Shown here: in pieces, positions 1 to 36,574 of the stretch
How positions within the stretch are numbered: position 1 is the first letter of the stretch
How the letters are laid out: each line of letters opens with the position of its first letter
DNA from: an uncultured Bacillota bacterium
Lineage (GTDB): Bacteria; Bacillota_I; Bacilli_A; Culicoidibacterales; ZOR0006
Assembly: GCA_945956935.1 (NCBI GenBank)
Contig: CAMFJD010000017.1
Span: 1-36,574 of the forward strand
Reading direction: 5' to 3'
Length of the DNA stretch: 36,574 bases
The notes under the pieces: model-generated
What the model was told of the DNA's origin: nothing
What the model saw: only the letters and a program-made list of their open reading frames with translations
The model's database searches: none
Translations under genes and position numbers: made by a program

Positions 1-72
1 AAATCCGGAACCAACACCAAATCCGGAACCAACACCAAATCCGGAACCAACACCAAATCCGGAACCAACACC
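1..72 (+). repeat. 18-bp tandem repeat, four copies, encoding NPEPTP
   Basis: The unit AAATCCGGAACCAACACC occurs four times in a row from base 1 and continues off the left edge. It encodes the wall-spanning repeat of the LPXTG protein. An assembler could easily stop here, which explains why the window starts at this point. Confidence 0.95.
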
Positions 73-175
73 AGATACATTACCAGAAACTGGTATGGCA
101 AGTTCGCAATTGATTACCCTTTTAGGAAGCGTAACAGCGCTAGGATCAATTCCTTTACTTAAACGTAAAAAATAA
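2..175 (+). CDS. C-terminal end of an LPXTG cell-wall-anchored surface protein (5' partial)
   Basis: The gene enters from the left edge and only its last 57 codons are present. They read as a proline/glutamate/threonine repeat (NPEPTP, encoded by an 18-bp unit repeated four times at 1-72), then LPETG, a hydrophobic stretch of about 20 residues, and a basic tail LKRKK. This is the classical sortase A sorting signal: sortase cuts between T and G and links the protein to peptidoglycan, and the proline-rich repeat normally spans the wall. The N-terminal functional domain lies outside the window, so the role (adhesin, aggregation factor or other) cannot be told. A rho-independent terminator follows at once. 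The sorting signal is certain; the identity of the protein is not. Confidence 0.93.
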   Translation, partial: NPEPTPNPEPTPNPEPTPNPEPTPDTLPETGMASSQLITLLGSVTALGSIPLLKRKK

Positions 176-198
176 AAATAAATAAATTCATTTGTCAC

Positions 199-229
199 TA
201 AAGCACTCACTTGTTTGAGTGCTTTTTTA
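199..229 (+). terminator. Rho-independent terminator after the LPXTG gene
   Basis: Stem AAGCACTCA / TGAGTGCTT with a short loop, followed by a T run. It ends the surface-protein transcript just before the first TGGAA-repeat promoter. Confidence 0.88.
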
Positions 230-243
230 TGTCGGACTAAAGA

Positions 244-309
244 TGGAACGAAAATGGAACGAAAATGGAATAAAAATGGAACGTTTGCACATAAAAAATA
301 CAGTAAACT
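244..309 (+). promoter_or_regulatory. TGGAA-repeat promoter, site 1
   Basis: Four direct repeats TGGAAC/T-N5 start at 244, 255, 266 and 277, exactly 11 bp apart. A -10 hexamer TAAACT begins at 304, 27 bp after the start of the last repeat. There is no -35 consensus; the last repeat occupies that position. This is the layout expected for an activator whose monomers bind one face of the helix next to RNA polymerase. A strong Shine-Dalgarno sequence lies downstream at 337-346 with no open frame behind it. Confidence 0.75.
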
Positions 310-389
310 AAAAAATGATACAAAATACATATGTTAAAGGAGGTGTAAAAGCTGAATTAGTTCTTTGAAAAATAAATAAAAGCCTTAAA

Positions 390-431
390 TGTCACGAAAA
401 TAACGTTTTTGTCACAAAAATGTTGTTTTTG
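390..431 (+). repeat. GTCAC direct repeat pair upstream of the HTH gene
   Basis: Two imperfect copies of TGTCAC(G/A)AAAAT...GTTTT start at 390 and 410, 20 bp apart (two helical turns). They sit directly upstream of and overlap the -35 region of the promoter for the helix-turn-helix gene at 477. By position they are candidate operators for that protein (autoregulation). Binding is inferred. Confidence 0.55.
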
Positions 432-451
432 TTATTACCCCATGATATAAT
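422..451 (+). promoter_or_regulatory. Promoter of the HTH regulator gene
   Basis: TATAAT at 446-451 with an upstream TG (extended -10) and a weak -35 TTGTTT at 422-427, spacing 18. It overlaps the second GTCAC repeat. It also shows that an ATG at 420 cannot be the start of the regulator, because it lies upstream of the promoter. Confidence 0.7.
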
Positions 452-476
452 CTTGTTAAAGGAAGTGATTTCTGAA

Positions 477-809
477 ATGAGATATTCAAAAAAATTAAGA
501 GAAAGAGCGATGCTAACGGTAAATGAATTAGCCGAAGCAGCAAATGTAAGTGTACGAACAATTTATCGTATTGAAGCAGGAACATATAAGTTGTCTGATA
601 AGATGAATCTTATCTTGGTAAGGACTCTTCTACCGAACCTTGAAAAAGAAAATATTGATAACGAAGGATATATGGTGAAAGAAAATAAAATGAGCTATTC
701 TGATGAAATAGATGCTTTTACAATGTTGCTATATAATAAATTGCCAGAAGAAACACAAGTAACACTTTCAATTGAGCAGCTCGATACAATAATAAAATCA
801 ATTAATTAG
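477..809 (+). CDS. Small XRE-like helix-turn-helix transcriptional regulator
   Basis: A 110-residue protein with a helix-turn-helix near its N terminus (about residues 12-45; the stretch LTVNELAEAANVSVRTIYR is typical of the XRE/Cro type) and a C-terminal half without a recognised domain. I chose the ATG at 477, not the ATG at 420, because it lies 8-9 bp after a good Shine-Dalgarno sequence (AAAGGAAGTGA) and after the TATAAT at 446. The gene is followed after 12 bp by a small exported-protein gene, so the two may be co-transcribed. Two GTCAC direct repeats overlap its promoter and may be its own operators. It is the only obvious sequence-specific regulator in the window, so it is one candidate for the TGGAA regulon, though nothing links it to those sites. 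The fold is likely; the targets are unknown. Confidence 0.8.
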   Translation: MRYSKKLRERAMLTVNELAEAANVSVRTIYRIEAGTYKLSDKMNLILVRTLLPNLEKENIDNEGYMVKENKMSYSDEIDAFTMLLYNKLPEETQVTLSIEQLDTIIKSIN

Positions 810-821
810 GGGGACAAAATT

Positions 822-1355
822 ATGAAAAAATTAGGGATGATTGCAGTTACAGTAGCTTTAAGTGGTGTATTAGTGGGAACAAGTGTTGTTTCTGCTAGTG
901 TTCCAACAGAGTTCAGCGAGTTACAAACTTGGCACACATCAGGAATGGCAGAAGGTACGTTAAATGTTCAAACCTTAAAAGGTGATTCTGCAACAGTCGA
1001 TAGTGTTCAAAAAGAGTCTACAGCAGTAGTCAACCCAAGTGAATCAACTATTAATGATGTTGTGACACCAAGTGAATCAACTATTAATGATGTTGTGACA
1101 CCAAGTGAATCAGTAATAGAAACAACTCCAGAATATGTTCCTAATGTTGAGGCAACTGTGCCACTAACAGTAACACCTGAACCAGAAGTGGTTGCACCGA
1201 GTCAACCAGTAAATCCGCCAGTAAATGAGGGGAGTGGATGGACGCCTCCAACATCAGAAGAGTTAGAAGATATCTTTGGTGGAATTGACATGGAAAATCC
1301 ACTCTGGTGCTATGATTATGAAACTGGAAATGATTATTATTGTGTATATGAATAA
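822..1355 (+). CDS. Small exported protein with 11-residue repeats
   Basis: A 177-residue protein with a clear signal peptide (basic start MKKLG, hydrophobic core, cleavage near residues 24-26 after SVVSA). The middle is a low-complexity, proline/serine/threonine/valine-rich linker with two exact copies and one partial copy of an 11-residue repeat (PSESTINDVVT). The C terminus holds two cysteines in an aromatic, acidic context (CYDYETGNDYYC), which could form a disulfide. There is no LPXTG motif or membrane anchor, so it is probably secreted or held by a partner. The start is set by the Shine-Dalgarno GGGGG 8 bp upstream. It lies between the regulator and the large surface protein, both probably conjugation-related. 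I do not recognise the family. Confidence 0.8.
   Translation: MKKLGMIAVTVALSGVLVGTSVVSASVPTEFSELQTWHTSGMAEGTLNVQTLKGDSATVDSVQKESTAVVNPSESTINDVVTPSESTINDVVTPSESVIETTPEYVPNVEATVPLTVTPEPEVVAPSQPVNPPVNEGSGWTPPTSEELEDIFGGIDMENPLWCYDYETGNDYYCVYE
1035..1112 (+). repeat. 33-bp tandem repeat inside the small exported-protein gene
   Basis: Two identical 33-bp units at 1035-1067 and 1068-1100, with a 12-bp third start at 1101. They encode PSESTINDVVT. Identity at the base level points to recent tandem duplication. Confidence 0.9.
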
Positions 1356-1365
1356 ATTTTTCGAA

Positions 1366-1394
1366 GAAAGGCTTGTAAAAGTCTTTCTTTTTTT
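1366..1394 (+). terminator. Terminator or attenuator between the two exported-protein genes
   Basis: Stem AAGAAAG-CTT / AAG-CTTTCTT followed by a T run. It lies only about 20 bp before the next start codon, so it may reduce rather than abolish read-through into the large surface-protein gene. Confidence 0.7.
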
Positions 1395-1414
1395 ATTGAA
1401 GGAGGCAAAACAGC

Positions 1415-4400
1415 ATGAAGAAAATTATAGGTATTTGTACTGCATTAGTTTGTTTAGTTATTGTTTTATCAGCAAAAACAACTATTAATGTTTCTGCAAC
1501 AGAAGCAGATAAGAATACACCATATACAACTGAAGAGATTCAAGAAATAATTGAAAACACCAAAAAGTTAGTTGAAAATGAACCAACAAAAACTATTTCT
1601 GAATTGAGAGGAGAAATTACTCCGTTTTTCCTAGAAGGTGGTGAAAATAATGAAACAATGTATCCAGTTGGAAAGGTCGGAAGCGAGACTCTGTACTCTT
1701 CTCAAGATTTAACAGAAGAAACACTTCAGCCAAATGAACCAGAAGTGGAAACGTCAACACTAGCTCGTGCATCTGTAAGCATTGTTAATGGGCAAGTATC
1801 ATTACGATTGGGTACATATACATATTCAACACCTATGTATATGCTCGGATCAGATTATGTATATTGTTTACAACCATATAGTGGAAATGCATCAGGAAAT
1901 TATCAGCAACAATCAACAGTTAAAGACAGAAAAATTGCTGCTGTTTCATCGAATGGGTTTCCTTATAACAAAACTTTCAACGGAAAAACTTATACGAATG
2001 AAGAAGCATATGTTCGGACGTGGATGGCTTTGAATAATGCTTACAGTGGCACGTTTAATCAAGCAACTATGAAAACAGATGCTGGTGTAGCTTGGCTATT
2101 AGCCAAAATGGATGCCTTAGATGTAGCAGATTATAGTCAGCCGACTTTGGATAGAACAAGTGCAACGGTAGGAACTGATGGACAAACAGGATGGTTTACG
2201 GTTACAAATGTACCTACTGGTGCAAATATTCAAGTAACTGCACCAAGTGGGATGACAGCAGTTGTTAGTGGAAATAAATTTTATTTCAAAAAAGGAACAG
2301 CCACATCAGGAAATAAAACAGGGAGTGTTAAGTTTGTTAATAAAAGTGATGCGGTAATGCTTACATACGGTGGTTCAGGAACAACACAGAATCTAGGAAA
2401 ACCTCAAGCATTTAAAGATCCATCGGTAGCAAGAAACTTTACTATTACTGTTCCAGTAAGTACTGCAAAAATCACTATTAATCATGTAAATGATTTAACA
2501 AATGAAGTTATTCATACAGAATCAAGAGATGTAAATATTGGAACAGTTGTGACAGATAAAGTGAAACCTGAAATTGTTAATCCAAATGAATCAGGGACAA
2601 CGTTTGTACCAACCAATCCAAATCAAACGTGTAACGTAACTGTAAATAGTAATACAACGTGTACATTGAATTACCGTAAAAAAGCAACAATTAACATTAA
2701 TCACATTGATATTGATACATTAGTGAAATTACAAAATACAATCACAGAAACAAAAAAAGAAGGTGATACGTTTACCTATGGACTAAAAGCTTTTGATAAC
2801 TTTAGAGCTGAACCAACTACACAATCGTATTCAGGAACAGTTTCAATTCCAACAGTTCAAACGAAAGCACATCCATGGGGGGGACCATGGCAAGAATGGA
2901 GAGAAGATAGTCCTTCTGGAACAACAGGACAATCAAAATCACTTGAAGCAATTCAAATTAAGCTTAAGAACATTCCAGATGTTAATATTGAGTACAGAAC
3001 ATATGATAGTGTTCAATCTAAATGGAATAGTTGGGTGACGAATGGAAGCCAGAGTGGATATGCTGGAGCAAAATTAGCAAATATTCAAATTCGGTTAACA
3101 GGAGTAGATGCTGATAAATATACGTTACAGTATCGTGGATACACAGCTAATTATGGCTGGGAAAGTTGGAAAACAAGTACATCTTCAAACGATGCAATTG
3201 ATATGGTAGCACCACAACGAATCATTGAAGCCTATCAAGTGAAACTTGCACCAAAATCAGGTGATAAACAGGTATTCAATCATGACTTTACTTATAAAGC
3301 ACAGTCAAAAGTAACAATTAATCATCGTGATATTGTTACTGGAGCGATTTTAGAAACCGAAACTGTAGTCGTGGATAAGAATGCAACAACAACAGTAAAC
3401 GCAAAACCAAATGACTACTTTAAAACAACAGTAGAAGGGGCTACAATTCCGTATAAACAAGAACCGAATAAACCAACAAGCGTGACTGTTACAGGAGATG
3501 GGAACGCTCAAACAGTTACTTTTGATTATCGTAAAGAATTTACACATACAATTACATCTGTCAACGGAAAAGATGTAAATGAAGTGATTGCACCAAAAAG
3601 AACTGTAAAGCAATTAGAAGCATATGATTATACTTATACGGTAGCAGATACAAATAAACCAACGGATAAAGAATGGATTGAAACACCAAAAAATCAAAAA
3701 TATACAGGTAAAACAAGTAAAAATCAAGAATTTATTTTTTACTTTAAGCTATCAGTTGCTGATCCAACAGTCAGTGTTGAGATTCAAAATCCAACAAATG
3801 AAGTAGCCTTTAAAGGTTTTGTTGAATGGAAATTGAATAAAGCAAATCCAACTGCGAAAAGTGATATTATTATTGAACAATCACTAGATTTGGTAGGTAA
3901 TCATTACGCAGTGCGGAATGAATTTGGTTCAATTACGAATGTAGATGAGAAGAAAACTTTAATTGCAAGTCAATCTGAAAAGGGCTTTGATTTAAAATTA
4001 ACAACAAATCCGATAGATGTAAAAAATATTGATTTAGAATACAAAGCAGGATACCAATTTACAAATTGGTATTGGCGTAATTATGAATGTATTGATGGAC
4101 AAGACCAATACTGTTTTGAATGGAAAGAAATTGAAGCAACACCGGATTGGTCAAAAGTAGTTACAGATGAGATAATTGTTATGTTAGATCCGGATCATAA
4201 GTACGGAGATACATTGCAACCAAAAGAAAATGAAGGTGTTTTTGCCGAACTTGATCTCATTATTGGTCAAACGGAAAAACTTGATGGAAAAAAACCACCG
4301 CAAGACTATAAAGATGGAAATTTTATGGAATATTTTGAATATATTATGGTGGAAACTCCAGATAAAACGTTAAAAACTCAAACGAAGATAGACATGGATA

Positions 4401-5089
4401 GCATTAAGCCAACGTATGTATCAGATTTTAATAACCCACTCTATGTGACAGAAGGAAATACGAATGTCTATGTGCCAGATGTGATGAGTGAATTACAAGA
4501 CGACTACTTTAATATGTCACCGTATAATTATGGTGATTATGTAATGCCATTAACATATGATACAACCAAAGGATTCCAATTAGGAAATCATGCTCTTGCA
4601 CATGTGACAACTTTCCAAATTAAAGAAGGTCAAGATGTTGAAAAAGAATATTTTGAATATACAGAGGGTGTAGAATGGAATGCAGCAGGAGATTATATGC
4701 GTGATTGGGAACGAGCATATTATATTCCAATTGAAGCAGAATCACCATTGAAACCAAACAAACAATACGATATTACTTATCAATTAGGTGAATTAGGATT
4801 GAGTGATATTACATATATTCAAAAACAACAGTTTAGTTTTGAATCATATATGTTTGGGCATATTTTAGATGATCCATACTACTTAATTCAAGTAGCAACT
4901 CCTTTTAGAAAAGACGTATCTGATTATCGTTATCACTACACGATGACACCAGAACAACGTCAAGCTATTCGTGAAGTAGATAGTGAACTAAGTAAAGGGT
5001 TTTTACATACATGGGCGAGAACAAATCATGGGGAACGCTCTGAAGCGCTACGAACAGTATTGCCTGATTTACCAACACATAACAATTAA
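1415..5089 (+). CDS. Large exported surface protein with ChW-like and MucBP-like repeats
   Basis: A 1224-residue protein with an N-terminal signal peptide (MKKIIGIC... to about residue 29). Around residues 125-230 a folded region with YCLQP resembles Gram-positive thioester adhesin domains, though the partner glutamine is not certain. Residues of about 345-430 and 650-720 look like MucBP/immunoglobulin-type repeats (a recurring INHxDxxT... motif). Residues of about 485-640 contain repeats with conserved W in WxSW contexts, typical of the ChW repeat family. The C-terminal third is unfamiliar. No LPXTG or transmembrane anchor is present, so it is secreted or held non-covalently. It is preceded by a good Shine-Dalgarno sequence (GAAGGAGG) and followed by a terminator. 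Its place next to the secretion operon suggests a mating-contact or adhesion role, which is inference. Confidence 0.8.
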   Translation: MKKIIGICTALVCLVIVLSAKTTINVSATEADKNTPYTTEEIQEIIENTKKLVENEPTKTISELRGEITPFFLEGGENNETMYPVGKVGSETLYSSQDLTEETLQPNEPEVETSTLARASVSIVNGQVSLRLGTYTYSTPMYMLGSDYVYCLQPYSGNASGNYQQQSTVKDRKIAAVSSNGFPYNKTFNGKTYTNEEAYVRTWMALNNAYSGTFNQATMKTDAGVAWLLAKMDALDVADYSQPTLDRTSATVGTDGQTGWFTVTNVPTGANIQVTAPSGMTAVVSGNKFYFKKGTATSGNKTGSVKFVNKSDAVMLTYGGSGTTQNLGKPQAFKDPSVARNFTITVPVSTAKITINHVNDLTNEVIHTESRDVNIGTVVTDKVKPEIVNPNESGTTFVPTNPNQTCNVTVNSNTTCTLNYRKKATININHIDIDTLVKLQNTITETKKEGDTFTYGLKAFDNFRAEPTTQSYSGTVSIPTVQTKAHPWGGPWQEWREDSPSGTTGQSKSLEAIQIKLKNIPDVNIEYRTYDSVQSKWNSWVTNGSQSGYAGAKLANIQIRLTGVDADKYTLQYRGYTANYGWESWKTSTSSNDAIDMVAPQRIIEAYQVKLAPKSGDKQVFNHDFTYKAQSKVTINHRDIVTGAILETETVVVDKNATTTVNAKPNDYFKTTVEGATIPYKQEPNKPTSVTVTGDGNAQTVTFDYRKEFTHTITSVNGKDVNEVIAPKRTVKQLEAYDYTYTVADTNKPTDKEWIETPKNQKYTGKTSKNQEFIFYFKLSVADPTVSVEIQNPTNEVAFKGFVEWKLNKANPTAKSDIIIEQSLDLVGNHYAVRNEFGSITNVDEKKTLIASQSEKGFDLKLTTNPIDVKNIDLEYKAGYQFTNWYWRNYECIDGQDQYCFEWKEIEATPDWSKVVTDEIIVMLDPDHKYGDTLQPKENEGVFAELDLIIGQTEKLDGKKPPQDYKDGNFMEYFEYIMVETPDKTLKTQTKIDMDSIKPTYVSDFNNPLYVTEGNTNVYVPDVMSELQDDYFNMSPYNYGDYVMPLTYDTTKGFQLGNHALAHVTTFQIKEGQDVEKEYFEYTEGVEWNAAGDYMRDWERAYYIPIEAESPLKPNKQYDITYQLGELGLSDITYIQKQQFSFESYMFGHILDDPYYLIQVATPFRKDVSDYRYHYTMTPEQRQAIREVDSELSKGFLHTWARTNHGERSEALRTVLPDLPTHNN

Positions 5090-5117
5090 AAGAGAGCCGT
5101 AAGGCTCTTTTTTATTT
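5087..5117 (+). terminator. Terminator after the large surface-protein gene
   Basis: Stem AAAGAGAGCC / GGCTCTTTT, loop GTAA, followed by a T run. The TGGAA repeats of site 2 begin at its last base. Confidence 0.9.
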
Positions 5118-5183
5118 TGGAATAAAAATGGAACGTTTTTGGAATAAAAATGGAACGTTTACCTAGAAATTGTAAGTTAAACT
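5118..5183 (+). promoter_or_regulatory. TGGAA-repeat promoter, site 2 (secretion operon)
   Basis: Repeats at 5118, 5129, 5140 and 5151 (11-bp period), -10 TAAACT at 5178, 27 bp after the last repeat start. It drives the operon that begins at 5217; the Shine-Dalgarno AAAGGAGG lies at about 5200. Confidence 0.8.
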
Positions 5184-5216
5184 AGATGAGAAATATATCA
5201 AAAGGAGGAATTTAAA

Positions 5217-5597
5217 ATGCTAGATTGGCTTAAATGGGTAACTTTATCATTAATTGGAGTTGTATTGGCATTCATTATTGCACAAGGATTTACTGCTCAC
5301 AGAACAAACTTAATTGATTCACAGAATACAGCGTTAGAAACTGTATCGAGTGTATTAAATCAATTTGGAGATCGAACAGAATTGACAGCTTCAAACTTAG
5401 CGGAAGAATTAACGTATGAATTAGCTCGTGAAATGACTCAAAACTACAATGTCGATGTCGCTTATGACTTTTTCAATGCCGATGGCAGTGTCTGTGATTC
5501 GAATTGCGAATTTGTTCAATTCAGAATTGATTTATCAAATGGAAAAGATATTGTTTCATCAATGCATAAAAAATTTCAATTGTCAGTAAAGGAGTAA
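5217..5597 (+). CDS. Membrane-anchored pilin-like protein, first gene of the secretion operon
   Basis: A 126-residue protein with one N-terminal hydrophobic helix (about residues 8-26) and a soluble extracellular part containing a cysteine pair (CDSNC). Size, topology and its place directly before CpaF-, TadB- and TadC-like genes fit a TadE-like or minor-pilin-like component. I see no clear prepilin peptidase site (glycine before a hydrophobic/glutamate start), so processing is uncertain. The start is set by the strong Shine-Dalgarno AAAGGAGGAAT. The next gene follows after 7 bp. The role in building a short pilus or pseudopilus is inferred from position. Confidence 0.7.
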   Translation: MLDWLKWVTLSLIGVVLAFIIAQGFTAHRTNLIDSQNTALETVSSVLNQFGDRTELTASNLAEELTYELAREMTQNYNVDVAYDFFNADGSVCDSNCEFVQFRIDLSNGKDIVSSMHKKFQLSVKE

Positions 5598-5604
5598 CAA
5601 GTGA

Positions 5605-5979
5605 ATGGGAAATAAAATAGGTTTTTTAACAGGATTAACGATTTTTCTTTTATTTGCAGTACCAATGTTTTTAGAAATTCAAAAGACACAAGTAACAGCT
5701 TCATCTATCCAACAATTAGCGCAAGAAGTTGTAATTTTAACCGAGACAGAAGGTGGATTATCAAGTCGTGTAAATGATTTGATTGCAAAAAACGAAGCGC
5801 ATTATGCGAAAACAAATATGGATTTAGATGTTAGTGTCAGTGAATCATCTGGTGGTACATTAGCAGCAAAGGCACAACCTTCAACTGAATTTGAAGTCAA
5901 TGTCAGTGTGAGTTATTCAGCATGGTTTAAAGAAAACAAAATGGCTTCACGCGCATCAGGAATTATTATGAAACGATAG
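5605..5979 (+). CDS. Second small membrane-anchored pilin-like protein
   Basis: A 124-residue protein with an N-terminal membrane helix (about residues 6-22) followed by an extracytoplasmic domain rich in serine and acidic residues. Length and topology match the preceding product, and the two are probably paired pseudopilin-like subunits. The start ATG lies behind a GTAACAAGTG-type weak ribosome site, and the gene is spaced 7 bp from its neighbour, consistent with translational coupling. It ends at TAG 5977-5979, immediately before the ATPase gene. No specific family is recognised. Confidence 0.68.
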   Translation: MGNKIGFLTGLTIFLLFAVPMFLEIQKTQVTASSIQQLAQEVVILTETEGGLSSRVNDLIAKNEAHYAKTNMDLDVSVSESSGGTLAAKAQPSTEFEVNVSVSYSAWFKENKMASRASGIIMKR

Positions 5980-5988
5980 GTGAAGAAA

Positions 5989-7173
5989 ATGCAAAATACA
6001 ATGGAACAAAAATTACGAGCAATTGTCGATACAAGCTTTTTAGGTGTTTATCTTGGTGAAGATTCGCATATAACTGATATCAGCTACAACGGAAAAGAAT
6101 TGTATGTGCAAGATAACTTGACTGGTCGAAGAAAAGAAAATGTCATGATAACCTATGTTGAAGAAACAGAAGAAAATGGACATTTGTTTAAGGAAAGCAA
6201 GCAACGTCCACTATCGAGTAATGATGTTGAATTATTTATTCGCAAAATTGCCGATCAATGTGGGAAGCCATTTACGACAGAAGAGCCGATTTTAGATACA
6301 GAAGTCGCTGAATTGCGGATTAATGCCGTACATAGTGCTGTGTCACCTTTTGGAGTTACTTTGGCTGTGCGTGTATCAAAACCACGTTTAAGTATTACAA
6401 ATCCAACGGATTTAGCGCCCAAAGAAGTAATTGACTTGCTCAATACACTTGTTAAAAGTGAATCAAATATTGTTATTTCTGGAAAAACAGGGTCTGGAAA
6501 AACCGAATTTCAAAAGTATTTAGTAGGATCAATTCCAGATAACTCAAAAATATGTTTGTTAGAAGATACAATGGATTCACACTTGAAAATATTATATCCA
6601 AGTAAAGATATCAACTCTTGGAGAACACTTACTGCTGAAAGTCGTGAAGAATCAAAAAGGATTTATTATTCGTCACTGATTAAAGCTGCTCTACGGAATA
6701 ATCCAGATTTTGTGATTGTAGCTGAAAGTCGTGGTTCAGAAGCCTATGATATGCTTCAGGCGGCACTAACTGATCATGCGATTATTACAACCCTACACGC
6801 AAACGGAGCAACCGCAATCCCATCACGATTAATGAGTATGATTCGTCAAGAGTATACAGTTTCTGATGCTGTGCTAGGTAAAGATATTGTAGATACATTG
6901 AAAATAGGTATTCATTTGGCTTATGAACAAGTACCTCTTGATAATGGTGAATATTTATTTAAACGATATATTCGTGAAGTTGTCGAATTTCAAGATTATG
7001 ATATTCATACTGGTGTCCAATACAATATGTTATATCAGCGGAAAAAGGAATATATTGACGGAAAATATGAAACAACTGCACATTTTGGGAAGCTATCATC
7101 AACGCTAATTCAGCGCATTAAAGATTATGAAACATATCATGAACTTCCTGAAATTTTCAAAGGAGGAGAGTAA
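5989..7173 (+). CDS. CpaF/TadA (VirB11-type) secretion ATPase
   Basis: A 394-residue cytoplasmic hexameric ATPase of the type II/IV secretion family. It shows the Walker A motif GKTGSGKT at about residues 165-172, an acidic Asp-box region (LLEDTMDS), the Walker B/PDFVIVAESRG segment and the His box TTLHANGA. These ATPases power pilus or pseudopilus assembly through TadB/TadC-type membrane platforms, which follow here. I prefer the ATG at 5989 to the GTG at 5980: the AGGTGA at 5978-5983 is a proper Shine-Dalgarno sequence for 5989, while the GTG lies inside it. The next gene starts 4 bp after the stop, with GGAGGAG in the end of this frame. The family call is firm; whether it serves a Tad-like or a VirB11-like function is open. 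Confidence 0.93.
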   Translation: MQNTMEQKLRAIVDTSFLGVYLGEDSHITDISYNGKELYVQDNLTGRRKENVMITYVEETEENGHLFKESKQRPLSSNDVELFIRKIADQCGKPFTTEEPILDTEVAELRINAVHSAVSPFGVTLAVRVSKPRLSITNPTDLAPKEVIDLLNTLVKSESNIVISGKTGSGKTEFQKYLVGSIPDNSKICLLEDTMDSHLKILYPSKDINSWRTLTAESREESKRIYYSSLIKAALRNNPDFVIVAESRGSEAYDMLQAALTDHAIITTLHANGATAIPSRLMSMIRQEYTVSDAVLGKDIVDTLKIGIHLAYEQVPLDNGEYLFKRYIREVVEFQDYDIHTGVQYNMLYQRKKEYIDGKYETTAHFGKLSSTLIQRIKDYETYHELPEIFKGGE

Positions 7174-7176
7174 TTT

Positions 7177-8019
7177 ATGGCGAAACAAAACGCTAAACTT
7201 AAACCACGACAAACAATACAGGAACGATTAGAACAGTTGAAAGAAACAACCCACGAAATCAACCATTCCTATTTTGTTGGTAAATTCCAAGATGAAATGA
7301 AAGCTATCGAACAAGATGTAAAATGGTATCACTATTTTCTTTGGCTATTGTTATTTACAGTACTTGGCGCAGTATATGTGTATATCTTATCAGCTAATTT
7401 TTGGTTATCATTAGTAACCGGATTTATCTTATCATTTTTTGCGATTCAAACCTTTGCGGTATTACCGAAAAAACATCAGTATCGCTTAGATACATTAAGT
7501 GAATTGAATAATTATGCTTCAACTGTTGTATTCAATCTTGAAGCCGGAGAAAATCCATATAATGCATTGCAAATGACAACGCAATATTTGCGTGAACCAG
7601 TACTTTCAGAGGTTCAAAAAACAGTAGAAATTTTAGAAGAAACAGCAGAACTAGATACAGAACATATGAAACAATATCGGTTTGCGCCATTAGATATTTT
7701 TCATCAGACTCTTGCAATCAAACGTGATCAAGGTGGAAATGCTAAAGTCTTGTTTGATAACACACTCGATAGTTTGAACTTTTATGTCGTGAAACATGAT
7801 GAACTTTCAAAACGTAAAAAATATGTTCGAAAACAAATTTTTATGATTATGGCGATTGCAGGAGCAATTCCATTAGTAGTCCGCTATGCTGCTCCAAATG
7901 AATTTTTGATTTTCCAAGAGAATATCTTTGGTCAAATAATGGCGGTAGTCGTACTTATTTTATTTTTTGTTTTAGCTGCAAAGACACAACGTGAAGCACT
8001 TGAACTTGATTTAATTTAG
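7177..8019 (+). CDS. TadB-like inner-membrane platform protein (T2SSF family)
   Basis: A 280-residue membrane protein: a soluble N-terminal helix-rich part (1-50), two membrane segments at about 52-95, a cytoplasmic four-helix-type domain (about 105-215), and two more membrane segments at about 220-272. This is the layout of the type II secretion F / TadB family, whose members form the platform moved by the CpaF ATPase. A strong Shine-Dalgarno (GGAGGAG) lies 7 bp before the ATG, inside the end of the preceding gene. The following gene has the matching layout of TadC, so the pair forms the platform. The family is assigned from topology and order rather than from strong motifs. Confidence 0.78.
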   Translation: MAKQNAKLKPRQTIQERLEQLKETTHEINHSYFVGKFQDEMKAIEQDVKWYHYFLWLLLFTVLGAVYVYILSANFWLSLVTGFILSFFAIQTFAVLPKKHQYRLDTLSELNNYASTVVFNLEAGENPYNALQMTTQYLREPVLSEVQKTVEILEETAELDTEHMKQYRFAPLDIFHQTLAIKRDQGGNAKVLFDNTLDSLNFYVVKHDELSKRKKYVRKQIFMIMAIAGAIPLVVRYAAPNEFLIFQENIFGQIMAVVVLILFFVLAAKTQREALELDLI

Positions 8020-8031
8020 AAAGGAGAACAT

Positions 8032-8721
8032 ATGGAACTTTTATTAGAAAAAAACAAAGAACTCTACTTAAATTATTTTAAATATGATCCAAAAGAATTT
8101 CGCTTTTATCGAATAAAGCAAGGTGTTCTGTTAGGAATTGTTTTAGGAATTTTTTCAATCTTATTCGGTGAAGCATTATTATATCTCGTGATGCCTCTAG
8201 GCGGCTTCCTTATTGGATATAAATATCCATACCAACAAATGATGGCAAATAAAAAACGTGATGAAATTATGCGTGGCTATATGTTCCCAACATATTTGAA
8301 AAACTTTTTAAATATTTTAGAAACTAATGGGAATGTTTATCAAACATTTGTTGAAAGTATTAAATATACGGATGAACCATTGAAAACAGCAGTGCAAGAA
8401 ATGGTAGCAGCAATTGAAATTGATAAAACACAACGTCCATATATTGAGTTTGCAAACTATGTTGGTAGCCAAGAAGCAAATCAAATTATGGGTGTTATCT
8501 ATCAATTCACGACTGTTGGACTAGATACGACAAAACTTCGTAAATTGAATGAAACAGTCGATAAACTACAAGAAAATAAAATTAATGAAATGATTTCTTA
8601 CAAAGTAACGAATCTTGAACGATTTTCAAATTTTCCAGTTATTGTTACATTACTATACACAATGAGCTTTGTAGGAACATTATTATTTATCCATTTCAAT
8701 AATGTATTAGAAATGTTATAA
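8032..8721 (+). CDS. TadC-like inner-membrane platform protein (T2SSF family)
   Basis: A 229-residue protein with membrane helices at about 30-62 and at the C terminus (about 202-223), enclosing a cytoplasmic helical domain. This is the usual form of the second T2SSF/TadC platform subunit. It is shorter than the preceding TadB-like protein and is separated from it by 12 bp containing AAAGGAG. The gene between it and the VirB6-like gene is only 11 bp away, so these Tad-like genes are physically part of the conjugation operon. The assignment rests on topology, size and order. Confidence 0.77.
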   Translation: MELLLEKNKELYLNYFKYDPKEFRFYRIKQGVLLGIVLGIFSILFGEALLYLVMPLGGFLIGYKYPYQQMMANKKRDEIMRGYMFPTYLKNFLNILETNGNVYQTFVESIKYTDEPLKTAVQEMVAAIEIDKTQRPYIEFANYVGSQEANQIMGVIYQFTTVGLDTTKLRKLNETVDKLQENKINEMISYKVTNLERFSNFPVIVTLLYTMSFVGTLLFIHFNNVLEML

Positions 8722-8732
8722 GGGGGAATACG

Positions 8733-10343
8733 ATGTTTGATTGGTTATTCGACTTTATACAGAATTTAATCTGGAATGGAGTATATGCAATTGTAGGGAT
8801 GACAAATGAGATGTGGTCGGGTGTGTATTCCCTTACTTCTACAAAGTCGCTAACAACAATACTTGATTTAGAAGTTATTCGACAAGTAGTAGTAGCAACA
8901 ACGACCTTAGGTGGTGTTTTAATAGCGCTAGTCTTTGCAGTCACAATGATTAAAAATATCATTGAATTGGACGGACAACAAAATACAATTGTGTATCGGA
9001 GAACATTATTTGCTGTCATTTGGATGTTTATGTCAGTAGCAGTATTTCAATACTCTGTACCAATTGTAGGTTATTTAACACAAGCTGCCGTATCTATTAG
9101 TGGTACTCCAAGTGAAGGGACTTTAGATTTTTCTACAAATATTGCTTCTAGTTTATTAGCTCAATCTACAAGTAATCCAACTAAATACCAGCCAGAGATT
9201 CACAAACAAATTCAAGATGGTAGTTTTGATGCATCTATACGATGTGAAGATTCAAAAGGTATTTGTCCAAGCGGAACAGATGAAAAAGCATATGTATTCA
9301 GTTTAGGAAAAATGTTGGTAATTGGGCTATTAACATTTATCGTATCATTTTTAACATTAATAGTCGGAGTTCAAGTTGCAAGGCGACTTTTGGAAACGGT
9401 AGTTTTAAAGACACTTGCCCCACTGTGCGCATCAAGTTGGATTTCAGATGCACAAGCACAAAGAGCGAGAACATGGCAAAAAATGTCGGTAGGTGTTTTA
9501 CTCGCAACAGCAGGACAATTATTTGCGATATCAATAGGTGTCGTTGTCTTATCACAACTGAATACTGTTATTGATGGCACTGGTGGCGCATTTGTGTATG
9601 GCTATGTACTTCTCGTAATTGGGATTATGTTATTTATCATATTTACTCCTAACACAATTAACACACTTGTAGATGGTCAAACATCAATATCTGAAGGTTT
9701 ACAGGAACTTGTTGCACTTGGAAGTGCTTCAAGTGCAGCAAGAAATCTTGGCGGTATGGCAACTGGAGTTGGCGGAGCAATTGGAGGAGCTATGGGTGGT
9801 ATGGCAGCTATGGGTGGTAATACACTATCTAAAATGGCGACAGGTCAGAGCTTATCAGCACTTTCAGCAAATGCTCAAAAGGCATTTGGATCAGGTGGTG
9901 GTAGTGGATTAGGTGGATCATCAACAGGAACACCATCAAGTAATTCACCATCAGGTGGTGCAGTAGGAGAAGCAACAACTGGTTATACTACGAATCCAAC
10001 AAGTGGTACACAAACAACGAATGCTTCTACACCACCATTATCATCAGCAACAGGAATGATTCCTAATATGGTAAATACAGCAAGTGCAATGACAAACTCT
10101 TTTGTTCAATCAGGTGGTGGAATGAATGGAGTTGTATCAGCCACTCGCACAGGAGCTAACGCAATTGGAGGAGCAACAACTGGTGCATTTAAATCTGTTG
10201 CCAATCGTGTTGGTGAGCGGACTGGCTTAAATAAAGTATCAAATACTGTTAAATTTGGATCTATGTTAGCATACGCTCAAATGGCAAGTAATGGCATTGG
10301 AAGCGCAAATGCACCTAAAGGTGGAGCTGATACAGGAGCGTGA
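8733..10343 (+). CDS. VirB6/TrbL-like polytopic conjugation protein (CD3337/EF1877 type), ended by an in-frame TGA
   Basis: A 536-residue protein with about five membrane helices (about 52-77, 90-115, 195-217, 255-278, 285-310) followed by a glycine/serine/threonine-rich cytoplasmic or low-complexity tail. This is the form of the TrbL/VirB6-like mobilome membrane proteins of Gram-positive conjugative elements, which form the membrane channel with VirB4. The Shine-Dalgarno AAGGGGG precedes the ATG. The frame stops at TGA 10341-10343 but then continues open in the same frame for 187 codons to 10904, and the sequence beyond the stop is a diverged copy of the tail before it. The complete protein was therefore probably about 723 residues. 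Either the tail is lost in this copy or the TGA is read through. Confidence 0.85.
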   Translation: MFDWLFDFIQNLIWNGVYAIVGMTNEMWSGVYSLTSTKSLTTILDLEVIRQVVVATTTLGGVLIALVFAVTMIKNIIELDGQQNTIVYRRTLFAVIWMFMSVAVFQYSVPIVGYLTQAAVSISGTPSEGTLDFSTNIASSLLAQSTSNPTKYQPEIHKQIQDGSFDASIRCEDSKGICPSGTDEKAYVFSLGKMLVIGLLTFIVSFLTLIVGVQVARRLLETVVLKTLAPLCASSWISDAQAQRARTWQKMSVGVLLATAGQLFAISIGVVVLSQLNTVIDGTGGAFVYGYVLLVIGIMLFIIFTPNTINTLVDGQTSISEGLQELVALGSASSAARNLGGMATGVGGAIGGAMGGMAAMGGNTLSKMATGQSLSALSANAQKAFGSGGGSGLGGSSTGTPSSNSPSGGAVGEATTGYTTNPTSGTQTTNASTPPLSSATGMIPNMVNTASAMTNSFVQSGGGMNGVVSATRTGANAIGGATTGAFKSVANRVGERTGLNKVSNTVKFGSMLAYAQMASNGIGSANAPKGGADTGA

Positions 10344-10904
10344 AGAGCAAATAACGCAAATGATTCGATATCACCGACACAAAAAAGCAATTCAAAGCAA
10401 ACAAATACTTCAACATATGGAAATCCAAGTATAAACGCATCTCATGTTTCACGCAGTATGCATCAAGAAAGCTCTAATGTTAATAAAGAAGTAAATGCTC
10501 AAAAAGCATTTGGTGTAGTGGGAGGAGCAACAGGTTATACGGTGAATCCAATGAGTGGCACACGAACAACCATTGGTTCGCTATCTCCACTATCATCATC
10601 CACACAAAAAAGCAACTCACTTTCAAAGCAAACAAATACTTCCGCATATGGAAGCTCAAGTATGCAATTACCTAATATATTAGACAGTACGAATCAAGCA
10701 ATTACTAGCATTAATAAAAGAGTAAACAATTTATCCTTGAAACGCAATGCAGAATATGGCGCAATAAGCAATACGATAAAGCCTACATTCCATACAACAA
10801 CAGGAAAAGATGGATTGCCAAAAGTGGAAGTGAAGAATCAAAGAGAATGGATAAATACGTTAGATTCAATTAAAGGAACAAATGAGAAGAGAGGAGGGAT
10901 CTAA
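10344..10904 (+). pseudogene. Detached C-terminal tail of the VirB6/TrbL-like gene
   Basis: The reading frame of the preceding gene continues without interruption from 10344 to the TAA at 10902-10904. An ATG at 10458 could start a 148-residue product, but no Shine-Dalgarno sequence precedes it (the bases before it are TTTCACGCAGT), so it is not a convincing independent gene. The tail repeats the low-complexity pattern seen before the stop (NAQKAFG, TGYT-NP-SGT, PPLSS-type segments) and contains two copies of a QKSN...SKQTNTS motif. The stop of this tail overlaps the start of the PrgI-like gene, as expected if the long protein was the ancestral form. Confidence 0.75.
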
Positions 10905-11251
10905 TGGAATTTATTTGTGTTATTCCAAAGGATTTACGAGTAAAACAAGAAATTTTATTAGGGCGAGATTTAAAAGAAATCGGTATAGTTGCTGGAGCTT
11001 CATTAGCTGGTTTCTTATTAGGTATAACACTCGGACTTGGTAATACAATTGTCGGAGTAATTGGTCTAGCTATTGGCTTGCTGATATCTGGTTTAATTAC
11101 TCAACCGATTACAGCAAAACAAAATACATTGTCATACTATAGAATTATTCGTAGCTATTATAAGTCACAAAAGATTTATAAAACTGCGCCACTATCTATG
11201 CATATTGTACGAGAAAATATAGAAAAAACTGTAGATATTGAAGAAAAATAG
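10904..11251 (+). CDS. PrgI-like / TcpE-like small membrane conjugation protein
   Basis: A 115-residue protein with a short soluble start (VIPKDLRVKQEILLGRDLKEIG), a double membrane hairpin at about residues 27-70 and a basic cytoplasmic tail. This matches the PrgI family of Gram-positive type IV secretion, found directly upstream of the VirB4 ATPase, as here. The ATG overlaps the TAA of the upstream frame, and AGAGGAGG is the ribosome site. About 70 bp with a stem-loop separate it from the VirB4 gene. Confidence 0.85.
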   Translation: MEFICVIPKDLRVKQEILLGRDLKEIGIVAGASLAGFLLGITLGLGNTIVGVIGLAIGLLISGLITQPITAKQNTLSYYRIIRSYYKSQKIYKTAPLSMHIVRENIEKTVDIEEK

Positions 11252-11262
11252 CAAACATAAAA

Positions 11263-11302
11263 AAGATGAGAAGAGCATGATTCAACAGACTCTTCTCTCT
11301 TG
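11263..11302 (+). other. Stem-loop between the PrgI-like and VirB4 genes
   Basis: Inverted repeat GAGAAGAG / CTCTTCTC with a 13-bp loop and no T run after it, so it is not a standard terminator. It may be a processing or stabilising element, or a weak attenuator before the VirB4 gene. Confidence 0.55.
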
Positions 11303-11322
11303 ATAAGAAAGGATAACTAATT

Positions 11323-13131
11323 ATGCAATATGATTTTAAAGATGAAATTAGTCCACGTTCTATTCAGTTTGGTCCACGACAAATTCAATTTTCAGGAAAA
11401 GATGCGCAAGTAATGTATATTAGCGCATATCCAACAACAGTTCCAAATATTGGTTGGCTGTCATCTTTCGCTGCTGAACATGGTATTGATATGACGTTAG
11501 GAATTGAAAAAATGAATCGCTTTACAGCAAAACAATTGTTAGATCGTGCTGTTCGTGAAACAAATGCCAAAAAACATTTAAATGGCGGACTATCAGATTC
11601 GGTTCGCTTGGAAAAAGAATTAGAAATGCAAATGTATTTAGTCAATGAAATGGATACGAAAAATGAGGAAATGGTACTTGCTTCACCAATGTTCTTAATT
11701 TCAGGAGAAGATTCTGAAGAATTACGTCAAAAGCGAATGCAATTAACCAATATACTTTCACAACATAATATGACAGTTCAAACGCTTGTATACCAGCAAG
11801 AAGAGTTGTTTAAACAGTATTTACCAACGAGTTTCTTCGGTGTGACAAATCAAATCAGCCGTATTATGCCCACAAAGTCATTAGCTTCATCATACCCATT
11901 AATCTTTGATTCTTTACAAGATGCTAGCCAATCAGATAATTTATCAACGATGTATTTAGGAAAAGACAGTAGTGGTGGGAATGTATTTTTAAATCAATTC
12001 TCAAATCTAGCTGAAACAGGTAATAAAAATGTTAAACGTACAAATGGAAATATGGTTATCTTAGGTAACTCTGGATCTGGTAAATCAACATTGGCAAAAA
12101 AACTAATGACAATGCAGAACTTACAAAAAACAAAAATCATTGTTATTGATCCAGAACGTGAATATAAAGAATTATGTGAAAATTTGGGTGGTGAATGGAT
12201 TGATGCAGCATCAGCACATGGGGTAACAATTAATCCACTAGAAATTCAAAAAAGTGATGATGAAAATGTAGAGGAAGTTTCTGTACGAGCATACTTACCT
12301 ATTTTACGAAAATTAGGAGCAATTCTCTTCCGTTTAGATCAATATACAGAAACATTATTTGAACGTGCGTGTCGTGAAACCTATTGGGAGTTTGGAATAA
12401 ATGATGATACTGATTTGTCACAACTTAAATCAGTTGATTATCCGACTTTTTCTGATGTTTTGACAACAATTAAAAAAATCCTTCAACAAGATTTATCAGT
12501 CGAAGAAAAATCAGGATATGAAAAAATAAAAACTTTTTTGGACAACCTTGTATATGGTGCTGAAGGTCGCATGTGGAATCAGCCGACAACGCTTAAATCA
12601 GATTCAGATTTTATTGTATTGGATATTCATTCACTGTTAGATACAGATGAACGATTACGCAATGCGCAAATGTACTTATTATTAGGATGGGCATGGACAC
12701 AATTAGCCAAAGATAGAAACGATACGCAAGCGAGAAAAATGTTGTTTATTGATGAAGCCCATTTACTTATTGATCCGCAGTACACACATTCATTAGATTT
12801 CTTGCGAGCAACTATTAAACGTGCCAGAAAATATAATGCAGCGGTTGTCACAATCACACAACAAATTGAAGATTTCTTTTATGAAGATATCAAGAAATAT
12901 GGTGAGGCATTATTTGAACAAAGTACCTATGTATTTATCGGAAAACAGTCACCGAAAGGTGTAAATACACTTACTCACATTATGGAGTTATCGCAATCAG
13001 AACGAGATCGCTTACAATACCCAAGTCGTGGTCAATTTTTACTCTCAATTACAAATGATAGACGAATGGAAGTACATTTGCGAGTTGATAAATTTGAATT
13101 AGATTTATTTGGGAAAGGTGGAGGAAGATAG
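11323..13131 (+). CDS. VirB4-type conjugation ATPase
   Basis: A 602-residue cytoplasmic ATPase that energises type IV secretion. The C-terminal two thirds hold the RecA-like motor: Walker A GNSGSGKST at 248-256, Walker B MLFIDEAHLL with D477/E478, and the later TITQQIEDF segment typical of VirB4/TraE proteins. It is shorter than classical VirB4 (about 800 residues) because the N-terminal domain is reduced, as in other Gram-positive members. It lies between the PrgI-like and TrsD-like genes, the standard order, and its stop overlaps the next start by one base. The family call is firm. Confidence 0.95.
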   Translation: MQYDFKDEISPRSIQFGPRQIQFSGKDAQVMYISAYPTTVPNIGWLSSFAAEHGIDMTLGIEKMNRFTAKQLLDRAVRETNAKKHLNGGLSDSVRLEKELEMQMYLVNEMDTKNEEMVLASPMFLISGEDSEELRQKRMQLTNILSQHNMTVQTLVYQQEELFKQYLPTSFFGVTNQISRIMPTKSLASSYPLIFDSLQDASQSDNLSTMYLGKDSSGGNVFLNQFSNLAETGNKNVKRTNGNMVILGNSGSGKSTLAKKLMTMQNLQKTKIIVIDPEREYKELCENLGGEWIDAASAHGVTINPLEIQKSDDENVEEVSVRAYLPILRKLGAILFRLDQYTETLFERACRETYWEFGINDDTDLSQLKSVDYPTFSDVLTTIKKILQQDLSVEEKSGYEKIKTFLDNLVYGAEGRMWNQPTTLKSDSDFIVLDIHSLLDTDERLRNAQMYLLLGWAWTQLAKDRNDTQARKMLFIDEAHLLIDPQYTHSLDFLRATIKRARKYNAAVVTITQQIEDFFYEDIKKYGEALFEQSTYVFIGKQSPKGVNTLTHIMELSQSERDRLQYPSRGQFLLSITNDRRMEVHLRVDKFELDLFGKGGGR

Positions 13132-13862
13132 TGTTAAAAAATCTATTTAATAAACAAAAAAAAGACGAACAAAAGAAAATTATTGAACAAAAAAATGCAC
13201 AAGACTGGCAACCATATGACCGAGTCGAAAATAATGTACTCTATACAAAAAACAATGAAATTGTGATGTTTTTACAATTGAGTGCCAGAAATATTACCCT
13301 CCTTTCATACGAACAACAGATTGGAGAATTACTAGCATTTTCAAGTGTTATTCAAGCTTTAGATGTTCCTTGTAAATTTCATTCACTGTCGATGCCTATT
13401 GATGTAAAGGATTATATTTCAGGATGGAATCGGCATTTGGAAACAGAATCAAGCGATAAAAAGCAAGAATTAATAAAACGATATTTACAACAAGGCATAC
13501 AGTTAAGTCAAAGTGGAGAATTTAATCGTGAATTTTTCTTGAGTATATATGAAAAATCAGGGAATGAAATTGAATTAGATAAAAAAATTAGACAAATTCA
13601 AAATGAGTTTGGGAGAACTGGACTATCAACTACAGTGTGTAATAACACAAAGATTACTCAAATACTAACAAAAATCTTCAATCCAGATGAGGTGAAATGG
13701 GTAGAAAATAGTCAGGCAATTATGAATATTGCTGATCATGACTTTATTGCTGAAATTCCAAGAGTAAAAGAACTAGAAACAGAAGTGAAAAACCTTGAAA
13801 CTGAAATAGCTCATTTAAAGGCGATGAATCAACGAGCTATTTTCAAAGAAAATCATGCTTAG
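13131..13862 (+). CDS. TrsD/TraD-like conjugation protein
   Basis: A 243-residue protein, probably cytoplasmic. The N-terminal 150 residues (WQPYDRVENNVLYTK..., RNITLLSYEQQIGELLAF, SLSMPIDVKDYISGWNRHL) look like the small TrsD/TraD family encoded next to VirB4 in Gram-positive transfer operons, which resembles a detached VirB4 N-terminal domain. The last 30 residues form a heptad-like coiled coil (VKELETEVKNLETEIAHLKAM). The start codon is GTG, overlapping the VirB4 TAG by one base, with GGAGGAAG upstream inside VirB4. It overlaps the next gene by 8 bp, so the three are translationally coupled. Confidence 0.75.
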   Translation: MLKNLFNKQKKDEQKKIIEQKNAQDWQPYDRVENNVLYTKNNEIVMFLQLSARNITLLSYEQQIGELLAFSSVIQALDVPCKFHSLSMPIDVKDYISGWNRHLETESSDKKQELIKRYLQQGIQLSQSGEFNREFFLSIYEKSGNEIELDKKIRQIQNEFGRTGLSTTVCNNTKITQILTKIFNPDEVKWVENSQAIMNIADHDFIAEIPRVKELETEVKNLETEIAHLKAMNQRAIFKENHA

Positions 13863-14106
13863 AATATTAATTGAACAACTTGGCTTTAGTCCTATTCGTG
13901 TAACAACAGATCATTATTATTGGAATATATCATCAAAAATTAGTTTACATTGCCATCCTGAAAGTAAGGAATTAAATTTTTTCTTTCGAGATATAAAATT
14001 TGAAAGAACAAAATTAAGACGAACAACTGTAGAAGAAGTGATTCATTTTAAAAATCATAGCTTGCTTGAGCGAGTCTTTGATTATCAAATGAACTCTAAT
14101 AAATAA
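13855..14106 (+). CDS. Small protein at the end of the secretion operon, unknown function
   Basis: An 83-residue soluble, basic and aromatic-rich protein. It overlaps the preceding gene by 8 bp and ends just before the operon terminator, so it is translated by coupling, if at all. No signal peptide, membrane segment or known motif is visible. The overlap and the lack of any competing frame make it a likely real gene. Nothing in the sequence tells its role. Confidence 0.6.
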   Translation: MLRILIEQLGFSPIRVTTDHYYWNISSKISLHCHPESKELNFFFRDIKFERTKLRRTTVEEVIHFKNHSLLERVFDYQMNSNK

Positions 14107-14132
14107 GAAGCCGAAAGGCTTCTTATTTTTAT
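14102..14132 (+). terminator. Terminator of the secretion operon
   Basis: Perfect stem AATAAGAAGCC / GGCTTCTTATT with a GAAA loop and a T run. Site 3 of the TGGAA promoters follows 14 bp later. Confidence 0.92.
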
Positions 14133-14145
14133 GTATGAATGAAAT

Positions 14146-14200
14146 TGGAACGTTTTTGGAATAAAAATGGAACACATGAAGTTCGAAAATCTTTTAAGAT
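14146..14200 (+). promoter_or_regulatory. TGGAA-repeat promoter, site 3 (tagged-protein operon)
   Basis: Repeats at 14146, 14157 and 14168 with an 11-bp period (a degenerate fourth may lie at 14135). -10 TAAGAT at 14195, 27 bp after the last repeat start. The first gene begins at 14239 behind AAAAGGAG. Confidence 0.78.
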
Positions 14201-14238
14201 TAAGGTATACAAACAATCAATAAAAGGAGTAGAAAGCT

Positions 14239-15234
14239 ATGAAAGAATTTTTAAATGAAAACGGAAACACCTATCAAATTATCCATGAATTTGAATTTAA
14301 AGGAAATACACAAGCGGTATTATATCAACCAGAGATGAATCAATACGTATATGCAAATGGATTGAAACAAGATTATTGGGGAACAGGAAATTATTTTTCA
14401 AATGATAAAGATCGTGCTATCCAATATTTTGAAGAAAAAGTAACAAGTGTAATTATTGGACAGATGGTTGAAGAAGCACAGGAATATTTACCGAAAATGG
14501 CATTTAATAATTGTGTTATTGAAAACGGAGAATCTATGGGATGGATTGAAAAAGATGGATTCCAAGACGAATTTACAGTTTATTTTGAGAAGTCTGGACT
14601 TGAATTAACTCAAGAGTTACTAGAACAAGTATGGAAATCATTTCCTGATGAACTGGTATGCGAACAATTTCTAGATATTTCAATCGAAAATGGAGATATC
14701 AATGTTATCGTTGGGTATGACTATCTGTATGATAATGAAATTGGTATGAATCTGGGAGAAGTATCACAAAAAGTTTTACAGAATGAGTTAACTGTAGATG
14801 AAACGGTGCAATATTTTGAGTATTATTCATCATATGCCGATGTAACAGATGAAATGGTATTAAGCTCTTTACATGTAGATAAAGCTGTACCGAAGCTGAC
14901 AGAACAATTAAAAGCCTTTCCAGATCAAGATATTGAATATGCAAAAGCAAAATATCCAGACGTGCCAATTATCGCAATTCAAAGTGCATATGATGATAAT
15001 TTTACAAATGCGAATTTGATTGAAGATCGCTATATGAAATTATTTGAATTGGCTAATGATATTGATACACCTGAACATGTTTTACAAGAATTAGCAGCAA
15101 TGGATTTAGACGGTATTAGCGATGAAGCAATTATGAATCAGAATTACGATGTTACAAAAGATTTATATGAATTTTGTGATGTAACAGAAGAAGAAGTAAA
15201 GAATCAGAGTAAAAACCAAAATATTGAACGATAA
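14239..15234 (+). CDS. Unknown soluble protein with the shared FC-x-V-T...ER C-terminal tail
   Basis: A 331-residue, very acidic soluble protein without signal peptide or membrane helix. I recognise no domain. The central part (about 100-190) reads as a mixed alpha/beta fold, and the C-terminal third is helical, with one stretch (IDTPEHVLQELAAMD) resembling half an LRV-type repeat. It ends in FCDVTEEEVKNQSKNQNIER, the first of six similar tails in this region. It opens the operon behind TGGAA site 3 with a good Shine-Dalgarno (AAAAGGAG). The tail and the position after a type IV secretion operon suggest a protein delivered during mating, which is inference. Confidence 0.78.
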   Translation: MKEFLNENGNTYQIIHEFEFKGNTQAVLYQPEMNQYVYANGLKQDYWGTGNYFSNDKDRAIQYFEEKVTSVIIGQMVEEAQEYLPKMAFNNCVIENGESMGWIEKDGFQDEFTVYFEKSGLELTQELLEQVWKSFPDELVCEQFLDISIENGDINVIVGYDYLYDNEIGMNLGEVSQKVLQNELTVDETVQYFEYYSSYADVTDEMVLSSLHVDKAVPKLTEQLKAFPDQDIEYAKAKYPDVPIIAIQSAYDDNFTNANLIEDRYMKLFELANDIDTPEHVLQELAAMDLDGISDEAIMNQNYDVTKDLYEFCDVTEEEVKNQSKNQNIER

Positions 15235-15247
15235 GGAATGTATAAGA

Positions 15248-15460
15248 ATGAAAGCATACGATTTTGCAAAGCTTATTGCAGTAAATAGCGAAAAAAAAGA
15301 AGTTATTGTTTTTTACAATAATGAAATTATTGAATTACAATGTCTTGATGCAGCAACACTTTGTTTATATCAAGAAGAGTTATTAGATGACAACCCAATC
15401 TTTGTACCATTTAACGAAGATACAAAGATGGTAATTATGCTAGAGGAAGGTGATTTTTAA
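15248..15460 (+). CDS. Small unknown protein of the tagged-protein operon
   Basis: A 70-residue acidic protein (MKAYDFAKLIAVN...EEGDF) without a recognised domain. I chose the ATG at 15248, which has AAGGA about 9 bp upstream, over an in-frame TTG at 15224 that overlaps the preceding gene and lacks a ribosome site. Its stop TAA overlaps the start ATG of the ArdC-like gene by one base, so the two are translationally coupled. It lacks the FC-x-V-T tail of its neighbours. By its coupling it may be a partner of the ArdC-like protein. Confidence 0.68.
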   Translation: MKAYDFAKLIAVNSEKKEVIVFYNNEIIELQCLDAATLCLYQEELLDDNPIFVPFNEDTKMVIMLEEGDF

Positions 15461-16506
15461 TGGCAAAATATACAAAAAAAACATATGAAGAAGTACAAGA
15501 GTCAATTAAAAACACTCTTGCTGAAACCAACAAGAAAATTCAAACGTATTTTGATGATCCACAAAAACTTCTTGAGCTTTTTGATTTTATGGATGGGTTT
15601 TACAATTACTCAACTCGAAATATGGTACTAATTCAAAATCAATACAGTGGTGCAAAAGCAGTTGCACCATTTGCAGTGTGGCAAAAAGAATATGATTGTA
15701 GTGTGCAGAAGGGTCAAAAAGCAATTAATATCCTTGTTCCACAAAAATATAAATTGTATGAAGTAAAAAAAGATACTTATGTAACATACAGTCGTGCAAC
15801 AGATGAACAAAAAGAAAAAATTCAACAGAATCAATATCCTTATAAAGAGCGAACAAGCTTTACTTTTGGTAAAGTATTTGATATTACTCAAACAAATTTT
15901 CCAAAAGAAAAATACCCTGAATTATACCCAAACCGACATATTGGTGGTGATGTGAATAATTTCGAAGCAATCTATGGTGCAGTGAAGAATCTTGTTGCCA
16001 GCAAAAATATTACCTTTGCGGAGTTCGATTTAACAACTGGATCTACAAGTAAGGGGTATGTCAAAGATGATGGTGAAATGAATGAAATTCATTTGAATCC
16101 ATACAATACACAGACAGAAAATATTTTGACGACACTACATGAATTAGCACACACACAACTACATAAAAATACGAGTTTAGATCGTGGTCTAATGGAATAC
16201 CAAGCTGAAATGGTATCATATTTGACAGCAAAGCATTTTGGTTTAGAGCATGAACAAAAAAGCATTCAATATATTGCGAATTGGGCAAAAGGTAAAAAAG
16301 TTGAAGAACAAGTCCAAGTTATTGATGAAGTAAGAAAACTTACACAGGACTTTATTCAATTTTTAGAGCCAGAATTGGCGCACTTATTACAAAAAGAAGT
16401 AGAAAAAGATATGGTTGCAGAAGAAGGCTTTGATTTGTATTCATTTTGTGATGTGAGCGAAGAAGAAGTGAAAGAGGCTGTTCAAAGCCAAGAGCAAGAA
16501 CGATAG
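15460..16506 (+). CDS. ArdC-like antirestriction protein with zinc metallopeptidase motif and shared C-terminal tail
   Basis: A 348-residue protein. The N-terminal 130 residues match the ArdC-like single-stranded-DNA-binding domain (NMVLIQNQYSGAKAVAPFAVWQK, then QKGQKAINILVP). The C-terminal domain carries the metallopeptidase motif HELAH at 227-231. ArdC of the IncW plasmid pSa protects incoming single-stranded DNA and is known to enter recipients with the transferred strand. Here the protein ends in FCDVSEEEVKEAVQSQEQER, the same tail as five neighbours. It is coupled to the 70-residue gene before it and followed 15 bp later by the next tagged gene. Its presence beside two R-M systems fits a plasmid built to pass restriction barriers. 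The domain call is firm; delivery is inferred. Confidence 0.9.
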   Translation: MAKYTKKTYEEVQESIKNTLAETNKKIQTYFDDPQKLLELFDFMDGFYNYSTRNMVLIQNQYSGAKAVAPFAVWQKEYDCSVQKGQKAINILVPQKYKLYEVKKDTYVTYSRATDEQKEKIQQNQYPYKERTSFTFGKVFDITQTNFPKEKYPELYPNRHIGGDVNNFEAIYGAVKNLVASKNITFAEFDLTTGSTSKGYVKDDGEMNEIHLNPYNTQTENILTTLHELAHTQLHKNTSLDRGLMEYQAEMVSYLTAKHFGLEHEQKSIQYIANWAKGKKVEEQVQVIDEVRKLTQDFIQFLEPELAHLLQKEVEKDMVAEEGFDLYSFCDVSEEEVKEAVQSQEQER

Positions 16507-16521
16507 GAGGGAGTTATAAAA

Positions 16522-18342
16522 ATGGAGCATGTAAAGAAAACGTTGTTTAATAAATTCGTAGAAGAGGGAAGCAGCAAATTAATATCAAATCTCACTAATA
16601 TGTCAAATCTACGACGAATTTCAGGAAGTGAAGAAACATTTGAACAAGTCCTAAATTTACTGGAACAACAAAGTTTTGAGCTTGGACTCAACACGACAAC
16701 CAATATTCAGGCAATCAATGATTATTTAATTGCGAATCAGTTTTTTCCAGAAACAGAAATCGAAGCGATTGCAACGAATAAAACCTACACTATTGAAGCT
16801 TTCAAAACAATTTTTAAAGAATTAGAATATGATACACTTACTAAGTTTGCGAAATATAGTCAGAATGAAACCGTAATAGATTATATTGCAGAAAAAATGA
16901 ACACCTCAAATAAACATTTAGAAACACTTTTTAGTGCTATGGCACGAAATCCATATACTTCAAACGGTACATTAAATGAATTGGCTACTTTTCCAGCTGT
17001 AAAAGTACGTTTAAATGTGTTGAATAATCCGAACACCTCGATTGATACCTTAGTAAAAATGGCAAAAACTGATTCATATGAACCAATCATTGATCAACTC
17101 GCACAAGATGAAGAAGCTATGATCCGTTATGCAGTAGCCGAAAATTCTAAGTTACCAGAAATGAAAGATGTTCTAGTAACAATTGCTTACCAAGATGACG
17201 ATGAGTTAAAACAAATTTTGAATGAAAACAAAGTTATTAGAGATTTAGGCTTGATGACACCAAAAACATTTCATCGTCTTGATAATGCAGTCGTTCAAGA
17301 AGCGAGATTTACCTTGTTTGTTGATGCATATGCACCAGAATTGAATGAGTTAATGAGTACATATGCTATTCCTGTTGAGTCGCATATAGAAGCAGCGAAA
17401 TTCATTCAAAAAGAAGTACAGGAGTTTGCGCTTTGGAACAACTTAGGGTTGGTTGATGTGGAATATAAGAGTATGCATGCTTTATGTAATGCAGAATTTA
17501 ACCTAGTTGATTTTGAATTAGAGGGTGATCCAGAGTTTACTGAAGAAATCATTGACAATTTCAATGTGGTTATTAATGAACTGAAATCAATGTTACTTGA
17601 AACATTTAAAGGAATACAATCAGTTGAAGAAGCGGAATCATTAACTGACTTAGCTAAACAGTTGGAAGATAGTGAGTATTCCATCTTTGATTCAGAAAAT
17701 AAACCTTATTACGATATAATGCTTAAATGTAATAAAATAGTTTCTAAAATTTTATTAGAAGAAGGGGTGATTTCAGATGAGCGTTTAGATCAATTGAGTG
17801 GTAGTTATAAATTAGATGTTTTACATAATTACTGTGTCTATAATGATGAATTTTTTGAAACATATCATACAAAATCGGGTGAGTGTTTGGAAATTCATAC
17901 AATTAATTTAGATGATAATGAATTTTATGTTTTTTTTGATGAAAGCTGTGGGGAATGTGCTGAAATCCACCTTTTTGCAACTCGTGAAAAAGTTGATAAA
18001 TTTTTAAAAACAAAAGATCCTCTAGAAGTTTATCAAGACCAATTAATTGAAGAATTTAAAGGATTACTTGCTGATGATGTTAGACCATATGTTGATGTAT
18101 TTGTTTCAGCTGATTCAGATGACTTGTTAAACTATAGTTTTGACATATCCTTGCGTAATGAAAACAACCGAGTTGATGAAATCTATCTTAAACAACCTAA
18201 TTTAACACCGGAGTTAGTTCTAGTGATCGAAAAAGCAGTTGAAAAGTTATTAAACAATTCAAAAGCTACTAATGATATCATGGATTTTTGTAATGTAACA
18301 ATGGAAGATGTGAAATCATTTAATCAAAATCAAGAGCGGTAA
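16522..18342 (+). CDS. Large unknown protein with degenerate helical repeats and the shared C-terminal tail
   Basis: A 606-residue acidic, soluble protein. Residues of about 70-250 contain degenerate helical repeats of the LRV/HEAT type (for example ARNPYTSNGTLNELA, LNNPNTSIDTLVKMA and YAVAENSKLPEMKD). The remainder is acidic with no recognised domain. It ends in FCNVTMEDVKSFNQNQER. The Shine-Dalgarno AGGAGGGAG precedes the ATG. The next gene, a protein made almost wholly of clearer LRV-type repeats with the same tail, follows 5 bp later. Repeats of this type usually bind proteins or nucleic acids; the actual target is unknown. Confidence 0.78.
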   Translation: MEHVKKTLFNKFVEEGSSKLISNLTNMSNLRRISGSEETFEQVLNLLEQQSFELGLNTTTNIQAINDYLIANQFFPETEIEAIATNKTYTIEAFKTIFKELEYDTLTKFAKYSQNETVIDYIAEKMNTSNKHLETLFSAMARNPYTSNGTLNELATFPAVKVRLNVLNNPNTSIDTLVKMAKTDSYEPIIDQLAQDEEAMIRYAVAENSKLPEMKDVLVTIAYQDDDELKQILNENKVIRDLGLMTPKTFHRLDNAVVQEARFTLFVDAYAPELNELMSTYAIPVESHIEAAKFIQKEVQEFALWNNLGLVDVEYKSMHALCNAEFNLVDFELEGDPEFTEEIIDNFNVVINELKSMLLETFKGIQSVEEAESLTDLAKQLEDSEYSIFDSENKPYYDIMLKCNKIVSKILLEEGVISDERLDQLSGSYKLDVLHNYCVYNDEFFETYHTKSGECLEIHTINLDDNEFYVFFDESCGECAEIHLFATREKVDKFLKTKDPLEVYQDQLIEEFKGLLADDVRPYVDVFVSADSDDLLNYSFDISLRNENNRVDEIYLKQPNLTPELVLVIEKAVEKLLNNSKATNDIMDFCNVTMEDVKSFNQNQER

Positions 18343-18347
18343 TAGAC

Positions 18348-18977
18348 ATGAGCGAATATAGTTATGAATTTTTATATGAAAAAGCAAAAAGTTTTGATGA
18401 TGAAGATAGAATAGCAGCTGCCTATTTCAAAGATACACCGAGTGATATCTTAGCTTTATTATCAAAAGATAATGATGATGCAGTACGTCAAGCGGTAGCG
18501 ATGAATGAATCAGCAACAGATGATATCATTGAATATTTACTAAGTGACTGTGATGAACGTGTGAGAGAAGCAATTGCGATGCGTGAAAATGTAACATCTG
18601 AAATGCTATGGAAACTAGCAACAGATGAAATTGAAGCAGTAAGGATAGTGGTTGCTTCTAATGCTAATACCCAAACTGAAATATTAGAGGCGCTTGCTAA
18701 TGATGAAGTTGAAGATGTACGAGAAGCAGTAGCAGCTAATAAAAAAAGTTCAGTTGAATTTTTAGAATTTTTATCAAATGATGAAGAGGAATTTGTTCGT
18801 CTAAGTGTTGCTAAAAACGAGAATTGTCCTAATTATATTTTGAAATATCTCTCGAATGATAGCTGTTCAAAGGTAGGGCAAACTGCAAGTAATCATTTAA
18901 TTAATCAGTTAATGGATTTTTGTGGAGTCACACTTGATGATATCAGCCAAACAATGAATCAACAACAGGAACGATAA
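18348..18977 (+). CDS. LRV/HEAT-type repeat protein with the shared C-terminal tail
   Basis: A 209-residue protein built of about five 26-residue repeats with the pattern VRxAVAxNxxxxxxxLxxLxxDxxxx (for example VREAIAMRENVTSEMLWKLA and VREAVAANKKSSVEFLEFLS). This matches leucine-rich-variant (LRV) repeats, which stack into a right-handed superhelix. The N-terminal iron-sulfur cysteine cluster of the Azotobacter prototype is absent. It ends in FCGVTLDDISQTMNQQQER. It is the last gene of the operon and a terminator follows. A peptide- or nucleic-acid-binding role is possible. The repeat class is well supported, the function is not known. Confidence 0.85.
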   Translation: MSEYSYEFLYEKAKSFDDEDRIAAAYFKDTPSDILALLSKDNDDAVRQAVAMNESATDDIIEYLLSDCDERVREAIAMRENVTSEMLWKLATDEIEAVRIVVASNANTQTEILEALANDEVEDVREAVAANKKSSVEFLEFLSNDEEEFVRLSVAKNENCPNYILKYLSNDSCSKVGQTASNHLINQLMDFCGVTLDDISQTMNQQQER

Positions 18978-18979
18978 TA

Positions 18980-19013
18980 TAAAAAAGAGAGCCGAAAAAA
19001 GGCTCTTTTTTTA
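18980..19013 (+). terminator. Terminator of the tagged-protein operon
   Basis: Stem AAAAAAGAGAGCC / GGCTCTTTTTTT with a short A-rich loop. The TGGAA repeats of site 4 start directly after it. Confidence 0.9.
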
Positions 19014-19079
19014 TGGAATAAAAATGGAACATTTTTGGAATAAAATCGGAATACATGCCATAAAATATTTTGTTACGAT
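19014..19079 (+). promoter_or_regulatory. TGGAA-repeat promoter, site 4
   Basis: Repeats at 19014, 19025, 19036 and 19047 (the last is CGGAAT), 11-bp period. -10 TACGAT at 19074, 27 bp after the last repeat start. It precedes the operon starting at 19114. Confidence 0.78.
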
Positions 19080-19113
19080 TTAATTGTAAAAAATAAAAAG
19101 GAGAATGAATACT

Positions 19114-20109
19114 ATGAAAAAGCAAATGAATGTAACAGATTATGTGGAAAGTAAAATCCCAAATTTAAGAAGTGATTTGAAATTTAATGAATTAGAGCAA
19201 TATATAATTCAAAAAACAGAAGTTTATGATGCTTTCTATGATGTATCAATTGGGTGTTCCAATTCTGAACATCAGGCAAATGAATATTTTCGGGATGATG
19301 TATATGAAAATTTAGCTTCTGTTTTTGAAATTGATTTAGATTTATATGTTGTAGAATTAGCAGATGAGGTTTTTTTGTTTGAAAATGACACAGACTACAT
19401 GAAATTTAAAAATACAGATGTAGATCATAAATTATATCATCTATCAACAATTTATTATGTCAATACAGAGAATCAAGATTATGTGGAAGCTGAATATGTT
19501 TTTGAGAGTAAAAATGAAGCAATTAAATTTGTTGATGAATTAGGTGAAGAATTTCAACCATATCCAACAATTGAATCTGAAATGGCATATTTCAAGAATG
19601 CGTTACTGCCTTCATTACAAAACAGAACAGATATAGAGGTACACAAAGAGTATAATAATGGTGGACATTTTCATAGCTATAATATTTATCTAGATAATAA
19701 CCTGATTGAAGATGGAGTATTTAAATTGGAAGCTGAATCATTTAGTAATGAAGTTGAAACGCTTGATGAATTAATTCAAAATTTAAATAGTAATTACAGT
19801 ATCAATTTAACTAATATTCAAAAGGAAAAACATAATTTTGAACGTTATTATAACTTTGATTTAAATAAAACATATGAATCGGATATGGGAGTATTTACAT
19901 TTACGCAAAATCACTCGATTCATATAAAAGGCGGTCAAGGTCAGCCGAGAACAACAATTGATACAATTTTGAACAATCTAGATATTGATTATATTATGTT
20001 GGAGTTTGATGATGCCTTCAAAGAAGAGATGAATGATCAAATCTCAATGTATGAGTTTTGCAATGTGACAGAGGATGATATTGCACAAATAAATCAAAAA
20101 GAACGATAA
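19114..20109 (+). CDS. Unknown acidic protein with the shared C-terminal tail
   Basis: A 331-residue soluble, strongly acidic protein rich in Asp, Glu, Asn and aromatic residues, with no signal peptide, membrane segment or recognised domain. I chose the ATG at 19114, which has AAGGAGA about 11 bp upstream, over the ATG at 19105, which lies too close to that site. Style and size resemble the first tagged protein (14239-15234), and both open an operon behind a TGGAA promoter, so they may be distant paralogues. It ends in FCNVTEDDIAQINQKER. The next tagged gene follows after 15 bp. Confidence 0.76.
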   Translation: MKKQMNVTDYVESKIPNLRSDLKFNELEQYIIQKTEVYDAFYDVSIGCSNSEHQANEYFRDDVYENLASVFEIDLDLYVVELADEVFLFENDTDYMKFKNTDVDHKLYHLSTIYYVNTENQDYVEAEYVFESKNEAIKFVDELGEEFQPYPTIESEMAYFKNALLPSLQNRTDIEVHKEYNNGGHFHSYNIYLDNNLIEDGVFKLEAESFSNEVETLDELIQNLNSNYSINLTNIQKEKHNFERYYNFDLNKTYESDMGVFTFTQNHSIHIKGGQGQPRTTIDTILNNLDIDYIMLEFDDAFKEEMNDQISMYEFCNVTEDDIAQINQKER

Positions 20110-20124
20110 AAGGGGGCTGATTGC

Positions 20125-20490
20125 ATGAAGAATACACCTGAAAATATTGCAAATAACCCTAATACACACTGGACAACGTTAGATGAACTTTCCACTAATA
20201 GCGATGCTACTGTACGCAATGCGATAGTAGAAAATGCGAATGCTTCTATATTGACTTTGGAAAGAATGGCAGTGCGAGAAACCGATGAAGCTGTTCTTCT
20301 TAAACTCTTATCCCATACCAATTCATTTGTTCGTCATGCCGCAATGTGTAATCCGAACATTGACGAAATGCCACTCGCTTTAAGTGTCATAAAGCAAATT
20401 GGTGATAATAATACGGATATAATGACCTTTTGTGATGTGACCAATGATGAATTATATGCAATCTTAGCAGATACAAGAACAGAAAGATAA
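20125..20490 (+). CDS. Short LRV-type repeat protein with the shared C-terminal tail
   Basis: A 121-residue protein with three degenerate LRV/HEAT-type repeats (NPNTHWTTLDELSTNSDATVR, IVENANASILTLERMA, and VRHAAMCNPNIDEMPLAL). It ends in FCDVTNDELYAILADTRTER, the most divergent of the six tails. The Shine-Dalgarno AAAGGGGG lies 9 bp upstream. It is a smaller relative of the 209-residue repeat protein at 18348-18977. It may act as an adaptor, but nothing in the sequence shows this. Confidence 0.78.
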   Translation: MKNTPENIANNPNTHWTTLDELSTNSDATVRNAIVENANASILTLERMAVRETDEAVLLKLLSHTNSFVRHAAMCNPNIDEMPLALSVIKQIGDNNTDIMTFCDVTNDELYAILADTRTER

Positions 20491-20507
20491 CAAAATGAGG
20501 TTAATCT

Positions 20508-20729
20508 ATGGAATTATTTTTTATAACAAATTTAATTTGGTTTATTGCCGTTTCAATCTCTTTCTACCGATATAGATCTAACGCATTGAAACTGCATAAT
20601 ATGAACCAATTTCTTTTGAAAAGATTAGCAGATGAGCTGATAGAACATAACATTGATTCAATTATTGTAAATCGGATTGAGAAACGTGGGTTTTTCGAAG
20701 AATTTTCAAAACGAGAACAAAAATTATAG
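20508..20729 (+). CDS. Small single-pass membrane protein, unknown
   Basis: A 73-residue protein with an N-terminal membrane helix (about residues 3-20) and a charged cytoplasmic tail (KRLADELIEHNI...). It follows the tagged genes after 17 bp, with a modest ribosome site (GAGG). A second protein of the same layout is encoded 78 bp downstream, so they may be a pair. No family is recognised. Confidence 0.6.
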   Translation: MELFFITNLIWFIAVSISFYRYRSNALKLHNMNQFLLKRLADELIEHNIDSIIVNRIEKRGFFEEFSKREQKL

Positions 20730-20806
20730 TAAATAATATCAATGTATGCTAGTATGAAAAGTAAGTAATAAGTTAAACTTATCAGCTAAAGTAGAGAGGA
20801 ATACTC

Positions 20807-21001
20807 ATGGATGCAAATTTTTTTGAACTAATTATTTTTTTCGCACTGATATTTTTTATTGCAATAAATTTCAAGCTTACTTTAAGTTATCGTCAACAAA
20901 GAAAAGTAATGCTTCTTGATTTGGAAGCAGAGCGACAAAATACGATAGAATATCATTTAAAAAAAGGCGATTATGCATTGGCAAAAATGTGGTCGGAATA
21001 G
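20807..21001 (+). CDS. Second small single-pass membrane protein, unknown
   Basis: A 64-residue protein with a strongly hydrophobic N-terminal helix (residues 5-24, IIFFALIFFIAINF) and a charged tail (DLEAERQNTIEYHLKKGDYALAKMW). A good Shine-Dalgarno (AGAGAGGA) precedes it. The upstream gap holds a small palindrome (AAGTTAAACTT) but no clear promoter. It is the last gene before a terminator and the FokI-type R-M module. Confidence 0.62.
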   Translation: MDANFFELIIFFALIFFIAINFKLTLSYRQQRKVMLLDLEAERQNTIEYHLKKGDYALAKMWSE

Positions 21002-21036
21002 AAAAAAAGACACTCGAAAGAGTGTTTTTATTTTTG
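21002..21036 (+). terminator. Terminator before the FokI-type R-M module
   Basis: Stem ACACTC / GAGTGT with a GAAA loop, flanked by an A run and a T run. The arms nearly match those of the terminator at 25034-25058 on the other side of the R-M module. Confidence 0.88.
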
Positions 21037-21054
21037 AAAAGAACTATATTTCCA

Positions 21055-21083
21055 TTGACTTTTTATGAAAAAGATTATAAGCT
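21055..21083 (+). promoter_or_regulatory. Promoter of the FokI-type methyltransferase
   Basis: -35 TTGACT at 21055-21060, 17-bp spacer, -10 TAAGCT at 21078-21083. It is a normal sigma-A promoter without TGGAA repeats, so the methyltransferase appears independent of the plasmid regulon, as expected for a self-contained R-M module. Confidence 0.72.
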
Positions 21084-21114
21084 ATTTCCATAGGATGAAA
21101 GGGGATGTTAATTT

Positions 21115-23103
21115 ATGAGGTATATTGGTTCAAAAGCAACCCTGCTAAAAAACATTGAAAATATATTAACGAATAATCTAATTGGAAATGAAAAAACGTT
21201 CCTTGATTTATTTGCAGGTACAAATGTAGTAGGAAATTATTTTAAAGATGAATATTTAATTTATTCAAATGATATTTTATTTTTTAGCTTTGTCAATGCT
21301 AGGGCTACCATCGAAAATAACGGTGACTTGAAGTTTGACGGATTAAAATCTAATGGTATAGCATCACCATTAGATTTTCTACAACTAGAGGCGGAAAAAT
21401 ATATTGAAACTGGAGTTGTAGGATATTATGAACAAAACTATACACCTACTGGAGATGCAATGTACCTTACTGTTCAAAATGGAAAAAGAATTGATTACAT
21501 AAGAAATAAAATAGATGAGTGGTATTTTGAAGAAATGTTGACGGAGAGTGAATATTATTATTTGATATCTGTCTTAATAGAAGCAATTCCATATGTGAGT
21601 AATATTACAGGTACTTATGGTGCGTTCCTAAAACATTGGGATAAACGAGCATTAAAGGCATTAGAACTTGCGCCACTTGAAGTGAAAAATAATCAAAAAG
21701 AAAACAAATCTTTTAATAAAGATGCCAATGAGTTAGTGAAATCTATCTCTGTTGATATTGCTTATATTGATACACCCTATAATAATCGACAGTATGCTTC
21801 GAACTATCATTTGCTAGAAAATATAGCTAAAAATAATAAGCCTGACTTATCTGGAGTAACACGAATTTTTGATTGGTCACCATTACGGAGTGACTATGCA
21901 ATGAAACGTAATGCAATTACTGCAATGTCAGATTTGTTAAAAAATCTTGATGCAACACATATTATACTCAGCTATAATAACGAGGGTATTATAGCTGAAA
22001 ATGATTTAGTTGAATTGATGAGAGAGCAATCTGTTAATGGGCAAGTTAAAATCGAGAAAATCCCCTACAGAAAATATAAATCGAAAAAACCATCAGAAAC
22101 GTATGAGCTTTATGAGTTGTTAATATATATTCAAAAGAAATCAATAAAGAAAATTAAGTCTGAAAAAAATGAAATCAAAAAAACGTCAAAAAGTAGTAAA
22201 TGGGTTGGTGAAAAACAAGCCTACATAAAAAGCCCACTTAATTATATTGGAGGGAAATATAGGCTCTTGAAACAAATAATTCCATTGTTTCCTACGTCGA
22301 TTAATACTTTCGTTGATTTATTCAGTGGTGGTGCAAATGTAGGGATTAATGTCAATGCCGAAAAATATATTTTCAACGATATGAATGATAGAATAAACGA
22401 AATGTTCCGTTTTTTTTCTAAACAAGAAGAAGAGGAATTAATTTCAAAAATCAATGCTAGGATTTCAAAGTTTAAATTAAGTAAAACAAATGAAGAGGGC
22501 TATCTAAAATTTAGAAATTACTACAATACGAATCCTAACCCTTTAGATTTATATGTTTTAGTAGCCTATAGTTACAATTATCAAATTAGATTTAATAATT
22601 CTATGCAATTTAATAATCCATTTGGACGCAATCGAAGCAAATTCAGTGATAATATGGAAAAAAATTTGCGCAATTTTATCAAAAAATTAAGAACAATAAA
22701 TGCTGAATTTACTGATAGCCTATTTGATCAAATAGATTTATCTAATTTACAAACAGGAGATTTTGTTTATTTAGATCCGCCATATCTAATTACTACAGGT
22801 AATTACAATGATGGAAATCGAGGTTTTGTAAATTGGAACGAAGAGCAAGAAAAGAAAATGTACAACTTGATGGACACTTTAACAGCTCAAGGAGTTAGAT
22901 TTGCACTAAGCAATGTAATTGAACATAAGGGTAAAACAAATTACTTATTGAAACAATATATCGAAACAAATAATGTTAAAGTTAATTATCTCGATTTTAA
23001 TTACAATAATTCGTCACACAACTCGAAAGGTAATGGAAGTGTTGAAGTATTGATTACTAATTATGATCCAGAATCTTATGAAATTTTCAAACAAATCAAG
23101 TAA
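21115..23103 (+). CDS. FokI-type fused double N6-adenine DNA methyltransferase
   Basis: A 662-residue protein made of two Dam-type (D12 class) adenine methyltransferases in tandem. Domain 1 starts MRYIGSKATLL, with a LDLFAGT SAM-binding motif and the catalytic DTPY at 219-222. Domain 2 starts about residue 365 (SPLNYIGGKYRLL), with VDLFSGG and the catalytic DPPY at 554-557. This matches M.FokI (647 residues) in length, order and many segments, including LITTG.YNDGNRGF and RKYKSK. M.FokI methylates both strands of the asymmetric GGATG/CATCC site, one domain per strand. The gene is convergent with the nuclease gene on the other strand, with a shared terminator. The family call is very firm; the exact recognition sequence GGATG is inferred. 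Confidence 0.96.
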   Translation: MRYIGSKATLLKNIENILTNNLIGNEKTFLDLFAGTNVVGNYFKDEYLIYSNDILFFSFVNARATIENNGDLKFDGLKSNGIASPLDFLQLEAEKYIETGVVGYYEQNYTPTGDAMYLTVQNGKRIDYIRNKIDEWYFEEMLTESEYYYLISVLIEAIPYVSNITGTYGAFLKHWDKRALKALELAPLEVKNNQKENKSFNKDANELVKSISVDIAYIDTPYNNRQYASNYHLLENIAKNNKPDLSGVTRIFDWSPLRSDYAMKRNAITAMSDLLKNLDATHIILSYNNEGIIAENDLVELMREQSVNGQVKIEKIPYRKYKSKKPSETYELYELLIYIQKKSIKKIKSEKNEIKKTSKSSKWVGEKQAYIKSPLNYIGGKYRLLKQIIPLFPTSINTFVDLFSGGANVGINVNAEKYIFNDMNDRINEMFRFFSKQEEEELISKINARISKFKLSKTNEEGYLKFRNYYNTNPNPLDLYVLVAYSYNYQIRFNNSMQFNNPFGRNRSKFSDNMEKNLRNFIKKLRTINAEFTDSLFDQIDLSNLQTGDFVYLDPPYLITTGNYNDGNRGFVNWNEEQEKKMYNLMDTLTAQGVRFALSNVIEHKGKTNYLLKQYIETNNVKVNYLDFNYNNSSHNSKGNGSVEVLITNYDPESYEIFKQIK

Positions 23104-23105
23104 AA

Positions 23106-23152
23106 TAAAAATGCACCTTGCAAAGATTTTTCATCCTTGAGGGTGCATTTTA
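23106..23152. terminator. Bidirectional terminator between the FokI-type genes
   Basis: Inverted repeat AAAATGCACC / GGTGCATTTT, with A run and T run on the two sides, between the convergent methyltransferase and nuclease genes. It can serve both. Confidence 0.85.
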
Positions 23153-23154
23153 TT

Positions 23155-24918
23155 TTACCAAAATATTTCTGTATTCTTAATATAATCAGGAAGTGTTGAT
23201 ATATCTAAAGAACCTGTACTCACTTTAGCAGCACCAATTAATAATTGTTCAACGTTTAGACCAGCACCAGAGGTTTTTGTTCTATGTGAAGTGCTATCTA
23301 ATTGTTCTTGGAAATTATTAGTAAATTTACTTGAAATCCACATGAAATAAAAGTTACTAGGTGGAATTGAAGCATCGAAATTATCCCACCATGTTATAGA
23401 GTTTCGTTTTTCGTCTCGGAATTGATTATCTTCAATATAACGAACCATTTCATCTTCTTGGCTTATTGATTTACCATAACCATTGCCATAAGATTTAGTA
23501 TCAATAATAACTCCAAATTTATCAGTAAAAATTAAACCATCAGGTTTTCTGCCACCACCTAATAAAACAGAGTTAAATCCATAAATATTTTTAAATAAAT
23601 CTGCTGTAAGCACTTCAAAGTCCCGATTACGTTTTCCATCGTAAGCTATCTCAATTAATTCAATATATTTTAGTGGGAGGTTTGTTAATTGTTGGTACTC
23701 AAGTTTTTTATTTTCTAATACACTATCTTTTAACTCTTTAGTTAGATTTAGTGGTGGAATTGAAAAATCAGAAATAAGATCAATAAGTTTTACTGTATTT
23801 CCTGTCGTCTTAATGCGTATACCAAAAGTGTTTAATCCATTAATATCATTTTTTATAATTTGCGGATCATCGTTAAAGCCAAGTTTATTTAGTTGTTCAA
23901 CTAATTTTTCGAATGAGTTTGTTTCGTGTAAAATTTTAAGAATATATCCTCTTCTTGAGCGAATATAATTTTTGTTTTTACCATCTACTGCTAAAAACTC
24001 CCAAGTTAAATATTTTTTTATACGACTATTTTTAGAACTCCCTTGTGACTGTTTAAACGAGTGTTTACCTTTTCCGGTAATTGAATATGTTTGAAATCCG
24101 GAACGTATGCCACAATTAGTTTGAACTTTAGTTGTGTGTTTACGAACTAGTCCTATTTTTTCCAGCCAAGTACAAATCATACGAGCATACTTGTCACTAG
24201 TACCTTCAATGTTTTGTTTAATATCATTTTGTTCAGACTTGCTTCCTTTTTCAAACCATTCAAGCATTAAGGATTCATCATATGATGTGAATCCTTTTTC
24301 ACCTAAAAAACCTAACCGATTCCCAATGAAAAATTTTGTTAATGGTTTTTCAGCTGTGTATAAGATATTTAAGACTTGAGTTGCTGGAGGATAAGCCAAG
24401 AGTGCATTTTGGATTAATAATCTCTCGATATCAGAATTTTCAGCAGATTCAGAAAATTGTTTACCTAATTCAGTTATTGAACAGATATCATTATCTCTAT
24501 TGTGTTTCAGAAAATTCAGGCTCAAAGCCCATCGTAAATAGCCATCAGAAGTCCAATTATCTGTCCAAAATTTACCTTTAGTATCAGCAGATTGTGGTTT
24601 TATTGTTACTTGAATCAATGAATCAGCGACTGCATCAGAACGTTTTATTTTAGAACCATCACTTCTTTTACTTCCGATACTTCTACCTTTTATATCTTTT
24701 GACGATCCGACTAATTCAGAATATGTAAATTCCTCAGTACCATAATTAAGTTTATCAAGTAAATTATTTTTAATATCTTCAAAAGGAATATATTTTGGTA
24801 TTAAGTTTTTTTTTAATTGTTGATAATGCTTTGATTTATTATCAAATATTTGAACAACAAGTTTTAGTTTTGAAAAGTCAGAAGGGTTTTGAACCCAACC
24901 ATAAGTTCTTATATGCAT
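23155..24918 (-). CDS. FokI-type type IIS restriction endonuclease
   Basis: A 587-residue nuclease closely resembling R.FokI in layout and motifs. The N-terminal recognition region starts IRTYGWVQNPSDF (FokI: IRTFGWVQNPGKF), with TDNWTSDGYLRWA, and GFTSYDE further on. The C-terminal cleavage domain carries GGGRKPDG and VIIDTK, giving the catalytic D about 460, D about 473 and K about 475 (PD-(D/E)XK), then the dimerisation segment and NVEQLLIGAAKVSTGSL. FokI binds GGATG and cuts 9/13 bases away after dimerisation. The start ATG has AAGGAG 8 bp upstream. It lies tail-to-tail with its methyltransferase, whereas in the Flavobacterium prototype the genes are in tandem. The fold and catalytic residues look intact. 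Confidence 0.96.
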   Translation of the reverse strand: MHIRTYGWVQNPSDFSKLKLVVQIFDNKSKHYQQLKKNLIPKYIPFEDIKNNLLDKLNYGTEEFTYSELVGSSKDIKGRSIGSKRSDGSKIKRSDAVADSLIQVTIKPQSADTKGKFWTDNWTSDGYLRWALSLNFLKHNRDNDICSITELGKQFSESAENSDIERLLIQNALLAYPPATQVLNILYTAEKPLTKFFIGNRLGFLGEKGFTSYDESLMLEWFEKGSKSEQNDIKQNIEGTSDKYARMICTWLEKIGLVRKHTTKVQTNCGIRSGFQTYSITGKGKHSFKQSQGSSKNSRIKKYLTWEFLAVDGKNKNYIRSRRGYILKILHETNSFEKLVEQLNKLGFNDDPQIIKNDINGLNTFGIRIKTTGNTVKLIDLISDFSIPPLNLTKELKDSVLENKKLEYQQLTNLPLKYIELIEIAYDGKRNRDFEVLTADLFKNIYGFNSVLLGGGRKPDGLIFTDKFGVIIDTKSYGNGYGKSISQEDEMVRYIEDNQFRDEKRNSITWWDNFDASIPPSNFYFMWISSKFTNNFQEQLDSTSHRTKTSGAGLNVEQLLIGAAKVSTGSLDISTLPDYIKNTEIFW

Positions 24919-25033
24919 TTTCTTACTCCTTATTTATAATATTTTATAGTATTCATTATAGATGTTTAGAAGTGTTTATGAACTTTACTTCTTCAAATTA
25001 CTCCATAATTTTCATTATAGCAGATTGTATATT

Positions 25034-25058
25034 GACACTCAATTGAGTGTCTTTTTTT
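25034..25058 (+). terminator. Terminator upstream of TGGAA site 5
   Basis: Stem GACACTC / GAGTGTC with loop AATT and a T7 run. No plus-strand gene lies just before it; the nearest plus-strand gene in the same style ends at 21001 with an almost identical hairpin. It is probably the terminator that belonged to the plasmid backbone before the R-M module was inserted. Confidence 0.85.
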
Positions 25059-25059
25059 G

Positions 25060-25125
25060 TGGGATAAAAATGGAACGTTTTTGGAATAAAAATGGAACGA
25101 TTGACTTTGTTTTTGATAGTAATAT
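25060..25125 (+). promoter_or_regulatory. TGGAA-repeat promoter, site 5 (primase operon)
   Basis: Repeats at 25060 (TGGGAT), 25071, 25082 and 25093, 11-bp period. -10 TAATAT at 25120, 27 bp after the last repeat start. The first gene starts at 25167 behind GGGAGGA. Confidence 0.78.
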
Positions 25126-25166
25126 TGTTTTGCGAATAGAATTTATTCGTAGAGGGAGGATATTAT

Positions 25167-25787
25167 ATGCAAATTATGCAATCAAAACCATTTCAAATTC
25201 AAGACGAACAAGTAGCATTTTTTTCTATTTTCTGGGATGCTGCATTTTACAATGTTCAATCTGGAATGTATCGTTTTTATAAAGTAATCGGTACAAAACA
25301 TGAATTTATTTTTTTTATGCAAGAAAATGTATTTAATGAAATGACATTTTCCGAAACAGAAGATGGGGGAATTTTCTTCAGTAATGCAACTGGTGTGAGT
25401 TCATATGCATTTGAAAAAACGTTGAATTATGATGGTGAAGCACAGAAAGCGCCCTATTTAGCTCATTCGATTTTTTATGAACAACGACCAGATTTAGTTC
25501 AATATGCTCAATTAGTACATTTTATGCCAATCAAAAATGGAATTGAGTTTGATTTTTATAACCATGATTTTATCGAACAATATGCATTGAAAACAGAATT
25601 TTTCATTCATCATCATGAGAGTGAAGGCTTGAAAACATACGAAACTCAATCGTATATCTTCACTGATCTTGGTGAAGGAACGGTAGGATTTGGTTATGTT
25701 GGTGGAGTAAATAAAGAATTGAATGATCACTTTGAACAACGTGTAAATAATATTGCTCATTTGTTTCATCAGGAGGAAGCTAAATGA
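25167..25787 (+). CDS. Unknown protein, first gene of the primase operon
   Basis: A 206-residue soluble protein, aromatic-rich (many Phe and Tyr), with a HHHES segment near residue 150. No recognised domain, no signal peptide or membrane helix. Its stop overlaps the start of the primase gene by 4 bp (ATGA), so the two are translationally coupled and may act together, for instance at the replication origin or in the recipient. The start ATG at 25167 follows GGGAGGA by 6 bp. It lacks the FC-x-V-T tail. Confidence 0.7.
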   Translation: MQIMQSKPFQIQDEQVAFFSIFWDAAFYNVQSGMYRFYKVIGTKHEFIFFMQENVFNEMTFSETEDGGIFFSNATGVSSYAFEKTLNYDGEAQKAPYLAHSIFYEQRPDLVQYAQLVHFMPIKNGIEFDFYNHDFIEQYALKTEFFIHHHESEGLKTYETQSYIFTDLGEGTVGFGYVGGVNKELNDHFEQRVNNIAHLFHQEEAK

Positions 25788-27370
25788 AAGTGAAGCTAAA
25801 GCGTACAACGGAAAAACACTTTGATGATAATGGTGAATTAAATTCAGTTGTCCATCATTTTTCTTTAAATGATACGGTGGAATTTTATTTATATCAAACT
25901 AAAGAGGGATTAGATATCCCTCGAACAAAAGGTAATCAAGGTATCTATCAGTTTTTAGATACTGATTTTAAATTACATATTGTTAATATGATCCGTTCAA
26001 ATGAATCAGAAAGTGAATTTGATGTCCAATCAGATCAGATATTTGCCGATTTTAAACCATATAAAACTCATGCATATGTTGAAGCGACTGGTAATTTGAA
26101 TTGCTATAATGTTTTGAAAATCGCAGATGCTGCAATTTTAAGAAATAAAGATAGCAAGTTATATCTTCAATTTCCTAAAGATGAGAAGAAAGAATTTAAG
26201 ACTGATAAACAATATAGTTTTCAATTTACCTCACCATATGATGCGAAAAAAACGATCAATCACTATATGATGCAACAAATTGATAAATGTGTAGATATGA
26301 AATGTTTGGCAGAAAACTATGTTGTTCTGAAGAAAACTGGAACAAGCTACTCTGGAATTTCACCATTTCGCTCTGAACGCACTCCAAGCTTTCATGTTTT
26401 TCCAAAAACAAATACATGGTATGACTTTGGAACGAATGAAGGAGGAAACGCTATTAATTTTTTACAGAAACAACATGATTATAATTTTTCAGAAGCACTG
26501 GAATGTTTGTATGCATGGTCAAAAGATGAAAAGTTTGAGCGGAAAGTTGAGTTAAATGTGGATGTTGAGAAGCGTAAATATGGGGAAGAAGCAATAAAAA
26601 AAGTACTTCAGTTTTATCAAGATATAACAACTTTAACAACAAGTACAGATTCAAATGCTGCAATTCAATATATGAAAAAGCGAAATATCTCAAAAGAAAC
26701 ATGCAATGATTTTAACTTATCACTTGTAGATCCATCAATTGCCCCTAAAGTTTATTCAACAACAGGTGATGTTATTGGTAAATTTTTAGAAGCAGGCATT
26801 CTATTTAGAAAAGAAGATACATCTTTATGGTTTAAAATGGAGGGACGTGTTGGGATTCCAATTCATAATCCAAAAGGTGAAATTGTTGGCTATAATGGAC
26901 GACAGATAAAAGAAAATAAGCATTCACCTAAATACTTACTCTCGAGTAATTCAGTTGTTTTTAAAAAATCAGACGTATTGTTTAATTATCATCGTGCTGA
27001 AATTGAAGCGAAAAATAAAAATTGTTTGATTGTTACTGAAGGGGTATTTGATGTTATGAGATGCCACGAAGTAGGTATTAAAAATTCAGTATCATTGCTG
27101 GGAAGTTCAGTAAGTGATACCCATATAAAATTATTTAAAGAGTTAAACGTACCAATTGTTCTGTCTTTAGATAATGATGTTGCTGGAAAAAAAGCAACAG
27201 AAGTTATTTCAAAACGATTAGAAGATGAACAAATTGATTTTGTAATTCATAATTTTGAATCTGGAAAAGATCTAGATGAAGCATTACAACACAATCATGA
27301 AAGTAATAAATTAATTGCAAAAATAAAAGAATTTGAGGATGTTAAATCAATAGCAATCCAAGAACGATAG
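25784..27370 (+). CDS. DnaG-like primase with degenerate zinc-binding domain
   Basis: A 528-residue protein. An N-terminal extension of about 155 residues is unfamiliar. A CHC2-type domain follows (about 165-250: SGISPFRSERTPSFHVFPK...WYDFGTNEGGNAINFL), but the zinc cysteines and histidine of DnaG (CPFH, CFGCG) are replaced, so zinc is probably not bound. Then come a DnaG-type catalytic core and the TOPRIM domain with E419 (VTEGVFDVMR) and D463/D465 (SLDNDVAG), which coordinate magnesium. It would make RNA primers for plasmid replication or for the transferred strand in the recipient. The C terminus EDVKSIAIQER resembles the second half of the shared tail (EDVKSFNQNQER in the 606-residue protein) but has no FC-x-V-T part. 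No helicase domain follows. Confidence 0.88.
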   Translation: MKVKLKRTTEKHFDDNGELNSVVHHFSLNDTVEFYLYQTKEGLDIPRTKGNQGIYQFLDTDFKLHIVNMIRSNESESEFDVQSDQIFADFKPYKTHAYVEATGNLNCYNVLKIADAAILRNKDSKLYLQFPKDEKKEFKTDKQYSFQFTSPYDAKKTINHYMMQQIDKCVDMKCLAENYVVLKKTGTSYSGISPFRSERTPSFHVFPKTNTWYDFGTNEGGNAINFLQKQHDYNFSEALECLYAWSKDEKFERKVELNVDVEKRKYGEEAIKKVLQFYQDITTLTTSTDSNAAIQYMKKRNISKETCNDFNLSLVDPSIAPKVYSTTGDVIGKFLEAGILFRKEDTSLWFKMEGRVGIPIHNPKGEIVGYNGRQIKENKHSPKYLLSSNSVVFKKSDVLFNYHRAEIEAKNKNCLIVTEGVFDVMRCHEVGIKNSVSLLGSSVSDTHIKLFKELNVPIVLSLDNDVAGKKATEVISKRLEDEQIDFVIHNFESGKDLDEALQHNHESNKLIAKIKEFEDVKSIAIQER

Positions 27371-27379
27371 GAGAAAAAT

Positions 27380-27682
27380 ATGAGCTTAGTAAAAATTATC
27401 ACAACAAAAAAAGGCGATACAATCGCAAAAATTACATTAGATGAACGTGATGTTCAATTATTATCCTTTGCATCTGAACAAAAAAATATGTCTATTGAAG
27501 AAATGTTGACAACTATTTTAAGTGAAAATATTGATCCAATTGAAGTAGAGTTCCAAAGTTTCTTACTGGATTTCTATAAAAAAAACTCACTTGTTAAACA
27601 AAATGAAGAGAAAATTTCAGATGAAAAACAATCATCAACAGTTGAATCAAAGACAAAATCAGTGACTGAAGGACGTGAATAA
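27380..27682 (+). CDS. Small unknown protein downstream of the primase
   Basis: A 100-residue protein. The N-terminal 60 residues may form a ribbon-helix-helix-like fold (short beta stretch KIITTKKGDTIAKITLD, then two helices), and the rest is polar and disordered. The Shine-Dalgarno AGGAG lies 7 bp before the ATG, 9 bp after the primase stop. A DNA-binding accessory role is possible, but the motif is weak and I would not assert it. Confidence 0.65.
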   Translation: MSLVKIITTKKGDTIAKITLDERDVQLLSFASEQKNMSIEEMLTTILSENIDPIEVEFQSFLLDFYKKNSLVKQNEEKISDEKQSSTVESKTKSVTEGRE

Positions 27683-27683
27683 T

Positions 27684-27764
27684 ATGTTCCAAAAACAATT
27701 TTCATTCAAAACACCGATTAATTTGGAAGGAGAAAAATATGAGTCAAAGACAAATAAGTGCTAG
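27684..27764 (+). CDS. Possible 26-residue peptide or gene relic overlapping the next start
   Basis: ATG two bases after the preceding stop, with GAAGGA upstream, gives a 26-residue frame that runs 26 bp into the next gene in another frame. Its start MFQKQFSF resembles the start of the ribbon-helix-helix-like protein at 36256 (MTKQKQFSF), and the bases AAACAATTTTCATT are shared. It may be a relic of a duplicated N terminus or a coupling leader. Low confidence that it makes a functional product. Confidence 0.3.
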   Translation: MFQKQFSFKTPINLEGEKYESKTNKC

Positions 27765-28092
27765 ACTACCAGAACAATATACTTTAAAAATCCAAGCATT
27801 AATAAAAGAATTAAATTGTTCTAGTCAACGTGAACTGATAATGTTCTTGATTGATCATTACCAAAATAATAATCCATTAGAACTTCAAAAGCGTATAAAG
27901 GAATTAGAAACAGAGATTGAATTAGAGAAACGAGCAAAGGAATATTGGGTTTATGAGCAAAAAAAACAAACAGCAATGTTAAATCAAATGATGTATGGAT
28001 TTATGCCAGATAATGACTTTTCTGTATTTGGAGAACATCCATTTATAGAAAAATGGGAAAATCAGATGCGTAATGAGCGAAAAAAATTCTAA
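27739..28092 (+). CDS. Ribbon-helix-helix-like protein with coiled coil, next to the oriT-like region
   Basis: A 117-residue protein. Residues 1-45 (QRQISARLPEQYTLKIQALIKEL...QRELIMFLIDHY) fit a ribbon-helix-helix DNA-binding fold; residues 52-75 are a coiled coil; the C terminus GFMPDNDFSVFGEHPFIEKW is conserved in the paralogue at 36256. A strong Shine-Dalgarno (GGAAGGAG) precedes the ATG. It directly adjoins an array of GGTAGC repeats with an oriT-like end, so a role as a relaxosome accessory protein, or a replication or partition protein, is plausible. The family itself is not recognised. Confidence 0.75.
   Translation: MSQRQISARLPEQYTLKIQALIKELNCSSQRELIMFLIDHYQNNNPLELQKRIKELETEIELEKRAKEYWVYEQKKQTAMLNQMMYGFMPDNDFSVFGEHPFIEKWENQMRNERKKF
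27997..28051 (+). repeat. 55-bp exact repeat, copy 1 (copy 2 is the last 55 bp of the window)
   Basis: Bases 27997-28051 equal 36520-36574 exactly. Both encode the conserved C-terminal segment FMPDNDFSVFGEHPFIE of the two paralogous proteins. The perfect base identity, in contrast to the diverged N-terminal halves, suggests recent gene conversion or strong constraint. It also explains why the contig ends there. Confidence 0.93.
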
Positions 28093-28099
28093 AAATTTT

Positions 28100-28265
28100 G
28101 CTACCATGTCGCTACCAAAGTTGCTATCAATATGGTAGCAAAGGTAGCAACGTTGATAGCAAGGGTAGCATTATGCTACCAAGCAAAATATGTCAATAAA
28201 AACAAGGGTAAAAGTCGGCTCTGCTGACTTTTGAAAATACAAGTGGTAGCAAGTGTTGCTACCAC
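28100..28265. repeat. Array of ten GGTAGC/GCTACC units
   Basis: Units in both orientations: GCTACC at 28100, 28111, 28175 and 28258; GCTATC at 28123; GGTAGC at 28134, 28143, 28164 and 28245; GATAGC at 28155. The first eight lie within 81 bp, with steps of 9 to 12 bp. The last two form the arms of a perfect inverted repeat at 28243-28265. This is typical of protein-binding arrays at origins of transfer or replication. Confidence 0.9.
28210..28232. other. Imperfect hairpin within the oriT-like region
   Basis: Arms AAAAGTC / GACTTTT around a GC-rich centre GGCTCTGCT. It is not followed by a clear T run on either strand, so it is probably a structural element of the region rather than a terminator. 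Confidence 0.5.
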
Positions 28266-28310
28266 TTCCTTATCCTGTTTCACCCCTTCAAACTAGGGGT
28301 GAATAGGTGA
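28243..28310. other. Candidate origin of transfer (oriT) with nic-like sequence
   Basis: A perfect inverted repeat GTGGTAGCAA-GTG-TTGCTACCAC at 28243-28265 is followed by TTCCT and TATCCTG at 28271-28277. ATCCTG matches the core of the IncP/Ti-type nick sequence (ATCCTG, cut after the last G). A second hairpin CACCCCT / AGGGGTG follows at 28281-28301. Inverted repeat, short spacer and nic core in this order is the classical oriT layout. There is no relaxase gene in the window to confirm it, and the six-base match is short. Alternative: part of a replication origin. Confidence 0.45.
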
Positions 28311-28346
28311 AATCTATAAATTACCAACCGGTATTCTCAAAAAAAT

Positions 28347-28373
28347 AAAAAAAGCCGTATGTGGCTTTTTTTT
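28347..28373. terminator. Bidirectional terminator before the Sau3AI-type nuclease gene
   Basis: AAAAAAAGCC / GGCTTTTTTTT with loop GTATGT. It can end transcripts from the primase side and, on the other strand, those of the minus-strand nuclease gene, whose stop lies at 28375. Confidence 0.85.
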
Positions 28374-28374
28374 G

Positions 28375-29856
28375 TTAAATGAAATCAATTTTATCTAAAG
28401 CATCAACTAAAAAAGATCCTTTAATCCAAAACTGTTGTGGATATATTTGATAGCCATTTAAATTTAAAGGTTTAACAGTAGCATCACTACCAGTGCCTTT
28501 TAAAAAAACAATATAGTCTTTTGATTTAGGGAAATTAGTTTTTTCTTTGATAACTCCCGATTTATTTATTATAACGTCACCTGTTTTTTTATTATACACA
28601 GGTGATACTTTGAATTGTTTATTCCATACAAGATCACGAACATTATCCCATACTGGTTTAACATTTTTTTCAATAAAATCATCATCAAAGTTTATTCTTT
28701 TAAATCCTAAAAAGATATTTTCTTCCAAAGGTGAACCATTATATGCTTCTTGAAAAATCGAAAAAAGTAATGTTTGATTTGCAAAAAAATCATATAAGGT
28801 CGATTTTTCAAAACTAATATTTTCATTTAACCATTCAGAAAAATCAATTGTATCAAATTTAGTATCTTCAGTTCTGCCACCTGTTTTTGTAATTGTTAGA
28901 GTTTTTGGTATTGTCCCAATTTTCGAAAAAGTATCAATGTTTCTTAGCTTTTCGGATTTAACACCAAAAACGGAAGTGAGAATTTTTTCCGCAATTGATT
29001 TGGAAACTTTACCATCTTTATTTTTTTTAATATCTAAATCAAGTTCGCTAGCGAGTTGTTTAATAGATTTGCCTTTATGTTTTTTTGTAAATGCATTCAA
29101 GATTGTATCTAATTCTTTATAACTAGAAAATGTATTTCCAGCTTTCAACAATTGAAAATCTTTTCCTAAATGCTCTTGGGCTATGGTATTGACAACATGT
29201 CTCTTCAAACGAAATCTTGGAGGATTTGGATATTTTGGAGCTGTATCTAAATAAAGCATCTGTTCTCGCAATTTAGAAATTTTAGGATATTCAGTATTGA
29301 TATTTTTATTGTTTTTTTGTACATCTTCAATAAAATCACGTACAATGTGCCAGTCATTTTTCAAAATAGAAATATCTTCATCACTAAATTTATGGAACTG
29401 GTAGCCTTGAATAGGGAATTTCGCATATTCTGATGCAGGAACGGTATGATCTGAATCATAGAGATAATAGACAAGAAGCATATTCTCAAGTTTATGCCAT
29501 AATGTAGAATTATAAAAAGATTCTAGTATGATTTTATTTGGACTAACTGCAGTAACGCTCATAGGTTCTTTAGCTTCAAAAGTATGTTTTTTGTTTCGAG
29601 TATGCTTTAAACCAGTTGTTTTTAATTCTGTAGCAATACCATCAACAAGCAAATCGGCTTCTTGTTTATTATCTGCAGGGTAACCTAATACAGATTGTTC
29701 AATGACATCTCCAGCTATTCCAGTAATTTTTGGGTTAGTTAAAGTCTTATCAAAGACGTTATTTACATCTATTTCTCCTAATGTATGTCCGATGATTTCA
29801 TCGAATATTGTTATTAATTTTTCTTTTTCAAATTTATGTTGAGCCAATTTTGCCAC
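28375..29856 (-). CDS. Sau3AI/MutH-type restriction endonuclease
   Basis: A 493-residue protein close in length to Sau3AI (489). The N-terminal half holds the MutH-like nuclease core: an E/D followed by D-x...ELK (EADLLVDGIATELKTTGL, about residues 66-83), the catalytic D, E and K of the family. The C-terminal half is the second, non-catalytic MutH-like domain that binds an extra site in Sau3AI (DWHIVRDFIED, LKNDW and the ending QFWIKGSFLVD match the Sau3AI pattern). Sau3AI cuts before GATC. The GTG at 29856 overlaps its own ribosome site AAGGAAG; the TTG at 29847 has better spacing and may be the true start. It is divergent from the cytosine methyltransferase gene. Confidence 0.92.
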   Translation of the reverse strand: MAKLAQHKFEKEKLITIFDEIIGHTLGEIDVNNVFDKTLTNPKITGIAGDVIEQSVLGYPADNKQEADLLVDGIATELKTTGLKHTRNKKHTFEAKEPMSVTAVSPNKIILESFYNSTLWHKLENMLLVYYLYDSDHTVPASEYAKFPIQGYQFHKFSDEDISILKNDWHIVRDFIEDVQKNNKNINTEYPKISKLREQMLYLDTAPKYPNPPRFRLKRHVVNTIAQEHLGKDFQLLKAGNTFSSYKELDTILNAFTKKHKGKSIKQLASELDLDIKKNKDGKVSKSIAEKILTSVFGVKSEKLRNIDTFSKIGTIPKTLTITKTGGRTEDTKFDTIDFSEWLNENISFEKSTLYDFFANQTLLFSIFQEAYNGSPLEENIFLGFKRINFDDDFIEKNVKPVWDNVRDLVWNKQFKVSPVYNKKTGDVIINKSGVIKEKTNFPKSKDYIVFLKGTGSDATVKPLNLNGYQIYPQQFWIKGSFLVDALDKIDFI

Positions 29857-29991
29857 TTCCTTTTCTTTAGCTATGATATATTATAACAAGAATTAACTTG
29901 ATCTTTTAGCTAGATTAGTTTAATATATAACAATATGAACGGATATATATCTACGAATAAATCATAAATTTTAAAAATTGAGGAATAAGAA
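29857..29991. promoter_or_regulatory. Divergent promoter region of the Sau3AI-type R-M genes
   Basis: An AT-rich gap of 135 bp between the divergent nuclease and methyltransferase genes, with several TATAAT-like stretches on both strands. I could not fix single promoters. No TGGAA repeats are present, so the module appears to have its own control. Confidence 0.5.
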
Positions 29992-31323
29992 ATGGCTACA
30001 TATAAAGTATTTTCAATGTTTGACGGTGTTGGTGGTTTTATTGTAGGACTAGACAATGCCAATAATAGTATAAATCATAAAATATTTGAAACAGTATGTT
30101 CAAATCAATTTGAACCGAGCAGAAAATCACAAGATGCATATGAAGTAGGTCTGTATAATTATCCAAATATGGAGCATAGCAATACGGACATTCTCCAAGT
30201 AGAAAATCAATTTTTTGATAACTTAAAAGAAAAAAACGTAAATATGATTGTAGGTGGGTTTCCTTGTCAGGATTATTCCGTTGCAAGGAGCAAAAAGCAC
30301 GAATTAGGTATAGAAGGGAAGAAAGGTGTGCTTTTTTGGGAAATCATTCGCGCAGTAAATCATATTCAACCAGACTATCTAATCTTAGAAAATGTAGATA
30401 GATTGTTGAAATCACCATCTAGTCAACGTGGACGGGACTTTGCGATCATGCTAGGAGCATTTAATCAATTAGGCTATTCTGTTGAATGGCGGGTGATTAA
30501 TGCTGCAGATTATGGCTGTTCTCAAAAGAGAAGACGTGTATTTTTCTTTGTTTATCGAAATGACACAGAATTTTCTAAACAAATAGAAAAAAAATGGGAT
30601 AAAGAAAATACAGATAATTATATTTTCGAAGCTGGCTTGTTTGCAAGACAATTTCCAGTTGAGAATATAGCGTATAAAAATCGGAAATATTCAGATACAC
30701 TTTCAAAATACGATTCTAATTCAGAAGAGTATATTATTGATATTTCTGACAATTTTACTGGCACAATTTGGAATACAGGTATAATGCGAAATGGACAGTA
30801 TTTTACAATAGATACACAGCCTATTAAAGAACAGCCTAAAACTCTAGGAGATGTCGTAGAAGAAGCGAAGCAATACTTTATTGCAAAATATGGGGCAGAA
30901 GAATATAAAAAATACATTGAATCGTATATTGTTGATGAGGAGAAAGTATCAAAATTCAAATATCTTCGGGGATCAAAAAAAATTGAACGTATAACAGCTG
31001 ATGGGCATAAATGGATTTATTCAGAAGGTGGAATGAGTGAAGTTGATGAATTGACTATACCAGCACGAACAATGCTTACTAGTGAAGGTTCAGTTAATAG
31101 ATCAACGCACTTTCTCAAATATGGAGAACAATTTAGACTGCTTACACCGATTGAAGCGGAATTACTACAAGATTTCCCACCTGATTGGACAAAATACAAA
31201 ATAACAGCTGATGGATCTAAAAAAGAAGTATCTGATCGAATGAGAATGTTTTTTATGGGAAATGCATTAGTTACAAAAATTGTTGAGAGAATTGGTATAG
31301 AACTATCAAAAATGGATAGTTAA
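29992..31323 (+). CDS. C5-cytosine DNA methyltransferase of the Sau3AI-type system
   Basis: A 443-residue cytosine-C5 methyltransferase. Motif I FDGVGGFIVGLD (9-20), motif IV GGFPCQDYSVA with the catalytic C92, motif VI ENVDR, motif VIII QKRRRVFF, and motif X GNALV near the C terminus are all present and in order. M.Sau3AI methylates the C of GATC. By its pairing with a Sau3AI/MutH-type nuclease this enzyme probably does the same. The Shine-Dalgarno GAGGAAT precedes the ATG, and an 80-residue gene follows 21 bp later. The methyltransferase call is firm; the specificity is inferred from the neighbour. Confidence 0.95.
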   Translation: MATYKVFSMFDGVGGFIVGLDNANNSINHKIFETVCSNQFEPSRKSQDAYEVGLYNYPNMEHSNTDILQVENQFFDNLKEKNVNMIVGGFPCQDYSVARSKKHELGIEGKKGVLFWEIIRAVNHIQPDYLILENVDRLLKSPSSQRGRDFAIMLGAFNQLGYSVEWRVINAADYGCSQKRRRVFFFVYRNDTEFSKQIEKKWDKENTDNYIFEAGLFARQFPVENIAYKNRKYSDTLSKYDSNSEEYIIDISDNFTGTIWNTGIMRNGQYFTIDTQPIKEQPKTLGDVVEEAKQYFIAKYGAEEYKKYIESYIVDEEKVSKFKYLRGSKKIERITADGHKWIYSEGGMSEVDELTIPARTMLTSEGSVNRSTHFLKYGEQFRLLTPIEAELLQDFPPDWTKYKITADGSKKEVSDRMRMFFMGNALVTKIVERIGIELSKMDS

Positions 31324-31344
31324 GTATCGGTAGAAGGTTCTATT

Positions 31345-31587
31345 ATGAATAAGACTAATAATTTTTTCCGATTTGAATTATATAGAATAGATATTTTTGG
31401 CAAAAAAAGTCTAATTACTACAAATGGTTCGGTTGCTGGAATCACAAACGCACTAAATAAAATGCAGTTGCTGACACCAGTAGAACTTATAGATTTATTT
31501 GTGAACAGATCTATCGAGTCTGGAGTATGCCGAATACGTCTAGGAACAGATGAATACGAGTTAAAGTTTTCTTCTTTAGATAAATAA
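31345..31587 (+). CDS. Small protein linked to the Sau3AI-type methyltransferase, unknown
   Basis: An 80-residue soluble protein with beta-rich ends (FRFELYRIDIFGKK, CRIRLGTDEYELKF) and a helical centre. It follows the methyltransferase by 21 bp and ends before a strong terminator, so it is probably co-transcribed. It does not show a helix-turn-helix and so is not an obvious R-M control protein. The ribosome site (AGAAGG) is moderate. Confidence 0.6.
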   Translation: MNKTNNFFRFELYRIDIFGKKSLITTNGSVAGITNALNKMQLLTPVELIDLFVNRSIESGVCRIRLGTDEYELKFSSLDK

Positions 31588-31639
31588 AAAACGAACCAAA
31601 AAATGATCTGGTTTACATAAGGAGTATTATCGGAACAGA

Positions 31640-31680
31640 AAAAAAGAGCTTCGCAGGCAATGCTGCAAAGCTCTTTTTTT
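31640..31680. terminator. Strong bidirectional terminator after the Sau3AI-type module
   Basis: AAAAAAAGAGCTT-GCAG / CTGC-AAGCTCTTTTTTT, nearly perfect, with A and T runs on both sides. It separates the R-M module from the non-coding region. Confidence 0.92.
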
Positions 31681-31682
31681 GA

Positions 31683-31799
31683 TGCTGATGTATCTTTTTT
31701 AGGAACGCCTACAGGTCAGAACCAAGTAATAAAATCCTCTTTACAGATCGTTATCCCAATTGATAACGCAAGTGATGGGGGGTATACCCGACATCAGCA
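31683..31799. other. 117-bp element closed by a 9-bp inverted repeat
   Basis: TGCTGATGT at 31683-31691 and ACATCAGCA at 31791-31799 are perfect complements and enclose a 117-bp segment with an inner hairpin CGTTATC / GATAACG (31749-31768) and a GGGTATACCC palindrome (31781-31790). No open frame. It could be a small structured RNA or a fold-back DNA element such as an origin. I do not recognise it. Confidence 0.5.
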
Positions 31800-31850
31800 G
31801 TGAAGATAGTATAGTACAAATATTATGTATTTTCAATGTTTTTCTGCTAA

Positions 31851-31905
31851 TGGAACAAAAATGGAACAAAAATGGAACACTCGCCCTAAAAATGAATGAT
31901 ATAAT
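31851..31905 (+). promoter_or_regulatory. TGGAA-repeat promoter, site 6 (non-coding region)
   Basis: Repeats at 31851, 31862 and 31873 (11-bp period), and a perfect -10 TATAAT at 31900, 27 bp after the last repeat start. Unlike the other sites it does not lead directly into a coding gene: downstream are the sense/antisense RNA pair and the large structured RNA. Confidence 0.8.
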
Positions 31906-31946
31906 TATATTTGATAGGAATTAAATCGCCAATATAATTCAAATTG

Positions 31947-31975
31947 TTGAAAAAAGAAAGAATATATACTATAAT
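31947..31975 (+). promoter_or_regulatory. Second plus-strand promoter in the non-coding region
   Basis: -35 TTGAAA at 31947-31952, 17-bp spacer, -10 TATAAT at 31970-31975. It is a near-consensus sigma-A promoter whose transcript would begin near 31982 and run to the terminator at 32178-32209, crossing the minus-strand RNA. Confidence 0.72.
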
Positions 31976-31991
31976 ATAAATTAACAAAACA

Positions 31992-32072
31992 AATAAAAAA
32001 AGCCACAAAGATTGTTTGACGACAATCCGTGTGGCACATTCAAACCGCTACCTCACTAGCGATTTGATTACA
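31992..32072 (-). ncRNA. Small minus-strand antisense RNA, about 80 nt
   Basis: On the minus strand a near-perfect promoter (TTGACA at 32102-32107, 17-bp spacer, TAAAAT at 32079-32084) leads into two stem-loops and a T run: CAAATCGCTA / TAGCGGTTTG, then GCCACACGGATTGT / ACAATCTTTGTGGC followed by seven T. A mismatch position of each stem becomes a G-U pair only in the minus-strand RNA, which supports this orientation. It overlaps the transcript from the promoter at 31947. This is the layout of a countertranscript that controls replication, or of a type I antitoxin. No toxin frame is visible, so the target is open. Confidence 0.7.
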
Positions 32073-32177
32073 TAAACTATTTTATGCGAAATACTTATAA
32101 ATGTCAATACTACTGATATGAACTATATCATATACGAAGTAAGACAAAGTATTCCATTGTAAAATAACATGTAATTA

Positions 32178-32209
32178 AACCAGTAGCGGAAAATGTTACT
32201 GGTTTTTTT
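32178..32209 (+). terminator. Plus-strand terminator before the large structured RNA
   Basis: Perfect stem AACCAGTA / TACTGGTT with an 11-base loop and a T run of seven. Confidence 0.85.
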
Positions 32210-32221
32210 ATTTGGAAGTTT

Positions 32222-32850
32222 ACAAGTGAATACAAAAAAAGCGATGATAGTAGGACAAGGCGGTCGGCTTACTTGAGCTAAAAAATGCGGTCTTAGCTGT
32301 GCCGATGAATGACGAGTGTATGCTGTACACGGATCAAAGTCGCCTAAGAACAGGTACGTTGCCCCGCCATGCTATTTTAGGAGAAATCGGGTGTCAAAGG
32401 TCAGTATGGGGGTTTACGTCCCAAATAGCAAAAAGGTAAGGGTGGGTTTACACATTCGCTGACGAAGCGAGGGGTGTTCTTACCTTGTCCGTGGGTGTTT
32501 TTAAAGCTTAGACCTAATCAATCTCAAAGTTACGGACAAGGCTCTTGGATTGTGAGAGAGACGAAACAAGAACATGCGATCAACTGCAACAAAGCAGAGC
32601 GCAAAATCGTTATGAACGGGATAGCTCTCTGCTTGTAACCTAGCTACGCTACGGTTGGATGGTTGATCGCATACATAAGAAAAAAGCATTAGCGATAGAG
32701 TAAGCATTCTTAGCAGTTGGTGGGGGAACGGGCTATGGTGAGCTAATGGGGTGTAAACTTTAGTTTTCCCCCTTAAGTGAACCTAGTCCAACAAGCAAGA
32801 GAATTTAGTCAGCCCATCGGGCTACTTAATGAACGCTAGCTTGATTGTGT
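32222..32850 (+). ncRNA. Large ornate structured RNA, ROOL-like
   Basis: About 620 nt without a plausible gene, clearly richer in G+C than its surroundings and full of long perfect helices: AGGCG/CGCCT 32258/32341, TCGGC/GCCGA 32264/32301, AGCTAA/TTAGCT 32276/32293, GTGTA/TACAC 32316/32326, TGCTATTT/AAATAGCA 32370/32423, AAGGTAAG/CTTACCTT 32433/32479, CCTTGTCCGT/ACGGACAAGG 32483/32532, ATGCGATCAAC/GTTGATCGCAT 32574/32662, AGCAGAG/CTCTGCT 32593/32627. Unpaired stretches are A-rich on the plus strand, which gives the orientation. Size, GC and location on a Lactobacillales-type plasmid fit the ROOL class of giant RNAs (about 580 nt); GOLLD is an alternative. A structured RNA is nearly certain; the class name is from memory of size and context, not from a covariance match. 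The exact ends are approximate. Confidence 0.75.
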
Positions 32851-32865
32851 ATGGTAAAAAAATAT

Positions 32866-32894
32866 TGCAATTCACTCTAAGCACGAATATAGTA
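32866..32894 (+). promoter_or_regulatory. Promoter of the MmcB-like gene, with a repeated operator-like sequence
   Basis: -35 TTGCAA at 32866-32871, 17-bp spacer, -10 TATAGT at 32889-32894. The spacer and -10 contain CACTCTAAGCACGAATATAG (32873-32892), which recurs with a single mismatch inside the gene at 33395-33414. Confidence 0.75.
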
Positions 32895-32917
32895 TTTATT
32901 GTGGAGGGATTTTTTTT

Positions 32918-33919
32918 ATGGAACAAATGAACGAACTTGCAGAAATCGAAGCGGAATTAGTTGCTGATTTGCATTATGATCAAAAAAGTTGGATAAAATT
33001 TTATTTGAGTATGAAGAAAATAGAAGATAATGAGCTTTATAGACCAGAACATCGAAGCTTTACCGCTTGGTTGAAAGACTTTTGTATCAAAAATAAAATA
33101 CACGAGAGTGTCGTTTGGAATCGTAAGAAGGCTGGGAAAACATATGAACGTTTTCTGACGCATAAAAACAAACTAGGTGAATCAGTAGCAGATCTATCTG
33201 AAATCAATGTTTCAATGGACAGTTTGGTGTTAATTGATAAAATTGCGAAAAAAGCTCCTGAATTAGAGACAGAGCTTGTCCAAAAGGCTTTGAATAAAGA
33301 AATGACAAGAAACGATTTGCGAACTGCATATCAAATTATACGAGGGAATAGAGATGAGGAGAGAAAAAAAAACATCAAAGAACTAGAAGATAATCACTCT
33401 AAGCGCGAATATAGCGACCCTAAAGTTACTGCAGCACAAATTGTAACTGCCTTGGCGAATGATGACAGCTGGTTGAATTCTATTCGTGGTGTTCGTGATA
33501 AAGATGGAAAAGTATTCACAAAAAGAATAGAATTCAGCCCTAAATATCGCTGCTTTAATGAGTTTCCTGTGTTTACTGGTACAACTAGTATTAGTCGTCG
33601 GATAGATGTCCTAGTAGCTGAAAATAAAGCTGTAAAGTATCATTATCAATTGAATTTGCATGGTATGGAGATTAAAGTTGATAAGCATGACTTAGTTAGT
33701 GACCAAAAGTATTCGGAGTATTCGGAATTTGTTCATTATCTTTGGCTGGTTATTCCGACTGAACTGGTTCCGTATGCAATTAAAAACGCACCCAAAACGA
33801 TAGGTATCCTTGCGTATTCACAGGTGAATAACAATTTTGAAGTTATCAATAAGCCAAAATTGTTAGATCCTGTGCTAATAGCAGCTTCATTAAATACAAT
33901 TATTCTAAAAACACTCTGA
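32918..33919 (+). CDS. MmcB-like PD-(D/E)XK nuclease-domain protein
   Basis: A 333-residue protein. The C-terminal part (about 215-310) reads RRIDVLVAENKAVKYHYQLNLHGMEIKV, then KYSEYSEFVHYLWLVIP and GILAY, the pattern of MmcB-type DNA-repair nucleases of the PD-(D/E)XK fold (D in RIDVL, E and K in HGMEIKV). The N-terminal 150 residues are helical and basic (SWIKFYLSMKKIEDN..., HRSFTAWLKDFCIKN) and may bind DNA. It starts behind GTGGAGGG with a near-consensus promoter. The role could be repair or processing of plasmid DNA, or replication. It is not a known Rep family, although its position next to origin-like RNA structures is suggestive. The nuclease domain call is fairly good, the role is open. 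Confidence 0.75.
   Translation: MEQMNELAEIEAELVADLHYDQKSWIKFYLSMKKIEDNELYRPEHRSFTAWLKDFCIKNKIHESVVWNRKKAGKTYERFLTHKNKLGESVADLSEINVSMDSLVLIDKIAKKAPELETELVQKALNKEMTRNDLRTAYQIIRGNRDEERKKNIKELEDNHSKREYSDPKVTAAQIVTALANDDSWLNSIRGVRDKDGKVFTKRIEFSPKYRCFNEFPVFTGTTSISRRIDVLVAENKAVKYHYQLNLHGMEIKVDKHDLVSDQKYSEYSEFVHYLWLVIPTELVPYAIKNAPKTIGILAYSQVNNNFEVINKPKLLDPVLIAASLNTIILKTL
33395..33414 (+). repeat. Copy of the promoter sequence inside the MmcB-like gene
   Basis: CACTCTAAGCGCGAATATAG here matches 32873-32892 of the gene's promoter at 19 of 20 bases, in the same orientation, 522 bp apart. It encodes part of a polar linker (NHSKREYS). A looping operator pair would explain it. Confidence 0.85.
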
Positions 33920-33937
33920 GCATGATTTTATTTCCTT

Positions 33938-33977
33938 TAGCACAACATAGCATGGCATGGCATGCTATGTTGTGCTA
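33938..33977. repeat. Perfect 17-bp-arm palindrome between convergent genes
   Basis: TAGCACAACATAGCATG and its exact complement enclose GCATGG. It lies between the convergent MmcB-like and Fic-like genes, so it could terminate both, though T runs are short. Its arms carry ATAGCAT / ATGCTAT, the same units as the palindrome upstream of parA (35021-35051), which suggests a second binding site for the partition protein. Confidence 0.85.
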
Positions 33978-34005
33978 TTTAATTCTCAGCTACACCGTAA
34001 AATTC

Positions 34006-34749
34006 TTAAACATCCTGAATTAAATTATTGTTTGGAATATCATAATTCAATGTTTTTAAAACAATATCATATGGAACTATTTCAGAAGATGTATTTTTTC
34101 GAATAAAATCTAAATCATAATTATGGAGGTTATTTTCAATAAGTAATTTGAAAAGTTTAGTTGGATTTTCTGATTTGTAAAACTCTACTAGTTCTGCCTT
34201 ATATTCAATATCCTTAGTCGCATTCGGAGTTGGATATAAAATTCCGATATTATGTTCTAAAAAAACTTTATTTGCTAGTAAAAACGATGTCCTTTTATTG
34301 CAATTATTAAAAATGTGACCACGAGTAAAATAAGCAAAATATTGTAATCCTTTCGCAAAGGGATCTTCTATTTGATTCAATTGAAAAATTGCAGCTCTTA
34401 CATCAATTTCTTTAGGTAATTCTGGATACCAACGGGTATCATATTTATCTCGAACAAAGACTGTCCCTGTTCTAATTTGACCGGGGTGGTCATTTGTAGC
34501 ATCACTTACAATCGCATTTAGTAATGCAATATCTTCATAATAAAATTCTTTGCCTAGATTATTATATATGTATTCCCACGCTCGCTTTAAAGAAATAACT
34601 ACTTCAATATCACTTACAGAAATACTATCTACAGATTTTCCTTCTAGGATTCTTTCAGTTTCTGGAAATGTAGCAGCAATTCCTTCCGAAAAAGCTTGTG
34701 AGTAAATTATATCTTTTAAATATCTTTTCAAATATGATTTTGCATCCAT
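34006..34749 (-). CDS. Fic/Doc-family protein
   Basis: A 247-residue protein of the Fic fold. The active-site loop reads HIFNNCNKRT at 145-154, the Doc-like variant of HxFx(D/E)GNxR with the catalytic His kept, the usual acidic residue replaced by Asn and a Lys-Arg pair. The N terminus (SQAFSEGIAATF, about 17-28) resembles the inhibitory-helix motif S/T-x-x-x-E-G/N, shifted by one residue. Fic proteins transfer AMP, or phosphate in the case of Doc, to target proteins; the Asn in place of Asp/Glu makes the activity uncertain. AAGGAG precedes the ATG, and a terminator-like hairpin lies in the leader. No antitoxin gene is next to it. Plausible roles: stabilisation toxin with built-in inhibition, or host modulation. 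Confidence 0.85.
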   Translation of the reverse strand: MDAKSYLKRYLKDIIYSQAFSEGIAATFPETERILEGKSVDSISVSDIEVVISLKRAWEYIYNNLGKEFYYEDIALLNAIVSDATNDHPGQIRTGTVFVRDKYDTRWYPELPKEIDVRAAIFQLNQIEDPFAKGLQYFAYFTRGHIFNNCNKRTSFLLANKVFLEHNIGILYPTPNATKDIEYKAELVEFYKSENPTKLFKLLIENNLHNYDLDFIRKNTSSEIVPYDIVLKTLNYDIPNNNLIQDV

Positions 34750-34766
34750 GATTATATCTCCTTAAA

Positions 34767-34801
34767 ATAAAAACTCAAACTGCATAAAGCAGCTTGAGTT
34801 C
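34767..34801 (-). terminator. Terminator-like hairpin in the leader of the Fic-like gene
   Basis: On the minus strand GAACTCAAGCTGC / GCAGTTTGAGTT is followed by TTTTATTTT, then at once by the gene's Shine-Dalgarno sequence AAGGAG. A terminator between a promoter and its gene suggests attenuation. It could also simply protect the gene from read-through. Confidence 0.7.
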
Positions 34802-35020
34802 GATCATTTGTTGAGCTTTTTTTATTTTTAGATACTCATGCTCTATGAGTATAATCATTTGTTGAGAAGAGTAACTTCCCTTTATATGTTCAAATTGTAC
34901 CGCTTTTTTCAATTAATGTCTACTATCAACGCAACGTGTTTAAAATGTTATACGACTTATATGCCCCAATTAATTAATAAGTGTTGGGAATTATCAAAAA
35001 TAACATTTAAATATTTTTTA

Positions 35021-35051
35021 TCATAGCATATCATGCTATACTATGCTATGA
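35021..35051. promoter_or_regulatory. ATGCTAT operator/centromere-like site upstream of parA
   Basis: TCATAGCATA and its exact complement TATGCTATGA enclose an 11-bp spacer that contains a third unit. ATAGCAT starts at 35023 and ATGCTAT at 35033 and 35043, a 10-bp period. A -10-like TATACT (35037-35042) lies inside. Such heptad arrays are bound by small ribbon-helix-helix partition proteins such as omega and PrgO, which fits the ParA gene and its small partner just downstream. The binding protein is inferred. Confidence 0.65.
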
Positions 35052-35104
35052 GATATGGGGGGGAGAACTCGTATGGTAATTTTTATAAATAAGGGGGAAC
35101 GTAT

Positions 35105-35905
35105 ATGAAAATAATATCTTGTGTAGCAATTAAAGGTGGGGTTGGAAAAACAACGCTGACATACAATTTTGGCGAGTGGCTGGCTGAACAAGGATATAAT
35201 GTCCTATTGATTGATGCAGACAGCCAATGTAGTCTAAGTCAAACATATAATGTTTACACTACAGATGGCACGATTGGTGAGATTTTTTATAACAAAGGTC
35301 ATCGAGTGAATTTTCTAAAGGTAAAGAAAAATATTACCTTAATTGCTGGTGATGTTGATCTAGAATATGCGAATTATGATATATTCACAAAGCCAAATAA
35401 AGAGCTACTAATGTATATGTGGTTAAGAGATTACTATGAAGATAAATTGAAAGAATATGACTATATTCTGATTGATTGTCATCCAGATTTTTCGGTAATT
35501 ACTCAAAACATGGTAATTGTATCAGATTTTATTTTCAGTCCACTCGAACCGAGTGAATTTGGTTTTACTGCAAAAGCAAATTTGGAATTGAGATTTGAAC
35601 GTCTAAAATCGGAAGCAATTAATGTTGTTACTCGAGAAAGTTTTGTGACTGCTAAGCTTAAATTTATAGCTAATAGAGTTAAACATAACACTAAGTCATC
35701 AAAAGAATTTTTAGAAGCTATAAAAAATTCACAAGATATAATCGCTATAGTTCCTGAAAAAGAGTTATTTAATAGAAGTACTTTGGATTTTGAATCACTG
35801 AGTGACATGGAAAAAAATACAATGTTAAAACAAAAAAATAAAGAATTTTTTGAAAGTATAAATAAAATTTTTGAAGACCTGCGGGTAAAAATAGAGGAGG
35901 AGTAA
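35105..35905 (+). CDS. ParA-type partition ATPase
   Basis: A 266-residue ParA/Soj/MinD-type ATPase. The deviant Walker A motif KGGVGKTT is at about residues 9-16, A' NVLLIDADSQCSLS at about 33-46, Walker B YDYILIDCHPD at about 117-127. It lacks an N-terminal DNA-binding domain, as in small type Ib ParA. The Shine-Dalgarno AAGGGGG precedes the ATG, and the stop is one base from the next start. With the small downstream protein and the ATGCTAT sites it forms a plasmid segregation system of the PrgP/PrgO or delta/omega type. The family call is firm. Confidence 0.95.
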   Translation: MKIISCVAIKGGVGKTTLTYNFGEWLAEQGYNVLLIDADSQCSLSQTYNVYTTDGTIGEIFYNKGHRVNFLKVKKNITLIAGDVDLEYANYDIFTKPNKELLMYMWLRDYYEDKLKEYDYILIDCHPDFSVITQNMVIVSDFIFSPLEPSEFGFTAKANLELRFERLKSEAINVVTRESFVTAKLKFIANRVKHNTKSSKEFLEAIKNSQDIIAIVPEKELFNRSTLDFESLSDMEKNTMLKQKNKEFFESINKIFEDLRVKIEEE

Positions 35906-35906
35906 T

Positions 35907-36116
35907 ATGGCATTTGAAGATAAAATGAAACAAATGGAATCAATTATTGGGCAAGAACATAAAGAAAAAGAGGATGAAATTGTAATTCCACGAATTTCAA
36001 AATCATATACGTTGCAAAAAAAAGTTGCAGATACGCTAGCAAAAAAAGCAAAGGAAGAAGATCTTACAGCGTCACGGTTTTTAGAAAAACTACTCAAAAA
36101 AGAATTTGGATTGTAA
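35907..36116 (+). CDS. Small ParB-like partner of ParA (ribbon-helix-helix type)
   Basis: A 69-residue basic protein. The N-terminal 27 residues are polar and probably disordered, as in small partition partners that stimulate ParA. The rest (ISKSYTLQKKVADTLAKKAKEEDLTASRFLEKLLKKEFG) fits a ribbon-helix-helix DNA-binding fold. GGAGGAG precedes the ATG and the gene follows parA by one base, which is the usual order. It is the most likely binder of the ATGCTAT sites. The gene ends just before a terminator and TGGAA site 7. Confidence 0.82.
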   Translation: MAFEDKMKQMESIIGQEHKEKEDEIVIPRISKSYTLQKKVADTLAKKAKEEDLTASRFLEKLLKKEFGL

Positions 36117-36145
36117 AAAAGAGTTTATGACTCTTTTTTTATTTT
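36114..36145 (+). terminator. Terminator after the partition operon
   Basis: AAAAAAGAGT / ACTCTTTTTTT with loop TTATG. Confidence 0.88.
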
Positions 36146-36158
36146 AGTTAATAAAAAA

Positions 36159-36214
36159 TGGAACATTTCTGGAACATTTCAAACGTTATTTTCGTTTATT
36201 ATTATAGTTATGTT
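36159..36214 (+). promoter_or_regulatory. TGGAA-repeat promoter, site 7
   Basis: Two clear repeats TGGAACATTTC at 36159 and 36170 (11-bp period), with a possible degenerate third (AAACG) at 36181. Candidate -10 hexamers are TATAGT at 36203 and TATGTT at 36209. This is the only site where the 27-bp rule does not hold exactly. It leads into the gene at 36256. Confidence 0.6.
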
Positions 36215-36255
36215 GGTAGAATTCAACATAACTATAATAATTTGGAGGCATAAAA

Positions 36256-36574
36256 ATGACCAAACAGAAACAATTTTCATTTCGATTTCCTAGTAATTAT
36301 GAGAAAAAATTAGAGCATTTAGTAACGGAAACTGGTATGACCAGACGTGAAATTATGATGATGCTCATAGATGAAAAAATCAATTCTAATACATCTGCTG
36401 ATTTAGAATTAGCAGATGTATTAGAATTGAAAAATGAACTTGAGTTTGAGCGTAAAGCGAATAAAAGAGCTTTGTATGAACAACAAAAGCAAACTGCTAT
36501 TTTGAATCAATTGTTATACGGATTTATGCCAGATAATGACTTTTCTGTATTTGGAGAACATCCATTTATAGAAA
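36256..36574 (+). CDS. Second ribbon-helix-helix-like protein with coiled coil (3' partial)
   Basis: The first 106 codons of a paralogue of the protein at 27739-28092. Residues 1-45 (KQFSFRFPSNYEKKLEHLV...RREIMMMLID) fit a ribbon-helix-helix domain, then a coiled coil and the conserved end GFMPDNDFSVFGEHPFIE. GGAGG precedes the ATG. The window stops inside the gene, within a 55-bp stretch identical to the paralogue. The N-terminal halves have diverged, so the two probably bind different DNA sites while sharing a C-terminal partner surface. That last point is inference. Confidence 0.8.
   Translation, partial: MTKQKQFSFRFPSNYEKKLEHLVTETGMTRREIMMMLIDEKINSNTSADLELADVLELKNELEFERKANKRALYEQQKQTAILNQLLYGFMPDNDFSVFGEHPFIE

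What the first reader, a model, noticed from the sequence alone, without database searches (positions are those of the whole stretch)
14239..20490. Six neighbouring, otherwise unrelated proteins share one C-terminal signature
The products ending at 15234, 16506, 18342, 18977, 20109 and 20490 all finish with F-C-[DNG]-V-[TS]-x-x-[DE]-[VIL], then 7-11 polar residues, then E-R-stop. Examples are FCNVTMEDVKSFNQNQER and FCGVTLDDISQTMNQQQER. The bodies differ: an ArdC-like metallopeptidase, LRV-repeat proteins, and unknown acidic proteins. A short constant C terminus on varied bodies, encoded right after a type IV secretion operon, is what a translocation signal looks like. ArdC of pSa is known to enter recipients. 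I infer a conjugative protein-delivery system with an undescribed Gram-positive signal. An alternative is a docking tag for a shared partner inside the donor.
Basis: partly seen in the sequence, partly recalled or inferred. Interest (0 to 1): 0.92.

Follow-up and report, generated by a model that had tools for sequence, protein, structure and literature searches.

The report
Shared protein tail in secretion-linked element
A fish-gut Firmicute carries a mobile element whose unrelated accessory proteins (restriction-blockers, toxin-like enzymes, very acidic proteins) all end in the same 21-25-residue tail and share a control sequence with the element's own type IV secretion genes, so the tail is probably an address label for loading proteins into a cell-to-cell injection machine, although export itself has not been shown.

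Summary
All six window proteins end in the tail ([ILMV]-[YM]-x-F-C-x-V-[TS]-x-x-[DE]-[VIL], 6-9 residues, E-R). A profile of it finds four more proteins in the same genome and three in its congener, Firmicutes bacterium ZOR0006, and none credible in the several hundred other genomes searched.

Carriers are ArdC, RadC, Fic (three), AbiEii toxin, LRV-repeat and very acidic proteins. None is on an identifiable core gene; most lie on one integrated element or its relatives.

The window joins contigs C8 and C49 into one element with a Tad/VirB4-type T4SS. A 40-bp operator precedes both T4SS operons, three tail operons, the adhesin operon and the primase operon, and occurs nowhere else in the sequence searched. 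So tails and T4SS form one regulon. The tail is conserved as protein.

Best reading: a portable C-terminal docking signal for this T4SS, delivering establishment and toxin-like proteins (confidence 0.5).

The parts
15160..15231 (+). Tail of t331: DLYEFCDVTEEEVKNQSKNQNIER
16432..16503 (+). Tail of the ArdC-like protein: DLYSFCDVSEEEVKEAVQSQEQER
18274..18339 (+). Tail of t606: DIMDFCNVTMEDVKSFNQNQER
18906..18974 (+). Tail of t209: QLMDFCGVTLDDISQTMNQQQER
20044..20106 (+). Tail of t334: SMYEFCNVTEDDIAQINQKER
20416..20487 (+). Tail of t121: DIMTFCDVTNDELYAILADTRTER
14239..15234 (+). t331: very acidic protein (pI 4.05), no Pfam match
15460..16506 (+). ArdC-like: ArdcN domain plus M78/IrrE-type metallopeptidase
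   Evidence: about 35% identical to ArdC proteins of many Gram-positive plasmids
16522..18342 (+). t606: acidic protein with LRV/HEAT-like N-terminal part
18348..18977 (+). t209: acidic LRV-repeat protein
   Evidence: (LRV 2.4e-13)
19105..20109 (+). t334: very acidic protein, no domain above its cut-off
20125..20490 (+). t121: small HEAT/LRV-like protein
33979..34014 (-). Remnant of the tail behind the window Fic gene (34006-34749): in-frame DV*EFYGVAEN*. The alignment to the tailed C8 Fic (72% identity, residues 1-255) runs across the premature stop
5118..5157 (+). 40-bp operator (TGGAAY direct repeats, 11-bp period), 59 bp before the T4SS operon
14135..14174 (+). Same operator, 64 bp before tail operon t331-ArdC-t606-t209
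19014..19053 (+). Same operator, 51 bp before tail operon t334-t121
25060..25099 (+). Same operator, 67 bp before the primase operon
244..283 (+). Same operator before the HTH/adhesin operon
1415..5089 (+). Large secreted surface protein (thioester-domain-like and ChW matches), probable adhesin
5605..5979 (+). DUF4320 / TadE-like pilin (weak match)
5980..7173 (+). CpaF/T2SSE-family ATPase
7177..8721 (+). TadB- and TadC-like membrane proteins (two ORFs), named from position next to CpaF; no confident family match
8733..10343 (+). TrbL/VirB6-like channel protein
10904..11251 (+). PrgI/VirB3-like protein (weak match)
11323..13131 (+). VirB4 ATPase, Mbov_0397-like
   Evidence: NF045975 2.4e-112 over the C-terminal two thirds of the model
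13131..13862 (+). Separate protein matching the N-terminal part of the same VirB4 model

Best explanation
The tail is a portable C-terminal docking signal, probably a short helical hairpin, that recruits otherwise unrelated soluble proteins to the type IV secretion apparatus of one integrated mobile element. The T4SS, a surface adhesin, the primase and most tailed proteins are switched on together by one operator. The machine then delivers the tailed proteins into a neighbouring cell: ArdC, RadC and very acidic, possibly DNA-mimicking proteins to protect the element there, and Fic and AbiEii enzymes as toxin-like effectors. Shown: the tail, its protein-level conservation, its absence from identifiable core genes, the joining of the window with C8 and C49, and the shared operator. 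Inferred: recognition by the T4SS, export, and functions in the recipient.
For: Thirteen tails are known in two genomes: 10 in the window's genome and 3 in its congener. None is on an identifiable core-genome gene. Exact 55-bp contig overlaps chain C8-C49-C17, so two further tailed genes (RadC, t325) sit directly before the T4SS pilin gene (PF18895, weak match) of the same element, and the lysozyme/M23 gene follows on C49. The 40-bp operator (53-65 bits) occurs seven times, all on this element and all at operon starts: T4SS (two), tails (three), adhesin, primase. The best site outside the element scores 17. Five of the seven lie 51-67 bp before the start codon. In the window's six tails the conserved columns have pN 0.11 against pS 0.46, so the protein sequence is what is kept. 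Body families lack the tail elsewhere: the chromosomal LRV protein and ArdC proteins of other plasmids. Tailed enzymes match known or proposed interbacterial T4SS substrates: VbhT is a Fic toxin joined to a T4SS signal and carried by conjugation, with other toxin-antitoxin toxins similarly recruited (PMC5675462).
Against: No export data. No VirD4 (PF02534, PF12696) and no relaxase (PF03432, MobP profile) was found in the genome, although PF02534 finds the VirD4 of a related plasmid at 3e-52; the usual receptor of such signals is therefore missing, unless the FtsK-type ATPase of the Tn916-like element serves. The congener keeps three tailed genes but has no VirB4 of this family in its assembly. 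The Fic genes and the C12 ORF lack the operator. Structure models had low confidence.
Confidence: 0.5

Rival explanations
1. The tail is a donor-side docking tag for a common partner encoded by the element, such as a scaffold or membrane anchor. It assembles anti-defence and toxin-like proteins into one complex, without export.
For: Such a tag gives the same module pattern and the same co-regulation. Two small proteins of unknown function, each starting with a hydrophobic stretch, are encoded right after tail operon B (20508-20729, 20807-21001). VirD4 is missing.
Against: Tailed genes also occur in the congener where much of this element was not found, so an element-encoded partner may be absent there. 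Why ArdC, RadC, Fic and AbiEii would need one donor complex is unclear.
Confidence: 0.22
2. The tail binds a host factor, for example it is a C-terminal degron read by a host AAA+ protease or adaptor, keeping toxin-like and establishment proteins short-lived.
For: Tails persist in the congener without a detectable VirB4 of this family, which a host partner would explain. Anti-restriction and toxin-like proteins are plausibly needed only briefly (inference).
Against: The end is charged (E-R), unlike the hydrophobic SsrA-type ends (general knowledge). No core-genome protein was found to carry it. It is joined by a shared operator to T4SS genes.
Confidence: 0.13
3. The tail is a 3'-end cassette spread by recombination with little or no function of its own.
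For: In the congener the Fic and AbiEii genes share tail DNA plus about 200 bp behind it (about 88% identity). The window Fic has lost its tail through a stop codon.
Against: Window tails are diverged at silent sites but conserved at the key residues. The window genes share no obvious DNA behind the stop codons.
Confidence: 0.08
4. The C-terminal signal belongs to another machine, such as the type VII system (YxxxD/E motif).
For: Several tails contain Y-x-F-C-D, which fits YxxxD.
Against: The tyrosine is absent in t606, t209, t121 and Fic2. No WXG100 protein was found in the genome, with the search ringing in B. subtilis as control.
Confidence: 0.03

Closest known systems
VbhT / BID-domain substrates of the conjugative Vbh T4SS (Bartonella), PMC5675462
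   Same: A C-terminal module fused to a Fic protein and to other toxin-antitoxin toxins, encoded with a conjugation-type T4SS; the same module on different bodies.
   Different: BID is a folded domain shared with the relaxase; this tail is 21-25 residues, in a Gram-positive, on 13 proteins in two genomes, with no tailed relaxase. No Bartonella-type C-terminal family matched. Here transfer is unproved.
F/pED208 plasmid co-transferred proteins (PMC8406263, PMC11288057; abstracts only)
   Same: Plasmid-encoded accessory proteins delivered to recipients by a conjugation T4SS.
   Different: Gram-negative; no common tail is mentioned in the abstract openings read.
Dot/Icm (E-block) and Xanthomonas XVIPCD C-terminal signals (general knowledge)
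   Same: C-terminal; acidic residues near the end, or a Q-rich end.
   Different: No sequence relation was tested; they are read by coupling complexes that are not found here.
Gram-positive plasmids with VirB4 + CpaF-type ATPase + TrbL (Exiguobacterium pEYLC1.2, Mycoplasmatota CP074574, Sulfobacillus pY0017)
   Same: Related VirB4, CpaF-type ATPase, ParM-family partition protein, and ArdC and/or JAB/Fic genes.
   Different: Those encode VirD4, and pEYLC1.2 also a MobP3 relaxase, and they have no comparable multi-protein C-terminal tail by the same test.
Streptococcus suis 89K T4SS (cited in PMC12857230)
   Same: The reported case of effector secretion by a Gram-positive T4SS.
   Different: VirD4-dependent, secreting to the medium; no shared tail described in the passages read.

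Membership tests
C-terminal type IV secretion signal | Same C-terminal module on unrelated proteins | tested here: met
C-terminal type IV secretion signal | Genetic link to a T4SS | tested here: met
   Window genome: adjacency and shared operator. Congener: tails without a detected VirB4 of this family, so the link is not universal.
C-terminal type IV secretion signal | A coupling protein (VirD4/TcpA) to read it | tested here: not met
   None seen on this element; PF02534 and PF12696 negative genome-wide. A Tn916-like element on C1 encodes an FtsK-type ATPase. Known T4SSs without a T4CP exist.
C-terminal type IV secretion signal | Necessary and sufficient for transfer | not testable with these tools
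   needs a translocation assay
Integrative and conjugative element | Integrase | tested here: met
   C8:52468-53631 tyrosine-type integrase
Integrative and conjugative element | VirB4-based T4SS | tested here: met
Integrative and conjugative element | Relaxase | tested here: inconclusive
   PF03432 and a MobP profile negative; the element's right end is unresolved and other relaxase types were not searched exhaustively
BID-type delivery domain | Match to a Bartonella delivery/C-terminal family | tested here: not met
   No such family among Pfam matches of the tailed proteins
Type VII (ESX) substrate | WXG100 partner in the genome | tested here: not met
ArdC antirestriction protein (15460-16506) | ArdcN domain followed by M78-type metallopeptidase | tested here: met
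   the tail is an addition

The most novel reading that the evidence does not exclude
A Gram-positive T4SS that has lost its own coupling protein and relaxase and become a dedicated protein injector between bacteria, with a portable 21-25-residue C-terminal address tag read by some other component.
Probability: 0.25. Interest if true: 0.92.

Novelty: new variant of a known kind. Interest (0 to 1): 0.78.

Why it matters
A 2025 review (PMC12857230) calls it a long-standing question whether Gram-positive T4SSs serve as protein translocators; nearly all known functions are DNA transfer. This locus offers a compact set of 13 candidate substrates, a short signal with an F-C-x-V core to mutate, a co-regulated machine and a natural loss-of-tail case (the window Fic). 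If right, it would be a Gram-positive counterpart of VbhT-type delivery and would suggest that mobile elements bring protein protection along with their DNA.

Tried and rejected
Tail as chance: rejected. Tail as a general Gram-positive plasmid tag: not found by tblastn in plasmids or phages (short queries have low power) nor by profile in the 149, 395 and 392 genomes searched, which overlap. Equivalent tails in other ArdC or VirB4 plasmids: nothing comparable in the nine plasmids examined (for three of them only part of the record was read); the few pairs above the null were not multi-protein families. Primase as a seventh member: not recovered by any profile. Type VII secretion: no WXG100. 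Structure prediction without homologues was uninformative: t331 pLDDT 54, with a helix-turn-helix-like tail at low confidence; ArdC pLDDT 35; no fold search was run on them. Homologues of t331 and t606 in plasmids: none. The search for related loci with ArdC found nothing.
Full report
WHAT IS THERE. The window is contig C17 (36,574 bp, 32% G+C) of a 1.84-Mb, 52-contig genome, 99.8% complete by the tool's estimate. Its only congener in the genome set, G001, is Firmicutes bacterium ZOR0006: JTLC01 contigs have the same lengths and tail positions as G001 C67 and C75. The six ORFs end exactly as the finding says. The core is [ILMV]-[YM]-x-F-C-[DNG]-V-[TS]-x-[ED]-[ED]-[VIL], followed by 6-9 residues, often Q/N-rich, and E-R.

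IS IT MORE THAN CHANCE. A weight matrix from these six tails alone, run over 8,624 ORF C-termini of about 94% of the genome, found two new proteins at 32.6 and 33.3 bits; the next score was 14.9. Holding out each window tail in turn, only other tails scored as high. A profile of eight tails then found five proteins that were not in it, two more in this genome and three in the congener, at E = 2.5e-13 to 1.7e-4 among 149 genomes; one of the three, the congener's Fic on C75, is nearly identical to a tail in the profile. The updated 12-tail profile gave no other credible match in 395 class and 392 phylum genomes, sets that overlap. The conserved columns of the window tails have pS 0.46 and pN 0.11, so the amino-acid sequence is what is kept.

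WHO CARRIES IT. Window: t331, ArdC-like, t606, t209, t334, t121. Contig C8: RadC-like, t325 and a Fic protein. Contig C12: a 100-aa ORF ending in E-L-E rather than E-R. Congener: Fic and AbiEii beside an integrase, and a second Fic beside a serine-type recombinase on a contig with Tn916-like genes. t331, t606, t209, t334 and t325 have bodies with -9 to -13 net charges per 100 residues (genome 5th percentile -7.1), which recalls DNA-mimic antirestriction proteins, but no family match supports this. The window Fic gene (34006-34749, minus) has a tail remnant behind a premature stop (DV*EFYGVAEN*), and alignment to the tailed C8 Fic runs across that stop at 72% identity. A chromosomal LRV-repeat protein has no tail.

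ONE ELEMENT. Exact 55-bp overlaps join C8's right end to C49 and C49 to C17's left end. The resulting element runs from a tyrosine-type integrase (C8:52.5 kb) through RepA-like and ParM-like genes, a 391-aa protein placed like the CpaE-type ATPases of Tad systems (named from position and sequence look only, no family match), RadC-tail, t325-tail, a T4SS pilin (PF18895, weak), a lysozyme/M23 protein and an LPXTG-type protein into the window: adhesin, pilin-like genes, CpaF, TadB/C-like, TrbL-like, PrgI-like, VirB4 and its N-terminal part, the tail operons, FokI restriction-modification, primase, a second restriction-modification system, Fic and ParA. The Fic gene of C8 lies just outside the integrase and may or may not belong to the element. 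C17's right end overlaps C17:27996, a repeat, so the element's right boundary is unresolved. C12 holds what looks like a deletion derivative, with a 92% identical CpaE-like gene.

ONE REGULON. A 40-bp sequence, TGGAATAAAAATGGAACGTTTTTGGAATAAAAATGGAACG, with TGGAAY every 11 bp, occurs seven times at 53-65 bits; the next independent site scores 24 (window 31840, in a stretch without a convincing gene) and the best outside the element 17. The seven stand before the adhesin operon, the T4SS pilin operon, the CpaF-VirB4 operon, RadC/t325, t331-ArdC-t606-t209, t334-t121 and the primase operon. Five of them are 51-67 bp before the start codon; the other two are further away (136 and 195 bp to the starts used). 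So T4SS and most tailed proteins are very likely switched on together. The Fic genes and the C12 ORF lack the operator.

HOW IT MOST LIKELY WORKS. The tail docks its carriers on this T4SS, which delivers them to a neighbouring cell. Shown: the module, its conservation, its linkage and its shared operator. Inferred: docking, export and functions in the recipient. The known parallel is VbhT, a Fic toxin joined to a T4SS signal and carried during conjugation, with other TA toxins similarly recruited (PMC5675462).

WHAT SPEAKS AGAINST. No VirD4 and no MOB_P relaxase was found, while the same VirD4 family is strongly detected in a related plasmid. Some T4SSs lack a coupling protein (PMC12857230), and a Tn916-like element in this genome has an FtsK-type ATPase and a relaxase-like gene that might act in trans; none of its proteins carries the tail. 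The congener has close RepA, ParM and integrase genes and tails but no VirB4 of this family (only part of its sequence was held for the tblastn). There its Fic and AbiEii genes share tail DNA and about 200 bp downstream, so tails can move by recombination.

VERDICT. Real, lineage-restricted as far as searched, under protein-level constraint and tied to a T4SS regulon. A docking/export signal is the best single explanation, at about even odds. Interest is high because it is directly testable and Gram-positive T4SS protein export is an open question.

Noticed in passing
window 21115-24918: FokI-type restriction-modification: a double D12 methyltransferase and a convergent FokI endonuclease homologue with all four Pfam FokI domains.
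   Followed up: partly
window 28375-31323: Second restriction-modification pair: MutH/Sau3AI-like endonuclease (minus) and a cytosine-5-methyltransferase-like gene (plus).
   Followed up: partly
window 31590-32900: Long stretch without a convincing gene, with a 37-nt imperfect inverted repeat (32149-32233) and a weak operator copy (31840); candidate origin region.
   Followed up: partly
window 27996 and 36520-36574: The contig's last 55 bases recur at 27996, in the 3' end of two RHH-type genes; an assembly loop or repeat that hides the element's right end.
   Followed up: partly
L089:11643-12443, L157:6754-7512, window 34006-34749: The two tailed Fic types have Gln where the Fic motif normally has His (SQVFNNCNKR, NQLFWDGNKR); the window copy that lost its tail keeps His (GHIFNNCNKR). 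Read from sequence, not tested.
   Followed up: no
L058/L059 (own genome, contig C1 about 50-68 kb): A Tn916-like element with a tet(M)-like gene, VirB4, FtsK-type ATPase and a relaxase-like gene; no tailed proteins. A related tet(M)-like fragment lies on congener contig C67.
   Followed up: partly
L158:8789-9193: Small sigma-like/HTH protein (UPF0122-like) encoded on the element just before the RadC-tail operon; candidate regulator of the TGGAAY operator.
   Followed up: no
L089:13607-13990 and L156:5221-5622: Tandem repeats (reading MWHKLHYFV.QECYKGST) beside the integrase in both species; possibly attachment or binding sites.
   Followed up: no
window 11323-13862: VirB4 is encoded as two proteins in reversed order: the ATPase part first, then its N-terminal part.
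   Followed up: partly
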